Assembly (NCBI RefSeq): GCF_037201975.1
Contig: NZ_CP147520.1
Coordinates: 3,596,001-3,660,000, forward strand
Length of the DNA stretch: 64,000 nucleotides
Origin: Streptomyces sp. TG1A-60
GTDB taxonomy: Bacteria; Actinomycetota; Actinomycetes; Streptomycetales; Streptomycetaceae
Direction of reading: 5' to 3'
Of this stretch, positions 1 to 64,000 are shown in pieces. Position 1 is the first letter of the stretch; each line of letters begins with the position of its first letter. The position numbers and the translations under genes were made by a program. The notes beneath the pieces were generated by a model. The model saw only the letters and a list, made by a program, of their open reading frames with translations, was not told the origin of the DNA and made no database searches.

Positions 1-81
1 GCGCAGCTCACCGAAGCCGAGGTCTTCGGGCTCGTGCGTACGGGGCAGGGCGGCGAGGGCCTGCCGTTCAGTGACAAGCAT
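1..81 (-). CDS. Partial CDS, 5' end only, function unknown
   Basis: The first 27 codons of a gene that leaves the window on the left. The predicted N-terminus begins MLVTERQALAALPRTHEPED. The start is supported by a strong ribosome binding site (GGGAGG) about nine bases upstream of the ATG. It is co-directional with the thioesterase and SnoaL-like genes to its right, separated by 65 bases, so the three may form one operon. Too little is visible to assign a function. Confidence 0.55.
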   Translation of the reverse strand, partial: MLVTERQALAALPRTHEPEDLGFGELR

Positions 82-146
82 GCGGGTATGCCTCCCTGAT
101 CACGATCCGGCTTCTTCTCTGGCATTTTCGTGAGGCCGTGCCACCA

Positions 147-956
147 CTAGGACGGTACGGCGATGACGTACCGGGCCACGACCGCAGCCAACTGGCGCAG
201 CAGCTCATCCGCGTGGGAGCGGATGAAGAAGTGCCCGCCGGGCATCGTCCGCAGCTCGCTGCCTCTGCCGCCGTGGGCCCGCCACGCGGCCATCTTGGGT
301 AAGGGCACGAGATCGTCGTCCACACCGGTGAACAGGTGGAGCGGCACTCTCAGCGGCTCGACGTCCGCCGGGTCGGTCCAGCCCGAGCAGAGCCGGAGAT
401 CGTCACGTACGAGCGGCATGTAGGCCGCGCGGAACCGGGGCCGCCGGGCCAATTCCCAGGAGATGCCGCCCAGTTCGGCCAGACGGGTGGCGAGCGTCTC
501 GTCGTCGGCGTCCGGGTCCATGATCCGGTTCGGCGGGACGTGCGGCGCGCGGTGCGAGCTCAGCACGAGCGCGCGCGGCAGCGGAGCGCCCCGCCGTTGC
601 CGGGCCAGTGTGAGGGCGTGCGCGATGAACGCGCCCATGCTGTGCCCGTAGAGGACGTACGGCTGGCAGAACGCGTCGTCCAGTTGCTCGTCCAGGTCGG
701 CGACGAGGGCGTCGAGGTCAGTGAACCTCGGTTCGTGGGCCCGCTCCTCACGGCCGGGCAACCGGATCGGCAGGACCCGCACCCCGGCGTCGAGGGTGTC
801 GAGCCGCTCCTGCCAGGAGGCGTAGAGGGAGGCCCCGCCGCCGGCACAGGGCAGACAGAAGAGGTCCAGCCCTGCTCCCGCGCGGGGTTCCGGTGACGTG
901 GGCAGCGATTCCGGCGGCTGCGTCCGGTGCGGCGTGCTCGGCAGATACAGCGTCAT
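147..956 (-). CDS. Type II thioesterase (alpha/beta hydrolase)
   Basis: A 269-residue stand-alone thioesterase of the kind that edits carrier proteins in polyketide and nonribosomal peptide assembly lines by hydrolysing misprimed acyl groups. Visible family marks are the N-terminal FCLPCAGGGASLYASW stretch, the nucleophile motif GHSMGA, the downstream TGVDDDLVP acid region and the C-terminal GGHFFI histidine. Length is normal. A GTG one codon upstream of the ATG is an alternative start. No carrier protein or megasynthase is visible in the window, so its partner probably lies further left or the gene is a stranded piece of another cluster. It is separated from the biosynthetic island on the right by the att-like repeat at 2537. 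Confidence 0.88.
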   Translation of the reverse strand: MTLYLPSTPHRTQPPESLPTSPEPRAGAGLDLFCLPCAGGGASLYASWQERLDTLDAGVRVLPIRLPGREERAHEPRFTDLDALVADLDEQLDDAFCQPYVLYGHSMGAFIAHALTLARQRRGAPLPRALVLSSHRAPHVPPNRIMDPDADDETLATRLAELGGISWELARRPRFRAAYMPLVRDDLRLCSGWTDPADVEPLRVPLHLFTGVDDDLVPLPKMAAWRAHGGRGSELRTMPGGHFFIRSHADELLRQLAAVVARYVIAVPS

Positions 957-977
957 CACTGACGTGACCCGCGCGCC

Positions 978-1394
978 TCAGACCAACTGCCGGGCGGCGG
1001 CCGCGAGGTCGTAGTACAGCGTCGCGCCGACCAGCAACTCGCCGTCGAACTGCGAGAGCACCGCCACGGGCAGTTCCATCCGCTTGCCCTGGTTGGGGAT
1101 GTCCTGCCAGTCGGCGGCCTGGGTACCGCTGAAGCGGCCCTCCACGATGACCGCGTCGGCCGTGTGGTGGATCGACCTCAGCTCGTGCGCCAGGTCAGGG
1201 AAGGCGGCGAGCATGCCGTCGAAGTGACGGCGGATCACGTCGTCGCCGACCAGGGGCTGTCCCTCGAAGGGGACGATGCGACTCACACTCGTGCCGGGCC
1301 CGCCCCCCGACACCATACCGACGGCGTACCTGATGACCACGTCCTCGCGCCGCTTCCGCAGGCCGACGCAGGTCCCCCGCTGATCGATTTTCAT
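978..1394 (-). CDS. SnoaL-like / NTF2-fold protein (ester cyclase type)
   Basis: A 138-residue protein with the small NTF2-like fold pattern: DDVIRRHFDGMLAAFPDLAH followed by a beta-rich segment VIVEGRFSGTQ and a GKRMELPVAVLSQFDG strand. SnoaL-type proteins catalyse aldol cyclisation or act as small hydrolases and isomerases in natural product pathways; the actual reaction here cannot be read from sequence. The start was set at the ATG with a purine-rich GGGGGAG upstream rather than a longer frame extending to 1784, whose extra residues look noncoding. It lies 21 bases upstream of the thioesterase gene on the same strand. Confidence 0.7.
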   Translation of the reverse strand: MKIDQRGTCVGLRKRREDVVIRYAVGMVSGGGPGTSVSRIVPFEGQPLVGDDVIRRHFDGMLAAFPDLAHELRSIHHTADAVIVEGRFSGTQAADWQDIPNQGKRMELPVAVLSQFDGELLVGATLYYDLAAAARQLV

Positions 1395-1889
1395 CCCCGT
1401 GTGTCTCCCCCGTCGAGGCTGGAATGGAACCCAGCCGTGCACGCAACAATCCAAACCGTCCTCAGGTAGGGGCGTCCCTCCAGGGGGACGGCCGAATGTG
1501 CTGCCCCAGCGCCATCTGAAGCTGTCCCCCGGGAGCGCCGTGGACCGGAGCCCACCGTCTCGCCGTTCTGCGCACGATTGAACGCGGGGGCCTCCATTCA
1601 AGCAACAGCATTCTTGACCTTGGCTTGAAATACTCAATGCCCGCGAGGCTCGAAATGTCTGCCGGACGGCCACGGCCGGGATTCCGGATGCCCTCACAGT
1701 ACGTACCATTGGACCTTTGTCTGCGGACACAACGCGTCTCAGCATGCGTTCCGCTTGTATCGATCTACCAGCGGGCCCGTACACGACTACACCTCACCCC
1801 GCCGCCTTTTTGACCAGATCCGAACAGACATGAACAGTAAGGACCACCAGGGACTACACCCTCCGCCCAAAACGGTCGTGTCCCAGGAC

Positions 1890-2053
1890 GTGGTGTATGG
1901 GATCAAGCACTACGCGTTCCGGTTCGAGGCCCGTGCCGAACTGTGCGGAGGGCGGCAGCCCACGAAGCGTGCCGGTAGGGCGCGTTGGACACCCGATCGG
2001 GCGGGGCTACCGTCCCTGGCCTGCGGATTCCGTGACTTGATCCCCTACACCAC
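1890..2053. repeat. 18-bp inverted repeat pair in a gene-poor stretch
   Basis: GTGGTGTATGGGATCAAG at 1890-1907 is mirrored with one mismatch at 2036-2053. The ~165-bp unit has no credible ORF and could be a MITE-like or IS-end relic. The surrounding interval 1395-2275 contains no gene that I can support. Confidence 0.5.
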
Positions 2054-2139
2054 CTGGCGGGACGCCATCCCCAAAACCGACCGACCAGCTCACCGATCCC
2101 CGCTGCGACATGCGGCGGGAGATGGCGTCCTGCCAGGTG
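2051..2139. repeat. Long imperfect hairpin (19-bp arms)
   Basis: CACCTGGCGGGACGCCATC at 2051-2069 pairs, with one mismatch, with 2121-2139. It abuts the preceding inverted repeat and lies beside an IS256 remnant, so it is probably part of a decayed IS end. A structured RNA is possible but nothing else supports it. Confidence 0.45.
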
Positions 2140-2275
2140 CGGTAGGTGAGGTTCCCCCGTCATGCGGGAGGTGCTGATCAGCTGGTCAGCAGGGGTTGAT
2201 GGGTGTTCAGATTCGTTGGTTCGGCCGTCCTGCTGGGTGTGTCAGTTTTAACGGCTGATCTTGGTTGTTGAGTGG

Positions 2276-2419
2276 TCAGTTGTTGCTCGGGGTCAGTCGG
2301 CCCTCGAAGGCGATTGAATAGGCGTTCAGGGGTGCCTTCCAGCGCATGGTCCACCGCTTGCGGCCCTTCCCCGTCGGGTCCAGGCTCATCAGCGCCATGT
2401 AGACGCACTTGAGGGCGGC
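2276..2419 (-). pseudogene. C-terminal remnant of an IS256-family transposase
   Basis: The minus strand encodes about 47 residues (LKCVYMALMSLDPTGKGRKR onward to a TGA) that are nearly identical to the last residues of the IS256 transposase at 32.5-32.66 kb. Everything upstream of this C-terminal tail is missing. It marks an older IS insertion next to the leftmost att-like repeat. Confidence 0.85.
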
Positions 2420-2427
2420 CCAAACCC

Positions 2428-2725
2428 GACCTACGCATTACGATGCACAGGCGGACAGTGCCCGATTTGCCGAGATTCCAAGGTCAACGAAAACAAGAAA
2501 CCCCAGGTCAAAGGCTTGACCTGGAGGTTCACCATGGAGCCGCCTTCGGGATTCGAACCCGAGACCTACGCATTACCAGACCGTGAGCGTTCGTGTTGCG
2601 TGGTGCCTGGCCGTGCTGCTGAGTGACGTTCTACCTGATCAGAACATCTACGGCTGGCTGGCCTGTGTTGCCTCGTATGACGTCGTCCAAAGGCGTCCGG
2701 CCACCGGCTGGCCACCGAAGCAGGC
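2428..2725. repeat. att-associated repeat arm, copy 1
   Basis: About 300 bp that resemble 42607-42905. The shared parts are a short extra copy of the tRNA segment (GACCTACGCATTACGATGCA at 2428, 134 bp before its main copy), a hairpin CCAGGTCA-loop-TGACCTGG (2503-2524), the tRNA-Thr 3' core at 2537-2576 and a trailing GTCCAAAGGCGTCCGGCCAC block near 2690. The trailing block also follows the core at 34863. This looks like attachment-site flanking DNA left by related integrative elements. Confidence 0.7.
2537..2576. repeat. att-like site: tRNA-Thr 3'-end copy (site 1, leftmost)
   Basis: Forty bases identical to the 3' half of the tRNA-Thr gene at 60764-60837 (acceptor 3' strand, T arm, variable region and part of the anticodon loop) in the same orientation. 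It lacks the 5' half, so it is not a tRNA gene. Such 3'-end copies are typical attachment sites of integrative elements that insert into tRNA genes. Confidence 0.85.
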
Positions 2726-3161
2726 GCCGCTGGCGACCAAGAACTGAACCACCGGGGTTGTTGGATTCCCACAGGTAGGAGCAGCGGGCGGCCTTTTCGA
2801 GGGCGTTGGTGGGCGGTTGCTGCGTGCTGCGGTCTTCACAGTGATCAGCGCGGTACTGGCGACGGTCGGCCACCACGGCGTCCGAGGACCCGGTGCCGTG
2901 GTTGCGGCTGGCCGCGAACGACGGCAGCCGTATTCCTGATCGCAGTCCCAGCGGCAGGGCGCGTGCGACGGCCGCCTTGCCGTGCTGATACAGCGCGCCG
3001 AGACAGTCTGCTTCTCACGAAGGCCCTCGCCAGACTGCCCGCGGTCGCGCCGGCGGAGCGACAAAGCTGATCACTGCCGCTCCCGCACCACCTCAGGCTG
3101 TCGTACGCCTGTGACAAAGTGGCTCGGCGCGAACCGCGGACGGCGTCGGCCCCGTGGCACC
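2577..3161. other. Stretch with no recognisable gene
   Basis: After the att-like core and its arm, no reading frame here shows a recognisable domain, a good ribosome binding site or a match to a neighbour. It ends at the start region of the oxidoreductase gene. Confidence 0.5.
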
Positions 3162-3170
3162 ATGCGCCTC

Positions 3171-4157
3171 ATGAAGGCAGCGTACATAGAGGGGTTCGGG
3201 CCGGCGGACGCCATTCGGTTCGGTGAACTCCCCCCGCCCTTAGAGGGCCCGACGGACGTGCTGGTCGACGTCATCGCCACAACGGTCAATCCGGTGGACA
3301 CATTCGTCCGCTCCGGTGCATGGCGGACCCCGGTGACCTTCCCGTTCGTCATCGGCCGTGACGTGGTCGGCACGGTCTCCGCCACCGGCGCGGGCGTGGC
3401 CGGCTTCGCCGTGGGGGACGTCGTGTGGTGCAACAGCCTCGGCCACGGCGGACGGCAGGGGGCGGCGGCGGAGCGGGTGGTGGTGCCGGTCGACCGGCTC
3501 TACCACCTGCCGGGCCCGGTCTCCCCGACGGACGCTGCGGCCGTGCTGCACCCGGCGGCCACGGCGTATCTCGGACTGTTCACCCACGGCGCGCTGCGCA
3601 CTGGGGAGACCGTCCTGGTCGTCGGGGCCGCCGGGAACGTGGGCAGTGCGGCGGTCGTGCTCGCCGCCGAAGCCGGCGCGCGGGTGATGGCCACCGCCCG
3701 CTCCCACGACGAGGAGCACTGCCGCGGCCTCGGGGCGGAAGGGTTCGCCGACTATCGCGAGCCCGAACTCATCGACCGCTGCCGGGAATTCGCCCCCCAC
3801 GGGTTCGACCTCGTCGTCGACGCGGCTGGCTGGAACGACCTGGACACCGCGGTCGGCCTCCTCGCATTCCGCGGCCGTGTCATGGTACTCGCCGGCCTCC
3901 GGTCACGCCCCGTTCTTCCCGTGGGCCCGCTCTACCTCAAGGACGGATCCGTCACCGGTTTCGTCATCTCTCGCGCCACGACCTCCGAACTCGCGGAAGC
4001 CGCGCACGCCCTGAACCGGCTTCTGGCGCAGGGGCGTCTGCGGTCCCGTGCGGTCGAGGAAGCACCGCTGAGTGCCGCGGCCGAGGTCCACGCCCGTCTG
4101 GAGCGGGGTCAACTGCACGGAAAGCGTGTCCTCCTGCGCCCGGACTTCGACGCCTGA
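3171..4157 (+). CDS. Zinc-free MDR family NAD(P)H oxidoreductase (quinone oxidoreductase type)
   Basis: A 328-residue medium-chain dehydrogenase/reductase. The N-terminal GroES-like half (residues 1-130) carries NPVDTFVRSG and PFVIGRDVVGTV. The Rossmann half has the nucleotide-binding stretch VLVVGAAGNVGSAAVVLA, then DLVVDAAG. The catalytic zinc ligands of alcohol dehydrogenases are absent, as expected for quinone reductase or enoyl reductase-like members. The start is the ATG of MKAAYIEGFG; another ATG lies three codons upstream. It is the first gene of the island after the att-like repeat. The substrate is unknown; reduction of an enone or quinone intermediate would fit the aromatic chemistry next door. 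Confidence 0.85.
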   Translation: MKAAYIEGFGPADAIRFGELPPPLEGPTDVLVDVIATTVNPVDTFVRSGAWRTPVTFPFVIGRDVVGTVSATGAGVAGFAVGDVVWCNSLGHGGRQGAAAERVVVPVDRLYHLPGPVSPTDAAAVLHPAATAYLGLFTHGALRTGETVLVVGAAGNVGSAAVVLAAEAGARVMATARSHDEEHCRGLGAEGFADYREPELIDRCREFAPHGFDLVVDAAGWNDLDTAVGLLAFRGRVMVLAGLRSRPVLPVGPLYLKDGSVTGFVISRATTSELAEAAHALNRLLAQGRLRSRAVEEAPLSAAAEVHARLERGQLHGKRVLLRPDFDA

Positions 4158-4359
4158 ATCGATCGTCACGGCACGACAGGTGCTCAGCCCCGGCCAGCCC
4201 TGCCGCGCCCGAACCCACCCAGCCGCGCACCCACCGCAGCGGCGCTTCGACGCACCCGCGCACCGGCCGACGCGTCGACTCAACCCAGACGGCACCGACT
4301 TGACGGACCCGCAAGGCGTCCGTTGACCGCGTTACACGCCACTGGCGACGCTTCGGGCC

Positions 4360-4929
4360 ATGACTGACAGCGAACTCAGGAACACCCCGCCGGAGAACAC
4401 CCCGCTCGACACCCCCCTCTTCCAGGTCAGCGCCGAAGCGCACGTCACCGTATCGCCGGACGAGGTGTACGTCACGGTCAGCGACCTGCCACGCAGCGGC
4501 GAGTGGAGTGTGGAGTGCAGTGGCGGGCAGTGGATCTCCGGCACTCCCGCAACCGTGGGCGCGGTCTTCCGCGGCGAGAACCACCGACCCGAGGATGTGG
4601 TCGCCTGGGCGCCCGTCGTACGCGGTGAGTGGACCACCGAGTCCGAGGTCGTCGAGGCCGAGCCGGGCCGCATCTTCCGCTGGGCGATCCGTGACCGCGC
4701 CGGACGGCGGCAGGAGAGCGTCTGGTCGTTCGAGATGCGCGCCGCGGACCACGGCTGTGTCCTGGTGCACCACTTCTGGATGGGCAGGCCCACCGAAGGC
4801 ATCCGCGGCATCACCGCCCACATGGACGCGGCGGAGAAGCGGACGTTCTTCAGCGACTGGTCGGCCAAGCTCACGGCGGACATGACGGCGACCGTCCAGC
4901 GGATCAAGCAGGTCATCGAGAAGAACTGA
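4360..4929 (+). CDS. SRPBCC (START-like) domain protein
   Basis: A 189-residue single-domain protein of the SRPBCC superfamily, related to polyketide cyclases and Coxg-like proteins. Recognisable parts are EAHVTVSPDEVYVTVSDLPR near the N-terminus, SVECSGGQWISGTPATVGAV, the long beta stretch ending VWSFEMRAADHGCVLVHHFW, and the amphipathic C-terminal helix. Such proteins bind hydrophobic ligands in a deep cavity, and some act as aromatases or cyclases. It precedes the ligase gene by about 120 bases on the same strand. The role in the pathway is not determinable from sequence. Confidence 0.75.
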   Translation: MTDSELRNTPPENTPLDTPLFQVSAEAHVTVSPDEVYVTVSDLPRSGEWSVECSGGQWISGTPATVGAVFRGENHRPEDVVAWAPVVRGEWTTESEVVEAEPGRIFRWAIRDRAGRRQESVWSFEMRAADHGCVLVHHFWMGRPTEGIRGITAHMDAAEKRTFFSDWSAKLTADMTATVQRIKQVIEKN

Positions 4930-5048
4930 CCTGCCCCCTGACCCGGTCCCCTCGTAGGCCCGTGCCTCCGCGCGTACCCGTACGCACTCCGAAACGAACT
5001 GCGAACCGAACCCTGACTCTCCGCAGCAACCGGCGGGAAGGCGGACAG

Positions 5049-6620
5049 ATGCTGTTGCAGCGCATAGGAAACCGTGGAATCCGGCTGGGGACGCTATTCG
5101 AGCGCGCCGCGTCCCGGCATCCAGCGAACGTGCTGATCCTGGACCACGGCCTGGACCTGGCGCCGGACCTCGGCCGCCGGGCCACCGTGGCGGAGCTGGC
5201 GGAGCTGGTGGCCGAACAGGCCTCGCGGCTCTGGGCGGCGAAGGTCCGGCCCGGCGAACGGGTCGTGGTCCACAAGTCCAACAGCTTCGACATCACCCTG
5301 CTCGCCTGTGCGATCAGCCGCATCGGCGCGGTGCCCGTGCTGCTCTCGCCCCAGCTCGACGGCGACACAGTGGCCGAACTGATACGCCGCGCGGACCGGC
5401 CCCACCTCATCACCGACCAGGCCACACTGGACGAATCGCTGCCCGAGACGGTCTTCGACCTGGCCGAGGACGTTCTGCTCACCTCCGGCCACCATGGCCG
5501 TGCCGTGGAACTGGAGGACTTCGCCGGCGTCCGGCGGGTCGCTCCGGTGACCATGCCCGCCGACCAACCGACCCTGATCACCCACACGTCCGGCACCACC
5601 GGCATCCCCAAGCTGGCGGTGCACACGGGGCTGACCCTGCAGGCCCGTTACCGCCCGCAGCGGCTGGCGATCGAACCGGTCGTCCGGAGGCGGGAAACCA
5701 TCGCGATGCACGTCTCGTTCGTCCACTCGCGGCTGTTCACCGCCTTGGCCATCTCGCTGCTGAAGGGCTTCCCGATCGTCGTGCTGTCCGACTCGGACCC
5801 GGTGCGGGTGGCCGACCTCTTCGCCCGGGTCCGCCCGGGAATCCTTGAGGCGCATCCCAACACCTTCATGCGCTGGGAGAGCCTGGCGGACGACCCGCGC
5901 GGGCCACTGGCGGGCGTCAAGCTGTTCAGCAGCACGTTCGACGCCATCCATCCGCGTACCGTGCACCGGCTGCTGCACGCCTCGCGCCGCAGGGCACCGC
6001 TGTTCGGGCAGCTCTACGGGCAGAGCGAGGTGGGTCCCACGGTGGTGCGCGCCTTCACCCGGCGGCGCGCTCCGGAGGCGGACGGACGCTGCGTGGGCAG
6101 GCCCTTCCCCGGCATGACCGACGTCCGGGTGGTCAGCCGCGACGGGCGGCCCCCCTCGGAATCCAACCCTGGCTACATCGAGGTGCGCAGCGACGGACGG
6201 ATCAAGACCTATCTGGGCGAGCCGGAGCGCTACGCCCAGCAGCTCAGCGACGGGTGGTGGCGGATGGGGGACGTCGGCTACCGGAGCAAGTGGGGGTGTC
6301 TGCACCTGCTCGACCGCGAAGTCGACCTGATCCCCGGGTTCGGCAGCACGCTCGCCGTGGAGGACGCCCTGTTCGCGCGGCTGGACGAACTCGCCGAAGT
6401 GATCATCATCCCCGGCGCGGACGGCGCCGCCGTTCCCGTGGTGTGCACCAAGGACGACAAGCCCCTCGACCGGGACGCGTGGTCCAGGGCGGTCGCCGGG
6501 CTGCCCGCGATGGCGGAGCCGGTGCAGCGGCGCCTGACGGAGCTGCCGCAGACCGCCACCACGAAGATCAAACGACTCGAACTCGCGAAGCGGCTGACCG
6601 CCGCCGGTTCGGGCGAGTAG
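5049..6620 (+). CDS. AMP-forming ligase (class I adenylate-forming); candidate CreM-like diazotase or acyl-CoA ligase
   Basis: A 523-residue ANL-superfamily enzyme. The phosphate-binding loop HTSGTTGIPK is at about 179-188. The adenine motif region GQLYGQSEVG, the hinge region WRMGDVGYR and the C-terminal lysine motif TTKIKR are all present, so both domains look intact. The start is the ATG preceded by GGAAGG; the longer frame upstream is not supported. Ordinary members adenylate carboxylates. In the cremeomycin pathway, however, the related CreM uses ATP to activate nitrite and diazotise an aryl amine. Because the two genes downstream look like the nitrite-producing pair, a nitrite-activating role is plausible here, but aryl-acid activation cannot be excluded. 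Confidence 0.8.
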   Translation: MLLQRIGNRGIRLGTLFERAASRHPANVLILDHGLDLAPDLGRRATVAELAELVAEQASRLWAAKVRPGERVVVHKSNSFDITLLACAISRIGAVPVLLSPQLDGDTVAELIRRADRPHLITDQATLDESLPETVFDLAEDVLLTSGHHGRAVELEDFAGVRRVAPVTMPADQPTLITHTSGTTGIPKLAVHTGLTLQARYRPQRLAIEPVVRRRETIAMHVSFVHSRLFTALAISLLKGFPIVVLSDSDPVRVADLFARVRPGILEAHPNTFMRWESLADDPRGPLAGVKLFSSTFDAIHPRTVHRLLHASRRRAPLFGQLYGQSEVGPTVVRAFTRRRAPEADGRCVGRPFPGMTDVRVVSRDGRPPSESNPGYIEVRSDGRIKTYLGEPERYAQQLSDGWWRMGDVGYRSKWGCLHLLDREVDLIPGFGSTLAVEDALFARLDELAEVIIIPGADGAAVPVVCTKDDKPLDRDAWSRAVAGLPAMAEPVQRRLTELPQTATTKIKRLELAKRLTAAGSGE

Positions 6621-6628
6621 GGGGCGGC

Positions 6629-7822
6629 ATGGCGAAGTTGGTCATTGTCGGTGGCGGTATCGGCGGCCTGGCGGCGGCCCTCGCCCTCGCCCGGCGCGGG
6701 CATCGCGCCGTGGTGCTGGAGCGAGCCGACGAGTTCTCGGAGATCGGCGCGGGCATCCAGCTGGCGCCGAACGGGCTCCACGCCCTCGACCGTCTCGGTC
6801 TCGGTGGCGCCGTATGCGTCCGCGCGGTGCACATCGACGAACTGAGGTTCATGGACGGCGTGACCGGTGCGCACGTGGCGAGCATGCCGCTCACCGGTGC
6901 CTACCGACGCCGGTTCGGCAATCCGTACGTCGTGGTCCACCGCGGCGAGCTGCACCGGCTGCTCCTGGAAGCCTGCCGCCACCGGTCGGAGGCGATCGAC
7001 CTGCGCGCCGGCAGCCGGGCCACCGGCTACCGCCAGGACGGCTTTGGCGCGACCGTGCTCCTGGACGGCGGAGAGCGGGTCACGGGGGACGCGGTGATCG
7101 GCGCCGACGGCATCCACTCGGCGATCCGGCGGCAGCTCGTCGGTGACGGCGCACCGCGCGTCGCGGGCATCACCGTGTACCGCACGGTCATCCCGATGGA
7201 GCGCGTCCCCGAGGAGCTGCGGTGGAACGCCGTGACCTGGTGGGCCGGACCGGGCCGCCATTTCGTGCACTACGCCATCGCCGGTGGCCGGTACCTCAAT
7301 CTCGCCCCGAGCGTCGAGAACGGAGTCACCGAGCCGTTCGCCGCGGTCCCCGTGGACCGGGAGCGGGTGCGCGACACGTTCGCCTCCCTGGCCCCGGTGG
7401 CACAGCGGCTCCTGGCCCTGGGCGAGGACTGGAAGTCCTGGGCGCTGGTCGACCGGGACCCGGTGGACCGCTGGACCGACGGGCGGGTGACGCTGCTCGG
7501 CGACGCGGCACACCCGATGCTGCACTACGCCGCCCAAGGGGCCTGCCAGGCCCTGGAGGACGCGGTCGTCCTCGGCGACCTGCTCGACGACGAGGCGGAG
7601 ACGGTCCCTGACCGGTTGGAGAAGTACAACGCCGAACGGCGCGACCGCACCGCCCGGATCACCCACGCCGCCCGGGCGAGCACCCGGCTGTGGCATCCGG
7701 CCGGAGCAGAAGCGAAAGCGAGGAACGAGATGTTGTCGGCCCTGTCCGGCACGGACCTGCACGACCACGTGGCCTGGATGCACGGAACGCGTGCGTTCGG
7801 CGCCGCCGGAGCCCGGCGATGA
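6629..7822 (+). CDS. FAD-dependent aromatic monooxygenase (salicylate/3-hydroxybenzoate hydroxylase type)
   Basis: A 397-residue class A flavoprotein monooxygenase. It has the N-terminal Rossmann dinucleotide motif VGGGIGGLAAALALARRG, the central DG motif (GDAVIGADGIHSAIR) and the second FAD motif GDAAHPMLHYAAQGACQALE. These enzymes use NAD(P)H and oxygen to hydroxylate electron-rich aromatic rings, sometimes with decarboxylation. The gene starts nine bases after the ligase stop and overlaps the next gene by ATGA, so translation is coupled. The likely substrate is a hydroxyanthranilate-type aromatic made by the convergent operon; that is inference from context. Confidence 0.9.
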   Translation: MAKLVIVGGGIGGLAAALALARRGHRAVVLERADEFSEIGAGIQLAPNGLHALDRLGLGGAVCVRAVHIDELRFMDGVTGAHVASMPLTGAYRRRFGNPYVVVHRGELHRLLLEACRHRSEAIDLRAGSRATGYRQDGFGATVLLDGGERVTGDAVIGADGIHSAIRRQLVGDGAPRVAGITVYRTVIPMERVPEELRWNAVTWWAGPGRHFVHYAIAGGRYLNLAPSVENGVTEPFAAVPVDRERVRDTFASLAPVAQRLLALGEDWKSWALVDRDPVDRWTDGRVTLLGDAAHPMLHYAAQGACQALEDAVVLGDLLDDEAETVPDRLEKYNAERRDRTARITHAARASTRLWHPAGAEAKARNEMLSALSGTDLHDHVAWMHGTRAFGAAGARR

Positions 7823-9786
7823 GCGGCGGACACCTGGCCGTGTGCCTCGTGGGCGCCGGCCCGCGCGGGCTGTGCCTCCTGGAACGGCTGTGCGCGGTCG
7901 AGCGGAAGGCGCCGTCCCACGAGTCCGTCACCGTGCACGTCGTCGACCCGGCCCCGCCAGGCGCGGGTGCCGTCTGGCGCACCGACCAGTCCCGCCACCT
8001 GCTCACCAACACCGTGGCGTCCCAGATCACCGTGTTCACCGACGCGGACACACGGATCGAGGGACCGATCGAACCCGGTCCCAGCCTCCACGAGTGGGCG
8101 GCCCGGCTGGCCCGCACCGGGGATCCGGCAGGGTACGACGAGGCCGTACTCGACGAGGCCCGGGCCCTGGGACCGGACTCCTATCCCACGCGCGCCCTCT
8201 ACGGCCACTATCTGCGGGACTGTTTCCGCCAGGTGGTCGCGCGGGCTCCGGCGCACCTCACCGTCACCGTGCACCGTTCACGCGCCGTCGCGATGGCGGA
8301 CACCCACGGAGTCCCCGGCGGGCCACAGGGCGTCCGGCTGGCGGACGGGACCAGGATCCACGGCCTGGACGCCGTGGTCCTGGCCCAGGGCCACCTCCCC
8401 GCACAGCTGACGTCACGTCAGGAACGGACGGCCAGCCTGGCCCGCATCCACCACCTCACCTACGTCCCGCCCGCCAATCCCGCCGATGTGGACACGGGCC
8501 GCGTCGAGCCGGGCGAGCCGGTGCTGCTGCGCGGTCTGGGCCTGAACTTCTTCGACTACATGGCGCTGTTCACGGCCGGGCGGGGCGGCGTCTTCGACAG
8601 CATCGGGGACCGGCTGGTCTACCGGCCCTCCGGCCGCGAGCCGCGGCTCTACGCCAGCTCCCGTCGTGGCGTGCCCTACCACGCGCGCGGGGAGAACGAG
8701 AAGGGCGCCTTCGGCAGACACACCCCGCGCCTGCTCACCCCCGAGGTGATCGCCGCCCTGCGCGACCGGTCCCGGCACGGCGAGCGGGTGCGCTTCCAGG
8801 CCGATGTGTGGCCGCTGATCGCCGCGGAGGTGGAAGGCGTCTACTACGGCACACTGCTGGCCTCGCGTGGAGCCGAGTCCGAAGAGTTCGTACGCCGCTG
8901 TCTGTCCGCGTCGCCGGGTCAGCGGGCGGCACTCCTGGACGGCCACGGCATCGCCCCCGCCGACCGCTGGGACTGGGAGCGCCTGTCCCGGCCCTGCCAC
9001 GGGCGCACCTTCACCGACCGGAAGGACTTCCGCGACTGGCTGCTCGCGTACCTGGCGCGCGACGTGCGGGAGGCGCGGGCGGGAAACGTCAGCGGCCCGC
9101 TCAAGGCGGCGCTGGACGTCCTGCGGGACCTGCGCAACGAGATCCGCCTCCTGGTCGAGCACGGTGGCCTCGATGGCGGCTCGCACCTCGACGAGTTGGA
9201 GGGCTGGTACACCCCGCTCAACGCGTTCCTCTCCATCGGCCCCCCGGTCTCCCGGACCGAGGAGATGATCGCGCTGATCGAGGCGGGGATCCTGGAACTC
9301 ACGGGCCCCGGCACACAGATCCGCGTCGACACCGAGCGACCCGCCTTCGTCGCCTGGTCGGCCGTCGTGCCCGGCCCGCCCGTACGGTCCCGGTATCTGA
9401 TCGAGGCCCGCCTGCCTCTGCCCGACATACGGCGCACCGCCGACCCGCTGCTGCGCCATCTGCTCCTCACCGAGCAGTGCCGCCCCTATCGCGTCGAGGG
9501 TGAGTGCGGCATCCGTCACGAGACGGGCGGTCTGGCCGTCACCGAGCGGCCGTGCCGGGTCGTCGACGGGCAGGGCCGGCCGCACCCGCGCCGGTTCGCC
9601 TACGGCGTGCCGACCGAGTCGGTGCACTGGGTCACCGCGGCCGGGGTCCGTCCGGGCGTGGACTCGGTGACGCTGGGCGACGCCGACGCGATCGCCCGTG
9701 CCGTCCTCGCCCTGGGCCCTGCCCGGCAGGCGTCCACGCTCCCGGCCATGACCGGGAGCGGCCGGTTCACGGGGGTGATCGTGTGA
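7819..9786 (+). CDS. FAD/NAD(P)-binding protein, CreE/FzmM-like (putative aspartate N-oxygenase making nitrosuccinate)
   Basis: A 655-residue flavoprotein with an N-terminal FAD-NAD(P)-binding domain of the HI0933-unrelated type (CLVGAGPRGLCLLERL, then VHVVDPAPPGAGAVW), the HLLTNTVASQIT segment, a central LRGLGLNFFDYMALF block and a long helical C-terminal half. Size and architecture agree with CreE (cremeomycin) and FzmM (fosfazinomycin), which oxidise L-aspartate to nitrosuccinate in the aspartate-nitrosuccinate pathway. The immediately following, translationally coupled gene encodes the expected lyase partner, which is the strongest support. The family also contains functionally unassigned proteins. 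Start: ATGA overlap with the monooxygenase gene. Confidence 0.75.
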   Translation: MSGGHLAVCLVGAGPRGLCLLERLCAVERKAPSHESVTVHVVDPAPPGAGAVWRTDQSRHLLTNTVASQITVFTDADTRIEGPIEPGPSLHEWAARLARTGDPAGYDEAVLDEARALGPDSYPTRALYGHYLRDCFRQVVARAPAHLTVTVHRSRAVAMADTHGVPGGPQGVRLADGTRIHGLDAVVLAQGHLPAQLTSRQERTASLARIHHLTYVPPANPADVDTGRVEPGEPVLLRGLGLNFFDYMALFTAGRGGVFDSIGDRLVYRPSGREPRLYASSRRGVPYHARGENEKGAFGRHTPRLLTPEVIAALRDRSRHGERVRFQADVWPLIAAEVEGVYYGTLLASRGAESEEFVRRCLSASPGQRAALLDGHGIAPADRWDWERLSRPCHGRTFTDRKDFRDWLLAYLARDVREARAGNVSGPLKAALDVLRDLRNEIRLLVEHGGLDGGSHLDELEGWYTPLNAFLSIGPPVSRTEEMIALIEAGILELTGPGTQIRVDTERPAFVAWSAVVPGPPVRSRYLIEARLPLPDIRRTADPLLRHLLLTEQCRPYRVEGECGIRHETGGLAVTERPCRVVDGQGRPHPRRFAYGVPTESVHWVTAAGVRPGVDSVTLGDADAIARAVLALGPARQASTLPAMTGSGRFTGVIV

Positions 9787-11162
9787 GCGGCATCCTTGTC
9801 GACGCGGGACTCCTCTCACCGGTGCGCGCGGGAACCCCCGTGGAGGCGGCCGTGTGCGACACGGCTTGGCTGCAGGCCATGCTGGACGCGGAGGCCGCGC
9901 TGGCCCGGGCGCAGGCCCGGCTCGGGGTGGTCCCGCCCCCCGCGGCCGAGGCGATCACCCGGGCGGCCCGTGCCGAGCGGCTCGACGTGCGGGCGCTCGC
10001 CCTCGCGGCGCGGGAGACCGCCAACCCCGTGGTGGGACTGGTGGCGGCACTCAAAGAGGCGGTGCGGTCCCTGGACCTGGAGGCCGCCGAGTACGTGCAC
10101 CGGGGCTCCACCAGCCAGGACGTCTTCGACACGGGGGCCATGCTGGTCGCGCGACGCGCGCTGGGGCCGATCCGGGCGGATCTGCACACCACCGCCGACG
10201 CGCTGGCCCGCCTGGCGGCCGAGTACCGGGACACCCCGATGGCGGGCCGCACGCTGGCGCTGCACGCGACACCCACGACCTTCGGCCTGAAGGCGGCGGG
10301 CTGGCGCCTGCTCGTGCTGGACGCCGCCCAACGACTCGGCACGGTGGACGCGGCTCTGCCCGTGTCGCTCGGCGGAGCGGCGGGCACCCTGGCCGGCTAT
10401 CTCGCCGCCGCCGCCCTCACCGGGACGGCGGCCGCCGCGTATCCGGACCGGCTGATCGCGGCCTTCGCCGAGGAGACCGGGCTGGCCCGGCCGGTACTGC
10501 CCTGGCATGCGCTGCGCTCCCCGGTGGCCGATCTCGCCTCGGCCCTGGCGTTCACCGCCGGGGCGCTGGGCAAGATGGCCGTCGATGTGCAGTCGCTGGT
10601 CCGCACCGAGGTCGGCGAGGTCGCCGAACCCACCGCGCCCGGCCGGGGCAGGTCCTCGGCCATGCCCCACAAGCGCAATCCGGTGCTGGCCACGCTGCTG
10701 CGCAGCGCGGCGATCCAGGTCCCGCCGATCGCCTCGATCCTGACGCAGTGTCTGGTGTCCGAGGACGAGCGGTCGGCGGGCGGCTGGCACGCGGAATGGC
10801 AGCCGCTCCGGGAGTGCCTGCGTCTGACCGGGGGCGCTGCCCACACCGCCGTACAGCTCGCGGAGGGGCTGCGGGTACGGCCCGAGCGGATGCGGGAGAA
10901 CCTGGCGCTGACCGGGTCCCGGGTCAGCGCCGAGCGGATTGTCTCCGTGCTCGCGCCCCGCTGGGGCGGCGAGGCCGCCAGGAAGCTGCTCGACGATGCG
11001 TCGCAGGAGGCCGAGGAGACGGGGCGCTCACTGGCTGAGGTGTTGCGGGACGTACCCGACCTCGGCCTGGACACGGCCGAGCTGGCGGATCTCTGTGATC
11101 CGGCCGGCTACACCGGTGCCGCCGGCCCACTCGTCGACCGCGCGCTGCGCGCCCGCCCCTGA
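9783..11162 (+). CDS. Fumarase/adenylosuccinate-lyase superfamily protein, CreD/FzmL-like (putative nitrosuccinate lyase)
   Basis: A 459-residue lyase annotated in databases of this family as 3-carboxy-cis,cis-muconate cycloisomerase-like. The signature SSAMPHKRNP lies at 291-300, giving the catalytic serine loop, and STSQD at 109-113 is the second conserved region. GTG start in a GTGA overlap with the flavoprotein gene. In cremeomycin and fosfazinomycin pathways the equivalent enzyme eliminates nitrous acid from nitrosuccinate, leaving fumarate. True cycloisomerases belong to beta-ketoadipate operons, and no such neighbours are seen here. A strong convergent terminator follows. Confidence 0.8.
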   Translation: MSGILVDAGLLSPVRAGTPVEAAVCDTAWLQAMLDAEAALARAQARLGVVPPPAAEAITRAARAERLDVRALALAARETANPVVGLVAALKEAVRSLDLEAAEYVHRGSTSQDVFDTGAMLVARRALGPIRADLHTTADALARLAAEYRDTPMAGRTLALHATPTTFGLKAAGWRLLVLDAAQRLGTVDAALPVSLGGAAGTLAGYLAAAALTGTAAAAYPDRLIAAFAEETGLARPVLPWHALRSPVADLASALAFTAGALGKMAVDVQSLVRTEVGEVAEPTAPGRGRSSAMPHKRNPVLATLLRSAAIQVPPIASILTQCLVSEDERSAGGWHAEWQPLRECLRLTGGAAHTAVQLAEGLRVRPERMRENLALTGSRVSAERIVSVLAPRWGGEAARKLLDDASQEAEETGRSLAEVLRDVPDLGLDTAELADLCDPAGYTGAAGPLVDRALRARP

Positions 11163-11188
11163 CCCGCGGCCCCACGGCCGTACACACC

Positions 11189-11233
11189 GAGGCGGCTGTG
11201 CGGTGGGCCAAGAGCCCACGGCACAGCCGCCTC
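11189..11233. terminator. Bidirectional hairpin terminator between convergent operons
   Basis: GAGGCGGCTGTGC at 11189 pairs perfectly with its complement ending at 11233, with an additional inner GTGGGC/GCCCAC stem. It sits 27 bases after the lyase stop and 21 bases before the PhzE-like stop on the other strand, so it can serve both. Confidence 0.8.
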
Positions 11234-11253
11234 GACGCCGCTCGCCCCGGACG

Positions 11254-13128
11254 TCACCCGCTGACGAGGCCGGTCAGCAGTTCGGCGAGGATGCGCACGC
11301 CGTCCCGGGTGAGGACCGACTCGGCGTGGAACTGCATGGACGCGAAGTGCGGTCCGCGCAGGGCGTGCACCTCGCCGGTGTCCCGGTCCCTGCTCAGCTC
11401 CACGAGGCCCACGCCCTCGCATTCGACCTTGTCCTCGGACGACCGCGCGGCGAACGTGTTGTAGAAGCCGACCTTCTCGCGTGCCCCGAAGAAATCGATC
11501 TCCCGCTGGGTCCCCTGGTTGGGCACCTCCCGGCGCGCCAACTCGAACCCCAGCCGGGTGCAGAGCACCTGATGGCTGAGGCACACGGCGAGGAAGGGGC
11601 GGCACTCGGCCAGCAGCGTGTCGACGACCGCCGCCAGCCGCGCGATCTTCGGATGCCCGGTGTCCCGGGGATCCCCGGGCCCGGGACCGAGCACCACGAG
11701 GTCGTGGTCGCGCAGCGCGTGGTCCTCGTCGAACCGGCGCACCATCACCGACAGCCCCAGCGCTCGCAGTTGGTGGTCGAGCATCGCGGTGAAGGTGTCC
11801 TCGGCGTCGATGACCAGCACCCTGGTCCCGGTCAGCGCCGGCACCACGGGGGTACGCGTCCGACGCCCGCCGAGCCAGAAGTCGGCGACGGTGGCGTTGC
11901 GTTCGGCCAGCGCGGCGCGCACGTGCGGATGATCACCGAAGCGTGCCGTCCGCGTTCCTTCCAGGGCCGCGAGCAGCCCGGCCGCCTTCGCCCTCGTCTC
12001 CGCGGCCTCGGAGACCGGGTCGGAGTGGCGCACGAGGGTGGCACCGACCCCGATCTCGACGCGCCCGGCGCCGTCGATCTCCGCGGTGCGGATGAGGATG
12101 CAGGAATCCAGGGTGCGGGCGCCCTGCCCGTCCCTGCCGATCAGGGCGGCGACGCCGCTGTAGTAGCCGCGGCCCTCGGGCTCGTACCGCGCGATCACCC
12201 GGCAGGCGCTCTCCAGCGGGCTCCCCGTGACCGTGGGCGCGAGCAGCGTCTCCCGCAGGATCTCCCGCGGATCGCGCGTGCTGCGCCCCTCGATGAGGTA
12301 CTCGGTGTGCGCGAGCTTGGCCATCTCCTTGAGGTACGGCCCGAGCACCCTGCCCCCGGCGTCGCAGATGCGGGCCATCATCTTCAGTTCCTCGTCGAGG
12401 ACCATGTACAGCTCGTCGGTCTCCTTGGGATCGGCGAGGAATCCCAGCACCTGGGAGAGTTCGGGGCCGGAGGCCGGGTAGCGGTAGGTGCCGCTGACCG
12501 GGTTCATCACCGCCGTGCCGCCGGACAGGCTCACATGCCGCTCCGGTGAGGCGCCGACGAAGGTACGGCCGCCGGTGTGCACCACATGGGTCCAGTGGGC
12601 GCCGGACTCGGTCTCCAGCAGATTGCGGAAGAAGGACAGCGCGCTGCCCAGGGTGTAGTCGCCGATCCGCGCCCGGTACGAGCGCTTGATGACGAAGTTC
12701 GCGCCCTCGCCCATGCCGATCTCGTTCACGATCACCTTCCGCACCGTGGCGGCGTACGTGTCGTCGTCGGGTGTGAAGTGCCCGTCCACCAGCCGGGTCG
12801 GCGTACGGACGAGCCGTGGCAGGGCCTCGGCCAGGGGCACCGTCTCCTGGGCGGTCACGTGCAGGGCCAGCAGGGGCGCACCGTCGTCGACGCCGACGTA
12901 GCCGCGCTCGCCGATCTGCCGGTACGGCACCAGTGCCAGGACGTCGTGGTGAGCCCTGCCGTCGGCGGTCGGCGACTCCGGCAGCGGAATCGAGCCGAGC
13001 GTGGGCCAGCCGCGCACCTCGCCGACGAGCACCTCCAGCTGCCCACCGCCGTCCGCCGTGGGCCGGTGCAGCAGCGCGAAGGGCGGCGGGTGCGGTGCCA
13101 GCACCCTGCCGAGCAGATCGGATGTCAC
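11254..13128 (-). CDS. phzE: PhzE-like 2-amino-2-desoxyisochorismate synthase
   Basis: A 624-residue fusion of a TrpE-like chorismate-binding domain (about 1-400) and a class I glutamine amidotransferase domain. It converts chorismate and glutamine to 2-amino-2-desoxyisochorismate. Seen: [29 protein letters not shown] and [13 protein letters not shown] in the synthase half. The amidotransferase half has the nucleophile loop [11 protein letters not shown] and the His-Glu pair in MQFHAESV. Length matches phenazine PhzE (about 630). GTG start inside a GTGA overlap with the isochorismatase gene. Anthranilate synthase fusions share this layout; the PhzD-like partner argues for the aminodesoxyisochorismate product. 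Confidence 0.9.
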
Positions 13129-13748
13129 GCGACGACCTCCTTGGCCGTGGAGACGACGGCGCAGCGGCGCGCCGCGTAGTCGAGCGCCAGCCGGTGGTCG
13201 GCGGCGGAGAAATCGGCGACCGCGTCGGCCACCAGGAATGTCTCTATGTCGTGGGTGAACGCGTCGACCGCTGTCATCAGCACGCCCACATGCGCGTACA
13301 CCCCACAGATGATCAGCTGGTCGCGGCCGTGCGCACGCATGCGCTCGAGCAGGCCGGAGCGGAAGAAGGCGCTGTAGCGCCATTTGGTGAGCAGCCAGTC
13401 GTCGCGCGTCGGCGCCAGTTCCGCCGTGATCTCGCGGTCTGCCGGGGAGCGCCGCATACCCGGCCCCCAGAAGTCCTTCAGCAGACCGCGCTCCGCGTCG
13501 TCCATGGCGCCGGGCTGCGCCGTGTAGGCGACGGGGATGCCGAGTTCGGCGCAGCGTGTGCGGAGCAGCGCGGCGTGGGACAGCAGCTGTTCCAACAGGG
13601 GCTTGGGCAAGGGCCGGAGGAAGTAGCGCTGCATGTCGTGCACCAGCAGCACCGCGCGTCTCGGATCGACCGTCCACGACGGGACGGGGGCGGGCAGCTC
13701 GCCCGCACGGGGCAGTTCGTAGGGTTCGATGGGAGGTATCCCGCTCAT
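13125..13748 (-). CDS. phzD: PhzD-like isochorismatase
   Basis: A 207-residue isochorismatase-family hydrolase expected to remove pyruvate from 2-amino-2-desoxyisochorismate, giving trans-2,3-dihydro-3-hydroxyanthranilate. Family marks are [19 protein letters not shown] with the catalytic aspartate, [13 protein letters not shown] with the lysine, and [19 protein letters not shown]. The GVYAHVG sequence, lacking the cysteine found in nicotinamidases, is characteristic of PhzD. It is translationally coupled to the PhzE-like gene and lies 45 bases after the dehydrogenase gene. Confidence 0.92.
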
Positions 13749-13793
13749 GTCGTCTCTCCGCTCGTCTCTCCGCCTCGTCCGATCGCGCGGTGC

Positions 13794-14563
13794 CTACACT
13801 CCGAGGGTGGCGCCGCCGTCCACCGTGAGGCTGTGCAGAGTGATGTGTCCGGCCTGGTCGGACAGCAGGAATGCCACGGCGTCGGCTATGTCCGACGGCA
13901 TGGCCAGCTTGCCGAGCGGGATGCCGACGCGGTACTCGTCGGGCCGGCCTGCGATCGTGGTCCGGCGACCGCTCGCGTCGTGCCACATGGAGCTGAGCAT
14001 CGGGGTGTCGGTGGAGCCGGGAGCCACCAGATTGCACCGGATGCCGTGCCGCGCCACTTCCAGGCCCAGGCACTTGGTGAACATGGCGGCGGCGGCCTTC
14101 GAGGCGGCGTACGCGGCCATCTGCGTGCGTGCGGTGCCGGCCGCGTTCGAGGCCACGGTGACGATGGCGCCGCGCCCGCGCGGCACCATCCGGTTGACGA
14201 CCGCGCGCGACATCACGAACACCCCCGTGGCGTTCACCGCCAGGGTGGCGTCCCAGTCCTGGTCGGTCAGATACCGCGCCTCGGCCAGGTTCAGCACCCC
14301 TGCCGCGTTGACCAGGAAGTCCACCGGTCCCAGACGCTGTTCCACCGAGTCGACCAGGTCGCCGACCTCGGCACGGTCGGTGATGTCGGTCGGGAAACCC
14401 TCGGCGCTCACGCCGTCGGCGGTCAGCTTCTGCACGGTGCGCAGGAGCCCGTCCGCCTCGCGGTCCACGGCGGCCACCGTGGCGCCGCGCTCCCCGAGCG
14501 CGCGGGCCACCGCGGCGCCGATCCCCCTGCTGCCCCCGTGATCAGGGCGACCTTGCCCTCCAT
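13794..14563 (-). CDS. SDR dehydrogenase making 3-hydroxyanthranilate (DhbA-like), with an apparent 1-nt frameshift
   Basis: A short-chain dehydrogenase expected to oxidise dihydro-3-hydroxyanthranilate to 3-hydroxyanthranilic acid with NAD+. Visible: NAAGVLN, the YAASK active-site pair, NLVAPGSTDTPM and the C-terminal LTVDGGATLGV. The first nine codons (MEGKVALIT) and the rest lie in different frames. Adding one base to the C5 run at 14533-14537 restores a classic TGGSRGIG nucleotide-binding motif and gives 256 residues, the usual size. The AGGAGG ahead of the ATG supports the start. This is probably a sequence error, since similar one-base deficits occur elsewhere in the window; a real inactivating mutation is the alternative. 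Confidence 0.85.
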
Positions 14564-14614
14564 GTGCGGTCCTCCTTCGTACGAGTTCGAGCGGACGCTC
14601 CTGTCGGACACGGC

Positions 14615-15787
14615 CTAGGCCCCCCAGGCCGTAACCACGGACACGGCCTGGTCCGGGCGGAGCCGGGGGTCGCACAGGCTGGTGTAGTGGTCGCCGATGC
14701 GCTCGGTGGCGGAGGGGCTCGGGGCGCACTCGGTCACGTCGTCCGGAGTGGTCTCCAGATGCAGTCCGCCGGCGACCCCGCGGGCCGACAGCACGGCGGA
14801 CCGGAAGCCACGTACCTCCCGCGCGATCCAGTCGAGGTAGCGGGTCTTGCGCCCGTCCGGTGTGGTGACCGTGTTGGCGTGCATCGGATCGGAGAGCCAG
14901 ATGACCGGATGCCCCGCCTCCCGCACCGCCGTCACGAGCGGCGGCAGCCGGTGGGCGACGAGCTGCGCCCCCATGCGGGCGATCAGCGTGAGGCGACCCG
15001 GCTCGCGCGCCGGGTCGAGGCGTTCGCACAGGGCGATCAGCTCTTCCTCGGTCATGCCGGGACCCACCTTGCAGGCGACCGGATTGGTCACCGCGGAGAG
15101 CAGCGCGACATGAGCACCGTCCAACTGGCGGGTGCGATCGCCGATCCACGGCCAGTGCGTGCTGGTGAGGATCCGCGCACCGGTGGGATCCTCGCGCACC
15201 AGCGGGACCTCGTAGTCGAGTACGAGGGCCTCGTGGCTGGTCCACACCGGTGGATCGATGCCCGCCTCCCCCGGCCCGCGGTGCCAGCCCAGATGGCGCA
15301 TCACCGTGCCGGCGGCGCGGTAGCAGGCCAGCATGCGCTGAGGATCCGGCCGCCTGCCCGCGGGATCGGGTTCGGGGCTGTTGACCATGTGGCCGCGGTA
15401 GACGGGGAGTTCGAGGTCGCCGACCCACTCCGTCGGCTTCGAGCGCGGCTTGCCGAACTGGCCCGCCATCCTCCCCACGCGGACCACCGGACGGTGGGTG
15501 ATTCCCTTCAGCCGGCCCGCGAGAACGTCCAACAGCCCGGCCTTACGGGCGGTTTGGGACTCGGTGCACTCCGCGGGGTCCTCCGCGCAGTCGCCCGCCT
15601 GCACGACATGGGCGCCTCCGGCGGCGACGACGGCCAGCACCGAGCGCAACGTACGCACGTCTCCGGGGTCGACGAGCCCCGGAGAGGCCAGGAGCTGCCG
15701 CCGCACGCGCCGAACACTCTCCGCGTCGCCCCACCCCGGCTGCTGCCGGGCCGGTTTCGAACCGATGTCGAGCACAGGGTTGTCCAC
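14615..15787 (-). CDS. Type II (plant-type) DAHP synthase, PhzC-like
   Basis: A 390-residue class II 3-deoxy-D-arabino-heptulosonate 7-phosphate synthase, the entry enzyme of the shikimate pathway. Conserved blocks are VVQAGDCAE, RMAGQFGKPRS, TSHEALVLDYE, TNPVACKVGPGM, GGLHLETTPDDVTEC and YTSLCDPRLRPDQA. A pathway-dedicated copy beside phzE/phzD-type genes is usual and raises chorismate supply. The start was placed at the GTG with GGGGAGAG about eight bases upstream; the upstream extension of the frame is low-complexity. It is probably the first gene of a leftward operon running to 11254. Confidence 0.93.
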   Translation of the reverse strand: MDNPVLDIGSKPARQQPGWGDAESVRRVRRQLLASPGLVDPGDVRTLRSVLAVVAAGGAHVVQAGDCAEDPAECTESQTARKAGLLDVLAGRLKGITHRPVVRVGRMAGQFGKPRSKPTEWVGDLELPVYRGHMVNSPEPDPAGRRPDPQRMLACYRAAGTVMRHLGWHRGPGEAGIDPPVWTSHEALVLDYEVPLVREDPTGARILTSTHWPWIGDRTRQLDGAHVALLSAVTNPVACKVGPGMTEEELIALCERLDPAREPGRLTLIARMGAQLVAHRLPPLVTAVREAGHPVIWLSDPMHANTVTTPDGRKTRYLDWIAREVRGFRSAVLSARGVAGGLHLETTPDDVTECAPSPSATERIGDHYTSLCDPRLRPDQAVSVVTAWGA

Positions 15788-15999
15788 TGAAGTCTCTCCC
15801 CTTGCGGATGAATCGGTCCGCGGGTACGTCCCACGGTTGCCGTGCGGCACGGATCGCGCGCGATGCCGTGCGCGCCTGTACGGGAGCCGGACACCCACCT
15901 CACCGACGGGTCGGCGAACACGCCGCTCCCGGGCGATCAGCAGCCAGTCCGATCCTGTAACGGGAGGCCGACCGCGACAACACGCCACGGTTCACTTCG

Positions 16000-17253
16000 T
16001 CAGGTGCCGGGTGCCGCTCGGTCCGACCGCCCGTTCCACACCTGGCCGGGGCAGGCCAGCACGGCGATGGCGTGGGCGGCCGAGGCCAGGGTCATGTGGC
16101 GGTGCCATCCGTCGAACGAACGGCCCACGTAGTCCTCGATGCCCACGTTCTTGGCGACTTCGCCGTAGTCGCCGCGCACCCGCTCCAGGAGGGTGAACAG
16201 CGTGAGCAGCGACATCGGATGGCGTGACGTCAGGTTGGTGAGCCACAGCTGCGGCGCGTTCTGGTGTCCGGTCTCGGCCAGTCCGACCATGGCCAGTCGC
16301 TGGCCGCCTCCCGCCCGCGGTCTCCCTGTCCTCCCCTGGGGAAGTCGCACGGTCACGCTCCCGATCAGGCCCGACCGCACCCCGCCGCCCCTGCCGAACT
16401 CGCGCCACTGAGCCGGCTGTCTGGTGCCGCTGGCCGCGCGCATGACATCGCCGGCCGGCATGCCCGCCAAGCCTCGGTGGCCGGTCAGCGCCGGGTCCGA
16501 GACGAGCAGGGGAACCGACTGGTCCACCCGTGCCAGCAGGGGGATGCCCTTGCGGCCCAGACGGTCGAAGAGCATGGCGAGGTTCAGTGAACTGGCATCC
16601 AGGACCACCGGCCGCACCGGCATCCCCCACTCCGACACCATGCCGACGCAGAGCCTGACGGCCTGGTCCGACAGGGTTTCCGCCTCGATGCTGTCCGGAA
16701 TCGTCGCCCGGTCGCCCGGCGACCGGGCGTCGATCCACGTCGGGGACAGATGGAGCCCCCAGTCGACAGGGCTGCTCCGGCAGCCGGAAGCCGCCCAGAC
16801 CCCGATCGTCTGCTGTGCGTTCAGCACCCGTCCCTCGGCCGGGACGAACCTGCGGTCCACGCCGACCGAGTGCTGCCCCGCCTTACGGATCACCGTGTCC
16901 TGCACCACCCAGGCCTCGACCGGCAGGCGGGGTACCAGGTAACGGGCCAGAGCCTCGCGCACCGGCGCCCATTCCCATGTCGACTCGCTGATGAAGTGGT
17001 GCAGGCTCTGGTCGGCCGCCCGCCCTCCGATCAGGCTCGCGATATTCCTGATCGACTTTCGCCCGGGAACCTCCAGGAGTCCCCTGACGTACTCGACGCC
17101 CTTCTTGCGCTGATCAGCACGAGGCAACGACGCGAAGAGCGACGTCGATATCTCTCGTAGTAAATCATCCGGCGAAAGATTCTCACCGAATAATCGATCC
17201 GTGTTCTCTTTTTGTTTGCCAATCTTAGCCAGCGGAAACCCGGCTGCACTCAA
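16000..17253 (-). CDS. IS701-family-like transposase (DDE_5 type)
   Basis: A 417-residue protein resembling IS701-type DDE transposases: RKSIRNIASLIGGRAADQSLHHFISES near the N-terminus, WVVQDTVIRKAGQHSVGVDRRF, and ARSPGD, VVLDASSLNLAMLFDRLG toward the middle. The probable start is TTG, as no ATG fits. The first 70 codons are visibly lower in GC than the neighbours. No inverted repeats or target duplication were found around it, so it may be a solitary gene; such proteins often sit inside Streptomyces biosynthetic clusters. The 297 bases upstream hold no gene and are comparatively AT-rich, suggesting promoter DNA. Confidence 0.75.
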   Translation of the reverse strand: MSAAGFPLAKIGKQKENTDRLFGENLSPDDLLREISTSLFASLPRADQRKKGVEYVRGLLEVPGRKSIRNIASLIGGRAADQSLHHFISESTWEWAPVREALARYLVPRLPVEAWVVQDTVIRKAGQHSVGVDRRFVPAEGRVLNAQQTIGVWAASGCRSSPVDWGLHLSPTWIDARSPGDRATIPDSIEAETLSDQAVRLCVGMVSEWGMPVRPVVLDASSLNLAMLFDRLGRKGIPLLARVDQSVPLLVSDPALTGHRGLAGMPAGDVMRAASGTRQPAQWREFGRGGGVRSGLIGSVTVRLPQGRTGRPRAGGGQRLAMVGLAETGHQNAPQLWLTNLTSRHPMSLLTLFTLLERVRGDYGEVAKNVGIEDYVGRSFDGWHRHMTLASAAHAIAVLACPGQVWNGRSDRAAPGT

Positions 17254-17550
17254 GAGTGACCCCCGAATAGCTGTACCGCCAGGCTGGAAATCATGCCTGC
17301 GGACGTTGGAGAACGCTGAACACCCCGCGACTTACACGTGCACGGGGTAAGCACTCCGGACCAAACGGGGAATCACTTTACCGACAGTCGATCTTTGGAC
17401 CACCACACCGGAGTCGAATCTGTCACCTACCCCCCTGATGAGCGGCAACACACCGATCGCCCCTCGCACGGACACCGCCGATCCACCCGGAAACGACAGA
17501 AGAGTGGACAGGCCATCAAAGGGGCGCTTTCCTGATCTTTACCCGGTCGT

Positions 17551-18225
17551 TTAGGATGGGCGATGAATTGATGGCACTCTCCCAGCACGGCACGTGGCCA
17601 CATGGACGGCCTCTCCCACGTGGTCGCGGTGCGTGACCTCGCGGACGAGGGCGTGGGCGAGGTCGAGCCGGGAGGTGAGCGCGCACGGCGCCGGGTCCGC
17701 GGTGATCCGGTAGTCCGTCACATCGCTCCGGGTGACGAGGCGTCCCGGCCGGAACAGGGTCCAGTCGAGGCCGGTCTCACGGACGATGTTCTCCATGCGC
17801 CGTACGTCCTGCTGGACGGCGCGACCGCAGGCGAGGACCACCGGGCGGATCATCCGCTGGCAGAGGAGGCCGGCCGGGGACAGATCGGCCGCGTCGAGGC
17901 CGACGGAACCGACACAGAGCAAGCGCCGCACACCGTGGTTCATCATCGCCTTGACGACGTTGTAGGCGGCCTGGGAACAGACGGTGACGGGCTTCGGGGA
18001 GAGTGGCGCACCGATCGCCGAGAGGACCGCGTCGTGATCGCGCACGACCCAGTCCACCGCATCGGCGTCCATCACGTCCGCGTCGGCGACCTGCACTCGG
18101 CGGTCACTGATGGGGAATTCGGCAGGCCGCCGGGTGATCGCGGTGACCGTGTGCCCCGCGTTCATGGCCATGGCGGTGACCAGACGGCCGGTTGAGCTGT
18201 TGGCGCCGAACACGATCAGCCTCAT
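17551..18225 (-). CDS. NmrA-like NAD(P)-binding protein (copy 1)
   Basis: A 224-residue atypical SDR of the NmrA/NAD(P)H-binding (SDR_a5-like) group. The N-terminal VFGANSSTGRLVTAMAMNAG is the dinucleotide loop, followed by TAITRRP, DHDAVLSAIG and LLCVGSVG. The GGGAGG upstream of the ATG fixes the start. It is divergent from the TetR-family gene, and paired palindromes lie between the two, so it is the likely repressed target. A close paralogue is encoded at 20497-21192. The biochemical role, reductase or redox sensor, is not known. Confidence 0.8.
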   Translation of the reverse strand: MRLIVFGANSSTGRLVTAMAMNAGHTVTAITRRPAEFPISDRRVQVADADVMDADAVDWVVRDHDAVLSAIGAPLSPKPVTVCSQAAYNVVKAMMNHGVRRLLCVGSVGLDAADLSPAGLLCQRMIRPVVLACGRAVQQDVRRMENIVRETGLDWTLFRPGRLVTRSDVTDYRITADPAPCALTSRLDLAHALVREVTHRDHVGEAVHVATCRAGRVPSIHRPS

Positions 18226-18298
18226 GCGATCCTCCCTGGCAGATGGGCTGCGGGGCCGGGCTTGCGCGCGGCGGGGGACGCAAGAGTCGAACAATGGT

Positions 18299-18330
18299 CG
18301 GGTACCCGCACAACGATCGGGTACCCGATC
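18299..18330. promoter_or_regulatory. Two tandem palindromic operators between divergent NmrA-like and tetR-type genes
   Basis: CGGGTACCCG occurs at 18299-18308 and again at 18318-18327, the second inside the perfect 16-bp palindrome GATCGGGTACCCGATC (18315-18330). Centre-to-centre spacing is 19 bp. The location in the 164-bp divergent intergenic region is what a TetR-family autorepressor would use. Confidence 0.65.
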
Positions 18331-18389
18331 AATGTACTACGCTGGACTCCCCCGCGTACGATGAGCACGAAAGGTTGGTGGGTGTCAGC

Positions 18390-19103
18390 GTGGGCAAGTC
18401 ACGGGGGGACGGTCGTACGGGCTCGGGTTCCGGGCAGAGCGTCTGGCTTCGCCGACCGCCTGCGCCGCGCCACGAGCCGCCGCTGTCCAGGGAGCGCATC
18501 ACCGAAGCGGCCATCGCCCTGCTCGACGAGGAGGGCATGGAGCGGCTGACCATGCGCCATCTCGCGGAGCGTCTGGGCGTCGGGGCCACGACGCTGTACT
18601 GGCACATCGACACCAAGGACGACGTCGTCGACCTGGCGACCGACGCCATCTTCGCCGAGGCCCCGCTCCCCGACGAGCAGGACGGAAACTGGCAGGAGAA
18701 CGTCGTGGCCCTCCTCTCCGGATGTCGGGCCATGCTCCTGCGGCACCCATGGTCCGCGGCGCTGCCGCTGCGTCAGCGGCCGTCGATCGGGCCGAACTTC
18801 CTGGCGTGGCTGGAATTCCTCCAGGCAACACTGTCGCGCGCCGGATTCAAGGCACAGCAAACACAGGCCGTCTGCTGGCTACTGTACAACCACGTCCTGG
18901 GCTCCGCCGCGAGCCAGTCCAACCTCCAGTGGTCGAAGGCCGAACGCATGGCGGCCCAGGAGCAGTTGAGCCGGCAGCAGGACAAGTTCCCGACGCTCGT
19001 GGAGTACGAGTACATGCTCGACGAGGACTGGGAGGAGAACTTCCACCTGGGCGTGAAGTTCGTCCTCGACGGCCTGGAGGCCCAGCTCCCCGCCACCGAC
19101 TGA
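18390..19103 (+). CDS. TetR-family transcriptional regulator (TetR_C type)
   Basis: About 237 residues. The N-terminal helix-turn-helix is clear: ITEAAIALLDEEGMERLTMR followed by HLAERLGVGATTLYWHI, as in drug-responsive TetR proteins. The C-terminal half is the helical ligand-binding domain. The start is uncertain: GTG codons at 18378 and 18390 are both possible and neither has a strong ribosome binding site. It is divergent from an NmrA-like gene with two palindromes between them, and a FabH-like gene follows on the same strand about 290 bases downstream. It probably controls the right half of this island; the ligand is unknown. Confidence 0.88.
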   Translation: MGKSRGDGRTGSGSGQSVWLRRPPAPRHEPPLSRERITEAAIALLDEEGMERLTMRHLAERLGVGATTLYWHIDTKDDVVDLATDAIFAEAPLPDEQDGNWQENVVALLSGCRAMLLRHPWSAALPLRQRPSIGPNFLAWLEFLQATLSRAGFKAQQTQAVCWLLYNHVLGSAASQSNLQWSKAERMAAQEQLSRQQDKFPTLVEYEYMLDEDWEENFHLGVKFVLDGLEAQLPATD

Positions 19104-19394
19104 CCGCTGTTCCCGGCCCGGAAGGTGGCCGGAGTCGATCGACCGGCGGCAGCTCATCTGACAGATCCGCACAGGCCTGCTGGACCTGGGATCGAAAGCC
19201 AACTGTCCTGATCACATGCGGATTTGCCGTACCCGGCACGCTGACCCCCACACAGCGCCAGAGCCGCAGTGGGCCGAGCCGCGGTGAGCGGCGGCGGAAC
19301 AGCACACGGACGGCGGGATCCGCCGGCCCCGTTCCCCGTCGCGCCGACGCGGGCGTGTGGCCGGTACCAGTCAGGACGACATTGGGAGCAGACC

Positions 19395-20399
19395 ATGATC
19401 ACATGCGGTGCCGCCCAGGACGCGCGGGGCGTGCTCGGAACGGGTTCCTACGTACCCAGTCGCGTGATGAGCAACAAGGACATGAGTGCCCTGGCCGGCG
19501 TTTCCGAAGTGGCCATCCTGCGCAAGACCGCGATCCGCGAGCGGCGCTGGGCGAAACCCGAGGAGGCGACCTCGGACCTCGCCGTCGCCGCCGCCCGGGC
19601 GGCCCTGGAGCAGGCCGGGGTCAGTGCCGCCGAGCTCGGTCTCATCGTCGTGGCGACCTCCACCCCGGACTCCCCGCAGCCGGCGACGGCCTGTGTCGTC
19701 GCCGACGAGCTGGGCGCCGGACAGGGCACCGCCGCCTTCGACGTCAACTCGGTGTGCAGCGGCTTCACGTTCGCCCTGTCGATCGCCGAGCGGATGCTCG
19801 CCGACGCGTCGACCGACTACGCCCTGGTCATCGGCGCCGATGTGTACTCACGCATCCTCTCGCCCGAGGATCGCCGCACGATCGTGCTGTTCGGGGACGG
19901 TGCCGGTGCCATCGTGCTGGGCCCGAGCGGCCGCCAGCGGCTGATCTCCACCAGGCTGGCCAGCTTCGCCTCCGCGCGTGAGCTGATCGGCGTACCCGGC
20001 GGCGGCAGCCGTCTGCCGACGACGGAGGAGACGCTCCGCGACGGGATGCAGTACTTCTCGATGAACGGCCGGGGCGTCACCGAGTTCGTCGAGGACCAAG
20101 TGGTCCCCGGCATCCAGGAGTTCCTCAAGGACAACGGGGTGAGCCAGGACGACATCGCGCACTTCGTGCCGCACCAGGCCAACGGACGGCTTCTGGAAAG
20201 CATGTCCGAACGGCTGGGCATTCCCTCCGACCGGATGGCCACCACGGTGACGCGGTACGGCAACACCGGCGCGGCCTCGGTCCCCATAACCCTGGACCAC
20301 CTGGCCCGTTCGGGCGCCGTGGCCCCTGGTGACCTGACACTGCTGGCGGCGTTCGGCGGCGGCATGTCCATGGGGCTGACGCTGATGCGCGCCTCCTGA
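19395..20399 (+). CDS. FabH-like 3-oxoacyl-ACP synthase III (KAS III), copy 1
   Basis: A 334-residue thiolase-fold enzyme. The catalytic triad is complete: Cys121 in DVNSVCSGFTFAL, His in HFVPHQANGRLLE and Asn in RYGNTGAASVP. KAS III enzymes condense an acyl-CoA starter with malonyl-ACP; cluster-borne relatives can also act as acyltransferases forming esters or starter units. ATG start preceded by GGGAGCAG. The 290 bases between it and the tetR-type gene contain no ORF of note and presumably its promoter. A second, divergent FabH-like protein is at 25630. Substrate unknown. Confidence 0.9.
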   Translation: MITCGAAQDARGVLGTGSYVPSRVMSNKDMSALAGVSEVAILRKTAIRERRWAKPEEATSDLAVAAARAALEQAGVSAAELGLIVVATSTPDSPQPATACVVADELGAGQGTAAFDVNSVCSGFTFALSIAERMLADASTDYALVIGADVYSRILSPEDRRTIVLFGDGAGAIVLGPSGRQRLISTRLASFASARELIGVPGGGSRLPTTEETLRDGMQYFSMNGRGVTEFVEDQVVPGIQEFLKDNGVSQDDIAHFVPHQANGRLLESMSERLGIPSDRMATTVTRYGNTGAASVPITLDHLARSGAVAPGDLTLLAAFGGGMSMGLTLMRAS

Positions 20400-20496
20400 T
20401 CCCTCGGTCGTCGGGGTACGTCCGGCTCCGGGCGCCCATGAGGAAGGCCCGGTCCCGTCGTTGCCTGCCGGGGCCGGGCCTTGCTCGTGCGGCTCG

Positions 20497-21192
20497 CTAC
20501 TTGCCGATGTGCAGCGCCTCCTTCTTGAAGACCTCGAAGTAGCTGGGAACGCCCTGGGTGGTGATGACCTCGACGCGGGCGCCGACGTTGCGGTTGTCGA
20601 CCGCCTCACGCACCAGCGCGTCCGCGAGGTCCCGTCGCGAGGTGAACCAGCCTGGGTGACGGGACGGGCTGACGATGTAGTCGGAGGTGGCCGTGGCGTC
20701 GAAGAGACCGGCGGGGCGGACGACCGTCCAGTCCAGGCCGCTGGCGCCCACGATGTCCTCCATACGGCTCGTGTCCTCGTAGAGCGGGCGGCCCATCTTG
20801 AGCAGGATCGGCACGATCACCTTGCGGAAGACGAACTTCTCGCCGGGTGCGTCCTCGTAGTTGGCCCCGATCGAGCTGACGCAGACCAGGCGCCGGATGC
20901 CGTGGGCGTGCATGGCCTTGATGACGTTCTCGGTGCCCTCCGAATAGACGGTCACCGGCTCCTTGGTGTACGGGATGCCGACGGTCGAGATGACCGCGTC
21001 ATGGCCAGCCACCACGCGGTGCACCTGCTCGGCGTTCAGGATGTCCGCCTCGACCACGCTTAACCGGGCGCCGCTCAGCGGGAACGCGTCGGGCCTACGG
21101 GTCACGGCGGTGACCTCGTGGCCTTCGGCGAGTGCCTGTTCTGTGGCCAGCCGGCCCGTCGGGCCGTTCGCGCCGAAGATGACCAGTTTCAC
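20497..21192 (-). CDS. NmrA-like NAD(P)-binding protein (copy 2)
   Basis: A 231-residue paralogue of the protein at 17551-18225, with IFGANGPTGRLATEQALAEG, EVTAVTRRPDAFPLSG, GHDAVISTVG and RRLVCVSSIG. GTG start with a strong AGGAGG five bases upstream. It is transcribed toward the ketosynthase gene and has its own upstream region containing an inverted repeat. Having two copies in one cluster, each with its own palindromic upstream DNA, suggests a redox-linked accessory function or two successive reductions; neither can be proven from sequence. Confidence 0.8.
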   Translation of the reverse strand: MKLVIFGANGPTGRLATEQALAEGHEVTAVTRRPDAFPLSGARLSVVEADILNAEQVHRVVAGHDAVISTVGIPYTKEPVTVYSEGTENVIKAMHAHGIRRLVCVSSIGANYEDAPGEKFVFRKVIVPILLKMGRPLYEDTSRMEDIVGASGLDWTVVRPAGLFDATATSDYIVSPSRHPGWFTSRRDLADALVREAVDNRNVGARVEVITTQGVPSYFEVFKKEALHIGK

Positions 21193-21432
21193 GAGTTCCT
21201 CCTGTGCGGGACGACATGGTGCTGCAGGCGTGTGCCCGCGCGAATGTCCACCGGGACACGGGAAGGTGTGCGGCGCGGTGGCTCGCGTCCGTGACACACG
21301 GGGCACCCGGCCGCGCATGGGCCGTCCCGGCACCCTCGGCGGGCGTCCCGCCGACCTCCCGGCCCCCGTCGGTCCCCGTCTGGCGTCTCGGAAGACGGCT
21401 CCGCGTCGGACATCGATCGAGCACTCGAACAT

Positions 21433-21450
21433 TGATCTATAGCCAGATCA
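21433..21450. promoter_or_regulatory. Inverted repeat upstream of NmrA-like copy 2
   Basis: TGATCT-N6-AGATCA, a perfect 6+6 inverted repeat in an AT-richer stretch about 240 bases upstream of the GTG start. A regulator-binding site is possible. The distance from the start codon makes the assignment tentative, and the sequence differs from the CGGGTACCCG sites upstream of copy 1. Confidence 0.35.
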
Positions 21451-21504
21451 AGGTACCACGGCCGGATGGACGAACGAGCGGCGGGACCTGCTCGCTGACG
21501 TGCG

Positions 21505-21538
21505 GCGCACCCGCGGCTCCGAGGAGCCGCGGGTGCGC
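21505..21538. terminator. Perfect 15-bp-stem hairpin terminator
   Basis: A 15-base arm, GCGCACCCGCGGCTC, pairs exactly with its complement across a four-base loop. It lies 40 bases downstream of the flavodoxin-like gene (leftward) and before the promoter region of the NmrA-like gene, so it insulates the two. Confidence 0.75.
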
Positions 21539-21577
21539 TGTGTTCCTGCTCGGCGACTCGCCGTCGGTCCACCGCCG

Positions 21578-22258
21578 TCAGTCCACGGACAGGCGGGGGA
21601 ACTTCTTCATGAGGAAGTCGAAGTCGAGGAAATCGATGGCGGATTCCTGCTGCTGGAGCCCGGTCCGATAGGCGGTGGCGACCTCCACCAGCCGCAGGGC
21701 CTGGTACTCGATCGCCTTGCGGTTGTCCTCGTGCACGTTGTTCGGCGCGTGCCGCGAGATGCTGCACGTACCGTACGGGGATCCGTTGTGCTCGGACGCC
21801 AGGATCTCGACGCTGGAGCCGTTGGGGACGATGAGGCAGCCCCAGTGGCACAGCACGTTGTGGAGGGCGAGAATCGCCGTCTGCTGGCCGGCGTGCGCGG
21901 CGGACCCGGAGGCGAACACGGTCGCGACCTTGTTCGCCAGCTTCCCCGGAATGGCGACCGGACCCGAGCTGTCGACGAAGTTCAGGATCTGCGGGGCCGG
22001 CATGCCGAAGTGGACAGGCGTGCCGATCATGATCGCGTCCGCCGCCACCAGGTCGTTCATCGTGGCCACCGGGATGTCACGGGTGGCGGTCTCCAGTTCG
22101 GCGTAGGCCTCCTTGTCCAGCACCATCGGGTCCGGGAGCTCCGGGACCTTGAACAGCTGCGCCTCCGCACCCGCCTTCTCCGCCGCGGCGGCCGCCGCGG
22201 TCGCCAACTGATGGATGTTGCCGCTCCGGGAATGGAAGATGATGGCTACCTTGACCAT
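21578..22258 (-). CDS. WrbA-like flavodoxin-fold NAD(P)H:quinone oxidoreductase
   Basis: A 226-residue flavodoxin-family protein. The FMN phosphate-binding loop IIFHSRSGNIHQLA is at the N-terminus, then MIGTPVHFGMPAPQILNFVD and VFASGSAAHAGQQTAI. WrbA-type enzymes reduce quinones by two electrons using FMN. Divergent from the NTF2-like gene at 22475, so the region between holds two promoters. In an aromatic pathway it could keep a quinone intermediate reduced or supply FMNH2; this is inference. Confidence 0.85.
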   Translation of the reverse strand: MVKVAIIFHSRSGNIHQLATAAAAAAEKAGAEAQLFKVPELPDPMVLDKEAYAELETATRDIPVATMNDLVAADAIMIGTPVHFGMPAPQILNFVDSSGPVAIPGKLANKVATVFASGSAAHAGQQTAILALHNVLCHWGCLIVPNGSSVEILASEHNGSPYGTCSISRHAPNNVHEDNRKAIEYQALRLVEVATAYRTGLQQQESAIDFLDFDFLMKKFPRLSVD

Positions 22259-22474
22259 GGAAAACTCCTCGCCATTCGTCGCTGCGGGGAATGCGGCATC
22301 CCCGGCTACGAGGCGTCATCCTCACGGCCGCGTGCGCACCCTGCCCAGGACTGCGCCGGATAGTTCGTCAGGTCCGCGCACAGCTCGTCCCGTCCCGGAT
22401 ATCGGTAGTACCGGACCTGACAAACTGGCCCGTGGCGGGTTGAGTGCCCTGCGGCCGTGCCCTGTGCTGTTTCC

Positions 22475-22879
22475 ATGGCGAATTCCACAGACGTGCAGAT
22501 CACCCTTCCCACCGAACCCGGTCAGCTTTCGGCGGCATTCGAGCAGGCTTTCAACGCGGGCAGTCTCGAGGCCATACAGCGGCTTTTCGATCCGAACGCC
22601 ATGCGTGTTCTCGCTCCGGGCCAGTATCTGACGGGTGAGGAGATGTGGAAGTCGGCCGAACAGACGCTGCCCGACCGCCTCCCGGTCAAGCTGTCGGTGC
22701 GGCACATCTACACGGTCGGCGACACGGCGCTGATGATCTGCGACTACGTGCACGAGGGCACCGGGCCGGACGGGACGCACCAGCGCGTCGAGGGCACGGC
22801 CGCCGACATCCTCCGCCGCGGCGCCGACGGCGTCTGGAGGTGTCTGATCAGCAACCCGCCCGGCACCACCCGGGCCTGA
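22475..22879 (+). CDS. NTF2-like (SnoaL/DUF4440-type) protein
   Basis: A 134-residue cone-fold protein: LSAAFEQAFNAGSLEAIQRL, FDPNAMRVLAPGQYLTGEEM, a central HIYTVGDTALMICDYVHEG sheet and the ILRRGADGVWRCLISNPPGT end typical of this superfamily. The start was set at the ATG of MANSTDVQ; a GTG six codons upstream is possible and neither has a clear ribosome binding site. It opens a rightward operon with the amidohydrolase and the acetyltransferases. Function unknown; a role in cyclisation or ligand binding would be typical. Confidence 0.7.
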   Translation: MANSTDVQITLPTEPGQLSAAFEQAFNAGSLEAIQRLFDPNAMRVLAPGQYLTGEEMWKSAEQTLPDRLPVKLSVRHIYTVGDTALMICDYVHEGTGPDGTHQRVEGTAADILRRGADGVWRCLISNPPGTTRA

Positions 22880-22925
22880 CCGGCGTCCCCACCCGACCCC
22901 ACCCGACCCCACCCGAGGACGATCG

Positions 22926-23924
22926 ATGCCGGACAGCACACACAAGCCCACCGGAAGGCCGTGGTCGCGGGCCATCGACGTGCATCACCACATCCTGCCG
23001 GACTTCTATCTCGACGAGCTGGCGCGGATGGGCGTCGCGACCATCCTTCCCGGAGTCGACAGGCCGACCTGGAGCGCACACGGCAGCCTCGCCATGATGG
23101 ACCGGCATGGCATCCGTGCGGCCGTGGTGAGCGTCTGGCCGGGGGTGCCAGCGACCCTGGAACCGAAGCCGGCCGCACGGTTCGCGCGCCGGGTGAACGA
23201 TTACCTCGCCGAGCTGGTCGCCGCGCACCCCGACCGTTTCGGCGCGTTCGCCACCCTTCCCTTCCCCCACATGGACCTTGTGCTGGAGGAGTTCGAGTAC
23301 GCCGTCGACACACTCGGGCTGGACGGCGTGGGACTCGTCAGCAACTACGGCGGCCTGTACGTGGGCGACCGCTCGATGGACCCGCTGTTCGCGGCGGCGG
23401 CCCGCCGACGCACTCCGCTGTTCGTGCATCCGACGGTTCCCCCGTCGACCGGTCAGCCGGACTTCGGCCTGCCGGCCTCGCTGTACGAGTTCCCCTTCGA
23501 ATCGGTACGGGTGGCCGCCCAACTCCTCTACAACCAGACCCTGGACAGGTTCCCGGACCTGCCGGTGATCCTGCCGCACGGCGGTGGCGGCGTCCCCTTC
23601 TACGCCGGACGCCTCGCCTGCGGCGGACTCATCAGCGCGCCCCTCGCGGAGCGGCTCCCCGAGGACCCCGTCGGTTCACTGCGGCGGCTCTACGTCGACA
23701 TCGCCATGGCGGGTGACCCGCACGCCCTGGCTGCTCTGCGGTCCTTCGCCCCGGCGGACCGGATCCTGGTCGGCTCGGACTTCCCCCTGATGCCCGAGCA
23801 CTACACGCTCGACACCGCCCACCGCGTCATCGACCACGGAGGGTTCCACGCCGAGGAGCGGACCCGGCTGGAACACGCCAACGCCGAGGCCCTCTTCCCG
23901 CGATTCGACGGAAAGGACGGATGA
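22926..23924 (+). CDS. Amidohydrolase_2 family protein, ACMSD-like
   Basis: A 332-residue TIM-barrel metal enzyme. Metal ligands are visible in IDVHHHILPD (first strand), LFVHPTVPP, VILPHGGGGVPF and LVGSDFPLM. The family includes alpha-amino-beta-carboxymuconate-semialdehyde decarboxylase, which acts on a ring-opened 3-hydroxyanthranilate product, and other nonoxidative decarboxylases of aromatic acids. The presence of a 3-hydroxyanthranilate operon 8 kb away makes an aromatic carboxylate substrate attractive, but no 3-hydroxyanthranilate dioxygenase gene was seen. The ATG has AGGACG upstream and the next gene starts seven bases after its stop. Confidence 0.82.
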   Translation: MPDSTHKPTGRPWSRAIDVHHHILPDFYLDELARMGVATILPGVDRPTWSAHGSLAMMDRHGIRAAVVSVWPGVPATLEPKPAARFARRVNDYLAELVAAHPDRFGAFATLPFPHMDLVLEEFEYAVDTLGLDGVGLVSNYGGLYVGDRSMDPLFAAAARRRTPLFVHPTVPPSTGQPDFGLPASLYEFPFESVRVAAQLLYNQTLDRFPDLPVILPHGGGGVPFYAGRLACGGLISAPLAERLPEDPVGSLRRLYVDIAMAGDPHALAALRSFAPADRILVGSDFPLMPEHYTLDTAHRVIDHGGFHAEERTRLEHANAEALFPRFDGKDG

Positions 23925-23930
23925 GACGCC

Positions 23931-24743
23931 GTGCTGGACAAGAAGACGGTCTCCGCCTACCTGGACCGCATCTCGGCCGACCGCCCGAAGCGCCTCGACG
24001 CCGACGCCCTGCGGCACCTGCACGAGCGGCATGTGCTGTCGGTGCCCTTCGACAACCTCGACTACCACCGCGGTGCCGACATCCAGATGGACGAACGAGC
24101 CGTCGACAAGATCGTCCACCAGCACCGCGGAGGCCTGTGCGGTGAGATCAACACCGCGTTCTACCTCCTGCTCAAGGCCATGGGATTCGACGTGACCCTG
24201 CACCAGGGCCGCGTCCACATCCCGGGAGGCGGAACCACAGCGCCGTACCACCACGTGGTGATGACGGTGGCCGTCGACGGCACCCGGTGGATCGCCGACA
24301 TCGGATTCGGCAAGAGCAGCCGCCGCCCGCTCCGGCTGGACTGCGACGGACCCCAGACGGATCCGCACGGCGAGTTCACCACGCGGCGTCTGGACCGGCG
24401 GTCCGTCGAGGTGCTCCGCAACGGGACACCGCAGTACATCCTCTACGAGGAGCCGGTGGAACCGACCGAATTCGACCAGACGATGTGGTGGTACCGGACC
24501 AGCCCGGACTCCCCGTTCCTGCAGACCCTCGTCTGCTCGCTCCCCCTCGAGAACGGCTGGGTCATCCTGCGGGACGACCTGCTGACGGTCGTCTCCGGCG
24601 ACCGGAAGCGGACCGAGAGACTCGCCGACGACGCCGCGGTGCTGGACGCGTACGAGAAGTGGTTCGGGATGAGGCTGGAGAAACGTCCCGTCCCGACCCC
24701 GTACACGAACGACTCGCTGCGTTTCTCATTCGACAGCAACTGA
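23931..24743 (+). CDS. Arylamine N-acetyltransferase family protein (copy 1)
   Basis: A 270-residue NAT-fold acyltransferase with an intact Cys-His-Asp triad: Cys70 in RGGLCGEINTAF, His in YHHVVMTVAVDG and Asp in WIADIGFGKSS. The family transfers acyl groups from CoA or carrier proteins to aryl amines or hydrazines. In ansamycin clusters a member (RifF type) releases chains by amide formation on an aminoaryl group. GTG start, seven bases after the amidohydrolase stop. It is closely related to the next gene, indicating tandem duplication. An aminophenol-type acceptor from 3-hydroxyanthranilate would be a natural substrate. Confidence 0.9.
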   Translation: MLDKKTVSAYLDRISADRPKRLDADALRHLHERHVLSVPFDNLDYHRGADIQMDERAVDKIVHQHRGGLCGEINTAFYLLLKAMGFDVTLHQGRVHIPGGGTTAPYHHVVMTVAVDGTRWIADIGFGKSSRRPLRLDCDGPQTDPHGEFTTRRLDRRSVEVLRNGTPQYILYEEPVEPTEFDQTMWWYRTSPDSPFLQTLVCSLPLENGWVILRDDLLTVVSGDRKRTERLADDAAVLDAYEKWFGMRLEKRPVPTPYTNDSLRFSFDSN

Positions 24744-24768
24744 CATCCCACACCCACAGGGGAACGGC

Positions 24769-25581
24769 ATGCTGGATGAAGTGACGACGGCCGCCTATCT
24801 GAAACGCATCGCGGGCGAACCACCGGACCGGCCCGACCTCGCCGCGCTGCGCCACCTCCACGAGCGGCACGTGATGACGGTGCCCTTCGAAAGCCTCGAT
24901 TACCACCTCGGCAAGGAGATCCACTACAAGGACGAACGGATCGTCGAGAAGATCGTGCACGCTCGCCGAGGCGGGGCCTGCGGCGAGCTCAACAGCGCCT
25001 TCCTCTTCCTGCTGCGGGCCCTGGGCTTCACCGTGCACCTCCGGCACGGGCGCGTCTGGATCGGCGGCCGGCTACGGGATCCGTACAACCACATGCTGCT
25101 CATGGTGGAGATCGAGGGGCGGCGCTGGCTCGTCGACGTCGGCTTCGGAAAGGGCAGCAGGTACCCGATCTCCCTGGACACGACGGAGGCGCAGGACGAT
25201 CCGCACGGCGCCTTCTCCGTCCGGAAGGTCGACGAACGCGCCACCGACGTCCTCCGGGACGGAAAGCCTCAGTACCGCGTCTACGACGATCCGACGTCCC
25301 TGTCGGACTTCGACCAGGCGATCCACTGGTACCGGACCAGCCCGGACTCGATGCTCCTGCAGAACATGTTCTGCTCCCTTCCGCTGGAGGACGGCTGGGT
25401 GGTGCTCAAGGACGACGTGCTGGCCGTCACCCGTGGAAAGGAGACGACGACCGAGAAACTCGCCGACGACGCCGCGGTGCTGGACGCGTACGAGAAGTGG
25501 TTCGGCATCACGCTGGACAAGCGCCCCACGCCGAGCCCGTATCTGAGGGCCTCCGTACGCATGGCGTTCGAGGAGAAGTGA
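24769..25581 (+). CDS. Arylamine N-acetyltransferase family protein (copy 2)
   Basis: Same length (270 residues) and strongly similar to the preceding protein, with the triad Cys71 in RGGACGELNSAFLF, His in YNHMLLMVEIEG and Asp in WLVDVGFGKGS. ATG start preceded by GGGGAACGGC, 25 bases after the first copy. Both copies keep all catalytic residues, so both are probably active, perhaps on different amines or acyl donors. A FabH-like gene follows 48 bases later in the same operon. Confidence 0.9.
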   Translation: MLDEVTTAAYLKRIAGEPPDRPDLAALRHLHERHVMTVPFESLDYHLGKEIHYKDERIVEKIVHARRGGACGELNSAFLFLLRALGFTVHLRHGRVWIGGRLRDPYNHMLLMVEIEGRRWLVDVGFGKGSRYPISLDTTEAQDDPHGAFSVRKVDERATDVLRDGKPQYRVYDDPTSLSDFDQAIHWYRTSPDSMLLQNMFCSLPLEDGWVVLKDDVLAVTRGKETTTEKLADDAAVLDAYEKWFGITLDKRPTPSPYLRASVRMAFEEK

Positions 25582-25629
25582 GCGCCGCACCCCGAACACG
25601 ACCGATCCGGCACCAAGAAGGACTTCGTC

Positions 25630-26682
25630 ATGCCCAAATGGGAACTCGCACCGGTCAGTCCACGCAGCGTCGCACTGGCGTTACCCGAGAGGATCGTCAC
25701 GAACGCGGAGCTGTGCGAAACGCTGGACACCACGCCGGAGTGGATCGAGGAGAAGACCGGAATTCTGGAACGCCGGTTTCTCGAATCGCACGAGACCGTT
25801 CTCGACCTCGCGGTCGAGGCGGCCGAGAAGGCCATGGCGGCGGCCGACGTCGGGGCCCGCGGCATCGACGTCCTGGTCGTCGCGTGCACGAGCCCGGACT
25901 GGATCATGCCGTCCCTGGGAGTGAGCCTCGCCGAGCGCCTCGGCATCGAAACCCCGCGGATACTCGACCTGACCCAACACGCGTGCGCCTCGTCCGCGTA
26001 CGGGATCCACACGGCCTCCTGCCTGCTGCAGGAACCGGGCCTGGACACCGCGCTGGTCGTCTGCGCCGAGCGGGGCTCCGGCATCACCGATCCGCAGGAC
26101 CGCCTCACGCGGATCTTCTTCGGAGACGCCGCGGGGGCCGTGGTGCTCCGCAGGACGGACGGCGCGGACGGCCTGCTCAGTTACGACCTCGGCAACGTCT
26201 ACTCGGACGGCGTCCGGATGGCGACAGCCTGGCGGGTGGACCAGGAGGTGCCGACGTCGACGACGGAGACCCCCCGGTCGCCGTACATCTTCATGGACGG
26301 CAACGTGGTGCTGCGGGAGGCGATGACCAGGGTGCCGAAGTCCCTGAGCGAGGCGCTCTCGCTGGCCGGCGTCACGGCGGACGAGGTGAGCGGCTTCGCG
26401 GTCCACCAGGCGAACGCCAAGCTGGTGCGGCACATCGGGCGCATCGCCGGCGCCGTACCCGAACGGGTCCCCGTCACCGCCGACATCCTCGGCAACACCG
26501 CCGCGGCCTCACCGCTGACGGCACTGTGGCGGCTGGCCAGTGAGGGCCGGGCCCGGCGCGGCGACGTCATCGTGCTCGGCGCGATCGGGGCAGGCTTCCT
26601 CTTCGGCTCGCTCGTCTTCCGGCTCCCGGAAGACCTCGTCGCGGCGGAGGTCCCCGGAATGGGCCGTTCCGGAGGGAACTGA
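25630..26682 (+). CDS. FabH-like ketosynthase III family protein, copy 2
   Basis: A 350-residue thiolase-fold protein with Cys119 in TQHACASSAYG, His in AVHQANAKLV and Asn in ILGNTAAASP, so the triad is complete. It is diverged from the copy at 19395, and the region after the active-site cysteine suggests the secondary-metabolism KAS III branch that includes acyltransferases such as CerJ-type enzymes. Last gene of the NTF2-amidohydrolase-NAT-NAT-KAS operon. The association with two amide-forming acyltransferases suggests it makes or transfers the acyl group they use. That is inference. Confidence 0.85.
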   Translation: MPKWELAPVSPRSVALALPERIVTNAELCETLDTTPEWIEEKTGILERRFLESHETVLDLAVEAAEKAMAAADVGARGIDVLVVACTSPDWIMPSLGVSLAERLGIETPRILDLTQHACASSAYGIHTASCLLQEPGLDTALVVCAERGSGITDPQDRLTRIFFGDAAGAVVLRRTDGADGLLSYDLGNVYSDGVRMATAWRVDQEVPTSTTETPRSPYIFMDGNVVLREAMTRVPKSLSEALSLAGVTADEVSGFAVHQANAKLVRHIGRIAGAVPERVPVTADILGNTAAASPLTALWRLASEGRARRGDVIVLGAIGAGFLFGSLVFRLPEDLVAAEVPGMGRSGGN

Positions 26683-26959
26683 GGTCCCGGCACGGTGCGA
26701 CCGCCGGGACCGCCGGCCGGCGGCGGCCCCCTGTCCGGATCGGCTCGCCCGCCCCGGCCCGCCTCATACTCTGGCACCGGAGCGCGGAAGCGCGACGCCG
26801 CCGAGAAGGTTGTCCAGCTCGTCCCGCGCTCACGCCCCCACCTCAGCGCAGTCCCAGACGCGCAGGCCCCCGAGTCCTCCCGCACCCTGCCGAGGATGCA
26901 GCCCCCCAAGCGCCCTTCAGACAAGGAAGCGAAGGACACCGCCTGAGCCCCGATCCACC

Positions 26960-28566
26960 GGTCGGTGATCGCGGGTGGTTGGGGGCCGGAACGCAGAAGT
27001 GCCTTGTGACCTGCGACGATGGGAGTTCTTCAGGCTTCCAGCACGCACGATCAGCAAGGCACTTCCAAGATGCAATCTTCCCATGCCGCCGGGGCGGTCT
27101 CTGCACGATTCGATGATCCGAATCTGGTCGCGTACGGCGGGCTGGAACCGGTGGTCCGTCTCGCGGAGCGGTGCGGGCTGGGCGCTCTGGCGGCCGAGCT
27201 GGTGCGGTTGCCGAAGTCGAGCAACGGCACCGGCGCGTTCGTGGCGGCGAAACTGATGACGCTGGTCGCGGGGGGGATGGTGGCCGGGGCGGACAGCATC
27301 GATGACATGGACCGGCTGCGGCACGGGGCGATGGCCAGGCTGTACGGCGGGATACGCGCGCCCTCGACGCTGGGCAGCTTCCTGCGGTCCTTCACGCACG
27401 GCCATGTCAAGCAACTGCACGCGGTGGCCCGCCGGTTCCTGCCCCGCCTGGCCGCCCATACCCCGCTGCTGCCCGGCGCCGGGCAGCTGGCATACGTCGA
27501 CCTGGACGACACCATCAAACCCGTCCACGGATACTGCAAACAAGGGGTGGGCTACGGATACAACAAGATCAAGGGGCTCAACGCGCTGATCGCCATCGTC
27601 TCCACCCCCCTGGCCGCCCCGGTCATCGCGGCGACCAGGCTGCGCAGGGGCGCGGTCAACTCGGTGCGCGGAGCCGCCTCGTTCGCCGCCGAAGCCATCC
27701 GCACCGCCCACGCGTGCGGAGCGGGCGGGCTGCTCGTTGTGCGTGGGGACTCGGCCTACTACGCGGCAGACGTGATCGCCGCCTGCCGGTCCCTGGGCGC
27801 CCGCTTCTCCATCACCGTGCGCATGAACGCCTCCGTCAAGCAGGCGATCGCGAGCATCGACGAGGATGCCTGGCAGGCGATCAAGTACCCCGGGCCGTGT
27901 TCGACGAGGAGGAGCAACGCTGGATCTCGGACGCCGAGATCACTGAGATCGAGTACACGGCCTTCACCTCGAAGCCGAAGAAGCAGCAGGTCACCGCCCG
28001 GTTGATCGTGCGGCGCGTCAGGCGCCTCAACCCGAAGGCCGCCCCGCAGGGCCAGGGCGAGCTGTTCACCTGCTACCGCTACCACGCCGCGTTCACCGAC
28101 TCCACGCTCGCCCTCGTCGAAGCCGAAGCCGACCACCGCCGGCACGCCGTCGTGGAACAGGTGATCTCCGAATTGAAGAACGGGCCCTTCGCCCACGCCC
28201 CCTCCGGGAACTTCCAGGCCAACGCCGCCTGGCTGGCACTGGCCGCGTTCGCCTTCAACCTCACCCGCGCCGCCGGGACCCTGGCCGGCGCCTTGCACGC
28301 GAAGGCCACCTGCGCCACCATCCGCGACCGCCTCATCAACGTGCCCGCCCGGCTGGCCCCCGTTCAGCCCGGCGGCTCACCCTGCACCTGCCCGAACACT
28401 GGCCCTGGCAGGACGCCTTCGACAACCTCTTCGCCACCGTGCACGCCCCGCCGCAAGCAGCCTGACGCCCCATCCGACCCGCCCACGAGGGCCCGACACC
28501 TGTGGATTTGTGGAAAAGCTGGGCAGACCAGCGGGTACCCCATGCCACCCAGCCGGTCCACCGACC
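26960..28566 (+). mobile_element. IS1380-family insertion sequence
   Basis: Approximately 1.6 kb bounded by imperfect inverted repeats beginning GGTCGGTG on the left (26960) and its complement ending at 28566 on the right. It carries a broken IS1380-type transposase gene. I could not identify a target duplication with confidence. The 277 bases between the last biosynthetic gene and this element hold no convincing gene. Confidence 0.7.
27070..28465 (+). pseudogene. IS1380-family transposase, frameshifted twice
   Basis: The conserved product runs through three frames: MQSSHAAGAVSARFDDPNLV to IKYPG, then AVFDEEEQRWIS to INVPARLA, then RSARRLTLHLPEHWPW to the stop at 28465. DDE features include YVDLDDTIKPVHGY and VRGDSAYY. 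Adding one base near 27890 (GGG to GGGG) and one in the C5 run at 28357-28361 restores a 465-residue protein of normal family size. Either the gene is dead or the sequence lacks two bases. Confidence 0.85.
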
Positions 28567-28608
28567 TCAACGATCCGAAACTCCCGAAACGATCACTCGG
28601 AATCGGGG

Positions 28609-29975
28609 CAGGGCGGCTTCAAGTTCCCGGTAGGAGCGGGCTGTCGGTGATGACCCAGATCCAGATGGCGTGTTCGGGTGCGTCCCGGATCGCTCGGGTG
28701 GTCTTGGCGATGTTGTCCGCTCCCAGCAGCCGCAGCCTGCCGATGGCCAGGTTCCGCAGAGCGGCCATCGCCCGCGGCGCGCTGCCGGTGTGGACGGTGG
28801 AGGCGTCCTCGGCGAACACCACATCTCTGACATGGTGGCTGGAATTTTCGATTCCCCAGTGGCCGCGCACGTATCCGCCCAGGTCAGCAGGGCTGGCCTG
28901 GTGGGTATCGAGGCTGGTGACGGCGTAGACCGTCTCCCGGGTCTGCCGCTTGCCGCTCTCCTGGCGGCGCCGGTGGATGCGCAGAGCCAGCCGTGCTTCC
29001 GGGAAGGCGATCCCGCCCAGGTTCGCCGCGATGGCCATGGTCTTGACCGAGCGGGACTCCCGCCGCCCGTGCCCGGTCCCCGAGACGGTGTGAGCTACGG
29101 GCACCTGCTCCCATGGCAGGGCCTTGAGCTGGGCAGACGCGGTCGGCTGGTTTCCCTTGATCACCGCGATGTAGTGGGCTTTCTTCTCCCGCACCAGCCA
29201 GCGCACCTGGTCCTTGACGCTGTGCAGGGCGTCGAAGGTGACCACGGTGCCGGTCAGGTCGAGTGGTTCCAGCAGCGGACGGAAGGCGGCCGTCTCGTTG
29301 GTCTTGGCACCCACTTCCCGCTGGGCCAGGGTGACGGTGGGGGCGTGAGTGACGGCGGACAGCAGGTGCCGGTGGCGCTGCTGCCGGTGCGCGGAGCCGG
29401 ACAGTGCCTTGCCGTCCACCGCGATCGCCGGCCGTGGCGCAGAGCCGGTGCCGCGGCCGGCGTTCGCGGTTTGGTCGCGTTCGGCCAGGTAGGCGCCGAT
29501 CGCGCTGTCCAGGGCATCGCCGTCGAGGGCGGCAAGGAGCCGGGTGAGGGTGGCATGGGACGGGGCACGGCGACGTCCGGGCAAGTGCCTGCGGATTCCG
29601 AGTCGTTCCAGCACCGTGGTGGTGGCACGCTGTCCCCACTCGGTGATCTCGGTGACGGTCCGGGCGCCGGAGACGACTGCGCAGGCGCAGATCAGCAGCA
29701 AGCCGACCAGGGGATACCACCGCCCGCGACGCGAACGCGGGTCGGGTACGCGCTGGAGGTGGGCACGCAGGCAGCCGGTGCCGTGCTGGTGCAGGGGGCC
29801 CAGTTTCGCCAGGGCGGCAGGGATCGGGGAGGATGGAGCGGCAGGCACGGGACCTCGATGTGATCAGCTGGCGTAGACACCCTGATGATCACCGGTCTCG
29901 TGCCTGTGCTGTTGCCACGTCAACTCCCACTGGCCGCGCACGATCTACGCGATCCCGGAACTTGCAACCGCCCTG
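28609..29975 (-). mobile_element. ISAs1-family insertion sequence, apparently complete
   Basis: 1367 bp with terminal inverted repeats: CAGGGCGGCTTCAAGTTCC at the left end is matched with two differences at the right end (29975 reading leftward). The flanks do not share a target duplication: the right flank continues into an IS256 transposase fragment while the left flank does not. The element may therefore have mediated a deletion that removed the IS256 5' end. Confidence 0.8.
28619..29848 (-). CDS. ISAs1-family transposase
   Basis: A 409-residue, apparently intact transposase. Recognisable are LQRVPDPRSRRGRWYPLVG, IAVDGKALSGSAHR (first catalytic Asp), VVTFDALHSVKDQVRWLV (second Asp), YIAVIKGNQPT and GHWGIENSSHHVRDVVFAED (the catalytic Glu region). 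GTG start. The stop lies within the left inverted repeat of the element, as is common in this family. Confidence 0.93.
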   Translation of the reverse strand: MPAAPSSPIPAALAKLGPLHQHGTGCLRAHLQRVPDPRSRRGRWYPLVGLLLICACAVVSGARTVTEITEWGQRATTTVLERLGIRRHLPGRRRAPSHATLTRLLAALDGDALDSAIGAYLAERDQTANAGRGTGSAPRPAIAVDGKALSGSAHRQQRHRHLLSAVTHAPTVTLAQREVGAKTNETAAFRPLLEPLDLTGTVVTFDALHSVKDQVRWLVREKKAHYIAVIKGNQPTASAQLKALPWEQVPVAHTVSGTGHGRRESRSVKTMAIAANLGGIAFPEARLALRIHRRRQESGKRQTRETVYAVTSLDTHQASPADLGGYVRGHWGIENSSHHVRDVVFAEDASTVHTGSAPRAMAALRNLAIGRLRLLGADNIAKTTRAIRDAPEHAIWIWVITDSPLLPGT

Positions 29976-30252
29976 CCCGGGACGTGGCCGGGACGTTCGA
30001 GCCGGCCATCGTCAAGAAGCGGCAGCGGCGCCTGTCCGGGGTGGACGAAATGGTGCTGTCGCTGTCCGCGAAGGGCCTGACGCACGGGGAAATCTCCGCA
30101 CATCTGGCCGAGGTCTACGGCGCGAGCGTGTCCAAGGCGACCATCTCCACGATCACCGACAAGGTGATGGACGGGATGGCGGAATGGTCCAACCGCCCCC
30201 TGGACCGCGTCTATCCGGTGTTGTTCGTCGATGCGATCAACGTGAAGATCCG

Positions 30253-31951
30253 GGTTCTGTCGACGATCTTGTGATCCGGACGGTTGAACGGGTCGTGCCG
30301 ACTGTTCGCGATCATGCATCGCGTGCTCTCGTGATGTGCTCTTGGAGCTGTTTCCGCACCTGTCCGCGCTGCTGATCGAGGAGGTCGAACGACGGCCGGA
30401 AAAGGTGGTGTTGAGGACGCGGGTGCGGGCCACGACTGGGGCCTGCCGGTGCGGCCAGAGGTCGTCTCGGGTGCACGGTCGGTACGTACGGAGGTTGCGC
30501 GATGTCGCCGTTGGCGGGCTCGGCGTGGTGATCGAGTTGTGCGTGCGCCGATTCCGCTGCGAGAACCCTGACTGCACAGCGGTGACGTTCGCCGAACAGA
30601 TCGCGGGGCTGACCACCCCGCACAGTCGCTATGGCCCGCTGCTGCGTGGGGTGTTAACGCGGGTCGGGCTGGCGCTGGCCGGCAGGGCAGGAGTCCGACT
30701 CGCGGCCGCGGCCGGTATCACCGTGGGCAAGGACACGCTGCTGCGGCTGGTCAGAGCCCTGCCCGACCCGGAGATCGGCCAGGTGGAGGTACTCGGTGTC
30801 GACGACTTCGCCTTCCGTAAAGGCCGCCACTACGGCACTGTGCTCATCGACATGGCCACCCACCGTCCACTGCACCTCTACGACGGACGTGAGGGAGAGG
30901 ACCTGGCTGCCTGGCTCCGCGGTCACCCTGAGGTGAAGGTCATCTGCCGTGACCGTTCCGGCGGATACGCGGAAGGTGCACGGGCCGGGGCACCGCAGGC
31001 CGAGCAGGTCGCTGATCGCTATCACCTGTGGGCCAACCTCGGACAGGCGGTCGAGAAGTCGGTGAACGCCCATCGTTCCCGCCTGACCGAACCAGTTCCC
31101 GCAACTGACGGTAACTCCGATGCCCTGGAGGCGGAGCCCGAGAAGGTCCAGCCATCGACGGAGCTGAAGATCGTGACTCGATTGCGTGAGCAGCATGCCG
31201 CCGCCCACGAACTGTGGGAGAAGGGCATGTCCAAGGCGGCGATCGGCCGGAAACTCGGGCTGCACCAAGCCACCGTCCGCAAGCTGGTCAACGCCCGCTC
31301 CGCGGACGAAGTCGTCGCCAAGAGCCTGCAACGGGCGCATATCGTCGATCCGTACGTCGGCCACCTGCACCGGCGCTGGAACGAAGGTGTCAGAAACGCC
31401 GCCCAGCTCTACCGCGAGATCCAACAACTGGGCTATCCAGGTGGCGAGTTGGCCGTCCAGCGTCATCTGCGGCGCTACCGAACCGGGCGCGGACATGCAC
31501 CCGTCCCCGGCCCCAAGCCGCCATCGGTCCGCGAGGTCACCTCCTGGATCATGACCCACCCCGAGCACCTGCGGGACGAGGACGCCGACAAGCTCCACCG
31601 CCTACGCAAACGGGATCCCGAGCTCGACCGGCTCACCCTCCACGTCAGGAAGTTCGCCGCGATGATGACCGGACGCCACGGCGACCGCCTCGAAGACTGG
31701 ATCACCAACGCTGAGCAAGACACGCTGACCCCGCTCGCGGGCTTCGCCCGCAACCTCCGCCGCGACTTCGACGCCGTCCGCAACGGACTGTCCCTGCCAC
31801 ACAGTTCCGGCACCGTCGAAGGCAACATCAACCGGCTGAAGATGCTGAAACGCCAGATGTTCGGCAGGGCCAGCCTCGATCTCCTACGCAAACGCGTCCT
31901 ACTCGCACGGTGAGTCTGAACCGTCCGGATCACAAGATCGTCGACAGAACC
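30253..31951 (+). mobile_element. ISL3-family insertion sequence with exact ends and 8-bp target duplication
   Basis: 1699 bp. The two ends are perfect 33-bp inverted repeats starting GGTTCTGTCGACGATCTTGT. The target AAGATCCG is duplicated at 30245-30252 and 31952-31959. Eight-base duplications are typical of ISL3. The clean ends and intact transposase indicate a recent insertion. Confidence 0.96.
30336..31913 (+). CDS. ISL3-family transposase
   Basis: A 525-residue intact transposase. It has an N-terminal zinc-finger-like region (CRCGQRSSRVHGRY, later RRFRCENPDC). The DDE domain follows: VEVLGVDDFAFRKGRHYGTV, VICRDRSGGYAEGA and SGTVEGNINRLKMLKRQMFG. An inserted helix-turn-helix (MSKAAIGRKLGLHQATVRKL) sits in the middle. 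GTG start about 80 bases inside the left end; the stop is about 40 bases before the right end. Confidence 0.95.
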   Translation: MLLELFPHLSALLIEEVERRPEKVVLRTRVRATTGACRCGQRSSRVHGRYVRRLRDVAVGGLGVVIELCVRRFRCENPDCTAVTFAEQIAGLTTPHSRYGPLLRGVLTRVGLALAGRAGVRLAAAAGITVGKDTLLRLVRALPDPEIGQVEVLGVDDFAFRKGRHYGTVLIDMATHRPLHLYDGREGEDLAAWLRGHPEVKVICRDRSGGYAEGARAGAPQAEQVADRYHLWANLGQAVEKSVNAHRSRLTEPVPATDGNSDALEAEPEKVQPSTELKIVTRLREQHAAAHELWEKGMSKAAIGRKLGLHQATVRKLVNARSADEVVAKSLQRAHIVDPYVGHLHRRWNEGVRNAAQLYREIQQLGYPGGELAVQRHLRRYRTGRGHAPVPGPKPPSVREVTSWIMTHPEHLRDEDADKLHRLRKRDPELDRLTLHVRKFAAMMTGRHGDRLEDWITNAEQDTLTPLAGFARNLRRDFDAVRNGLSLPHSSGTVEGNINRLKMLKRQMFGRASLDLLRKRVLLAR

Positions 31952-32781
31952 AAGATCCGGGACGGGCAGGTGGCGAACCGTCCGATCTACGTCGTCATGG
32001 CCGTGACCGCCGAGGGCCACCGCGACATCCTGGGGATCTGGGCAGGCGACGGGGGCGAGGGCGCGAAGTACTGGCTGAGCGTGTTCACGGACCTGAAGAA
32101 CAGGGGCGTCGACGATGTCCTGATGCTGGTCTGCGACGGACTGAAGGGCCTGCCCGAGGCGGTGGAGGCCGTCTGGCCTCGAACGATTGTGCAGACCTGC
32201 GTCGTTCACCTGCTGCGGAACTCCTTCCGGCACGCGGCCCGCCAGGACTGGGACAAGATCGCCAAGGCGTTGAAGCCCGTCTACACGGCACCGAACGAGA
32301 ACGCCGCGACCGAGCGGTTCAGCGAGTTCCAGGAAGCCTGGGGCAAGAAGTACCCGGCGGTCATCCGGCTCTGGGAGAACGCCTGGGCCGAGTTCGTGCC
32401 CTTCCTCTCCTTCGACGTCGAGATCCGCAAGGTCATCTGCTCGACGAATGCGATCGAGTCCGTCAACGCCCGCATCCGCAAGGCCGTTCGCGCCCGCGGC
32501 CACTTTCCCAACGAGGCCGCGGCCATGAAGTGCGTCTACATGGCGCTGATGAGCCCGGACCCGACCGGCAAGGGCCGCAAGCGATGGACCATGCGCTGGA
32601 AGGCGCCCCTGAACGCCTTCCAGATCGCCTTCGAAGGCCGGCTCACCCCGGCCGCCAACTGAGTGCGTTGTGGCAAAGGGAGTCCCTGTTCGATGAGCAG
32701 GGGCTTCTTCGTGTGCGGGGCATGATCGCCTTGGGGTAGGGGCAGGCAGCGGACGGCTTGTTGTGGATCGAGGAGGGTGCG

Positions 32782-33348
32782 ATGCCGTCGGTGCTGGGGT
32801 TGATGGAACAGCGTGAGGCGCGGGCGAGGCAGGATCTGGAGTCCTGGACGGAGGTCCTGGAGCAGGCTCAGGCGGAGGTGGATGCCGCGCGGGAGCGGGT
32901 CGAGCGGGCCCGGGTGGGGCGTGAGGAGCTTGTGTCGGTGCTGGCCGTGGAGAGCCCGGTAAATACGCCGGTTCTGGTGCCGTCCGGTGGTGAGATGGCT
33001 GTCGCCGTGGGATCGGGCGGCCCGGGCGCGGGGCATGGCGAGCGGCCGCCGGTGTGGCGGTCGGGCATGGGCGAGGAGGTGCTCGGCGGCTTGTATCGGG
33101 AGGTGTTCGCCGCGGTGGTGGCCGCTTCGGGGCCGGTGAACGGGGTGGAGCTGACGCGGGCGGTGGGCCGGGAAGCGGAGATCAAGAACGAGGTGGAGAA
33201 GATCCGGCACCGTGCCTATGTGCTGGAGAAGCGGGGCTGGCTGGTGCGGGCGAAGGACGGACGGTTCATGCCCGCGCCCGGAGCAGTCGGCCGGGACGCT
33301 TCTCCGGCCAGCGCGGAGCGTCTGCGGCCAGGCGCCGGGAAAGTCTGA
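32782..33348 (+). CDS. IS-associated coiled-coil plus winged-helix protein (passenger)
   Basis: About 188 residues. The N-terminal 55 residues form a charged coiled coil (EQREARARQDLESWTEVLEQ onward). A glycine-rich linker follows. The C-terminal part, VFAAVVAASGPVNGVELTRA to VLEKRGWLVRAKDGRFMPAP, reads as a winged helix. The tail beyond that overlaps the transposase gene and is probably not original. ATG start with GAGGAGG upstream. The same architecture occurs at 39130-39654 inside another IS5-type element. Likely DNA-binding; function unknown. Confidence 0.65.
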   Translation: MPSVLGLMEQREARARQDLESWTEVLEQAQAEVDAARERVERARVGREELVSVLAVESPVNTPVLVPSGGEMAVAVGSGGPGAGHGERPPVWRSGMGEEVLGGLYREVFAAVVAASGPVNGVELTRAVGREAEIKNEVEKIRHRAYVLEKRGWLVRAKDGRFMPAPGAVGRDASPASAERLRPGAGKV

Positions 33349-34195
33349 TCACGGCGGCCCACCACACCATCTGGGCATGGTGGTCGGGGCGGCGTTCGTG
33401 GTCGCGGTTGAGGCGGCGTGAGCGGGCCAGCCAGCTCAGCGTCCGCTCCACGACCCACCTGCGGGCCAGTACGACAAATCCGCGTTGTCCGTCGGAGCGG
33501 CGCACGACCTCGGTCCGGACTCCGTGACGGGCGAACGCCTTCGCCAGCGCCGGACCCTGGTAGGCGCTGTCGACCCACACCAGTTGCAGCAGCCGGCCCG
33601 GCTGCTGCATGAACGTCTCCAGCAGTGCGGGGGCGGCCTTGGAGTCGTGCACATCGGCCGTGGTCACGGTCACTTCCAGGAGCAGGCCCTCGGTGTCGGT
33701 CAGGATGTGACGCTTGCGGCCGTCACGTGACTTGCCGCCGTCGTATCCGCGGCTGTCCTCGCCGACGGTCTCGGAGGCGTCCACCGACTGACTGTCGATG
33801 ATGCCCGCACTGGGCTCGGCGTTGCGGCCGGCGCGCTCCCTCGCCGAACATCGCAGGCGTTCGTACAGTTCACGCGCATAGTCGTAGGCCCGCCAGCGGC
33901 GGAAGAAGTCGTAGACCGCCCGCCAGTACGGGAAATCGACCGGCAGAGCCGTCCACTTCACGCCGTTGTCGACCAGGTAGCGCACCGCGTCGAGCATTGT
34001 CCGGTGGCAGTACGCCTCCGGACGCCCGCCCCGCTTCAGGAGCCAGGCCGGCACCGGCATCGCGGCGCGGACCTCGGCCCACTCCGCATCCGTCATGTCA
34101 CTCGGATAGCAGCCTGCCCGCCGTCCCGGAGCGAGCGAACCGAACCGGTGCACGTAGCAGTCACACCCAGGGGTGACCGCGGTGGACGCATGCAC
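33266..34195 (-). CDS. IS5-family transposase
   Basis: A DDE transposase of the IS5 group. It has YPSDMTDAEWAEVRAAMPVP, KWTALPVDFPYWRAVYDFFR, GIIDSQSVDASETVGEDSRG (first Asp), RKRHILTDTEGLLLEVTVTT, VWVDSAYQGPALAKAF (second Asp) and RRWVVERTLSWLARSRRLNR (Glu). All catalytic residues are present. The start is uncertain: several in-frame GTG codons (34195, 34153) and an ATG at 34096 are possible. Confidence 0.88.
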   Translation of the reverse strand: MHASTAVTPGCDCYVHRFGSLAPGRRAGCYPSDMTDAEWAEVRAAMPVPAWLLKRGGRPEAYCHRTMLDAVRYLVDNGVKWTALPVDFPYWRAVYDFFRRWRAYDYARELYERLRCSARERAGRNAEPSAGIIDSQSVDASETVGEDSRGYDGGKSRDGRKRHILTDTEGLLLEVTVTTADVHDSKAAPALLETFMQQPGRLLQLVWVDSAYQGPALAKAFARHGVRTEVVRRSDGQRGFVVLARRWVVERTLSWLARSRRLNRDHERRPDHHAQMVWWAAVIRLSRRLAADAPRWPEKRPGRLLRARA

Positions 34196-34363
34196 AGAGA
34201 TACTGCTCAACTGATCAGGCAACGGGCTTCCTTGGTCGTGCTGGTGTCGTAACCGCGTCACTACCAAGGGGCCCGTTCTCTCATGCCCGCGACCGCACCC
34301 GAACCTCCGTCCAGATCATCACCCGCTGCCGCTCGAACAAGATCCGGTTTGCCACAACGCACT

Positions 34364-34816
34364 GACCCCTACAAAAACTGGATCAGCCGTCTACTGGACA
34401 CACCCGCCCTAGCCGCCGCCGGCGACGCGTGGGAGGAACACGGCGCCGTCTTCACCCGGCCCGACGGCCGACCGCTCGACCCCCGCGCCGACTGGGAAGA
34501 GTTCAAAGATCTCCTCACTGAAGCGGGGATCGACGACCGCCGCCTGTACGACGGAAGCCGTCACACCGCCGGCACGATCCTGAACGAGCTGGGCGTCGAC
34601 ATCGTGACCATCATGGAGATCCTCCGGCACACCCAGATCAGCCAGACCCGCCGATACGTCAAGGGCCGCTCACATCTCTCCAAGGACGCCATGCGCCGGA
34701 TGGGAGACACCTTCATGCCAGGCCCGCCACCTGCGCCGGAACCCGCGTCTGAGACCACAACTGAGACCGCCGACAGCCGCGCGGCCCGCGCCCGGCGCCG
34801 CCGCCGCGTCCGCTAA
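34364..34816 (+). pseudogene. C-terminal fragment of a tyrosine integrase next to its att site
   Basis: About 150 residues ending a phage/AICE-type tyrosine recombinase. The catalytic domain tail shows Arg-His in LYDGSRHTAGTILNELG, the second His in VDIVTIMEILRHTQISQT and the nucleophilic Tyr in RRYVKG, then a basic C-terminus. The N-terminal ~two thirds, including the arm-binding domain and the first catalytic Arg, are missing, cut off by the IS5-type element. The stop is 46 bases before the tRNA-Thr-like core at 34863, the usual int-att arrangement. This is the only integrase trace in the window. Confidence 0.88.
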
Positions 34817-34862
34817 AAGCAAAAGCCCCAGGTCACGGCGAGTGAGTCCTGAGGCTTCGGCA

Positions 34863-34905
34863 GAGCCGCCTTCGGGATTCGAACCCGAGACCTACGCATT
34901 ACGAG
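34863..34905. repeat. att-like site: tRNA-Thr 3'-end copy (site 2)
   Basis: Forty-three bases identical to 60763-60805 within the tRNA-Thr gene, same orientation, immediately downstream of the integrase remnant. It is followed, as at the other two copies, by diverged flanking DNA that ends with the shared GTCCAAAGGCGTCCGGCCAC block. Lacks the tRNA 5' half. Confidence 0.9.
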
Positions 34906-35159
34906 ACCGCGAGTGATCATGTCGCCTCGTACCGGCTGATATTGTTTGATGCTGTTCTGCCTGATCAGAGCGGGTGCAACATCCTGACCGGTAATGCCTC
35001 GTGCCGCACCGTCCAAAGGCGTCCGGCCACCGGGGGCGTCATTGAGCAACGAAGCGAGGTGTTGGGGCCGAGTTGTAGGTGCCCTCCAACAAGCGATTTA
35101 CCGGCCTCCACCAACCCGCCCGTGCGTCCTGAGTCAGCGGCCCCACGGCCGCGCCGCTG

Positions 35160-35570
35160 TCAGTTCGAGCCGAGGACCTCGATGCCGCATTTCGCGGCAC
35201 CGCTCCGTTCGATCCTGGCATCACTGGTGATCAGCGTTGCGGCGAGAGCCTCGGCCAGGGCGACGTACTGGGCATCGTAGGCGCTCAGGTTTCCGTGGAG
35301 AGCCTGAACGCGATCCCAGAGGAAGAGCGTCTCGTGTCGGACGAGTGGGAGCTGCCGGTAGGCATCGACAGCCTGGTCCACTTCACGGGCCGTGAGCTTG
35401 CCCCCTCTCCTCATACCGAGGAGTGCGGACTGGATCTCGTAGTCGATGAGCGTGGGCACGGCGACGACATCGGCGGCACCCACCCGGGTGCGGACCGCAA
35501 GGCCGAGCGGGTCGCGGTTGGTGAGGAAGTGCACAAGGGCGGAGCAGTCCATGACGACCGTCTCGCTCAC
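35160..35570 (-). CDS. vapC: PIN-domain toxin VapC
   Basis: A 136-residue PIN-domain ribonuclease. Acidic active-site residues are visible: Asp in VVMDCSALVHFL, Glu in IDYEIQSALLGM, Asp in LSAYDAQYVALAEAL and the terminal Asp in LITSDARIER. GTG start in a GTGA overlap with the antitoxin gene. VapC toxins cleave RNA and are neutralised by the cognate VapB. Such pairs stabilise mobile DNA, which fits its place just inside an att-bounded segment. Confidence 0.93.
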   Translation of the reverse strand: MSETVVMDCSALVHFLTNRDPLGLAVRTRVGAADVVAVPTLIDYEIQSALLGMRRGGKLTAREVDQAVDAYRQLPLVRHETLFLWDRVQALHGNLSAYDAQYVALAEALAATLITSDARIERSGAAKCGIEVLGSN

Positions 35571-35797
35571 CTCCCGGTCCTGGCCTCGTCGATCGCGGCC
35601 AGCACGTCCTCCGTGCTGACGCTGGCCGTAGTCTCCCGGTTCAAGCGCGCCACCATCTCCGCCATGGTGGGCTTGGACGCCTCGCGCGCGATGAGATCGA
35701 GGAAGTAAGCCTGGAGGGACTTGCCCGCCTGGGCAGCACGAACCTTCAAGGTCTGGATCTGGTCATCCGGGACGTCCCGAATCGTCAGAGCAGTCAT
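35567..35797 (-). CDS. vapB: VapB/FitA-type ribbon-helix-helix antitoxin
   Basis: A 76-residue antitoxin. The N-terminal MTALTIRDVPDDQIQTLKVR is the ribbon-helix-helix DNA-binding start, and the C-terminal helical part wraps the toxin. Its stop overlaps the vapC start by four bases. A TATACT hexamer lies about 10 bases upstream of the ATG, suggesting a nearly leaderless promoter that the antitoxin could autorepress. Confidence 0.9.
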   Translation of the reverse strand: MTALTIRDVPDDQIQTLKVRAAQAGKSLQAYFLDLIAREASKPTMAEMVARLNRETTASVSTEDVLAAIDEARTGR

Positions 35798-35819
35798 GCT
35801 TGCAGTATAGCGTCAACGC

Positions 35820-36270
35820 ATGCAAAATGCAGGGCAGGCGCTGCCATTGCGCACCCTGGCTACGGGAGGCCCTGCGGACGATCTGGAGCCGTGGGGCAAG
35901 GCGCTGCGCGACGTACGGATCGTGGGCTTGGGGGAATCCACCCACGGCACCCGGGAGCTGTTCCCGCTCAAGCGCCGACTGCTCGAATTCCTCGTCCGTG
36001 AGCGGGGCTTTCGCACCTCGCCATGGAGGCGCCGTCCGCGGCGACCCACCCGGTCAATTCCCATGTGCTGCACGGCGATGGGGACGCCCTCGGCGCGGTC
36101 GCCCGCCTGGGACTCCGGGCCTGGAAGACGGAGGAGGTGCTGGCGGTGATCGCGTGGATGCGGGCCTACAACGCGGACGCGCACGAGGACCGATGGGTGC
36201 GGTTCGCCGACATCGATCCCCAGCGGCCTGCAGCCGCCGTGGACCGCCCCGCCACCTGCGCCGAACCACA
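35820..36270 (+). pseudogene. Erythromycin-esterase-like gene, frameshifted and truncated
   Basis: The first frame encodes LRDVRIVGLGESTHGTRELF then LLEFLVRERGFRT, the conserved N-terminus of the erythromycin esterase (Ere) family. The continuation MEAPSAATHPVNSHVLHGDG and TEEVLAVIAWMRAYNADAHE is in another frame from about 36020; one added base restores continuity. The remaining ~300 residues, including most of the active site, are absent, so the gene is dead regardless of the frameshift. Confidence 0.75.
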
Positions 36271-36341
36271 CCCGAGCGGGTGGTTCCTCTGCACGGCCCA
36301 ACCGGGCGGCCTGCCGGAGCACAGGACGCCACTCCACGGTG

Positions 36342-36506
36342 ACGTGGGCAGCCCGCGAGGTCTTCGTCGACAAACTCGACGAGTGGGACCGCTCGGCCGA
36401 GGACCTCCAGGCGGCCCAGAAGTGGCTCCATGAGTGCGCGACCACGAGTCACATCAACTATGCGGCAGCGCACCAGGCCGTGCTGCGCGGCTGGGGCGCC
36501 GGCTGA
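36342..36506 (+). pseudogene. C-terminal gene fragment coupled to the toxin gene
   Basis: An open frame of about 54 codons, VTWAAREVFVDKLDEWDRSA to VLRGWGAG, ending in a TGATG junction with the toxin start. It is predicted helical. In polymorphic toxin loci the gene before the toxin is often a small WXG100-like or chaperone protein, which this could be the tail of, but I do not recognise the family. Its 5' end is lost in the esterase remnant. Confidence 0.4.
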
Positions 36507-38242
36507 TGGGGACACCACCGCAGGGCCAGAACGGCACCATCGACGTCAAGCCGACCGACCTCCACCGCGTCTCCGGCGGTGTGGCGAGCCAGCAGACCGT
36601 GATGGACAGGGGCGCCAAGAGCCTGCTCGACGAGCTGCACAAGTACCCGGACGCCGGCGGTTACGGAACCTCGCCCCAGGCGTTCGCGACGTCGTACGTC
36701 AAGGTGGGCAATCGTTTCCTTGAGGTGTGGGCCAGGAGTGTGGTCAGCATCGGGGGTGCGGCCGTCGGCTTCACCGCGACCGCCAATGCCTATGCGAAGG
36801 CCGAGGCGGCCAACGACCCCAAGGGGAAGGCGAAGCCGGTCGTCCAGCCGTTGCCGAAGGTCATCGAGAAGCCGCCCGCCTATGGCTCCGTACCCAATCT
36901 GAAGTGGGGCGACGACGACGGCGGCGACGACTTCGTCCGCAGGCTCCTCGAATGGGTGCCCGAGCCGGTCCGGGACATACTGAGGCCGGTGGTAAAGCAC
37001 GCCTACCGGATGGGAAAGGTCGCCGATGTCTACCCGTATCCGCAGCAGCACTACCTGAACTCGCTGTCCAAGGCGTGGATGACGACGACCACCTCGCTCT
37101 CCACGGCGGAGAGCGGACTGACCGGGAACGTCAGCAGTATCACGCAGCAGACCAACAGCGAGTGGTACGACGCGATGCGCCAGTTCTGCAGTTCACTCTG
37201 GGGTACGACGGCATGGGGAAAGAGCCGCGAGAACTACGAGTGGAAACACGACAGTTCCTCCTCACAGACCGCCACTCACCCCGTGATGACCGTGCTGTTC
37301 GATACGGCTCAGAAAGTCAGCGATCTCCTCTACCAATTCGCCGAGGCAGCGGTCTACCTCAATCAGGAGGTGTGGGAGGTCTATATCGAAGCCGTACACG
37401 ACGCGATCCCCAAGGTCGAGGTCAACCTCAAGGACGGCATCGGCATGGACGACGTCACGGGCCTGGTCAAAGGCGTGGTCAAGGGGGTAGCCAAGGGCGC
37501 GAGCCAGTTGGGCCAGGGCATCGTCCTGAACATGGACACCGCCAAGTTGAACTCGATCGTCACCACATACAACCGACGGGTGGACGCGCTCGTACCGCAA
37601 CTCGACGCACTCATGGCCCCTTTGGACGAAGCGCACCGGAGCGCTCCGACGTTCGAAGCCCAAGAGGCGCGTGCGCAGGGCTTCGGCATGCGGGCCCTGG
37701 AGGAGTTCAAGGGCTCGCAGGTCTGGCTGAAGATCGACTCGACCGGCAAGTACGACCTCAACCTTGCCGCCAACGAGTACATGGAGAACGGCCACAGCCT
37801 GGACAAGCACGTCGGAAAGACGGACGAGCAGCTCACGCAGCGCCTGCGTGACCAGCAGACGAACGGACCGACCCAGGCATGGCCGTACGGCAAGCCGTAC
37901 CCGAGCAGTTCTTCGGCCTTTCCCAACTACCAGCGGGCGGAGGACCTGACCGAGTACAACCTCAACAAGAACCAGGCCGCCATCGAGGCGTGGATCAAGA
38001 GCCCGCCACCACCGGCGGACGGAGACGTCAAGGGCTTCCATGCGACCGCGCCGAACGGCGAGACCAGCGGCCGCAGCGTGAGCAAGCAGCCGGTGGACCC
38101 GAACGACCCGCTCTCCGGGTACAAGCAGGGCGGCATGGACGCCAAGGCGTACGACGTCACCGGCATCGACACGCGGATCCGGTACGACAGCGGCCGAACC
38201 CCGCCGTTCACCGTCATGACGTCGATGCCCTCCAAGTCCTAG
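36506..38242 (+). CDS. Polymorphic toxin with WXG100-like N-terminus and RNase A-like (CdiA-CT) tip
   Basis: A 578-residue protein. The first ~110 residues (IDVKPTDLHRVSGGVASQQT to NAYAKAEAAN) resemble WXG100-type modules exported by type VII secretion. The middle is helical. The last ~150 residues begin HSLDKHVGKTDEQLTQRL, the hallmark of the CDI-associated RNase A-like toxin domain, and end with TPPFTVMTSMP. Such tips degrade RNA in competitor cells and are neutralised by the adjacent immunity protein. ATG start overlapping the previous stop. The next gene, 27 bases downstream, is the probable immunity gene. Confidence 0.8.
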   Translation: MGTPPQGQNGTIDVKPTDLHRVSGGVASQQTVMDRGAKSLLDELHKYPDAGGYGTSPQAFATSYVKVGNRFLEVWARSVVSIGGAAVGFTATANAYAKAEAANDPKGKAKPVVQPLPKVIEKPPAYGSVPNLKWGDDDGGDDFVRRLLEWVPEPVRDILRPVVKHAYRMGKVADVYPYPQQHYLNSLSKAWMTTTTSLSTAESGLTGNVSSITQQTNSEWYDAMRQFCSSLWGTTAWGKSRENYEWKHDSSSSQTATHPVMTVLFDTAQKVSDLLYQFAEAAVYLNQEVWEVYIEAVHDAIPKVEVNLKDGIGMDDVTGLVKGVVKGVAKGASQLGQGIVLNMDTAKLNSIVTTYNRRVDALVPQLDALMAPLDEAHRSAPTFEAQEARAQGFGMRALEEFKGSQVWLKIDSTGKYDLNLAANEYMENGHSLDKHVGKTDEQLTQRLRDQQTNGPTQAWPYGKPYPSSSSAFPNYQRAEDLTEYNLNKNQAAIEAWIKSPPPPADGDVKGFHATAPNGETSGRSVSKQPVDPNDPLSGYKQGGMDAKAYDVTGIDTRIRYDSGRTPPFTVMTSMPSKS

Positions 38243-38269
38243 CGCCCACCGAACGAAGGCCAGCACCAC

Positions 38270-38839
38270 ATGTCCGTCGACCAGACCACCTGGAAAGCCG
38301 CGGTACGCCACCTGTACAGGGACGCGTTCGCATACATCGCCACCGGCCCGCGCCGCCACGAGGACTGGACGCTCGATGTCCTCGCGCTGATGGCCCGGGC
38401 CGTGCCGGATCCCCGGGGTTGGGCCCGCGTCGACGACGCGGAGGAGGCCACCGAGCGCCTGGAGAACCCCCTGTGGCCCTTCGCCGTCCACTCCCCGGAG
38501 TACGTCGCGTCCCGCCTCAAGGAGATCGACCGGGACAGTGCCGAGGACCTCCTTCTGGCCCTCTCCGAGGGCGGCTGCACCCTGTCCAACCTCCAGTACT
38601 TCGACGAGTCCGAGGACGAGCTGAGGGCGTTGGCTCGCACCGTCCTGGCTCGTTTCGGGAACGAGGCCACAACCACCTGTCACACCAACGTCAGCAGGAC
38701 CGGCAGCGCGCCCGGCACCCTCGACTTCACTCTGGAGAGCCTGGCGTACAGCCCGATGAGCGTCTTCACGGAGGATTGCGGCCTCGTCGTCGTCTCGGAC
38801 ACCGAGGTCGGCCTGTTCTGGAACTTCAACGACCTGTGA
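38270..38839 (+). CDS. Putative immunity protein for the RNase A-like toxin
   Basis: A 189-residue soluble acidic protein (VDQTTWKAAVRHLYRDAFAY at the start, VSDTEVGLFWNFNDL at the end). I do not recognise a family. Its position immediately downstream of the toxin gene, on the same strand and closely spaced, is the basis for the call. Confidence 0.55.
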   Translation: MSVDQTTWKAAVRHLYRDAFAYIATGPRRHEDWTLDVLALMARAVPDPRGWARVDDAEEATERLENPLWPFAVHSPEYVASRLKEIDRDSAEDLLLALSEGGCTLSNLQYFDESEDELRALARTVLARFGNEATTTCHTNVSRTGSAPGTLDFTLESLAYSPMSVFTEDCGLVVVSDTEVGLFWNFNDL

Positions 38840-39129
38840 CCCGGCTGTAGATCCTTGTCCCCTACGAGCACAACTCCTGAACTGGTCATTTGAGAGGATG
38901 CCCCCGTGCTGACCCGTTCCGCCTCCTATCCCGACCGGGAGACCGCCCAATGAGGCTCCGCCAAGCTCGTTTCCGCAGTTCAGTGGGGCTGGTGTGATGG
39001 GTCGGTGAGGTCCTCACGCTGGCAGGTGGGGTGATCGTTAGCACGAGATCGTCTGGCGCAGGTGTTCTCGTGGGTTCTGGAGTGAGGTTCGGGGGTCGCC
39101 GCGTAGGTTCTGCGCTGGGAGGGATGTTC

Positions 39130-39654
<525 letters not shown>

Positions 39655-39727
39655 CCAGTAACGCCGCTGGCCGGACGGGCCGATTCCTGCCATAACGCGA
39701 GTGCCCCCGGCGGGAGTTGGTAAGTGT

Positions 39728-40561
39728 GTGACCAAAAACCAGCCCGCCGAGGGCCCTCGGGATGTTGTCTACCAGGTCCGCCTCCCGCTGTCGAAGCGGA
39801 CCATCGATCTCGTCGCCGACCTGATACGCCAACGCCGCAACCGGATGCGCTCTGTCTGGCGCAAGGCCGAACCCGGTAAGCAGGCCGTCATCGTGCTCGC
39901 CGTACTCCGTCACGACCAGCGCCTGGCCGACATGGCCGGCGGCAACCAGGTCGGCGAATCCACCGTCCGCCGCTGGGTGAAGGAAGTCGTCAAGCTGCTG
40001 GCCGCCCGCGCCCCGCGCCTGGACCGCGCATGCAAGAAGATCGCCCGCAGCGGCGGGGTCGTGGTCCTCCTCGACGGCACCCTGATCCGCACCCACCGCC
40101 GCACCGGGAGGGACGACCGGAAGAACTACTCCGGCAAACATAAGGCCCATGGCCTGCTGTTTCTCGCTGTCACCGACGAGAAGGGCAACCTGATCTGGAT
40201 CTCCGCGGCCAAGCCCGGCCGGTCCAGCGAGATCACCACCGCCCGCCACAACAAGATCACCGGACACCTGAGGGAAGCCGGCCTCGGCGCCCTGGCCGAC
40301 CTCGGCTTCGTCGGCCTCGACGACAAGCCCGAAGACGACCCGGTGATCATCACCGGCCGCAAGGCCACCCGCAACCACAAGCTGACCGTCGCCGAGAGGG
40401 AAGCGAACCGCCTGGTCAGCCGCGAACGCGCCGCCAACGAACATGGCTTCGCGAACCTCAAGTCATGGCGGATCCTGACCAAACTCCGCACGGACACCCG
40501 GCAGGCGACCACGCTCCTGCGGGCCCTGCTCGTTCTGGCGAACAGCGAAGTACAGCGCTGA
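39728..40561 (+). CDS. IS5-family (DDE_Tnp_4-type) transposase
   Basis: About 277 residues. It has QAVIVLAVLRHDQRLADMAG and STVRRWVKEVVKLL (helix-turn-helix region), GVVVLLDGTLIRTHRRTGRD (first Asp), YSGKHKAHGLLFLAVTDEKG, LADLGFVGLDD (second Asp) and SRERAANEHGFANLKSWRIL (Glu). All three acidic residues are present. GTG start at VTKNQPAEG. Apparently functional. Confidence 0.9.
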   Translation: MTKNQPAEGPRDVVYQVRLPLSKRTIDLVADLIRQRRNRMRSVWRKAEPGKQAVIVLAVLRHDQRLADMAGGNQVGESTVRRWVKEVVKLLAARAPRLDRACKKIARSGGVVVLLDGTLIRTHRRTGRDDRKNYSGKHKAHGLLFLAVTDEKGNLIWISAAKPGRSSEITTARHNKITGHLREAGLGALADLGFVGLDDKPEDDPVIITGRKATRNHKLTVAEREANRLVSRERAANEHGFANLKSWRILTKLRTDTRQATTLLRALLVLANSEVQR

Positions 40562-40944
40562 CGGAGCGGGCGGATGATCTCGCCCCGACGATCACGCCAC
40601 CTGCCAGCGTGAGGACCTCACCAACGCATCACACCAGCCCCACTGAACTGCGGAAACGAGCTTGGCGGAGCCTCAATGGGCCACCCAACAGGTGGTGACC
40701 GTCAACGAGCAGGTCATCCACCGCTGGCTTGCCCAGGGCACCCGGGCCCGCCTCACCATCGAGGCCGCCTGGCCCTCCCGCGAGGAGCCCGTGGGCCGAG
40801 TCCAGCTGGAGGGCGACCTGTTGGCGGGGCAGGGACCCGTCGACGTCCGCGCGGCGCGCGTGGTGCTGCGCCGCGCACCGTCGAGTCCGCACGGCTTCGC
40901 CGTCCGCGCGACCTTCCCGTTCTACCTGTAGGGGCCGCACGCAC

Positions 40945-41601
40945 ATGTCCATGAAGCCCCTCGAACACGACCGCCGGTACGGCGAGCTGGACCAGGTGAT
41001 GCGCGCGTACCTGGGACAACCGGCCGACGATACCCCGGAGCGGCGCAGCCGCGCGCTGAACGCATACCTCCGTCACACCTGGCAGACCCGCCCCTGGGCC
41101 ATCGCGGAGGCGGAGCGCCAGCTGCGCGAGTACAGCCGTAACCCGCCAGGTCGCATCCGGCACAGGCTGGGCGAGTTCTACGCGATCCCCAGCACCGGGA
41201 TGGCCGAGCCGGAGATCGGCGACTGGCTGATGATGCTGGCTGACCACCTCAAAAGGAGCGTCGAGGAAGGCGACGTCCCGGAACCGTCGTCCCCGCAGAC
41301 TCACTGGGAGTGGCACGCGCGCTTCCCCGAAGCCGCGCAGCTGCTTGGCGGCTGGTTCTCGCAGGACATCGTCGACGAGTTCCCCGACCACGACGCCGCC
41401 GTCGCCGACTACGCAGCCACCACCGAGCCCCAACTGGTCGCACGCCTTGTGGGCGAACTCCACGAGTTGCTCGCCCTCTCCATGGACGAGGGGGACTACG
41501 CCTTGGCAGCCGCCGAACTCGGCATGGAGGTCGGCCCGCCCGAGCCGTTCTCCTACGGCGCCTGGTTTCGGTCTGTGGCGGCGACGCTGGCCGACGGCTG
41601 A
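40945..41601 (+). CDS. CdiI-type immunity protein (contact-dependent inhibition), orphan
   Basis: A 218-residue protein resembling contact-dependent growth inhibition immunity proteins: LDQVMRAYLGQPADDTPERR, EFYAIPSTGMAEPEIGDWLM, WEWHARFPEAAQLLGGWFSQD and LLALSMDEGDYALAAAELGM. It follows the disrupted toxin tip by 14 bases, as an immunity gene should. With its own toxin broken, it could still protect the cell against related neighbours carrying the intact version. Two ATGs (40945, 40951) are possible starts. Confidence 0.72.
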   Translation: MSMKPLEHDRRYGELDQVMRAYLGQPADDTPERRSRALNAYLRHTWQTRPWAIAEAERQLREYSRNPPGRIRHRLGEFYAIPSTGMAEPEIGDWLMMLADHLKRSVEEGDVPEPSSPQTHWEWHARFPEAAQLLGGWFSQDIVDEFPDHDAAVADYAATTEPQLVARLVGELHELLALSMDEGDYALAAAELGMEVGPPEPFSYGAWFRSVAATLADG

Positions 41602-41609
41602 TCCGAGCT

Positions 41610-42185
41610 TCGGACCACCCCGGGCAGGAAACTCGTCTCCAGGTAGCCATTGGCCCTCTCGACCAGCCCTTTCGCTTCTGGATCACGCGGACGGCAGAGG
41701 TGGATCTTCGTGGCGAGCAGGCCCGCGAACGCCGCGAACTCCGCCATCAGCCTGCCGCGGCCGACCCCGGCCTCGTTGTCCCAGACGAGCATCTTGGGCA
41801 CCGCACCCCAGGCGGACAGCAGCCGCCAGTGCCCGTCGATCAGGTCGCCGGTCGTGCGGGAGGCCGGATCGACGGGAACGTAGGAGGGCCGCAGTTCCCG
41901 CACCCGCTCCCTGAGGACCGTCATCCCGCGCTCTCATCCGATCCGCTCGGCGATCACCGTGGCCGGCATCGTCGGCGTCTACCGCAGCAGCTCGCGGATC
42001 TGCCCCTCGACGGCGTCGACCACCGAACCCTTGGCCGGACGCTCGCACTTCGGCGGCCGGTCGCTGGCCAGCGCCCGCTTGACCGTGTTCTTCGAGATAC
42101 CCAGATGCCTCGCGATCGCCCGGATCGGCATCTGCTCGGCCCGGTGCAGCTTGCGATTCTCTGCCCAGTCCTCCACACGGATCAC
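41610..42185 (-). pseudogene. IS21-family transposase (IstA) N-terminal half with two in-frame stops
   Basis: MIRVEDWAENRKLHRAEQMP and RAIARHLGISKNTVKRALAS are the helix-turn-helix start of IstA. After QIRELLR come an in-frame TAG and, about 18 codons later, a TGA, then the same frame continues with MTVLRERVRELRPSYVPVDP and VWDNEAGVGRGRLMAEFAAF. The 3' half and the istB helper gene are missing. Dead. Confidence 0.88.
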
Positions 42186-42606
42186 CCTCTCCTCCTGACC
42201 TCAGATCAAGATCAGGTTCAGGCGAGGATCACCAAATGGGTCACCCTTTCCCAGCCCACCAGGGCCGAAGACCAGGGTGTCCACGACCCGGGGGCAGGTC
42301 CCGGGAGCCCCATCGCGGGGCCACGAACGACAACGGGGGACCGTGACGGGTCAAACAACAACGATGTCGCACGGGTGGGGCCGAACCATCCTTGAGGCCC
42401 TCTCCACTGTGCAGACCGCACAAAGAAAGGGCCGCCTGGGACAGCACCTGCAGGACGGCGATCGGAGGCTCCCTGCACGCACGCTGCGCAAATGGCCACC
42501 GGGTGGCCACCGAGACTGCCCCAAAACGCGATACAGAAGCCTTCAGAACCATGAACTCGCAGCTCACAGCCGCGCACCGGAAATCTGACCCAGGCCGTGA
42601 ACCGGC
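42186..42606. other. Stretch with no recognisable gene
   Basis: Between the IS21 remnant and the att-associated arm no reading frame with a recognisable domain or convincing start signal is seen on either strand. Confidence 0.5.
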
Positions 42607-42905
42607 GACCTACGCATTGCGATGCACAGACCACGCATGCCCGATTAGCCCGAATCCCAAGGTCACTCAGAACAAGAAACCCCAGGTCAAAGGCTTGACC
42701 TGGGGTTCACCATGGAGCCGCCTTCGGGATTCGAACCCGAGACCTACGCATTACGAGACCGTGAGCGTTCGTGCCGGGTGGTGCCGCGCGGTGCTGCATA
42801 ATGGCGTTTTCCCTGATCAGACCATGTGCGGCAGTCTGCCTCGCGTGGTCTCGTGTTGGCTCGTCCAAAGGCGTCTGTCCACCGGCTGTCCACCGGAGCG
42901 CCCCC
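42607..42905. repeat. att-associated repeat arm, copy 2
   Basis: Related to 2428-2725: a partial extra core (GACCTACGCATTGCGATGCA) again exactly 134 bp ahead of the main core, a hairpin with arms CCCCAGGTCA/TGACCTGGGG (42678-42706), the core at 42715 and the trailing GTCCAAAGGCGTCTGTCCAC block. The identical internal spacing shows that the two loci derive from related element ends. Confidence 0.75.
42715..42757. repeat. att-like site: tRNA-Thr 3'-end copy (site 3)
   Basis: Forty-three bases identical to 60763-60805. Similarity to the tRNA locus extends about 20 further bases outward (TGACCTGGGGTTCACCAT), beyond the gene itself, as expected of an attachment-site crossover region. Only the 3' half of a tRNA is present. 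Confidence 0.9.
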
Positions 42906-43082
42906 ATGCCGCTATCCGTGATCACCCACTCACACTCGCGGAACGACCGAGGCCGACTTCGTTGCCCTGTTCGGCGCGCTTGTCAGCGTCTCACAACCGC
43001 CGCACGCGCTGGCCACCTTCGGACGAGCGGGCCGGCGGGGCGGCATCCGCGAGCTGCCGACAGGTAAGTACCAATCGGTCTG

Positions 43083-43925
43083 GTGCCGCAGGAGGTCGTC
43101 GAGGCGCATCTGCGGGCCGTAGTGACCGGTACCGCCGGCGGCGACCGCTCAGCCCGGTGGGTCGCCGCCCACCTTTTGGAGCTCTTGGACGACCTGCGAG
43201 CCGGAAGCCTCAACCAGCTCCTGCCACCCGGCGCCCCGCCTGCCCTCGCCCAGGCCTTTACGCCGTCTGACCCGCCAGTCATGACGCTGTGGCCGCCCCA
43301 GCGCGAGCTACTCAAGAATGCCCGCGCTCTGGACCCGTCCACCTCCAGGCTGCTGATTAGCGTGCCCACAAGCGCCGGCAAGACCCTCATGGCGCAGCTG
43401 GTGATTCTGCGCGCACCTGGCAGCCGACACCAGACGTGGTCGGGTTCTGTACGTCTCCCCACGGCTCAGCTTGTGCCGCGAGATGCGCCAGGCTCTGCGG
43501 GCTCGGTTGCGGATTCCGGGCCGCAAGCTCGGCGAAGACCTACCGGAGTTCCCCGCCACCGGTGTCCCCGACGCAACGGCTGGCGCCGATGTCGAGGTGC
43601 TCAACCCTGAACGGCTGATGCACGCATTGCGGCAGGACGCGCACGCCGCCCTGGAGGACGTAGGCCTGATCGTCGTCGACGAGGCGCACCACATGGCTCA
43701 TCGCGAGCGCGGCTTCGTCCTGGAGGGACTGCTGGCCTTCTGCCAGGCCCTGCCGGACCCGCCGCGGCTAATCCTGCTCTCGGCGGCCGTCGGCAACCAC
43801 AGGGCGCTGGCGGCGTGGCTCGACCCCGACCAGCCTCCCGAAAGCGTGGTCTTCACCCGCCAATGGCGCGGCCCGCGCCGACTCCACGGCCTCCTCACTC
43901 CCCACGAACTGCCCGGCCTGGTCCG
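43083..43925 (+). pseudogene. Superfamily II helicase, frameshifted and truncated
   Basis: The first frame shows RLLISVPTSAGKTLMAQLVI, a Walker A motif. The second frame, entered near 43410, shows VLYVSPRLSLCREMRQAL and LIVVDEAHHMAHRERGF (Walker B DEAH box) and then LILLSAAVGN (motif III). The C-terminal helicase half is gone: the frame runs directly into an unrelated membrane protein tail at about 43925. Confidence 0.82.
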
Positions 43926-44226
43926 CACCCAGCGACCACCGCGCACGAACCAGGTCCGCAAGAGCGAAGCCGCCGTCCCCATGGCTCTGCAGATGTGGCT
44001 CCCCTGGCTCGGCGCCCTCAAGGCCGCGGGAGCCGCCGGGCTCCTCCTTGGGCTCCTCGGGGTGCCGGTCATCGGTATGGCCGCCGCGACGGGCCTCGTC
44101 CTGTTCTTCATAGGCGCCGTCGCGGCACACATCCGTACGCGCGTCTATCGCAATATCGCCTTCCCCGGCGGCTCTCTGGCGCTGGCCGGAGCGTCTCTCG
44201 CCCTGGCCGTCACCGTCGCGCCGTAG
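43926..44226 (+). pseudogene. DoxX-like membrane protein, C-terminal fragment
   Basis: About 90 residues with three hydrophobic segments (LQMWLPWLGALKAAGAAGLL, VIGMAAATGLVLFFIGAVAA, SLALAGASLALAVTVAP) and the HIRTRVYRNIAFPGG loop typical of small DoxX-family proteins. Its N-terminus has been replaced by the helicase fragment in the same frame, so the joined ORF is a rearrangement scar rather than a designed fusion. Confidence 0.72.
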
Positions 44227-44232
44227 GACGAC

Positions 44233-45429
44233 CTACTGTGGGGAACGCAGCGCTCGTCCACCATGCCGAACGAGGGTGAATGCCGCCGCGACGAGCGCCA
44301 GGATCCACAGCGACGCCAATGACCACGCCATCCCGTCCGTGCCCCACAGGTCCATGGCGGCGCCCGCGTAGGGCGGGCCGACTACACCGCCCACTCCCCA
44401 CACGACCGCGAAGGCCGTATTGGCCAGGAGCAGGTTCTGGCCGCCGAGGTCGGCGCCGAGGATGCTCAGCACCAAGGGGTAGCCGGAGAAGGCGATGCCG
44501 CCCCAGATGGCCACCAACGGCCACATCCACCCCCCGGAATCCATGATGAGGGGAAGCAGCAGCGAACCCACCGTGCCCGCCGCGAGGGAGAGCAGGAGCG
44601 CGGAGCGGCCGCCGATCCGGTCCGCGAGCCAGCCCAGCGGGAACTGCAGGGCCATCTGGCCGACGAGTAGCACGGTTAGCGCCAACTCCCCCTGCCCGGT
44701 GGGCAGTCCGGACCGCTCTCCGTAGAGGGGGAGGAACTGCAACGTGACCGCGTCGAAGACGGACACCGCGAGCACGGCGGCCAGCAGGGCCGACATCTGC
44801 CGGACCAGCGCCGTGACGGGCGCCTTCCCGGAGCTCTCCATACGCGGCACCGCGGACCGCTCGGTGAACAGCGGCACCAGAGCGATGACGGGGCTGAGCA
44901 CGGCGAAGGCCAGTGCCGTCCGGACCGAGTTGCCAGTAAGGCTGAGGACGGCGGGGCCGACGCAGAAGCCGAGGGCGAGCACCGAGGTGTACGCGGTCAG
45001 CAGTCGGCCGCGGTAGGCCTCACCGGCGTTCTCGCTGATCCAGGTCTCGCTGAGGATGAACATGGCGACGGCGCAGGCGCCCAGGACCGCCCGGAGGACG
45101 AACCAGACCGGAAGGCTGTCCGTAAGGCCGAACATCACCATGACCGCGGACGTGCCGGCGGACGCCCCAACCATCAGTCGCCACGCGCCCGTTCTCCGTA
45201 CCAGCGCGGGGATCACGAATGCGGTGACGATCATGCCGAGCGGCGTCATCGCTCCGTTGAGCCCGATCACGGTGGAAGAGGCGCCGTTGCTCTCCAGCAT
45301 GCGCGCGAGCAACGGGTAGGTCATCCCCAGGGTCATTCCGAAGACGCCGATGACGGCGATGGGTCCGATGGCGATACGGACCATGCCGGCCGGGGGCGGC
45401 TCACGACGTTCAGTAAGGGCGTCCGTCAT
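44233..45429 (-). CDS. MFS transporter
   Basis: A 398-residue major facilitator with about 12 hydrophobic segments. The inter-helix loop motif appears as GWLADRIGGRSALLLSLAAG, and an N-terminal soluble tail of about 20 residues precedes the first helix. The YcaD/multidrug branch is likely. It is the last gene of the leftward operon, starting one base after the argG stop. Probable exporter of the island's product, or precursor uptake; direction cannot be read from sequence. Confidence 0.88.
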   Translation of the reverse strand: MTDALTERREPPPAGMVRIAIGPIAVIGVFGMTLGMTYPLLARMLESNGASSTVIGLNGAMTPLGMIVTAFVIPALVRRTGAWRLMVGASAGTSAVMVMFGLTDSLPVWFVLRAVLGACAVAMFILSETWISENAGEAYRGRLLTAYTSVLALGFCVGPAVLSLTGNSVRTALAFAVLSPVIALVPLFTERSAVPRMESSGKAPVTALVRQMSALLAAVLAVSVFDAVTLQFLPLYGERSGLPTGQGELALTVLLVGQMALQFPLGWLADRIGGRSALLLSLAAGTVGSLLLPLIMDSGGWMWPLVAIWGGIAFSGYPLVLSILGADLGGQNLLLANTAFAVVWGVGGVVGPPYAGAAMDLWGTDGMAWSLASLWILALVAAAFTLVRHGGRALRSPQ

Positions 45430-45430
45430 G

Positions 45431-46624
45431 TCAGCGGCTCACGTGGTTCCACACCCGGCTGGGCAGGCCGAACAGGTCGATGAAGCCTTCGGCGCTGCTC
45501 TGGTCGAAGGTGCAGCCGTCCCCGTAGGTGACCAGTTCGTGCCGGTACATGGCGCGGGCCGAGGAGCGGGCCGCCACGGACATGCCTCCCTTGTACAGCT
45601 TGAGCGTGATCTCGCCGGTGACGTTCCGCTGCGTCGGGCGGACGAACCCGTCAAGGGCTTCACGCAGCGGGCCGTGCCACAGGCCGTCGTAGACGGTCTT
45701 GCTCCAGACCGCCTCCAACTGCCGCTTCTGGTGGAGCACATCGGCGGGCAGGGTGAGGTTCTCCAGCTCCTGGTGCGCGCGGATGAGGAGCAGCATCCCC
45801 GGCACCTCGTACAGTTCACGGGACTTGACGCCCACCACACGGTTCTCAAGCATGTCGACCCGGCCGACGCCGTGGCTCCCGGCAAGGGAGTTGAGGCGGC
45901 CGAGCAGGTCGAGCGGGGCGAGTTCCTCGCCGTCCACGCTGACGGGGACGCCGTGGGCGAAGCCGACGGTGACGTGGGCGGGTGTGTCGGGGGCGGCCTC
46001 GGGGGCGGTCGTCAGGCTCCACACCTCCTCGGTGGGTTCCCAGGTGAGGTCCTCGATGAGTCCCGCCTCGACGTTGCGGCCGAGAATGTTGAGGTCGATG
46101 GCCCAGGGCTTCTCCTGGGTGACGTGCGGGGCTATCCCGTGCTTCTCGGAGTAGGCGATCGTCTCGGCGCGGCTGAAGCCCCACTCGCGGGCGGGCGCCA
46201 TGATCTCCAGGTCGGAGTTGAGCAGCCCGACGGTCAGGTCGAGGCGGACCTGGTCGTTGCCCTTGCCGGTGCAGCCGTGGGACACGGCGTTGCAGCCGTG
46301 CAACCGGGCGGTCTCGACGAGGAGTTCACCGATCAGGGGGCGGCCCAGGGCCGAGCTGAGCGGGTAGTGGCCGTCGTAGAGGGCATTGGCCTGGATGGCG
46401 GGGATGCCGAACTCGCGGACGAAGCGGTCCTTGACGTCCACCACCACCGCGTCGTCCGCTCCCGCCTCCAGGGCCTTGCGGCGCAGGGGCTCCAGCTCGT
46501 CGCCCTGTCCCAGGTCGGCGGCCATGGCGACGACGTGGTCGGCGCCCATTTCGTGCCTCAGGTAGGGGATGCAGGCCGTGGTGTCGACCCCACCCGAATA
46601 GGCCAGCACGACACGCTTGGTCAT
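45431..46624 (-). CDS. argG: Argininosuccinate synthase
   Basis: A 397-residue N-type ATP pyrophosphatase condensing citrulline and aspartate to argininosuccinate. PP-loop VVLAYSGGVDTT at the N-terminus, ANALYDGHYPLSSALGRPLI, GCTGKGNDQVRLDL and the substrate segment YEVPGMLLLIRAHQELE are all present. ATGA overlap with argH upstream. Finding argG and argH, adjacent to a divergent OAT gene, within an island that carries no argB, argC, argD or argF suggests dedicated arginine supply for a product rather than housekeeping. Confidence 0.96.
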   Translation of the reverse strand: MTKRVVLAYSGGVDTTACIPYLRHEMGADHVVAMAADLGQGDELEPLRRKALEAGADDAVVVDVKDRFVREFGIPAIQANALYDGHYPLSSALGRPLIGELLVETARLHGCNAVSHGCTGKGNDQVRLDLTVGLLNSDLEIMAPAREWGFSRAETIAYSEKHGIAPHVTQEKPWAIDLNILGRNVEAGLIEDLTWEPTEEVWSLTTAPEAAPDTPAHVTVGFAHGVPVSVDGEELAPLDLLGRLNSLAGSHGVGRVDMLENRVVGVKSRELYEVPGMLLLIRAHQELENLTLPADVLHQKRQLEAVWSKTVYDGLWHGPLREALDGFVRPTQRNVTGEITLKLYKGGMSVAARSSARAMYRHELVTYGDGCTFDQSSAEGFIDLFGLPSRVWNHVSR

Positions 46625-48084
46625 CGGTTCTCCTTGGTGAGAGCGGAGTTGAGGCGGCGCAGCTCGGCGGCCGCCTCCCGTACGCGGGCGGGCGAGGTGC
46701 CGCCGGGTGAGTCGCGGCGGGTGACGGCGTGCTCCACCGTCAGGACGTGCGGGGGGAGTTCGGCGAAGCGCGGGTCGAACTCGCCCAGCTCGACCGGCCG
46801 GGCGCCGTCGAGCTCCCGGCCCTGGACGGCGAGCCACTTGACGAGCCCGCCGACGACGCTGTGGGCCTCGCGGAAGGGCACTCCCCGGTCCGCGACCAGC
46901 CAGTCCGCGAGGTCGGTGGCCACCGTGTTGCCGAGCGCCGCGTCGGCCTTGGTCTTGTCGGTACGGAAGGTGATGCCGCGGAGCATCGCCGCGGCGGCGC
47001 GCACGCTGATCTCCAGGTGGTCAGCGGCGTCGAAGAGGGCTTCCTTGTCCTCCTGCATGTCGCGGCTGTAGGCGAGGGGAAGCCCCTTCATCACCGTCAG
47101 CAGGGACATCAGGTCGCCGAAGATCCGGCCGGACTTGGCCCGCATGAGTTCGGGAAGGTCGGGGTTGCGCTTCTGCGGCATGATCGACGAGCCGGCGCAG
47201 AGGTCCTCCGGCAGCGTGATGAACCCGAACTGAGGAGTGCTCCAGACGACGAGTTCCTCGCCGAGGCGGGAGATGTGGACCGCGAGGGTGGCGCCCGCCG
47301 ACAGGTAGTCGAGCATGAAGTCCCGGTCGGACACGGCGTCGATGGAGTTACGGGTGATGCCCGTGAACCCGAGGCTGCGGGCGCTCTCCCGGGGGTCGAT
47401 CGGGTAGCCGGTGCCGGCCAGGGCGGCCGCGCCGAGGGGGCTCTCGTCGAGGCGGCGCCGGGCGCACCGCAGGCGGTCCCGGTCGCGCAGGAACATCTCC
47501 CCGTAGGCGAGGAGGTGGTGCCCGATCGTCACGGGCTGCGCGCACTGGAGGTGGGTGAAGCCCGGCATGACGTCGGCGAGATGGGCCTCCGCCCGCTCCG
47601 AGACGACCTCGATGACCTCGGCGAGCAGGGCGTCGAGACGGTCGATGGCGTCCCTGACCCACATGCGGGCGTCGACGGCGACCTGGTCGTTGCGGGAGCG
47701 GGCCGTGTGCAGCCGGCCCGCCACCGGGCCGATGAGCTCGCGCAGCCGGGCCTCCACGTTCATGTGGACGTCCTCGAGCGCGGGGTCGAAGACGAACTCG
47801 CCCGCGTCGACCTCCCCGCGGATGCGTTCCAGCCCGTCCACGATCTCGGTGGCCTCCTCGGCGGAGAGCACCTTGCACGTGGCGAGCATGCGGGCATGGG
47901 CGATCGACCCGTCGATGTCCTGCTGCACGAGCCGGTGGTCGAAGCGGACGGAGGCGTTGATCTCCTCAAGGAGCGAACTGCCGCCGGTGAGCCAGCCCTT
48001 CCACATCCGGTCGTCGCCCGGCTGCTTCTTCTCGTTGCCCGGTTGGTTGTCCTCGTTGCCCGGTTGGTTGTCCGTGGTGCTCAT
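46621..48084 (-). CDS. argH: Argininosuccinate lyase
   Basis: A 487-residue fumarase-superfamily lyase giving arginine and fumarate. Signature GSSIMPQKRNPD, plus HTARSRNDQVAVDARMWVRD and GFTHLQCAQPVTIGHHLLAY. The first ~25 residues contain a hydrophilic repeat (DNQPGNEDNQPGNE) not seen in usual ArgH, coded by a short tandem DNA repeat. The start ATG overlaps the GNAT stop (ATGA); the stop overlaps the argG start in the same way. Confidence 0.96.
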   Translation of the reverse strand: MSTTDNQPGNEDNQPGNEKKQPGDDRMWKGWLTGGSSLLEEINASVRFDHRLVQQDIDGSIAHARMLATCKVLSAEEATEIVDGLERIRGEVDAGEFVFDPALEDVHMNVEARLRELIGPVAGRLHTARSRNDQVAVDARMWVRDAIDRLDALLAEVIEVVSERAEAHLADVMPGFTHLQCAQPVTIGHHLLAYGEMFLRDRDRLRCARRRLDESPLGAAALAGTGYPIDPRESARSLGFTGITRNSIDAVSDRDFMLDYLSAGATLAVHISRLGEELVVWSTPQFGFITLPEDLCAGSSIMPQKRNPDLPELMRAKSGRIFGDLMSLLTVMKGLPLAYSRDMQEDKEALFDAADHLEISVRAAAAMLRGITFRTDKTKADAALGNTVATDLADWLVADRGVPFREAHSVVGGLVKWLAVQGRELDGARPVELGEFDPRFAELPPHVLTVEHAVTRRDSPGGTSPARVREAAAELRRLNSALTKENR

Positions 48085-48764
48085 CGGGTGCCCTCCCCCA
48101 TCAGTACGGCCACCTGGAAGTCGAACGAAGCCTGGTAGGTGCGGCGCTTCCTGCGGATCTCGCGCAGCCGGTACAGGCTGGCGAGCCACTGCGCCTTGTA
48201 CAGGACGCCGAGGAACAGGCCCCGGCTGAGGGAGCCGCGCGTGAGGTCGGCCTCGCTGTCGTGGAGGTCGAAGCCCGAGCCGGCGGCGATGTGTCCCATC
48301 CTGGCCGAGGAGAAGAAGAGCAGGAGCTTGCGGCCGGACGTCCGTATCGCGCCGACGGCGTCTTCGAGCAGCAGGCGCCCCAGGCCGTGGCCGCGGTGCT
48401 CCTCGAAGACGTACACCACGGCTATCTCGCTCCAGCCGCCCAGGAGATGGTGGACGAGGAGCGCCCCCGCGACCCGGCCCGAGGCCGTGTCGCGGAGCAG
48501 GAAGGTGTCCCTCTTTCCCGTCCACTCCCGGAGGCTGTAGCCGGTGATGTGCGGCGAGGTCCTGATGCGCTCCATCACCTCGGCGGCCTCGGCGGCGGTG
48601 AGCGGCCTCCTCACCACCTCGAATCGGTCCCGGCTGTCCGATTCCTGCTCGACGACGGATGGCGATACGTGGGTGCCCAAGGGCCCCGTTGGCTTCGTGA
48701 GGGAGACTGCAGTACTGCGCCCGATCTTTACCGTGCCGTGTGCGGCAGAACGCGGGGACCTCAT
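48081..48764 (-). CDS. GNAT-family N-acetyltransferase
   Basis: About 227 residues. The acetyl-CoA binding region is VVYVFEEHRGHGLGRLLLED, preceded by a beta sheet GALLVHHLLGGWSEIA and followed by LLLFFSSARMGHIAAGSGFD. The first ~45 residues are poorly conserved in appearance. The chosen ATG has GGAG ten bases upstream; a TTG five codons earlier is possible. Translationally coupled to argH. Could acetylate a pathway intermediate or confer self-protection; GNAT genes accompany clavulanate clusters too, but the role is unproven. Confidence 0.82.
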   Translation of the reverse strand: MRSPRSAAHGTVKIGRSTAVSLTKPTGPLGTHVSPSVVEQESDSRDRFEVVRRPLTAAEAAEVMERIRTSPHITGYSLREWTGKRDTFLLRDTASGRVAGALLVHHLLGGWSEIAVVYVFEEHRGHGLGRLLLEDAVGAIRTSGRKLLLFFSSARMGHIAAGSGFDLHDSEADLTRGSLSRGLFLGVLYKAQWLASLYRLREIRRKRRTYQASFDFQVAVLMGEGTR

Positions 48765-48836
48765 AGTGCTGTACTCCAAACAAGAAAGGTACGTGCTTCG
48801 CCCTCTGCGGGCCGCGGTGTCATGTCCGGGTGCGGG

Positions 48837-49940
48837 TCAGTACACGCCCTCCACGCGCCGGCCCTCGGTGAACTCCGGGCTGAAGGGGTCGCCGATCCAA
48901 GCCCACGGGAAGAGTTCGGCGGCGGCGCCGTACGGCTGCACCCGGCGGGCCCGGTCGCGTTCGAGGAAGCCCGGCAGCAGCTGGTCGTGGGTGAGCCGCC
49001 AGACCCGCACCCGGCCCTCTTCGCCGAAGGCGACCGGGACGTTGTCCTCGCCCACAACGTCGATGCTCACCGAGGGCGAGCTGGGGATGTAGACGAGCTT
49101 GTGCTCGTCCTCCGGTTCGAACGGCTTCTGCCAGCTGATGCTGGTCGTCGACGAGCCGTACATGCCGAGGACCGGCACGCCCGGGAAGACGTCTTCGCGC
49201 AGCAGCTTGTGCGACTGCACGGGCAGCGTGGTTCCCGCGTGCACGACTCCCCGAACGTCCTTGAGGAGCCTGGCGTCCACGTACTCGGGCAGCATCTCAA
49301 GGAGCCTGGCGGTCCCGTAGATGACGCCGATGCGCTGCGACTGCAGGACGGCCGTCACCTGGTCCCAGATGTGCTGGACGTAGCGGTTGTACGCGTCGGT
49401 CATGCCCTCCTCGCCGAAGATCTTCACGATCCGCGGGTCGAGGTCGATCGAGAAGCACATGCCGCCCCGGCTCTCCGCCCAGTCGACCACGAGCCGACCG
49501 ATCGTGTGCGGGCCCATCGGCGAGATGTACAGCCAGTTGCAGTCCCGGGGAATGCCATGGGTGTCCATGGCGTAGTGGGAGAACTCGCTTACGTGCTTCC
49601 AGTACGCGCCGCCCCAGGTGGCGTGCTTGGGCAGGCCGGTCGTGCCGCCGGTCTGGGCCGCCCAGAGGAAGTCGGCGTCGCGCACCACATCGGCCGGGAT
49701 GAAGTCCTCGACGGGGCGACGGCGGCTCGCCTCCTCGTACGCCTCCTGGTCGGACTCGTCCCGGAACGCGAGGAGTTCCTGGGCGGACTCCCATCCGTCC
49801 ACCCGAGCGTAGGCGTCCGTGCCGAGCCTGCGGTCCCGCTCCAGCCAGAACGGCGACCCCGTCTCGGGGTGCAGATGGCGCCGCACGACCGCGCGCGCAT
49901 GTTCGTCGGACACCGCGTGCAGCGGCAATGAGTTCACCAT
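48837..49940 (-). CDS. EhpF-like adenylate-forming enzyme lacking the C-terminal domain
   Basis: A 367-residue phenylacetate-CoA-ligase-like protein. AQTGGTTGLPK is the phosphate loop, then YISPMGPHTIGRLVVDWAES and VLGMYGSSTTSISWQKPFEP. It ends after WIGDPFSPEF without the C-terminal lid domain of ordinary acyl-CoA ligases. This short form is typical of EhpF of griseoluteate biosynthesis, thought to activate a carboxylate for reduction by EhpG. The next gene upstream in the operon encodes an EhpG-like acyl reductase, supporting that pairing. Start ATG preceded by GGAGACG. Confidence 0.82.
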   Translation of the reverse strand: MVNSLPLHAVSDEHARAVVRRHLHPETGSPFWLERDRRLGTDAYARVDGWESAQELLAFRDESDQEAYEEASRRRPVEDFIPADVVRDADFLWAAQTGGTTGLPKHATWGGAYWKHVSEFSHYAMDTHGIPRDCNWLYISPMGPHTIGRLVVDWAESRGGMCFSIDLDPRIVKIFGEEGMTDAYNRYVQHIWDQVTAVLQSQRIGVIYGTARLLEMLPEYVDARLLKDVRGVVHAGTTLPVQSHKLLREDVFPGVPVLGMYGSSTTSISWQKPFEPEDEHKLVYIPSSPSVSIDVVGEDNVPVAFGEEGRVRVWRLTHDQLLPGFLERDRARRVQPYGAAAELFPWAWIGDPFSPEFTEGRRVEGVY

Positions 49941-49953
49941 GAACGTCTCCAGG

Positions 49954-51348
49954 TCAGTTGGGGAGTACGGGCTTCTTCTGGAAGAGGAAGTCGGCGAGGT
50001 AGCCCTCCTGCGGGTCGATCGGGTCGTAGCCCCGGTCGAACTGCTCGCCGTGGAACACCTTGGAAATGGACGGCTCGGCGACGAGCTGGTCGAGCAGTTC
50101 GTCGTCCTTGCCGGTGAGCGACACGATCAGTGACTGCCGGCAGGCGTGCGCCACCTCCTCGCGCGGCACCTCGGTCACCGTGACGAAGGGGAACGGGAGT
50201 TCCACCCGGACCAGCGGCGAGTCCGGCTGTACGCGCAGCACGGTGGGCCGCAGGAACCGGGTTCCGTCCAGTTCAACGCGCAGCGGCACGTCCGTGAGGC
50301 GGGCCGTGACGTCCTCGGCGCCCGCCGCGATCTCGCGTTCGACGAGCTTGGCGACGTAGGCCCAGTCGTCGGGGTCGGTGAACGCCGGGACGTTCGCGGC
50401 CGGGTCCGACAGCGGCAGCACCGGGAACTCCGCGAACTTCGCCGCGAGCCGCTCCGCCGCCTCCTGCGCCGACCACGGGACCGCGATGCTGCTGACGTTG
50501 GTGCACAGCCGGCCGCAGCCCTGGAACGCCAGACGCGCGAGCCGCGTCCACGCCTCGTCCCCGGGGTCCTCCGGCAGCACGGCCTTGCTGCGGCCGAAGT
50601 GGTACAGCTTCAGCCGGGTCGGGTCGAGGTCTGGCGGGTACTGCTCCCCCGGCCAGATGACCTGGTCGGCCAGGCGATGGAAGGTCTCGGCGCTGTCGTG
50701 GCAGACCGACACGGCGCCGTCGGGCAGTCCCGCCTCGTACAGCGCCTCCACGAAGATCGTCGCAACGAACGGGTCGTGCTTCGAGGTGCTGACCAGGGTC
50801 GGCCTGCGGCTGGAGAGGACCTGCAGCCACTCGATGGCGATGGTCGGGAAGTTGGCCGGCACCCTGACCATCGCGGTGCGCCCGGCGGGCAGCCACGACC
50901 ACCCGCGTCCGGTCTCGCCCGTGCGGTAGGGGACGGTGGTGCCGTCCGGCGACTGCACGGCCATGATCTTGTCCAGGTACTGCATCTGGTCGACGACGGC
51001 CAGGATTCCGCGGGTGGCCCGGCGCACCGGCAGCGCGCAGGCCGAGGCGAGCGCGGCCAGGATGTCGGTGAGCGCCCCGCTCTCGATCCGCTGCCGGACG
51101 ATGTCGGCGGCACGGCGGAAGAGCCCGAACCACTCGTCGTCGTCGATGGACTGCAAGGCCGGCACGGCTGCCTTGGCGCGGTTCACCATCCGTTGCTGCA
51201 CCAGGCGGCTCGCGTGGTCCACGGTGGCGACCAACTCACTCCGGCAGCCGCGCAGTTCGACAGGACGGTCGGACCAGGTGGGCTCGGCGCCCACCCAGGA
51301 GGGCACGGCGGGTACCCGCTCCGCGGCGGCGGTTGACGGCTGTGACAA
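49954..51348 (-). CDS. EhpG-like acyl reductase / aldehyde dehydrogenase superfamily protein
   Basis: About 464 residues of the LuxC/ALDH superfamily. It has GRTAMVRVPANFPTIAIEWL, VSTSKHDPFVATIFVEALY, LKLYHFGRSKAVLPEDPGD and the probable active-site cysteine in RLAFQGCGRLCTNVSSIAVP. Predicted to reduce the adenylate or thioester made by the EhpF-like enzyme to an aldehyde. TTG start with GGGAGAATC upstream; 13 bases separate it from the EhpF-like gene. Carboxylate reduction on a beta-lactam or peptide scaffold would be unusual, and the substrate is open. Confidence 0.78.
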   Translation of the reverse strand: MSQPSTAAAERVPAVPSWVGAEPTWSDRPVELRGCRSELVATVDHASRLVQQRMVNRAKAAVPALQSIDDDEWFGLFRRAADIVRQRIESGALTDILAALASACALPVRRATRGILAVVDQMQYLDKIMAVQSPDGTTVPYRTGETGRGWSWLPAGRTAMVRVPANFPTIAIEWLQVLSSRRPTLVSTSKHDPFVATIFVEALYEAGLPDGAVSVCHDSAETFHRLADQVIWPGEQYPPDLDPTRLKLYHFGRSKAVLPEDPGDEAWTRLARLAFQGCGRLCTNVSSIAVPWSAQEAAERLAAKFAEFPVLPLSDPAANVPAFTDPDDWAYVAKLVEREIAAGAEDVTARLTDVPLRVELDGTRFLRPTVLRVQPDSPLVRVELPFPFVTVTEVPREEVAHACRQSLIVSLTGKDDELLDQLVAEPSISKVFHGEQFDRGYDPIDPQEGYLADFLFQKKPVLPN

Positions 51349-51380
51349 GACGATTCTCCCTATCGGTGGCTGCACACGGG

Positions 51381-52082
51381 CTAGCGATGGCTGCGCACGG
51401 GGCCGGCCATCCGGCGCCAGGTTCCGGCGCCCCGTGGATCTGCGGTGAAGTCGTAGGTGAGCCTGTCGTGGCCGACGCGGACGAGCGCGGCCGAGGTCGT
51501 GGCATAGGACCGGCCCGATTCGAGCCGGTCGACGAGCAGGGCCTCCTCGGCGGCCGGGAAGGGTTCGGGGCCTTCGAGCAGGGTCCGCCACACGTCGTCG
51601 GTCAGGCCAGGCAGTTGTGGCAGGAAGCGACGGACCCGCGCATGCCCCAGATCGTCGAGTCCGCCGTACGTCAGCATGTGGTCGCCCGGGTGCACGTCCT
51701 GCGCGCGCAGCCGGCGCCCGTCCCAACTGATCACCCGCGTCCGGCCGGGTTCGGCGTGCAGCAGATGGAAGCCCGGCAGATCGGTGACGTCGTGCCGGGT
51801 CGGCGCCCCGTCCGTGAGCATCCGCAGCGGCAGCACACCGCGGCTGCCGGGCTGCTCGGGCACCTCCCCCGGGCCGTTCACCAGGACCGCGACCGCCGGG
51901 CGGTCGGTCCGTACGGCGAGCCAGGTGCCGCCGGACACGAGGTCAAGGCCGCCGACGAGGTGCCGTTCGGGCCAGTGCCTGCCCGGCGCGGACCAAGGGC
52001 GATCCGTGAATTCGTCCCGAACGGCCGCCATCAGAACGCCCAACTCCGGGCGCGCGTGAACGCGAAGAAATACGGTGCACAT
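51381..52082 (-). CDS. NRDE/TANGO2 family protein
   Basis: A 233-residue protein of the NRDE family. It starts MCTVFLRVHARPELGVLMAA, placing a Cys at position 2 that becomes N-terminal after Met removal, as in Ntn-type hydrolases. Further marks are the DEFTDRPWSAP turn, GGLDLVSGGTWLAVRTDRPA and VLVNGPGEV. The biochemical function of this family is poorly defined. As the first gene of the leftward operon, divergent from the OAT gene, it belongs to the island; a peptidase or amidase-like role is possible but speculative. Confidence 0.78.
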   Translation of the reverse strand: MCTVFLRVHARPELGVLMAAVRDEFTDRPWSAPGRHWPERHLVGGLDLVSGGTWLAVRTDRPAVAVLVNGPGEVPEQPGSRGVLPLRMLTDGAPTRHDVTDLPGFHLLHAEPGRTRVISWDGRRLRAQDVHPGDHMLTYGGLDDLGHARVRRFLPQLPGLTDDVWRTLLEGPEPFPAAEEALLVDRLESGRSYATTSAALVRVGHDRLTYDFTADPRGAGTWRRMAGPVRSHR

Positions 52083-52371
52083 CACTTCCCCCGTTGACCG
52101 GCACACCATCCCTCTGGGGCGCGAGCTTACATATTTATACAGTCCTTGCCCAGTGGCCCTAGGGCGGTCCGGCACACATCACACGACTGATGTGCCGTCA
52201 ATTACCATGCCAATCTGGGATTTTTCTACCCTTTTCCGCGCCAGAGCTCCATCAGCAGACCAGGCAAAGTCTAGGTATCGTCATGTGGAGGCATGTATAC
52301 TCTGTGAGTACGCAGGGTGCATACTCGGCGAGTACAAGGTGCTCGACGCGTCGACTGAAAGGGGTGATGAC
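52083..52371. promoter_or_regulatory. Divergent promoter region between the two operons of the second island
   Basis: 289 bases without a gene, clearly richer in AT than the surroundings (for example CTTACATATTTATACAGTCC near 52128). It must hold the promoters for both the leftward NRDE-to-MFS operon and the rightward OAT-to-CarC operon. The palindromic pair below is in its right half. Confidence 0.6.
52298..52334. promoter_or_regulatory. Two tandem 13-bp operators TACTC-N3-GAGTA upstream of argJ
   Basis: TACTCTGTGAGTA (52298-52310) and TACTCGGCGAGTA (52322-52334) are perfect 5+5 inverted repeats 24 bp apart centre to centre, lying 38-74 bases upstream of the argJ ATG on one DNA face spacing. 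The paired layout suggests cooperative binding by a dimeric regulator, perhaps of the GntR type. No regulator gene is visible in the island, so control may come from elsewhere. Confidence 0.6.
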
Positions 52372-53526
52372 ATGTCATCGCTGAGTCCACGTGGTTTCCG
52401 CAGCCGGACAGCGGCACTCGGGATCAAGGACGCTGCGGACGATTTCACCGTCGTCCTGTCGGAGGTTCCCGCCGCGGTGTCGGCGGTGTTCACGCGGTCC
52501 AGATTCGTCGGGCCCAGCGTGACGCTGAGCCGCGAGTCGACGGCGGCGGGCGAGGCCCGCGGCGTCGTGGTCATCGCCCGCAACGCCAACGTCGCCACCG
52601 GCGCCGAGGGCATGGCGAACGCCAAGGAGGTCCGGGCGACCGTCGCCGAGGCCGCCGGGCTCTCGCCGGAAGAGCTGCTGATCGCGTCCACGGGCGTCAT
52701 CGGGCGCCAGTACCCGATGGACCGGGTCCGCAGCGGACTCTCCGAACTCCAGTGGCCCCTGCCGGAAGCGGACCTGCCGGCGGCCGCCAAGGCGATCATG
52801 ACCACGGACACCGTCGCCAAGCACGTGGCGCTGCCGTGCGGTGACGCGACCATCGGCGCCATCGCCAAGGGCGTCGGCATGATCGAGCCAAACATGGCGA
52901 CACTGCTGGTGTTCTTCTTCACCGACGCCCAGCTGGACCAGCCGGCCCTTGACCGCGTGTTCCGCCGGGTCGTCGACCGGACCTTCAACGCGCTGAGCAT
53001 CGACACCGACACCTCCACGAGCGACAGCGCCGCGATCTTCGCCAACGGCCTGGCGGGCCCGGTCGACGAGGCCGAGTTCGAGTCCGTTCTGTACAAGGCC
53101 GCGCTGCAGCTCGTACGCAAGATCGCGTCCGACGGCGAGGGCGCCAGCAAGCTGATCGAGGTGCGGGTGGTCGGCGCCCGCGACGACGCGCAGGCCAAAC
53201 AGGTCGGCAAGACCGTGGTCAACTCCCCGCTGGTGAAGACCGCCGTGCACGGCGCCGACCCCAACTGGGGCCGCGTCGCGATGGCGATCGGCAAGTGCGA
53301 GGACGACCTGGACATCGACCCGTCGCACGTGGTGATCCGCTTCGGGGAGACCGAGACCTACCCGGCGCCCGTGACCGACGAGGTCCTGGCCGCCGCCACC
53401 TCGCACCTGAAGGGCGACGAGGTCGTGATCACCATCGACCTCGGCATCGCGGCGGGCGAGTTCACCGTCTACGGCTGCGACCTCACCGACGGATACATCA
53501 GGATCAACGCCGACTACACGACCTGA
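52372..53526 (+). CDS. argJ: Ornithine acetyltransferase / ArgJ family, resembling clavulanate-cluster OAT2
   Basis: A 384-residue Ntn-fold enzyme that transfers acetyl from N-acetylornithine to glutamate, releasing ornithine. The self-cleavage site is in AKGVGMIEPNMATLLVFFFT, with Thr as nucleophile. Other marks are ASTGVIGRQYPMDRV, RTFNALSIDTDTSTSDSAAI and VHGADPNWGRVAMAIGKCED. From memory these segments look closer to OAT2 of the clavulanic acid cluster than to housekeeping ArgJ, which needs a tree to confirm. ATG start with AAAGGGG upstream. First gene of the rightward operon. Confidence 0.92.
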   Translation: MSSLSPRGFRSRTAALGIKDAADDFTVVLSEVPAAVSAVFTRSRFVGPSVTLSRESTAAGEARGVVVIARNANVATGAEGMANAKEVRATVAEAAGLSPEELLIASTGVIGRQYPMDRVRSGLSELQWPLPEADLPAAAKAIMTTDTVAKHVALPCGDATIGAIAKGVGMIEPNMATLLVFFFTDAQLDQPALDRVFRRVVDRTFNALSIDTDTSTSDSAAIFANGLAGPVDEAEFESVLYKAALQLVRKIASDGEGASKLIEVRVVGARDDAQAKQVGKTVVNSPLVKTAVHGADPNWGRVAMAIGKCEDDLDIDPSHVVIRFGETETYPAPVTDEVLAAATSHLKGDEVVITIDLGIAAGEFTVYGCDLTDGYIRINADYTT

Positions 53527-53567
53527 CGTTTCCCGACGGGAGAGGGACGCCAGGCGTCAGGGGGATC

Positions 53568-54671
53568 ATGCAGAGCGGCGACAACGCGCTCCTGTCGTGG
53601 GAGCGCACCCCGGACATACCCGTGGACGACTGGGACCGCCTGGCGGGCCCGGACGATCTCTTCCTGTCCCACCGCTGGTTGAGGGTGGTGGAGGAGACCG
53701 CCCGGACCCCCATGCGGTACCTGAGCCTCAAGCGCGCAGGCGAGCCGGTCGCCGCGCTGGCCACGGCACTCGCGACGGCGGACGTGCCGTGGGTGGCCGG
53801 AAGGGTGGACCACCTTCTCGACCACTGCGTCACAGAGGGCTTCGACGGCGCGGCGGACTTCGCCCGCGGCCTGGACGGCGGTGCCGGCGCCCTGCTGCCC
53901 ACCGTCCACTGCGGCGGCCGGCACGTCGGCCGCACCCGCCTGCTGCACACCGCCGGGCCGCGGCAGGCCCCGCGTGACGACGTGGAACTCCTCGTCGTGG
54001 AGGCGGAGAAGCTGGCCGCTGACACCGACTCCGCGTCGGTGTCCTTCCCGTACGTCGACGAGCGGGACACCACACTCACCGCGGTGCTGCGGGACCGGGG
54101 CTACTCCTCCTTCACCTCCGGCAACTACCACTGGCTGCCGGTCGACCCCGCCGGCTTTCCCGCCTACGCGGCGGCGCTGCCGCGCAAGCGCCGGCTCAGC
54201 GTGCTCAGCGAACGCGCCAAGGTCCGCGCGGCGGGCCTCGACATCACCCACGAGGCGGTCACACCGGAACTCAGCGGCAGGCTCGCCGAGTTGGAGGTGC
54301 AGCTCCTCGCCAAGTACGGCCTCGACTGGCCTGCCGAGCGGTCCGCCGCGGCCATCGCCACCGCCGCCGCCCGGTTCGAGGACGACGCCTCGGTGCTGCT
54401 CGGCCGGGCGGACGGCGACCTCCGCGGCTTCGCCCTGATGCTCCGCCGCGGCGACCAGTGGTACGCCCGCCAGTGCGGCTTCGACTACGGCTACCTCGGC
54501 AAGGTGCCGCTCTACTACGAACTCCTCTACTACTTCGCCGTGGAGCGCGCCGCCGAGCTGGGCGTCGCGACGATCCAGTACGGCATCGGCAGCGACACCG
54601 CGAAGCGCTCCCGCGGCTGCTCATCGACCCGGTTGAACTGCCACGTCCTGCCGTTGGGACAGCCCGGATGA
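53568..54671 (+). CDS. FemAB/GNAT-like acyl- or aminoacyl-transferase (peptidogalycan-biosynthesis family)
   Basis: A 367-residue protein with a double GNAT-like fold pattern: WDRLAGPDDLFLSHRWLRVV near the N-terminus, ASVSFPYVDERDTTLTAVLR in the middle, LPRKRRLSVLSERAKVRAAG, and a C-terminal GFALMLRRGDQWYARQCGFD then GKVPLYYELLYYFAVERA. Related FemAB-like proteins use aminoacyl-tRNA to add residues to an amine. Here the neighbour is an ATP-grasp ligase, translationally coupled by ATGA, suggesting that amino acids are appended to a core molecule. ATG start with AGGGGGA upstream. Confidence 0.68.
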   Translation: MQSGDNALLSWERTPDIPVDDWDRLAGPDDLFLSHRWLRVVEETARTPMRYLSLKRAGEPVAALATALATADVPWVAGRVDHLLDHCVTEGFDGAADFARGLDGGAGALLPTVHCGGRHVGRTRLLHTAGPRQAPRDDVELLVVEAEKLAADTDSASVSFPYVDERDTTLTAVLRDRGYSSFTSGNYHWLPVDPAGFPAYAAALPRKRRLSVLSERAKVRAAGLDITHEAVTPELSGRLAELEVQLLAKYGLDWPAERSAAAIATAAARFEDDASVLLGRADGDLRGFALMLRRGDQWYARQCGFDYGYLGKVPLYYELLYYFAVERAAELGVATIQYGIGSDTAKRSRGCSSTRLNCHVLPLGQPG

Positions 54672-55912
54672 GCCCGCAGGACACCTTCGTCGTGGTGGAG
54701 ACCCAGCTCTCGCGCTTCGGACTGAGCCCCTTCGTCGCGGCGCGGGCCCTGGGCTTCCGTACCGTCTTCGTCGCCAGGGACCTTGGTCGCTACGCCGGGG
54801 CGACCGGGCCCGCCGACCTGGCCGACCACGTGGTTCAGGCCGACACCCATGACGCGGCGGCCCTCGTCGCCGCCGTCCGGTCCGCCGCGGGCACCGCCAC
54901 CGTGCGCGGCATGTGCACCTTCACCGACTACAGCGTCCACGTGGTCGCCGAGGCAGCCAGAAAGCTCGGGCTGCCCGGCCTCTCACCGGAAGCGGCCCAC
55001 CGGGCGCGCAACAAGCTGGAGACCCGCAGGGCGTGCACCAACGCCGGGGTGCCCGGGCCGCGCTTCGCCTGGACGGTCACCGAACAGGCCGCGGTCACCG
55101 CCGCCGACGACATCGGCTACCCCTGCGTGGTCAAGCCCGCCACCGAGGCGGGCAGCATCGGCGTACGGCTGTGCCGCAGCGCGGACGACGTACGAGCACA
55201 CTTCCGCGCGCTGACGGCGCACGAGCGGGACTTCCGCGGCCAGGCCAAGCCCGTCGGAGCCCTGATCGAGGAGTACCTGATCGGCTACGAGCTGAGCGTG
55301 GAGTCCGTGCTCACGGGCGGGCGGCGCCGCACCATCGGCGTGGTCGACAAGGTCCTCGGGGGCCATCCGCACTTCGTCGAACTCGGGGAGAGCTTCCCGT
55401 CGATGCTCCCCGAAGCGGTGACCCGCGCGGCCTCCGAGACCGCGCACGCCGCGCTCGACGCCATCGGGCACGAATTCGGCGCGGCGCACGTCGAGCTGAA
55501 GGTGACCGCCACCGGCGTGAAGCTGGTGGAGATCAACGCACGTCCCGCCGGCGCGGAGATCACCCGGCTGATCCTCGAGGCCACCGGCACCGACCTGCCG
55601 CTCCAGGTCGTTAGGCTGCACGCGGGCCTGCCCGCCGACCTCGCCCCGCTGCGCAACAAGGCGGCGGCCTCGCGCTATGTCACGGCCGGCGCGACGGGCA
55701 CCCTGCACGCCGTGCACGGCACCGAGCTGGCCCGCCGGGTCGCCGACCGTATCGACGTGGACCTAGAGGCCGAAGCAGGGGACGAAGTCCGCTCCCCCAC
55801 CAGCAACATGGACGTCATCGGCCGGATCGTCGCGGTCGGCGACAGCGCCGCCGAGGCGGTGCGCCTGGCCGACGCCGCGCTCGGTCAGCTGCAGATCGAG
55901 GTGCGCCCGTGA
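54668..55912 (+). CDS. ATP-grasp ligase (carboxylate-amine ligase)
   Basis: A 414-residue ATP-grasp enzyme. It has RNKLETRRACTNAGVPGPRF, YPCVVKPATEAGSIGVRL (ATP-binding lysine), GALIEEYLIGYELSVESVLT, FGAAHVELKVTATGVKLVEI and NARPAGAEITRL (metal-binding Glu-Asn). Such enzymes form amide bonds between an acyl phosphate and an amine, as in dipeptide ligases and the N-glycyl-clavaminate ligase of the clavulanate pathway. Start and stop are both overlapped with neighbours (ATGA and GTGA), so stoichiometric expression is likely. Substrates unknown. Confidence 0.9.
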   Translation: MSPQDTFVVVETQLSRFGLSPFVAARALGFRTVFVARDLGRYAGATGPADLADHVVQADTHDAAALVAAVRSAAGTATVRGMCTFTDYSVHVVAEAARKLGLPGLSPEAAHRARNKLETRRACTNAGVPGPRFAWTVTEQAAVTAADDIGYPCVVKPATEAGSIGVRLCRSADDVRAHFRALTAHERDFRGQAKPVGALIEEYLIGYELSVESVLTGGRRRTIGVVDKVLGGHPHFVELGESFPSMLPEAVTRAASETAHAALDAIGHEFGAAHVELKVTATGVKLVEINARPAGAEITRLILEATGTDLPLQVVRLHAGLPADLAPLRNKAAASRYVTAGATGTLHAVHGTELARRVADRIDVDLEAEAGDEVRSPTSNMDVIGRIVAVGDSAAEAVRLADAALGQLQIEVRP

Positions 55913-57138
55913 CCACGACGGACACCGCACCGCGCACGGGCCTGCGCGCGGTCCTTCCGCACGGCCGCGGGGTCGTCACGTTCGGACTGTCCAACCTGGT
56001 CAGCGCGTTGGGCACCGGCGTGTTCTACCCGTACACGCTGCTGTTCTTCCCCGCCCTGCTCGGCATCTCGCTCACGCAGGTCGGCACGGTCCTGAGCGTC
56101 ACCGCCCTCGTCGCGCTGCCGGGGATGTTCTGGGTCGGGCGGCTCATCGACCGGCTCGGCCCGCGGACGGTGCTGATCGCGGCGGCGCTGCTGCGTGCCG
56201 CCGGGTTCATCGGCTACGTATCCATCCGCCACGTCGCGGCCTTCGCCCTGTTCAGCGTCCTCATCGCGCTGTGCAACCGGGCCGAGCAGGCAGCCTCGCC
56301 CGCCCTCGCCGTCGCCCTCGCGCCGGACGGCGAGCGCAACCGGTGGCTCGCGCTCACCCGCACCGCCTTCAACGCCGGTATCGGCGGCGGCGCCCTCCTG
56401 GGCAGCGCTCTGATCGTCGGCGGCGAGACGGCCCTGATGTGGCTCGGCCTTGCCAACGCGGCCGGCTTCCTCGTCGCCGGGCTCGTCCTGTGGCCGCTGC
56501 GGCCGCCGACGGTGCCGCCCGCCGATCGCGCGAAGCTCAGCCGCGGGCCGTGGCGCGACGGGGCGTTCCTCGTCGTCGTCGGGTTCAACTCCCTGCTGTG
56601 GCTGGTCGCGTTGGCGGTGGAGACCAGCATGTCCGCCTACCTGGTCGGCACGCTCGGCGCGCCCGCCTGGCTGGCGGGCACGCTGTTCGCCGTAAACACC
56701 GGCCTCCTCATGGTCTTCCAACTGCCGCTCGCCTCGCTCCTGGATCGCTGGGGGAACCTCACGGTGCTCCTCGCGGGGACGCTGCTCACCGCGGTCTTCC
56801 TCGTGGCCATGGCGCTGGGCGGCGCGCTCGGCGGCACCGCCCTCATCGTCCTGCTGCTCGTCGGCATGGTGATCTACACCGCGGGTGAACTGGCGGTCGC
56901 GCACGCGCGCTACGCCCTGCTCACCGATCTGCCGCCACCCTCCGAACTCGGCTCGTTCCTGGCGTTCAACCAGGTCGCCGTCGGGATCTCCGGTGCGCTG
57001 GTGCCGTTCGTCGTGGCCGCGTTGCTCGACTCGGCGCCCGCCGGGCTGTGGTGGCTCATGGCCGCACTCACCGTGGTGACCACGGTGGGGGTGCTGGCTG
57101 CGCGCCCGCTGCTGCTTGCGCGCGGCCAGAAACAATAA
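55909..57138 (+). CDS. MFS transporter
   Basis: A 409-residue major facilitator with 12 predicted helices. The A-motif is FWVGRLIDRLGPRTVLIAAA, and another loop reads SLLDRWGNLTVLLAGTLLTA. GTG start coupled to the ATP-grasp gene by GTGA. A second MFS gene closes the opposite operon. Product export and hence self-protection is the natural guess because no beta-lactamase or penicillin-binding protein gene is visible in the island. The 135 bases to the crotonase gene contain no ORF. Confidence 0.9.
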   Translation: MTTTDTAPRTGLRAVLPHGRGVVTFGLSNLVSALGTGVFYPYTLLFFPALLGISLTQVGTVLSVTALVALPGMFWVGRLIDRLGPRTVLIAAALLRAAGFIGYVSIRHVAAFALFSVLIALCNRAEQAASPALAVALAPDGERNRWLALTRTAFNAGIGGGALLGSALIVGGETALMWLGLANAAGFLVAGLVLWPLRPPTVPPADRAKLSRGPWRDGAFLVVVGFNSLLWLVALAVETSMSAYLVGTLGAPAWLAGTLFAVNTGLLMVFQLPLASLLDRWGNLTVLLAGTLLTAVFLVAMALGGALGGTALIVLLLVGMVIYTAGELAVAHARYALLTDLPPPSELGSFLAFNQVAVGISGALVPFVVAALLDSAPAGLWWLMAALTVVTTVGVLAARPLLLARGQKQ

Positions 57139-57273
57139 ATGACCGTCCGAACCCGCGGCTCGTTCCCGCCTTTCGGCGCATAGATTCCAGAATTTCCGCT
57201 CACCCACAGGCGCTTTTGGTTCAGGCTGCCGTGATTCCGCCAGCAATCGAGCACACCCCTGGAGGCAGATTTC

Positions 57274-58068
57274 ATGAGTGACCGCTACGACACCTTCGAC
57301 TTCGGCGTCGCCGTGACGGACGGCGTCGCCCTGGTCGAGTTCGACGACACACATCGGCACAACCCGTGGTCGATGCCACGCATGGACGGGCTCACCCGGC
57401 TGCTCAAGGAGTTCTCCCAGGACGAACAGGTCCGCTCGGTCGTGCTGTTCAGCGGAGTCGGCCGGTCGTTCGGTGTCGGTGGCAGCTTCCACGAAACGGC
57501 GAAGTTCACCGGCGGCGAGGAGGTCGACGCATGGATAGACCAGGTCACCGACCTCTACGTCGCGGCCCTCCAGCTCGACCGGCCGCTGATCGCGGCGATC
57601 GACGGCTATGCCATCGGAATCGGCCTGCAGATAGCACTCTGCGCGGACTACCGGATCGGCAGCAGCCGCTGTGTCCTCAAGATGCCCGAATTCGAGCTCG
57701 GTATCGCGTGTACCTTCGGCGGTTTCATGCTGGAAACCGTCGCCAGCCGGGCCGTGGCACAGAAGATGCTGATGACGTGCGACGAATGGGACGCGCTGCA
57801 GTCGGAGCAGGACAACCTCCTGCACGAGGTCGTTCCGGCGGAGGCCCTGCGGGACGCGGCACTGCGCCGCGCCCGACAGGCCGCCGCGTTCACCCCGGCC
57901 GGCTTCCGTAAGACAAAGCCCTATCTCAACTCGAATTACATCGAAGGCCTTGAGCGGACCAGGGTGGCCGGAAAGCTGGCCCACCGGGCGGCGTTCGCCG
58001 CCGGCGAGGCGCAGCAGAAGATGAACCGCGTCATCGGCACGAACGCCCCGGCCGGAGCGGTCCGATGA
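57274..58068 (+). CDS. CarB-like crotonase (putative carboxymethylproline synthase)
   Basis: A 264-residue enoyl-CoA hydratase/isomerase-fold protein. Oxyanion-hole elements are SGVGRSFGVGGSFHE (about 60-74) and IDGYAIGIGLQIALCADY (109-126). The acidic residue region is KMPEFELGIACTFGGFMLET. In carbapenem biosynthesis CarB condenses malonyl-CoA with pyrroline-5-carboxylate to give carboxymethylproline. Assignment to that class rests on its size, on the absence of fatty-acid oxidation neighbours and on the directly coupled CarA-like gene. ATG preceded by GGAGGC. Other crotonase chemistries remain possible. Confidence 0.72.
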   Translation: MSDRYDTFDFGVAVTDGVALVEFDDTHRHNPWSMPRMDGLTRLLKEFSQDEQVRSVVLFSGVGRSFGVGGSFHETAKFTGGEEVDAWIDQVTDLYVAALQLDRPLIAAIDGYAIGIGLQIALCADYRIGSSRCVLKMPEFELGIACTFGGFMLETVASRAVAQKMLMTCDEWDALQSEQDNLLHEVVPAEALRDAALRRARQAAAFTPAGFRKTKPYLNSNYIEGLERTRVAGKLAHRAAFAAGEAQQKMNRVIGTNAPAGAVR

Positions 58069-59453
58069 CCGGCGCGCCGTGGCTGGTCGTCTCGAACTGG
58101 CAGATACCCGGCTTCGACGAGGTCCTCTCCCCCACCGTCCTGGGCGAGGTGCGGGCGTACGCCTCAGGGCGCGCCCCCGTCACCGAGGGTTCCGGGATGA
58201 CCTTCGCCGTCGAAGCGGCGGGCACGTCCCTGAACGTCGCGGCGGACCGGGTCCGGGTGACGACGTCGGCGTCCAACACCACCCCGGTGTACTTCGCGGA
58301 GGACGCAGCGACCGGACGGTTCATCGTCGGCACCGACCTGCCGACGACCGCCGCCGCCTACGCCTCGCTGACCGGGACGCCCGCGGCGCTGCGGGACGAG
58401 ATCGGCGTACAGGAAGGGCCCCTGTCCGCCGTCGTCGGCGTCGAACGCCTGGAGCACCTCGTCGAACTGGAACTGCGCCGGGAGTCCGGGGCATGGCAGT
58501 GCACGCGCACCCGGCAGGCCGAACTCCCGGAACCCCCCGTCAAGTTCCGCGAGGCGCTCCTCGCCGGCCAGGCGCAGGTTCAGGCGCTGCGCGACGCCAT
58601 CGCCGAGGCCCTGTCCACCGCGCCGGACGTCGGTGTCCTGGTGTCCGGCGGCGTCGACTCCGGGCTCGTGGCGGCACTGGTCGCGGAGACCGGCGCACCC
58701 ACCACCGCCTACACCATCGGCACCGAGTGGGGCGACGAGTTCGACCACGCCGCCGAGGCGGCGCAGGCGGTGGGGCTCGACCTACGCGCGACCACGCTCG
58801 GGGCGGACGACGTCGTCGAGGCACTGCCGGCCACCGTGCGCGCGTTCGGCCACGGTGAGCCGCAGACGATCGCGATCGGCGTCGCCCTCGCTGCGTTCTG
58901 CCGGGGCGGGTACGCGGTGGAGCGGCTGCTGCTCACCGGCTACGGCTCGGACCTGCTGAACTCGGGGATGGCGACGACCGACGAGATCGGCGGGGACATC
59001 GGGGCCAAGGTCAGGGAGGCGGTGCACCGCACCCGCTACTCCTCGGAGTTCACCGCGGCGCTCGGCGACCAGGGCGGGCACCGGCTCACGCACCCGTACT
59101 GGCACGCCGGCGTCCTGGAGACCGCGCTTGCGACCGACCCGGCCGTGAAGACGTACCGCGGCAGGGAGAAGGGGCATCTGCGGTTCGCGGCCCGGGAGTT
59201 GCTGCCCGAGGACGTGGCCTGGCGCCCGAAGACGGCGATCCACCACGGCAACGGCCTCGGCGCCAATCTCGACCGGCTGGTCGACCAGCACACCGGCACG
59301 CCCGGCGGTACGGGCCTGGTCTACCGCGCCCTGCTCGCGTCGCAGATCGCCACCGCGTCTCAGAACCCCCTGGCCCTCATGACAGGCCGTGAGGCCTACG
59401 ACCGCGCGGTCGCCCAGGTGGCCCGCGCTTCCTCCCAGCACATCACCCAGTGA
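58065..59453 (+). CDS. CarA/BLS-like beta-lactam synthetase (asparagine synthetase family)
   Basis: A 462-residue asparagine-synthetase-B-type protein. The N-terminus (TGAPWLVVSNWQ) lacks the Cys2 nucleophile, so it cannot hydrolyse glutamine. The PP-loop is VLVSGGVDSG (191-200). The motif TGYGSD has Tyr293 where asparagine synthetases have Glu (GEGSD), the diagnostic swap of beta-lactam synthetase and carbapenam synthetase. Glu328 in YSSEF is the candidate dyad partner. Lys389 in WRPKTAIHHGNG matches the adenylate-stabilising lysine. Predicted reaction: ATP-driven closure of a beta-amino acid to a beta-lactam. ATGA overlap with the crotonase gene. Confidence 0.87.
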   Translation: MTGAPWLVVSNWQIPGFDEVLSPTVLGEVRAYASGRAPVTEGSGMTFAVEAAGTSLNVAADRVRVTTSASNTTPVYFAEDAATGRFIVGTDLPTTAAAYASLTGTPAALRDEIGVQEGPLSAVVGVERLEHLVELELRRESGAWQCTRTRQAELPEPPVKFREALLAGQAQVQALRDAIAEALSTAPDVGVLVSGGVDSGLVAALVAETGAPTTAYTIGTEWGDEFDHAAEAAQAVGLDLRATTLGADDVVEALPATVRAFGHGEPQTIAIGVALAAFCRGGYAVERLLLTGYGSDLLNSGMATTDEIGGDIGAKVREAVHRTRYSSEFTAALGDQGGHRLTHPYWHAGVLETALATDPAVKTYRGREKGHLRFAARELLPEDVAWRPKTAIHHGNGLGANLDRLVDQHTGTPGGTGLVYRALLASQIATASQNPLALMTGREAYDRAVAQVARASSQHITQ

Positions 59454-59473
59454 AAAGTGAAAGGCGAAACACG

Positions 59474-60349
59474 ATGACACAGTCCGGTTATGCGGCACTC
59501 ACACCGTCCGGCTTCGGGGCCCTGTGGAACGAGGGCACCCAGGCCGACCCCGGGACCGTGCGGGAACTCGCGCTGGAGTCCGGCGTCGCGGTCGTCAAGG
59601 ACCAGAAGTTCACCAAGGAGGAGTTCCGCGCGTTCGTCTCGGGCCTCGGCGACAAGGTGTCGTACGACGACGATGACGACAGCGTCGGCTACGGCTTCAC
59701 GGACATCCTGCACCTGGACGGGACGCGCGAGGAAGGCAAGGTCATCACCGGCCGCGGCGGCCTCCCTCTGCACACCGACGGGGTGCTGCTCGGCACGCAG
59801 GTCGACCTGATCGTTCTGTACGCCGCCGAGGCGCGCGTGCAGCAGGACGGCGCGACCCTGGTGTGCGACCAGATCACGGCGTGGAAGGAACTCCCCGACC
59901 ACCTGCGGGAGGTGCTCGACCGCGGCCACCTGGAGTACATGGCGACCGAGCGCGGCTACTTCACGAACGTCCCCGAGGGCTGGTACCGCATTCCCACGTT
60001 CCGTGACTACGGCCGGGTGACCTCGCTCAACCTCGCTCTGCCATTCCAGGCCGACGAGGCCCTTGCCAGCTGGAACGTCCGCGTGCCGGACGTGTCCGCG
60101 GAGGAGTCGGAGCGGTTCTTCGCCGACCTGCGCGCGCACCTCCTGTCGGACCGCTACCTGCACGAACACCGCTGGTCCGAGGGCGATCTCGTGGTCATCG
60201 ACAACCAGCGCACCCTGCACGGCAGGCGCGGCCTCGCCGACTCCGCGAGCCGCAAGCTGCTGCGCGGCCAGGTGACGCTGGCCAAGGTGGAGGGCGCGCC
60301 CGGAGCCATCTCCAGCGGGAGCGCCGTACAGGAGACGCCGGCGCGGTAG
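59474..60349 (+). CDS. CarC-like Fe(II)/2-oxoglutarate oxygenase (TauD family)
   Basis: A 291-residue double-stranded beta-helix oxygenase. Iron ligands are His100 and Asp102 in LPLHTDGVLL and His249 in NQRTLHGRRG; the 2-oxoglutarate-binding Arg follows in SASRKLLRGQV. Size and ligand positions agree closely with CarC (carbapenem synthase), which epimerises and desaturates carbapenam carboxylate. Third gene of the CarB-CarA-CarC-like set, 20 bases after the CarA-like stop, start preceded by GAAAGGCG. TauD-family enzymes also do hydroxylation, so the exact reaction is open. Confidence 0.85.
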   Translation: MTQSGYAALTPSGFGALWNEGTQADPGTVRELALESGVAVVKDQKFTKEEFRAFVSGLGDKVSYDDDDDSVGYGFTDILHLDGTREEGKVITGRGGLPLHTDGVLLGTQVDLIVLYAAEARVQQDGATLVCDQITAWKELPDHLREVLDRGHLEYMATERGYFTNVPEGWYRIPTFRDYGRVTSLNLALPFQADEALASWNVRVPDVSAEESERFFADLRAHLLSDRYLHEHRWSEGDLVVIDNQRTLHGRRGLADSASRKLLRGQVTLAKVEGAPGAISSGSAVQETPAR

Positions 60350-60695
60350 GCCCGGGTGACGCCGGGCAGCTCACGTCGAGAGGCCGAACTCCCCGCTGGA
60401 TTCGATGGCTATCAGTCACTTTCGCGACGATTGATGGTGACCTCGCGCCTCGCGGGACGACATTTCGCTCCGGAAACAGGGGCTGCCTCGTAGCGGTCCC
60501 GGACAACACCACACGCTCCTGTCCCGGCTGCCGCACGCGTACGGCAGCCGGGGTCGGCGCTGTCCACGAGTGGAGATCGAGGAGGAGCACGGCGGCTGGT
60601 TCATCCACCACGAGCCCGCCGACGACTACGGCACCCCCGACAAGATCCGTAAGTGAACCGCCCCGGGTTCGGTAGAGATCTCAGATCGTGGTGAT
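60350..60695. other. Stretch with no complete gene; 3' scrap of an ORF
   Basis: A frame ending at 60657 encodes VEIEEEHGGWFIHHEPADDY and a few more residues before a TGA. It looks like the tail of a lost gene. Nothing else supportable lies between the oxygenase gene and the tRNA terminator. This is the junction of island and chromosome. Confidence 0.45.
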
Positions 60696-60736
60696 GCCGA
60701 GTAGCCGAGGGGGATCTCACCCCTCGGCTACTCGGC
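60696..60736 (-). terminator. Hairpin terminator downstream of tRNA-Thr
   Basis: A 17-bp perfect stem (GCCGAGTAGCCGAGGGG and its complement, 7-base loop) lying about 28 bases beyond the 3' end of the tRNA on the minus strand. The other att-like copies have a different hairpin at the corresponding place. Confidence 0.75.
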
Positions 60737-60762
60737 AAAGGCCTGACCTGGGGTTCACCATA

Positions 60763-60805
60763 GAGCCGCCTTCGGGATTCGAACCCGAGACCTACGCATT
60801 ACGAG
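60763..60805. repeat. att core inside tRNA-Thr (site 4, intact locus)
   Basis: The part of the tRNA gene that is repeated at 2537, 34863 and 42715. Insertion here with element-supplied 3' ends keeps the tRNA functional, and each event leaves another core copy to the left. Confidence 0.88.
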
Positions 60806-60837
60806 TGCGTTGCTCTGGCCATCTGAGCTAAGGCGGC
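60764..60837 (-). tRNA. tRNA-Thr (anticodon CGT)
   Basis: A 74-nt tRNA on the minus strand. The acceptor stem is GCCGCCT paired with AGGCGGC, the D arm has GCTCAGATGGCCAGAGC, the anticodon arm ACGCA-CTCGTAA-TGCGT holds CGT, and the T arm has GGTTCGAATCC. CCA is not encoded. It is the only complete tRNA in the window and the probable integration target. Confidence 0.95.
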
Positions 60838-60982
60838 GGGCTGTCCGCACTATGGTGCGATCAGCAACGTCGGCAAGTCTACACAGTTTCCGGGGTGCTC
60901 CTGACCAAAGGGTCGGAGCGCCCCGGGGACAGGCCGGGGCGTCGGGCACCTCAGTCGGCAGTCAGGGGGCTGAGTAGCGCTG

Positions 60983-62569
60983 CTAGGAGGCTGAGCAGCG
61001 CTTTCCGTCGGTTGGGGGTGTACCGCGGAGGAGGTAGGTGTTGACCGTGGAGTCGACGCAGGTGCTGCCGCGGCCGTAGGCGGTGTGGCCGTCGCCGTCG
61101 TAGGTGAGGAGGTGGGCGGAGGCGAGCTGGGAGGCGAGTGCCCGGGCCCAGCGGTAGGGAGTGGCGGGGTCTCGGGTGGTGCCGACGACGACGATCGGGG
61201 CGGCGCCCTTCGCCTCGATGCGGTGCGGCACGCCCGTCGGCCTGACCGGCCAGTACGCGCAGTTCAGGGAGGCCCATGCGAGGGCCCGGCCGAAGACCGG
61301 GGAGGCCTTCTCGAACTCGGGAACGGCCCGTTCGACCTCTTCGGGGGTGCTGTAGGCGGCGGGGAGGTCGAGGCAGTTCACGGCGGCGTTGGCGTACATC
61401 AGGTTGGAGTAGGTGCCGTCGGGGTCGCGTTCGAAGTACCTGTCCGAGAGAGCGAGCAGGCCGGCGCCGTCATCCTCCTCGACCGCCTCGGTGAGGGCCT
61501 GGCGGAGTTGGGGCCAGGACCCCTCGTCGTACATCGCCGCGATCACGCCCGTCGTGGCCAGGGACTCGCCGAGCTGTCGGCCGTCGGCGTCACCGGTCGG
61601 GATGGGCCGCGCGTCGAGCCGCGCGAAGAGGGCGCTCAGGTTCTCGCCAACCTGCGCGGGCTTGCGCCCCAGCACGCAGTCCTTGCGGCGTACGCAGTCC
61701 TTCGCGAAGGACTGGAAGGCCGTCTCGAAGCCCGCCGTCTGCTCCTGGTTGAGCCGAGCGGCAGGCAACGACGGGTCCATCGCGCCGTCCAGGACCAGCC
61801 GCCCGACGCGCTCCGGGAACAGCCCGGCGTACGTCGCCCCGAGGAACGTTCCGTACGAGGCGCCGACGTACGTCAGTTTCTCGTCGCCCAGCACGGCCCG
61901 CAGGATGTCCATGTCGCGGGCCGCCTCGACCGTGGAGACGTGCCGCAGCAGCTTCGGCGACCGCGCCCCGCACCCCTCCGCGAACCGCTTGTACGCGGCG
62001 ACCACCGCTGCCGTCTCCCCTGTGTCGTCCGGGGTGAGATCCGTCCGCGTGTACGCGTCCATCTGGCGGCCGGTGAGGCATTCGACCGGCTCGCTGCCGG
62101 CCACGCCACGGGGGTCGACGGCCACCATGTCGTACCGGGCGCGCACCTTGGCCGGGTAGCCGATGCCCGCGTATCTCTGCACATAGCCGACCGCCGACCC
62201 GCCCGGCCCGCCCGGGTTGACCAGGAGCGAGCCGAGCCGCTCGCCCGGGCCGGTCGCCTTCTTCCGTGAGACCGCCAGCTTGACGTGGCCCTCGCTCGGC
62301 TCGGCGTAGTCGAGGGGCGCCTTCAGCGTGGCGCACTGGAAGCCGGGGACCTCGCAGCTGCGCCAACTCAGCTTCTGCTCGTGGTACGGGGCCAGCGCCG
62401 ACGGTGTCGAACGGGGAAGTGCGCCGAGGACGGGCCCCGCCTCCGCCGCCGTGTCCGCCGTGCGGGAACCGCCGGAGGAGCAGGCCGAGACGAGCAGCGC
62501 GGCGGCGGCGAGCAACGCGCCGCCGGTCCGCAGGGGCCGGTTCGGCCGGGGAGTACGCCAGGTGTGCAT
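60983..62569 (-). CDS. Secreted alpha/beta-hydrolase lipoprotein (tripeptidyl-aminopeptidase type)
   Basis: A 528-residue exported serine hydrolase. The N-terminus is a lipoprotein signal: a basic region, a hydrophobic core and lipobox LVSAC with Cys at about 30. VNPGGPGGSAVGYVQRYAG is the oxyanion region, GASYGTFLG carries the catalytic Ser, and VGTTRDPATPY and YDGDGHTAYG supply Asp and His. Streptomyces Tap/SlpD-type proteins with this layout are cell-surface aminopeptidases. The ATG of MHTWRTPRPN was chosen because it gives a normal signal peptide. Core-genome neighbour of the delta-prime gene. Confidence 0.92.
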   Translation of the reverse strand: MHTWRTPRPNRPLRTGGALLAAAALLVSACSSGGSRTADTAAEAGPVLGALPRSTPSALAPYHEQKLSWRSCEVPGFQCATLKAPLDYAEPSEGHVKLAVSRKKATGPGERLGSLLVNPGGPGGSAVGYVQRYAGIGYPAKVRARYDMVAVDPRGVAGSEPVECLTGRQMDAYTRTDLTPDDTGETAAVVAAYKRFAEGCGARSPKLLRHVSTVEAARDMDILRAVLGDEKLTYVGASYGTFLGATYAGLFPERVGRLVLDGAMDPSLPAARLNQEQTAGFETAFQSFAKDCVRRKDCVLGRKPAQVGENLSALFARLDARPIPTGDADGRQLGESLATTGVIAAMYDEGSWPQLRQALTEAVEEDDGAGLLALSDRYFERDPDGTYSNLMYANAAVNCLDLPAAYSTPEEVERAVPEFEKASPVFGRALAWASLNCAYWPVRPTGVPHRIEAKGAAPIVVVGTTRDPATPYRWARALASQLASAHLLTYDGDGHTAYGRGSTCVDSTVNTYLLRGTPPTDGKRCSAS

Positions 62570-62745
62570 CTCGCGAGCGTAACCAGAAGCAACACTTCGG
62601 TCACGAACAGCGACGAAACCTCCTCGTACGAGTGACGCAGTCAACGCACGCACCACCGCTCCACGCCCAGCACCGCCCCGCCCCGCCCCGCCTCCGAGGA
62701 CGGAACCTCCACTCCCGTCAGCCCGGGCCCGTCCCGCCCCACACG

Positions 62746-63950
62746 TCACCCGGCCCGCAACCCCATCGTCATCGCCTCCACGGCAAGCAAGGGCGCCACA
62801 TTCCGGTCCAGCGCCTCCCGGCATGCCGCGATCGCGTCGATCCGCCGCAAGGTCGACTCCGGCGTACCACCCCGCGCCATCCGCTCCAAGGTGTCCTGGA
62901 CCTCGACATTGGCGAGCGCGACCCGTGACCCCAACTGCAGGGCGAGCACATCCCGATAGAAACCGGTGAGCTCGCTCAGAGCGAGATCCAGACTGTCCCG
63001 CTGCGCCCTCGTCCGCCGTCGCTTCTGCTTGTCCTCCAGGTCCTTCATGACCCCCGCCGTACCGCGCGGCATCCGCCCGCCCTGCACCGCGCCCAGCGCC
63101 GCCTTCAGCTCTTCGGTCTCCTTGGTGTCGACCTCTTCGGCGAGCTGCTTCGACTCCTCCGAGGCCGCTTCCACCAGTTCCTGCGCGGCCTTGAGGCACC
63201 CACCGATCTCCTCGACCCGCAACGGCAGTCTCAGCACAGCCGCCCGCCGCGCCCGCGCCCGCGGATCGGTGGCCAGCCGCCGGGCCCGCTCGATGTGCCC
63301 CTGCGTGGCCCGCGCCGCCACGGCCGCGGCCTGCGGCTCGATCCCTTCCCGCCTTATGAGCATGTCCGCCACGGCGTCCACGGAGGGGGTGAGCAGCCCG
63401 ACATGCCGGCACCGTGAGCGAATGGTCGGCAGCACGTCCTCCAGCGAGGGCGCGCACAGCAGCCACACCGTCCGCGGGGCGGGCTCTTCCACCGCCTTCA
63501 GCACCGCGTTGGCCGACTTCTCGTTCAACCGCTCGGCATCCTCGACGAGGATCACCTGCCAGCGCCCGTTCGCCGGCGACGTGAACGACTTGCGCACCGT
63601 GTCCCGCATGTCCTCGGCCAGGATCTGCGTGCCCACCGCGGCCACCGTCGTCACATCCGCGTGGGTCCCCACCAACGCCGTATGACACCCGTCACAGAAT
63701 CCGCACCCCGGGCTCCCCCGAGCGCCCGGTCCGGGCTGACGCACTGCAACGCCGCCGCGAACGCCCGCGCCGCCGTCGTCCGCCCCGATCCCGGCGGGCC
63801 CGAGAACAGCCACGCGTGCGTCATCTTCGACGCCTCCGGAGGCGCGATGCGCTTCTCGGCCGCCGTGACGATCGCGTCCGCGTCCCGAGCAGCCGCGTCG
63901 AGCTGCGCGCTCAGCCGCTCCTGCCCCACCAGGTCGTCCCACACGGCCAT
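62746..63950 (-). CDS. holB: DNA polymerase III subunit delta-prime (HolB), with an apparent 1-nt frameshift
   Basis: A clamp-loader AAA+ protein. The N-terminal frame has AVWDDLVGQERLSAQLDAAA and the P-loop SGPPGSGRTTAARAFAAAL. The zinc-binding GCGFCDGCHT, the VILVEDAERLNEKSANAVLK Walker B/sensor region and the rest are in another frame. Adding one base to the C5 run at 63715-63719 gives a continuous 401-residue protein, normal for the family. Since this gene is normally essential, a sequence error is far more likely than a real break. ATG start at MAVWDDL. Confidence 0.9.
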
Positions 63951-64000
63951 GACCCACCACCCTCCCTCTCCCACGCCACCTCTCCGAGCCCCATTGTGCG

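Follow-up and report, generated by a model that had tools for sequence, protein, structure and literature searches.

Streptomyces sp. TG1A-60 (NZ_CP147520.1) carries a gene cluster that spans approximately 44.2 to 60.3 kb of the window, the term used here for the whole 64,000-nt stretch of DNA analyzed. The cluster is composed of 14 frames:

44233..45429, minus strand: MFS transporter 1 (Pfam MFS_1)
45431..46624, minus strand: ArgG-like argininosuccinate synthase (Pfam)
46621..48084, minus strand: ArgH-like argininosuccinate lyase (TIGR00838, 549 bits)
48081..48764, minus strand: GNAT acetyltransferase (Pfam; 4-base overlap with the ArgH gene)
48837..49940, minus strand: EhpF-like adenylate-forming enzyme of the thienamycin-locus type (EhpF 3l2k, 114 bits)
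49954..51351 (start approximate), minus strand: EhpG-like aldehyde dehydrogenase/reductase (Pfam Aldedh)
51381..52082, minus strand: NRDE/TANGO2 protein (Pfam TANGO2)
52372..53526, plus strand: OAT2-type ornithine acetyltransferase (OAT2 1vz6, 535 bits; tree)
53568..54671, plus strand: FemAB-like protein (Pfam FemAB_like)
54668..55912, plus strand: ATP-grasp ligase with an L-amino acid ligase C-terminal domain (Pfam LAL_C2 and ATP-grasp_4; 4-base overlap with the FemAB gene)
55909..57138, plus strand: MFS transporter 2 (Pfam; 4-base overlap with the ATP-grasp gene)
57274..58068, plus strand: CarB/ThnE-like putative carboxymethylproline synthase (5o34, 302 bits)
58065..59453, plus strand: CarA/beta-lactam-synthetase-like protein (4-base overlap with the CarB-like gene)
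59474..60349, plus strand: CarC-like Fe(II)/2-oxoglutarate oxygenase (or from a GTG start at 59450; Phe163 aligned with CarC Tyr165)

An earlier note on this DNA had described a CarB-CarA-CarC-like trio, with the first two genes translationally coupled, among OAT2-, ATP-grasp-, FemAB-, EhpF-, EhpG-, ArgG-, and ArgH-like genes. The trio, the coupling (an ATGA overlap), and all of these neighbors were found, the latter by matches to Pfam, TIGR00838, and PDB sequences. The NRDE/TANGO2 gene was missing from its gene list. Elsewhere in the genome, there is a second, more distant ArgG (two ArgG places in all) and another full ArgH at 6.80 Mb. Transposase genes lie left of the cluster, at distances of approximately 4 and 10 kb, and one relative (G243) looks decayed, which would fit an island that is silent or a remnant, its genes having ceased to work together. 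This reading is hardly credible given the open frames, 12 of 14 being picked up by a third-position G+C screen, the 4-base overlaps, and the 69–93% identity of 13 of the 14 proteins (GNAT, 54%) in strain B-S-A8.

Enzymes of the CarB/ThnE kind make carboxymethylproline from malonyl-CoA and P5C. The CarB-like crotonase matches 5o34 best and then CarB 2a7k (170 bits). Over the 243 residues compared, the identity between 5o34 and the thienamycin-locus crotonase of S. cattleya (pSCAT) is 100%, and 5o34 is therefore taken as ThnE; the record of this locus is without gene annotation, and the names ThnE and ThnM were assigned in this analysis. The TG1A-60 protein keeps the residues at CarB G62, W79, Q111, E131, and H229, with Ile at the M108 position, and is set apart in the tree from three crotonases of its own genome, used as the outgroup, with a support of 100/99. 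These active-site residues and the grouping away from enoyl-CoA hydratases support its prediction as a bicyclic beta-lactam-type crotonase and not a beta-oxidation enzyme.

CarA-family synthetases use ATP, a Tyr-Glu dyad, and a Lys to close the beta-lactam, giving (3S,5S)-carbapenam. The top solved matches of the CarA-like protein are CarA 1q15 (2.2e-24) and beta-lactam synthetase (BLS) 1jgt (1.6e-22), with human asparagine synthetase behind them (1.4e-5). As the earlier note had pointed out, its N-terminus (MTGAPW) is devoid of the Cys2 nucleophile, and the GYGSD motif is present. The equivalents of CarA Y345, E380, and K443, which make up the dyad and the Lys, are kept in TG1A-60 and in 36 of 41 alignment rows in all, including ThnM, Pantoea CarA, and two BLS. 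The AF2 model (pLDDT 92.6) has an asparagine-synthetase-like fold, and its comparison with PDB folds places beta-lactam and carbapenam synthetase chains at ranks 1–13 and asparagine synthetases after them, with a modest lead in TM-score (0.73–0.76 vs. 0.68 for E. coli AsnB). The CarA tree, a check that had been suggested, has long branches and weak inner support. Sequence, tree, and model together support a putative bicyclic beta-lactam-type enzyme, not a glutamine-dependent amide synthetase.

The same fold and dyad might also serve to make another amide, with a product that is not a beta-lactam: the ring could be a larger lactam, or the bond could join two molecules, one of them an amine (arginine, for example). 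The recurrence of the arginine genes ArgG and ArgH would suit such a product, as would the arginine gamma-hydroxylase family gene that adjoins CarB in two Pseudomonas clusters (L098 and L009), where TG1A-60 differs, and the presence, in most relatives read, of enzymes that activate carboxylates or form amides (ATP-grasp, AMP ligase, or NRPS). It is nevertheless unlikely, as the window and its close relatives retain the dyad found in known beta-lactam formers, the top fold matches are BLS and CarA, and the CarA-like gene is coupled to a CarB/ThnE-type crotonase. Changed dyads do occur in CarA-type sequences of similar loci (L/Q in R. fascians, M/L in Acinetobacter, V/E in S. decoyicus, and V in P0046), and beta-lactams may therefore not be the product of every family member.

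The third protein of the trio has CarC 1nx4 as its top match (3.3e-56). Its metal triad, H100, D102, and H249, sits close to the positions in CarC (H101, D103, and H251), as had been claimed, and R260 corresponds to the 2-oxoglutarate-binding Arg263. F163 stands at the place of CarC Tyr165, a position with Phe in 29 of 31 alignment rows, window included; only the Pantoea and S. decoyicus rows have Tyr. Tyr165 has been proposed to donate the hydrogen when C5 is inverted. The Y165F variant of CarC oxidizes its substrate catalytically (PMC6097109). The CarC tree has long branches and weak inner support, with the canonical Pantoea CarC beside the window group at 41/44. Because the CarC-like protein has Phe at this position, the product may stay 5S; we infer that it would be a carbapenam-type beta-lactam oxidized without the Tyr165-dependent inversion and possibly aminoacylated. 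The trio is not simply the minimal carbapenem set that it had been taken for, its oxygenase being without Tyr165, and the cluster allows the Tyr165 model for carbapenem ring inversion to be tested in a natural system.

The EhpF-like and EhpG-like proteins are 64% and 56% identical to the products of 14260–15360 and 12860–14209 of the S. cattleya locus, a pair located before ThnM, and we take them to be ThnN and ThnO, respectively. In TG1A-60, the pair lies approximately 8 kb from the synthetase on the opposite strand, not directly before it as in the thienamycin/olivanic arrangement. An EhpF-type gene was found in six of the 382 Streptomyces genomes searched, and the other five all show EhpG-EhpF-ThnM. 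The ArgJ of the cluster is OAT2-type, with 136 bits for the best ArgJ chain vs. the score for 1vz6 given above, and groups in the OAT2 clade with the clavam-cluster proteins, apart from housekeeping ArgJ (100/99 branch, 21 rows). Such genes are present in 55 of the 382 genomes and are thus not beta-lactam-specific: among 20 loci fetched, four have CeaS/BLS/PAH/CAS, one an OppA-like gene, and one OppA-like, FemAB, and ATP-grasp genes, while the query genes gave no match in 14. The FemAB-like protein is 41–45% identical to a gene product paired with ATP-grasp in four of five clavam-type clusters, whose ATP-grasp proteins are 31–33% identical to that of TG1A-60. The NRDE/TANGO2 protein has an Ntn-hydrolase-like fold and Cys2 (MCT...); its model (pLDDT 92) matches TANGO2 and then isopenicillin N acyltransferase, and the gene also occurs in the Streptomyces, Pseudomonas, and Glaciimonas clusters.

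To our knowledge, few bicyclic beta-lactam pathways are known. The TG1A-60 genes probably constitute a biosynthetic cluster for a bicyclic beta-lactam of the carbapenam type, and a penicillin-like compound is the probable product because carbapenem-type ring-making enzymes are joined with clavulanic-acid-type and arginine-linked helper genes. Of the candidate new bicyclic beta-lactam pathway proposed earlier, the enzyme type stands, with beta-lactam formation as a prediction, and the gene combination was not found described in the open-licence literature. The view of the setting as unfamiliar is not supported, since the EhpF/EhpG pair is of the type before ThnM, OAT2 and FemAB/ATP-grasp recur in clavam-type clusters, and arginine genes accompany CarB-, CarA-, CarC-like, and OAT2-type genes in the att locus of Rhodococcus fascians.

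In the proposed pathway, the EhpF/EhpG-like pair would form a semialdehyde by adenylating and reducing a carboxylate, for which glutamate or N-acetylglutamate is the simplest source, and OAT2, ArgG, and ArgH may provide glutamate/ornithine/arginine supply or acetyl recycling. The CarB-like protein, going by its active-site residues, would act as the carboxymethylproline synthase. The CarA-like protein, going by the residues and fold tested, would close the beta-lactam with ATP, the dyad, and Lys to (3S,5S)-carbapenam, and the CarC-like protein would oxidize the bicycle with C5 possibly unchanged. Attachment of at least one amino acid may fall to the ATP-grasp and FemAB-like proteins and acyl-group chemistry to the NRDE and GNAT proteins, while export would be the task of the two MFS pumps.

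The cluster is rare and conserved. A search for the gene set elsewhere, also proposed earlier, identified it in other Streptomyces, and a five-gene core, CarB-CarA-CarC-NRDE-OAT2, is common to Streptomyces, Pseudomonas, and Glaciimonas. MFS transporter 1, ArgG, ArgH, and GNAT also occur together in two further loci (L006 and L017); ArgG/ArgH gave no match within 30 kb of the S. zagrosensis cluster. EhpF/EhpG gave no match in the Pseudomonas and Glaciimonas clusters, so the reduction step would not be general. A tentative extension is a new product class common to the three genera: a 5S carbapenam/carbapenem made via a natural Phe165 CarC-type oxygenase, aminoacylated by ATP-grasp/FemAB (elsewhere by AMP ligases or NRPSs), and acting as an antimetabolite or signal not aimed at penicillin-binding proteins, with att making a non-beta-lactam derivative.

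Compared with the thienamycin locus, the CarB-like protein is 56% identical to ThnE and the CarA-like protein 34% to ThnM over 233 aa. TG1A-60 differs in having OAT2, NRDE, FemAB, ATP-grasp, ArgG, and ArgH and a CarC homologue, a close form of which thienamycin lacks (PMC6097109). Simple carbapenem carABCDE (Pantoea sp. At-9b; 1q15, 2a7k, and 1nx4) shares the CarA, CarB, and CarC kinds, metal ligands, and synthetase dyad, at 27–39% identity. If the cluster were an ordinary one, of the thienamycin/olivanic or simple carbapenem type, this would account for the ThnE-, ThnM-, EhpF-, and EhpG-type genes or for the CarC-like gene; it is very improbable in view of the Phe at Tyr165 and of the genes that gave no match in 43–61 kb. 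These are 13 of 17 thienamycin-locus ORFs tested, including a metallo-beta-lactamase-fold ORF and three with B12-binding domains (two of them also radical SAM) that mark the thienamycin side chain, and, as noted earlier, CarD proline dehydrogenase and CarE ferredoxin of the carA–E set (Pantoea queries).

The att locus (pFiD188) runs ArgH, ArgG, CarB-, CarA-, CarC-like, AMP ligase, and OAT2-type ArgJ genes together, also with Phe at Tyr165, and six of its ten proteins match the TG1A-60 cluster. The att locus has been described as encoding an autoregulatory compound (PMC12130866), one that had not been identified in 2014 (PMC4092121). A signaling or antimetabolite compound of this kind, in place of a carbapenem-kind antibiotic, is quite unlikely for TG1A-60: the att dyad is Leu/Gln vs. 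Tyr/Glu, the common proteins are 33–56% identical, the att formyltransferase, LysE, LysR, and AMP ligase of the ten-gene set gave no match in the TG1A-60 cluster, and its EhpF, EhpG, NRDE, FemAB, and ATP-grasp gave none in 18.6 kb around att. The att product gains from TG1A-60 a chemical frame open to testing in a host that is harmless.

Among the L063 proteins of the clavulanic-acid-type clusters, only BLS and OAT2 (66%) match; CeaS, PAH, and CAS, which mark a clavam cluster, gave no match in 43–61 kb, and the start is CarB-type instead of CeaS. The Pseudomonas/Glaciimonas run, CarB-CarA-CarC-NRDE-GNAT-AMP ligase-OAT2, differs in its AMP ligase and resembles TG1A-60 in CarB (66–67%), CarA (39–43%), CarC (55–60%), OAT2 (64–68%), and NRDE (35%). 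The TG1A-60 cluster unites, in one streptomycete, a start of the thienamycin type with a CarC-type oxygenase and with tailoring genes of the clavulanate type.

The 7.83-Mb host genome, which groups with Streptomyces-like genomes in a genus-level search, is a single contig, of which the window covers positions 3,596,001-3,660,000. Gene content, residues, fold, conservation and relationships of the cluster are reported here as observed. Two gene groups lie on opposite strands between 44.2 and 60.3 kb of the window, with the following features in and near them:

33266-34267 and 39701-40561, transposase genes near the CdiA-CT/CdiI_2 pair
36434-38242 and 40729-41601, CdiA-CT RNase A domain protein and CdiI_2 immunity domain protein, likely a toxin-immunity pair
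44.2-60.3 kb, minus-strand group: MFS1, ArgG, ArgH, GNAT, EhpF-like adenylating enzyme, EhpG-like aldehyde dehydrogenase, NRDE/TANGO2 protein
44.2-60.3 kb, plus-strand group: OAT2-type ArgJ, FemAB-like protein, ATP-grasp ligase, MFS2 and the trio of CarB-like crotonase, CarA-like synthetase and CarC-like oxygenase

Four-base overlaps occur in FemAB/ATP-grasp, ATP-grasp/MFS2 and CarB/CarA, while 20 bases separate CarA from CarC unless CarC begins at a GTG, in which case the two genes overlap. The next frame downstream of CarC is a TAP-like alpha/beta hydrolase, and the cluster end was therefore set before that gene.

The earlier note had taken the CarA-like protein for an enzyme that closes beta-lactam rings, an assignment with which sequence, fold and tree agree. 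Its top structure matches are CarA (1q15, 89.5 bits) and beta-lactam synthetase (1jgt, 83.3 bits), ahead of every asparagine synthetase; likewise, for its AlphaFold2 model (pLDDT 92.6), ranks 1-13 among PDB folds are beta-lactam or carbapenam synthetase chains with the asparagine synthetases below, at a modest TM-score margin over E. coli AsnB. On these two rankings a true asparagine synthetase was rejected. The homologue search gave 56 matches, 49 with E < 1e-30, of which 31 plus the window protein form one alignment; the tree and residue count used 41 rows (25 homologues, the window, six loci, seven references and two asparagine synthetases). In the tree, the window protein and its kin are separate from the two asparagine synthetases (SH-aLRT 88, long branches). 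Equivalents of CarA Tyr345, Glu380 and Lys443 are present in 36 of the 41 rows; the full set is missing from R. fascians, Acinetobacter, S. decoyicus and the two asparagine synthetases, whose rows are probably misaligned and were left out of the argument. A homologue outside the 41 rows (P0046) has Val at the Tyr position of the dyad.

The crotonase retains CarB Gly62, Trp79, Gln111, Glu131 and His229, while the Met108 position is Ile in the window and Val in ThnE (the names ThnE and ThnM at the S. cattleya thienamycin locus were assigned in this analysis). Its best structure match, 5o34, is taken to be ThnE, since it is 100% identical to the thienamycin-locus crotonase over the 243 residues compared. 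The tree of 18 rows, which also served for the residues, splits the CarB kind, window crotonase included, from three further crotonases of the host genome at 100/99, bearing out the CarB-like assignment of the earlier note; on this position and the retained active-site residues a beta-oxidation crotonase was rejected.

The oxygenase has the metal triad of CarC intact, along with counterparts of Arg263 and Arg267. At the position of CarC Tyr165 it has Phe, as do all 34 rows of its alignment (33 of 69 matches plus the window) and 29 of the 31 rows of the reference-containing set used for the tree and residues, with Tyr only in Pantoea carA-E and S. decoyicus. According to a review, Tyr165 was proposed as the hydrogen donor for C5 inversion, and the Y165F variant still carries out catalytic substrate oxidation (PMC6097109). 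The simplest inference from the residue is that the Phe165 branch would oxidise the bicycle without Tyr165-dependent inversion; a different donor or a different enzyme could invert C5. The Pantoea enzyme is not split from the window group in the CarC tree (long branch, support 41/44) and is told apart from it by residue 165, not by the tree. In P0109, a CarC-like oxygenase is joined in one protein with a carrier-protein domain (PF00550), an arrangement that suggests a carrier-bound substrate in some relatives.

The EhpF- and EhpG-like proteins are 64% and 56% identical to the gene pair directly upstream of ThnM in the thienamycin locus, so that the unfamiliar setting described in the earlier note is not supported for this pair. 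The names ThnN and ThnO for the two proteins, together with Orf16 and GcaS, are presumed. With at most five candidates scored per genome, the window-type EhpF was found in six of 382 Streptomyces genomes, and the other five all show the order EhpG-EhpF-ThnM; the pair is thus a marker of carbapenem-type clusters in Streptomyces.

The window ArgJ belongs to the OAT2 type, scoring 535 bits against clavulanate OAT2 and 136 bits against the best ArgJ chain. A 100/99 branch places the cluster copies and one clavam-cluster OAT2 on one side and the housekeeping copies, 33-36% identical to the window OAT2, on the other. The OAT2 type is common (55 of 382 Streptomyces genomes, at most five candidates scored in each), and five of the 55 are CarC genomes, where it lies by the trio (G000, G033, G243, G322) or in the clavam cluster (G052). 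Among 20 of the remaining loci, CeaS/BLS/PAH/CAS are present in four, an OppA-like gene in one, and an OppA-like gene together with FemAB and ATP-grasp in another, and the other 14 have no query gene nearby; with these counts, the OAT2-type ArgJ was dropped as a beta-lactam marker. Copies 86-87% identical to that of the window also lie away from query genes in L119 (G154) and L120 (G031), the former beside a phosphopantetheinyl transferase, a condensation-domain protein and an MFS gene. The FemAB/ATP-grasp pair was found in four of five clavam-type clusters with one additional 20-kb flank read per cluster, and ORF17 of clavam clusters is an ATP-dependent N-glycyl-clavaminic acid synthetase according to a title cited in PMC7830376. 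Cys2 of the NRDE protein is nearly invariant among 30 homologues, and its structure model matches TANGO2 best, followed by isopenicillin N acyltransferase, which fits a putative acyl-handling role.

The CarC family is rare: with at most six candidates scored per genome, it is present in six of 392 Streptomyces genomes (own included), in the own genome alone among 394 of the class, and in two of 398 Pseudomonas genomes (the central genome included). The gene set, which the earlier note had put forward as a candidate new pathway, recurs whole in strain B-S-A8 and for the most part in S. zagrosensis, except for MFS1, ArgG, ArgH and GNAT, which had no match in an additional 20 kb on each side of the locus. 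The CarA-like and NRDE genes of Actinokineospora baliensis carry locus tags that differ by six. In Pseudomonas (L008, L098) and Glaciimonas (L010), CarB-CarA-CarC-NRDE-GNAT-AMP ligase-OAT2 form a single run. CarB adjoins a member of the GntB (guanitoxin arginine gamma-hydroxylase) family in L009 and L098 (492 and 514 bits; cut-off 380), and in these two Pseudomonas strains GntB-family and amino-acid transporter genes are divergent from CarB (L098 13549-15517, L009 393-2298).

CarC-like genes also lie in other Streptomyces loci. In L017 (8232-19330) and L018 (9643-18892), two NRPS proteins and a PLP ornithine/DAP/arginine-decarboxylase-like protein accompany a CarB/A/C-type trio, whose CarBs cluster with ThnE at 93/98. 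Genome G052 has three beta-lactam-type clusters: CarA/B/C with NRPS (L017, 2.42 Mb), a clavam-type cluster (L063, 7.48 Mb) and an EhpG-EhpF-ThnM cluster (L140, 7.76 Mb). An S. decoyicus plasmid (L079, 8070-12512) carries CarC-like (Tyr165 kept), CarA-like (GVGAD) and CarB-like genes, then AMP ligase and NRPS genes. The trio relative in L020 (6627-10485, G243), absent from all trees, has partial and broken CarB and CarA matches and looks decayed. A CarC-like gene in L019 (9387-10433, G372) has no CarA, CarB or ArgJ match within 20 kb, and that genome has a single ArgJ overall.

All reactions and the product of the cluster we infer. The product is probably a beta-lactam; the full picture of a 5S, aminoacylated product is a tentative and rather unlikely one. 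Such a bicyclic beta-lactam pathway would open with thienamycin-type steps, proceed by CarC-type oxidation without Tyr165 and use clavulanate-type tailoring genes, with the arginine-linked genes serving in supply or decoration. A simple carbapenem or thienamycin cluster was rejected, as genes of both had no match in 43-61 kb. A literature search, light on subscription journals, found no paper on this gene set.

A related run is the att locus of R. fascians pFiD188, which comprises ArgH, ArgG, a formyltransferase, CarB-, CarA- and CarC-like proteins, an AMP ligase and ArgJ. The att metabolite was without identification as of 2014 (PMC4092121), the att advantage is possibly unrelated to virulence (2020; PMC7261884), and att is said in 2025 to encode an autoregulatory compound (PMC12130866). 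An att-like order, ArgH-ArgG-formyltransferase-EamA-crotonase, is also present in L062 (735-19324, G033), where molybdenum-hydroxylase, cucumopine-synthase-like and carbamoyltransferase genes come next; it was set aside for its molybdenum-hydroxylase and carbamoyltransferase genes and a crotonase with His at CarB Glu131. Six of the ten att proteins match the window cluster at 33-56% identity. Where the window protein keeps the Tyr-Glu dyad, Leu and Gln stand in the CarA-like protein of att, and Met and Leu in that of the Acinetobacter plasmid; ring closure may therefore have been lost or altered in both.
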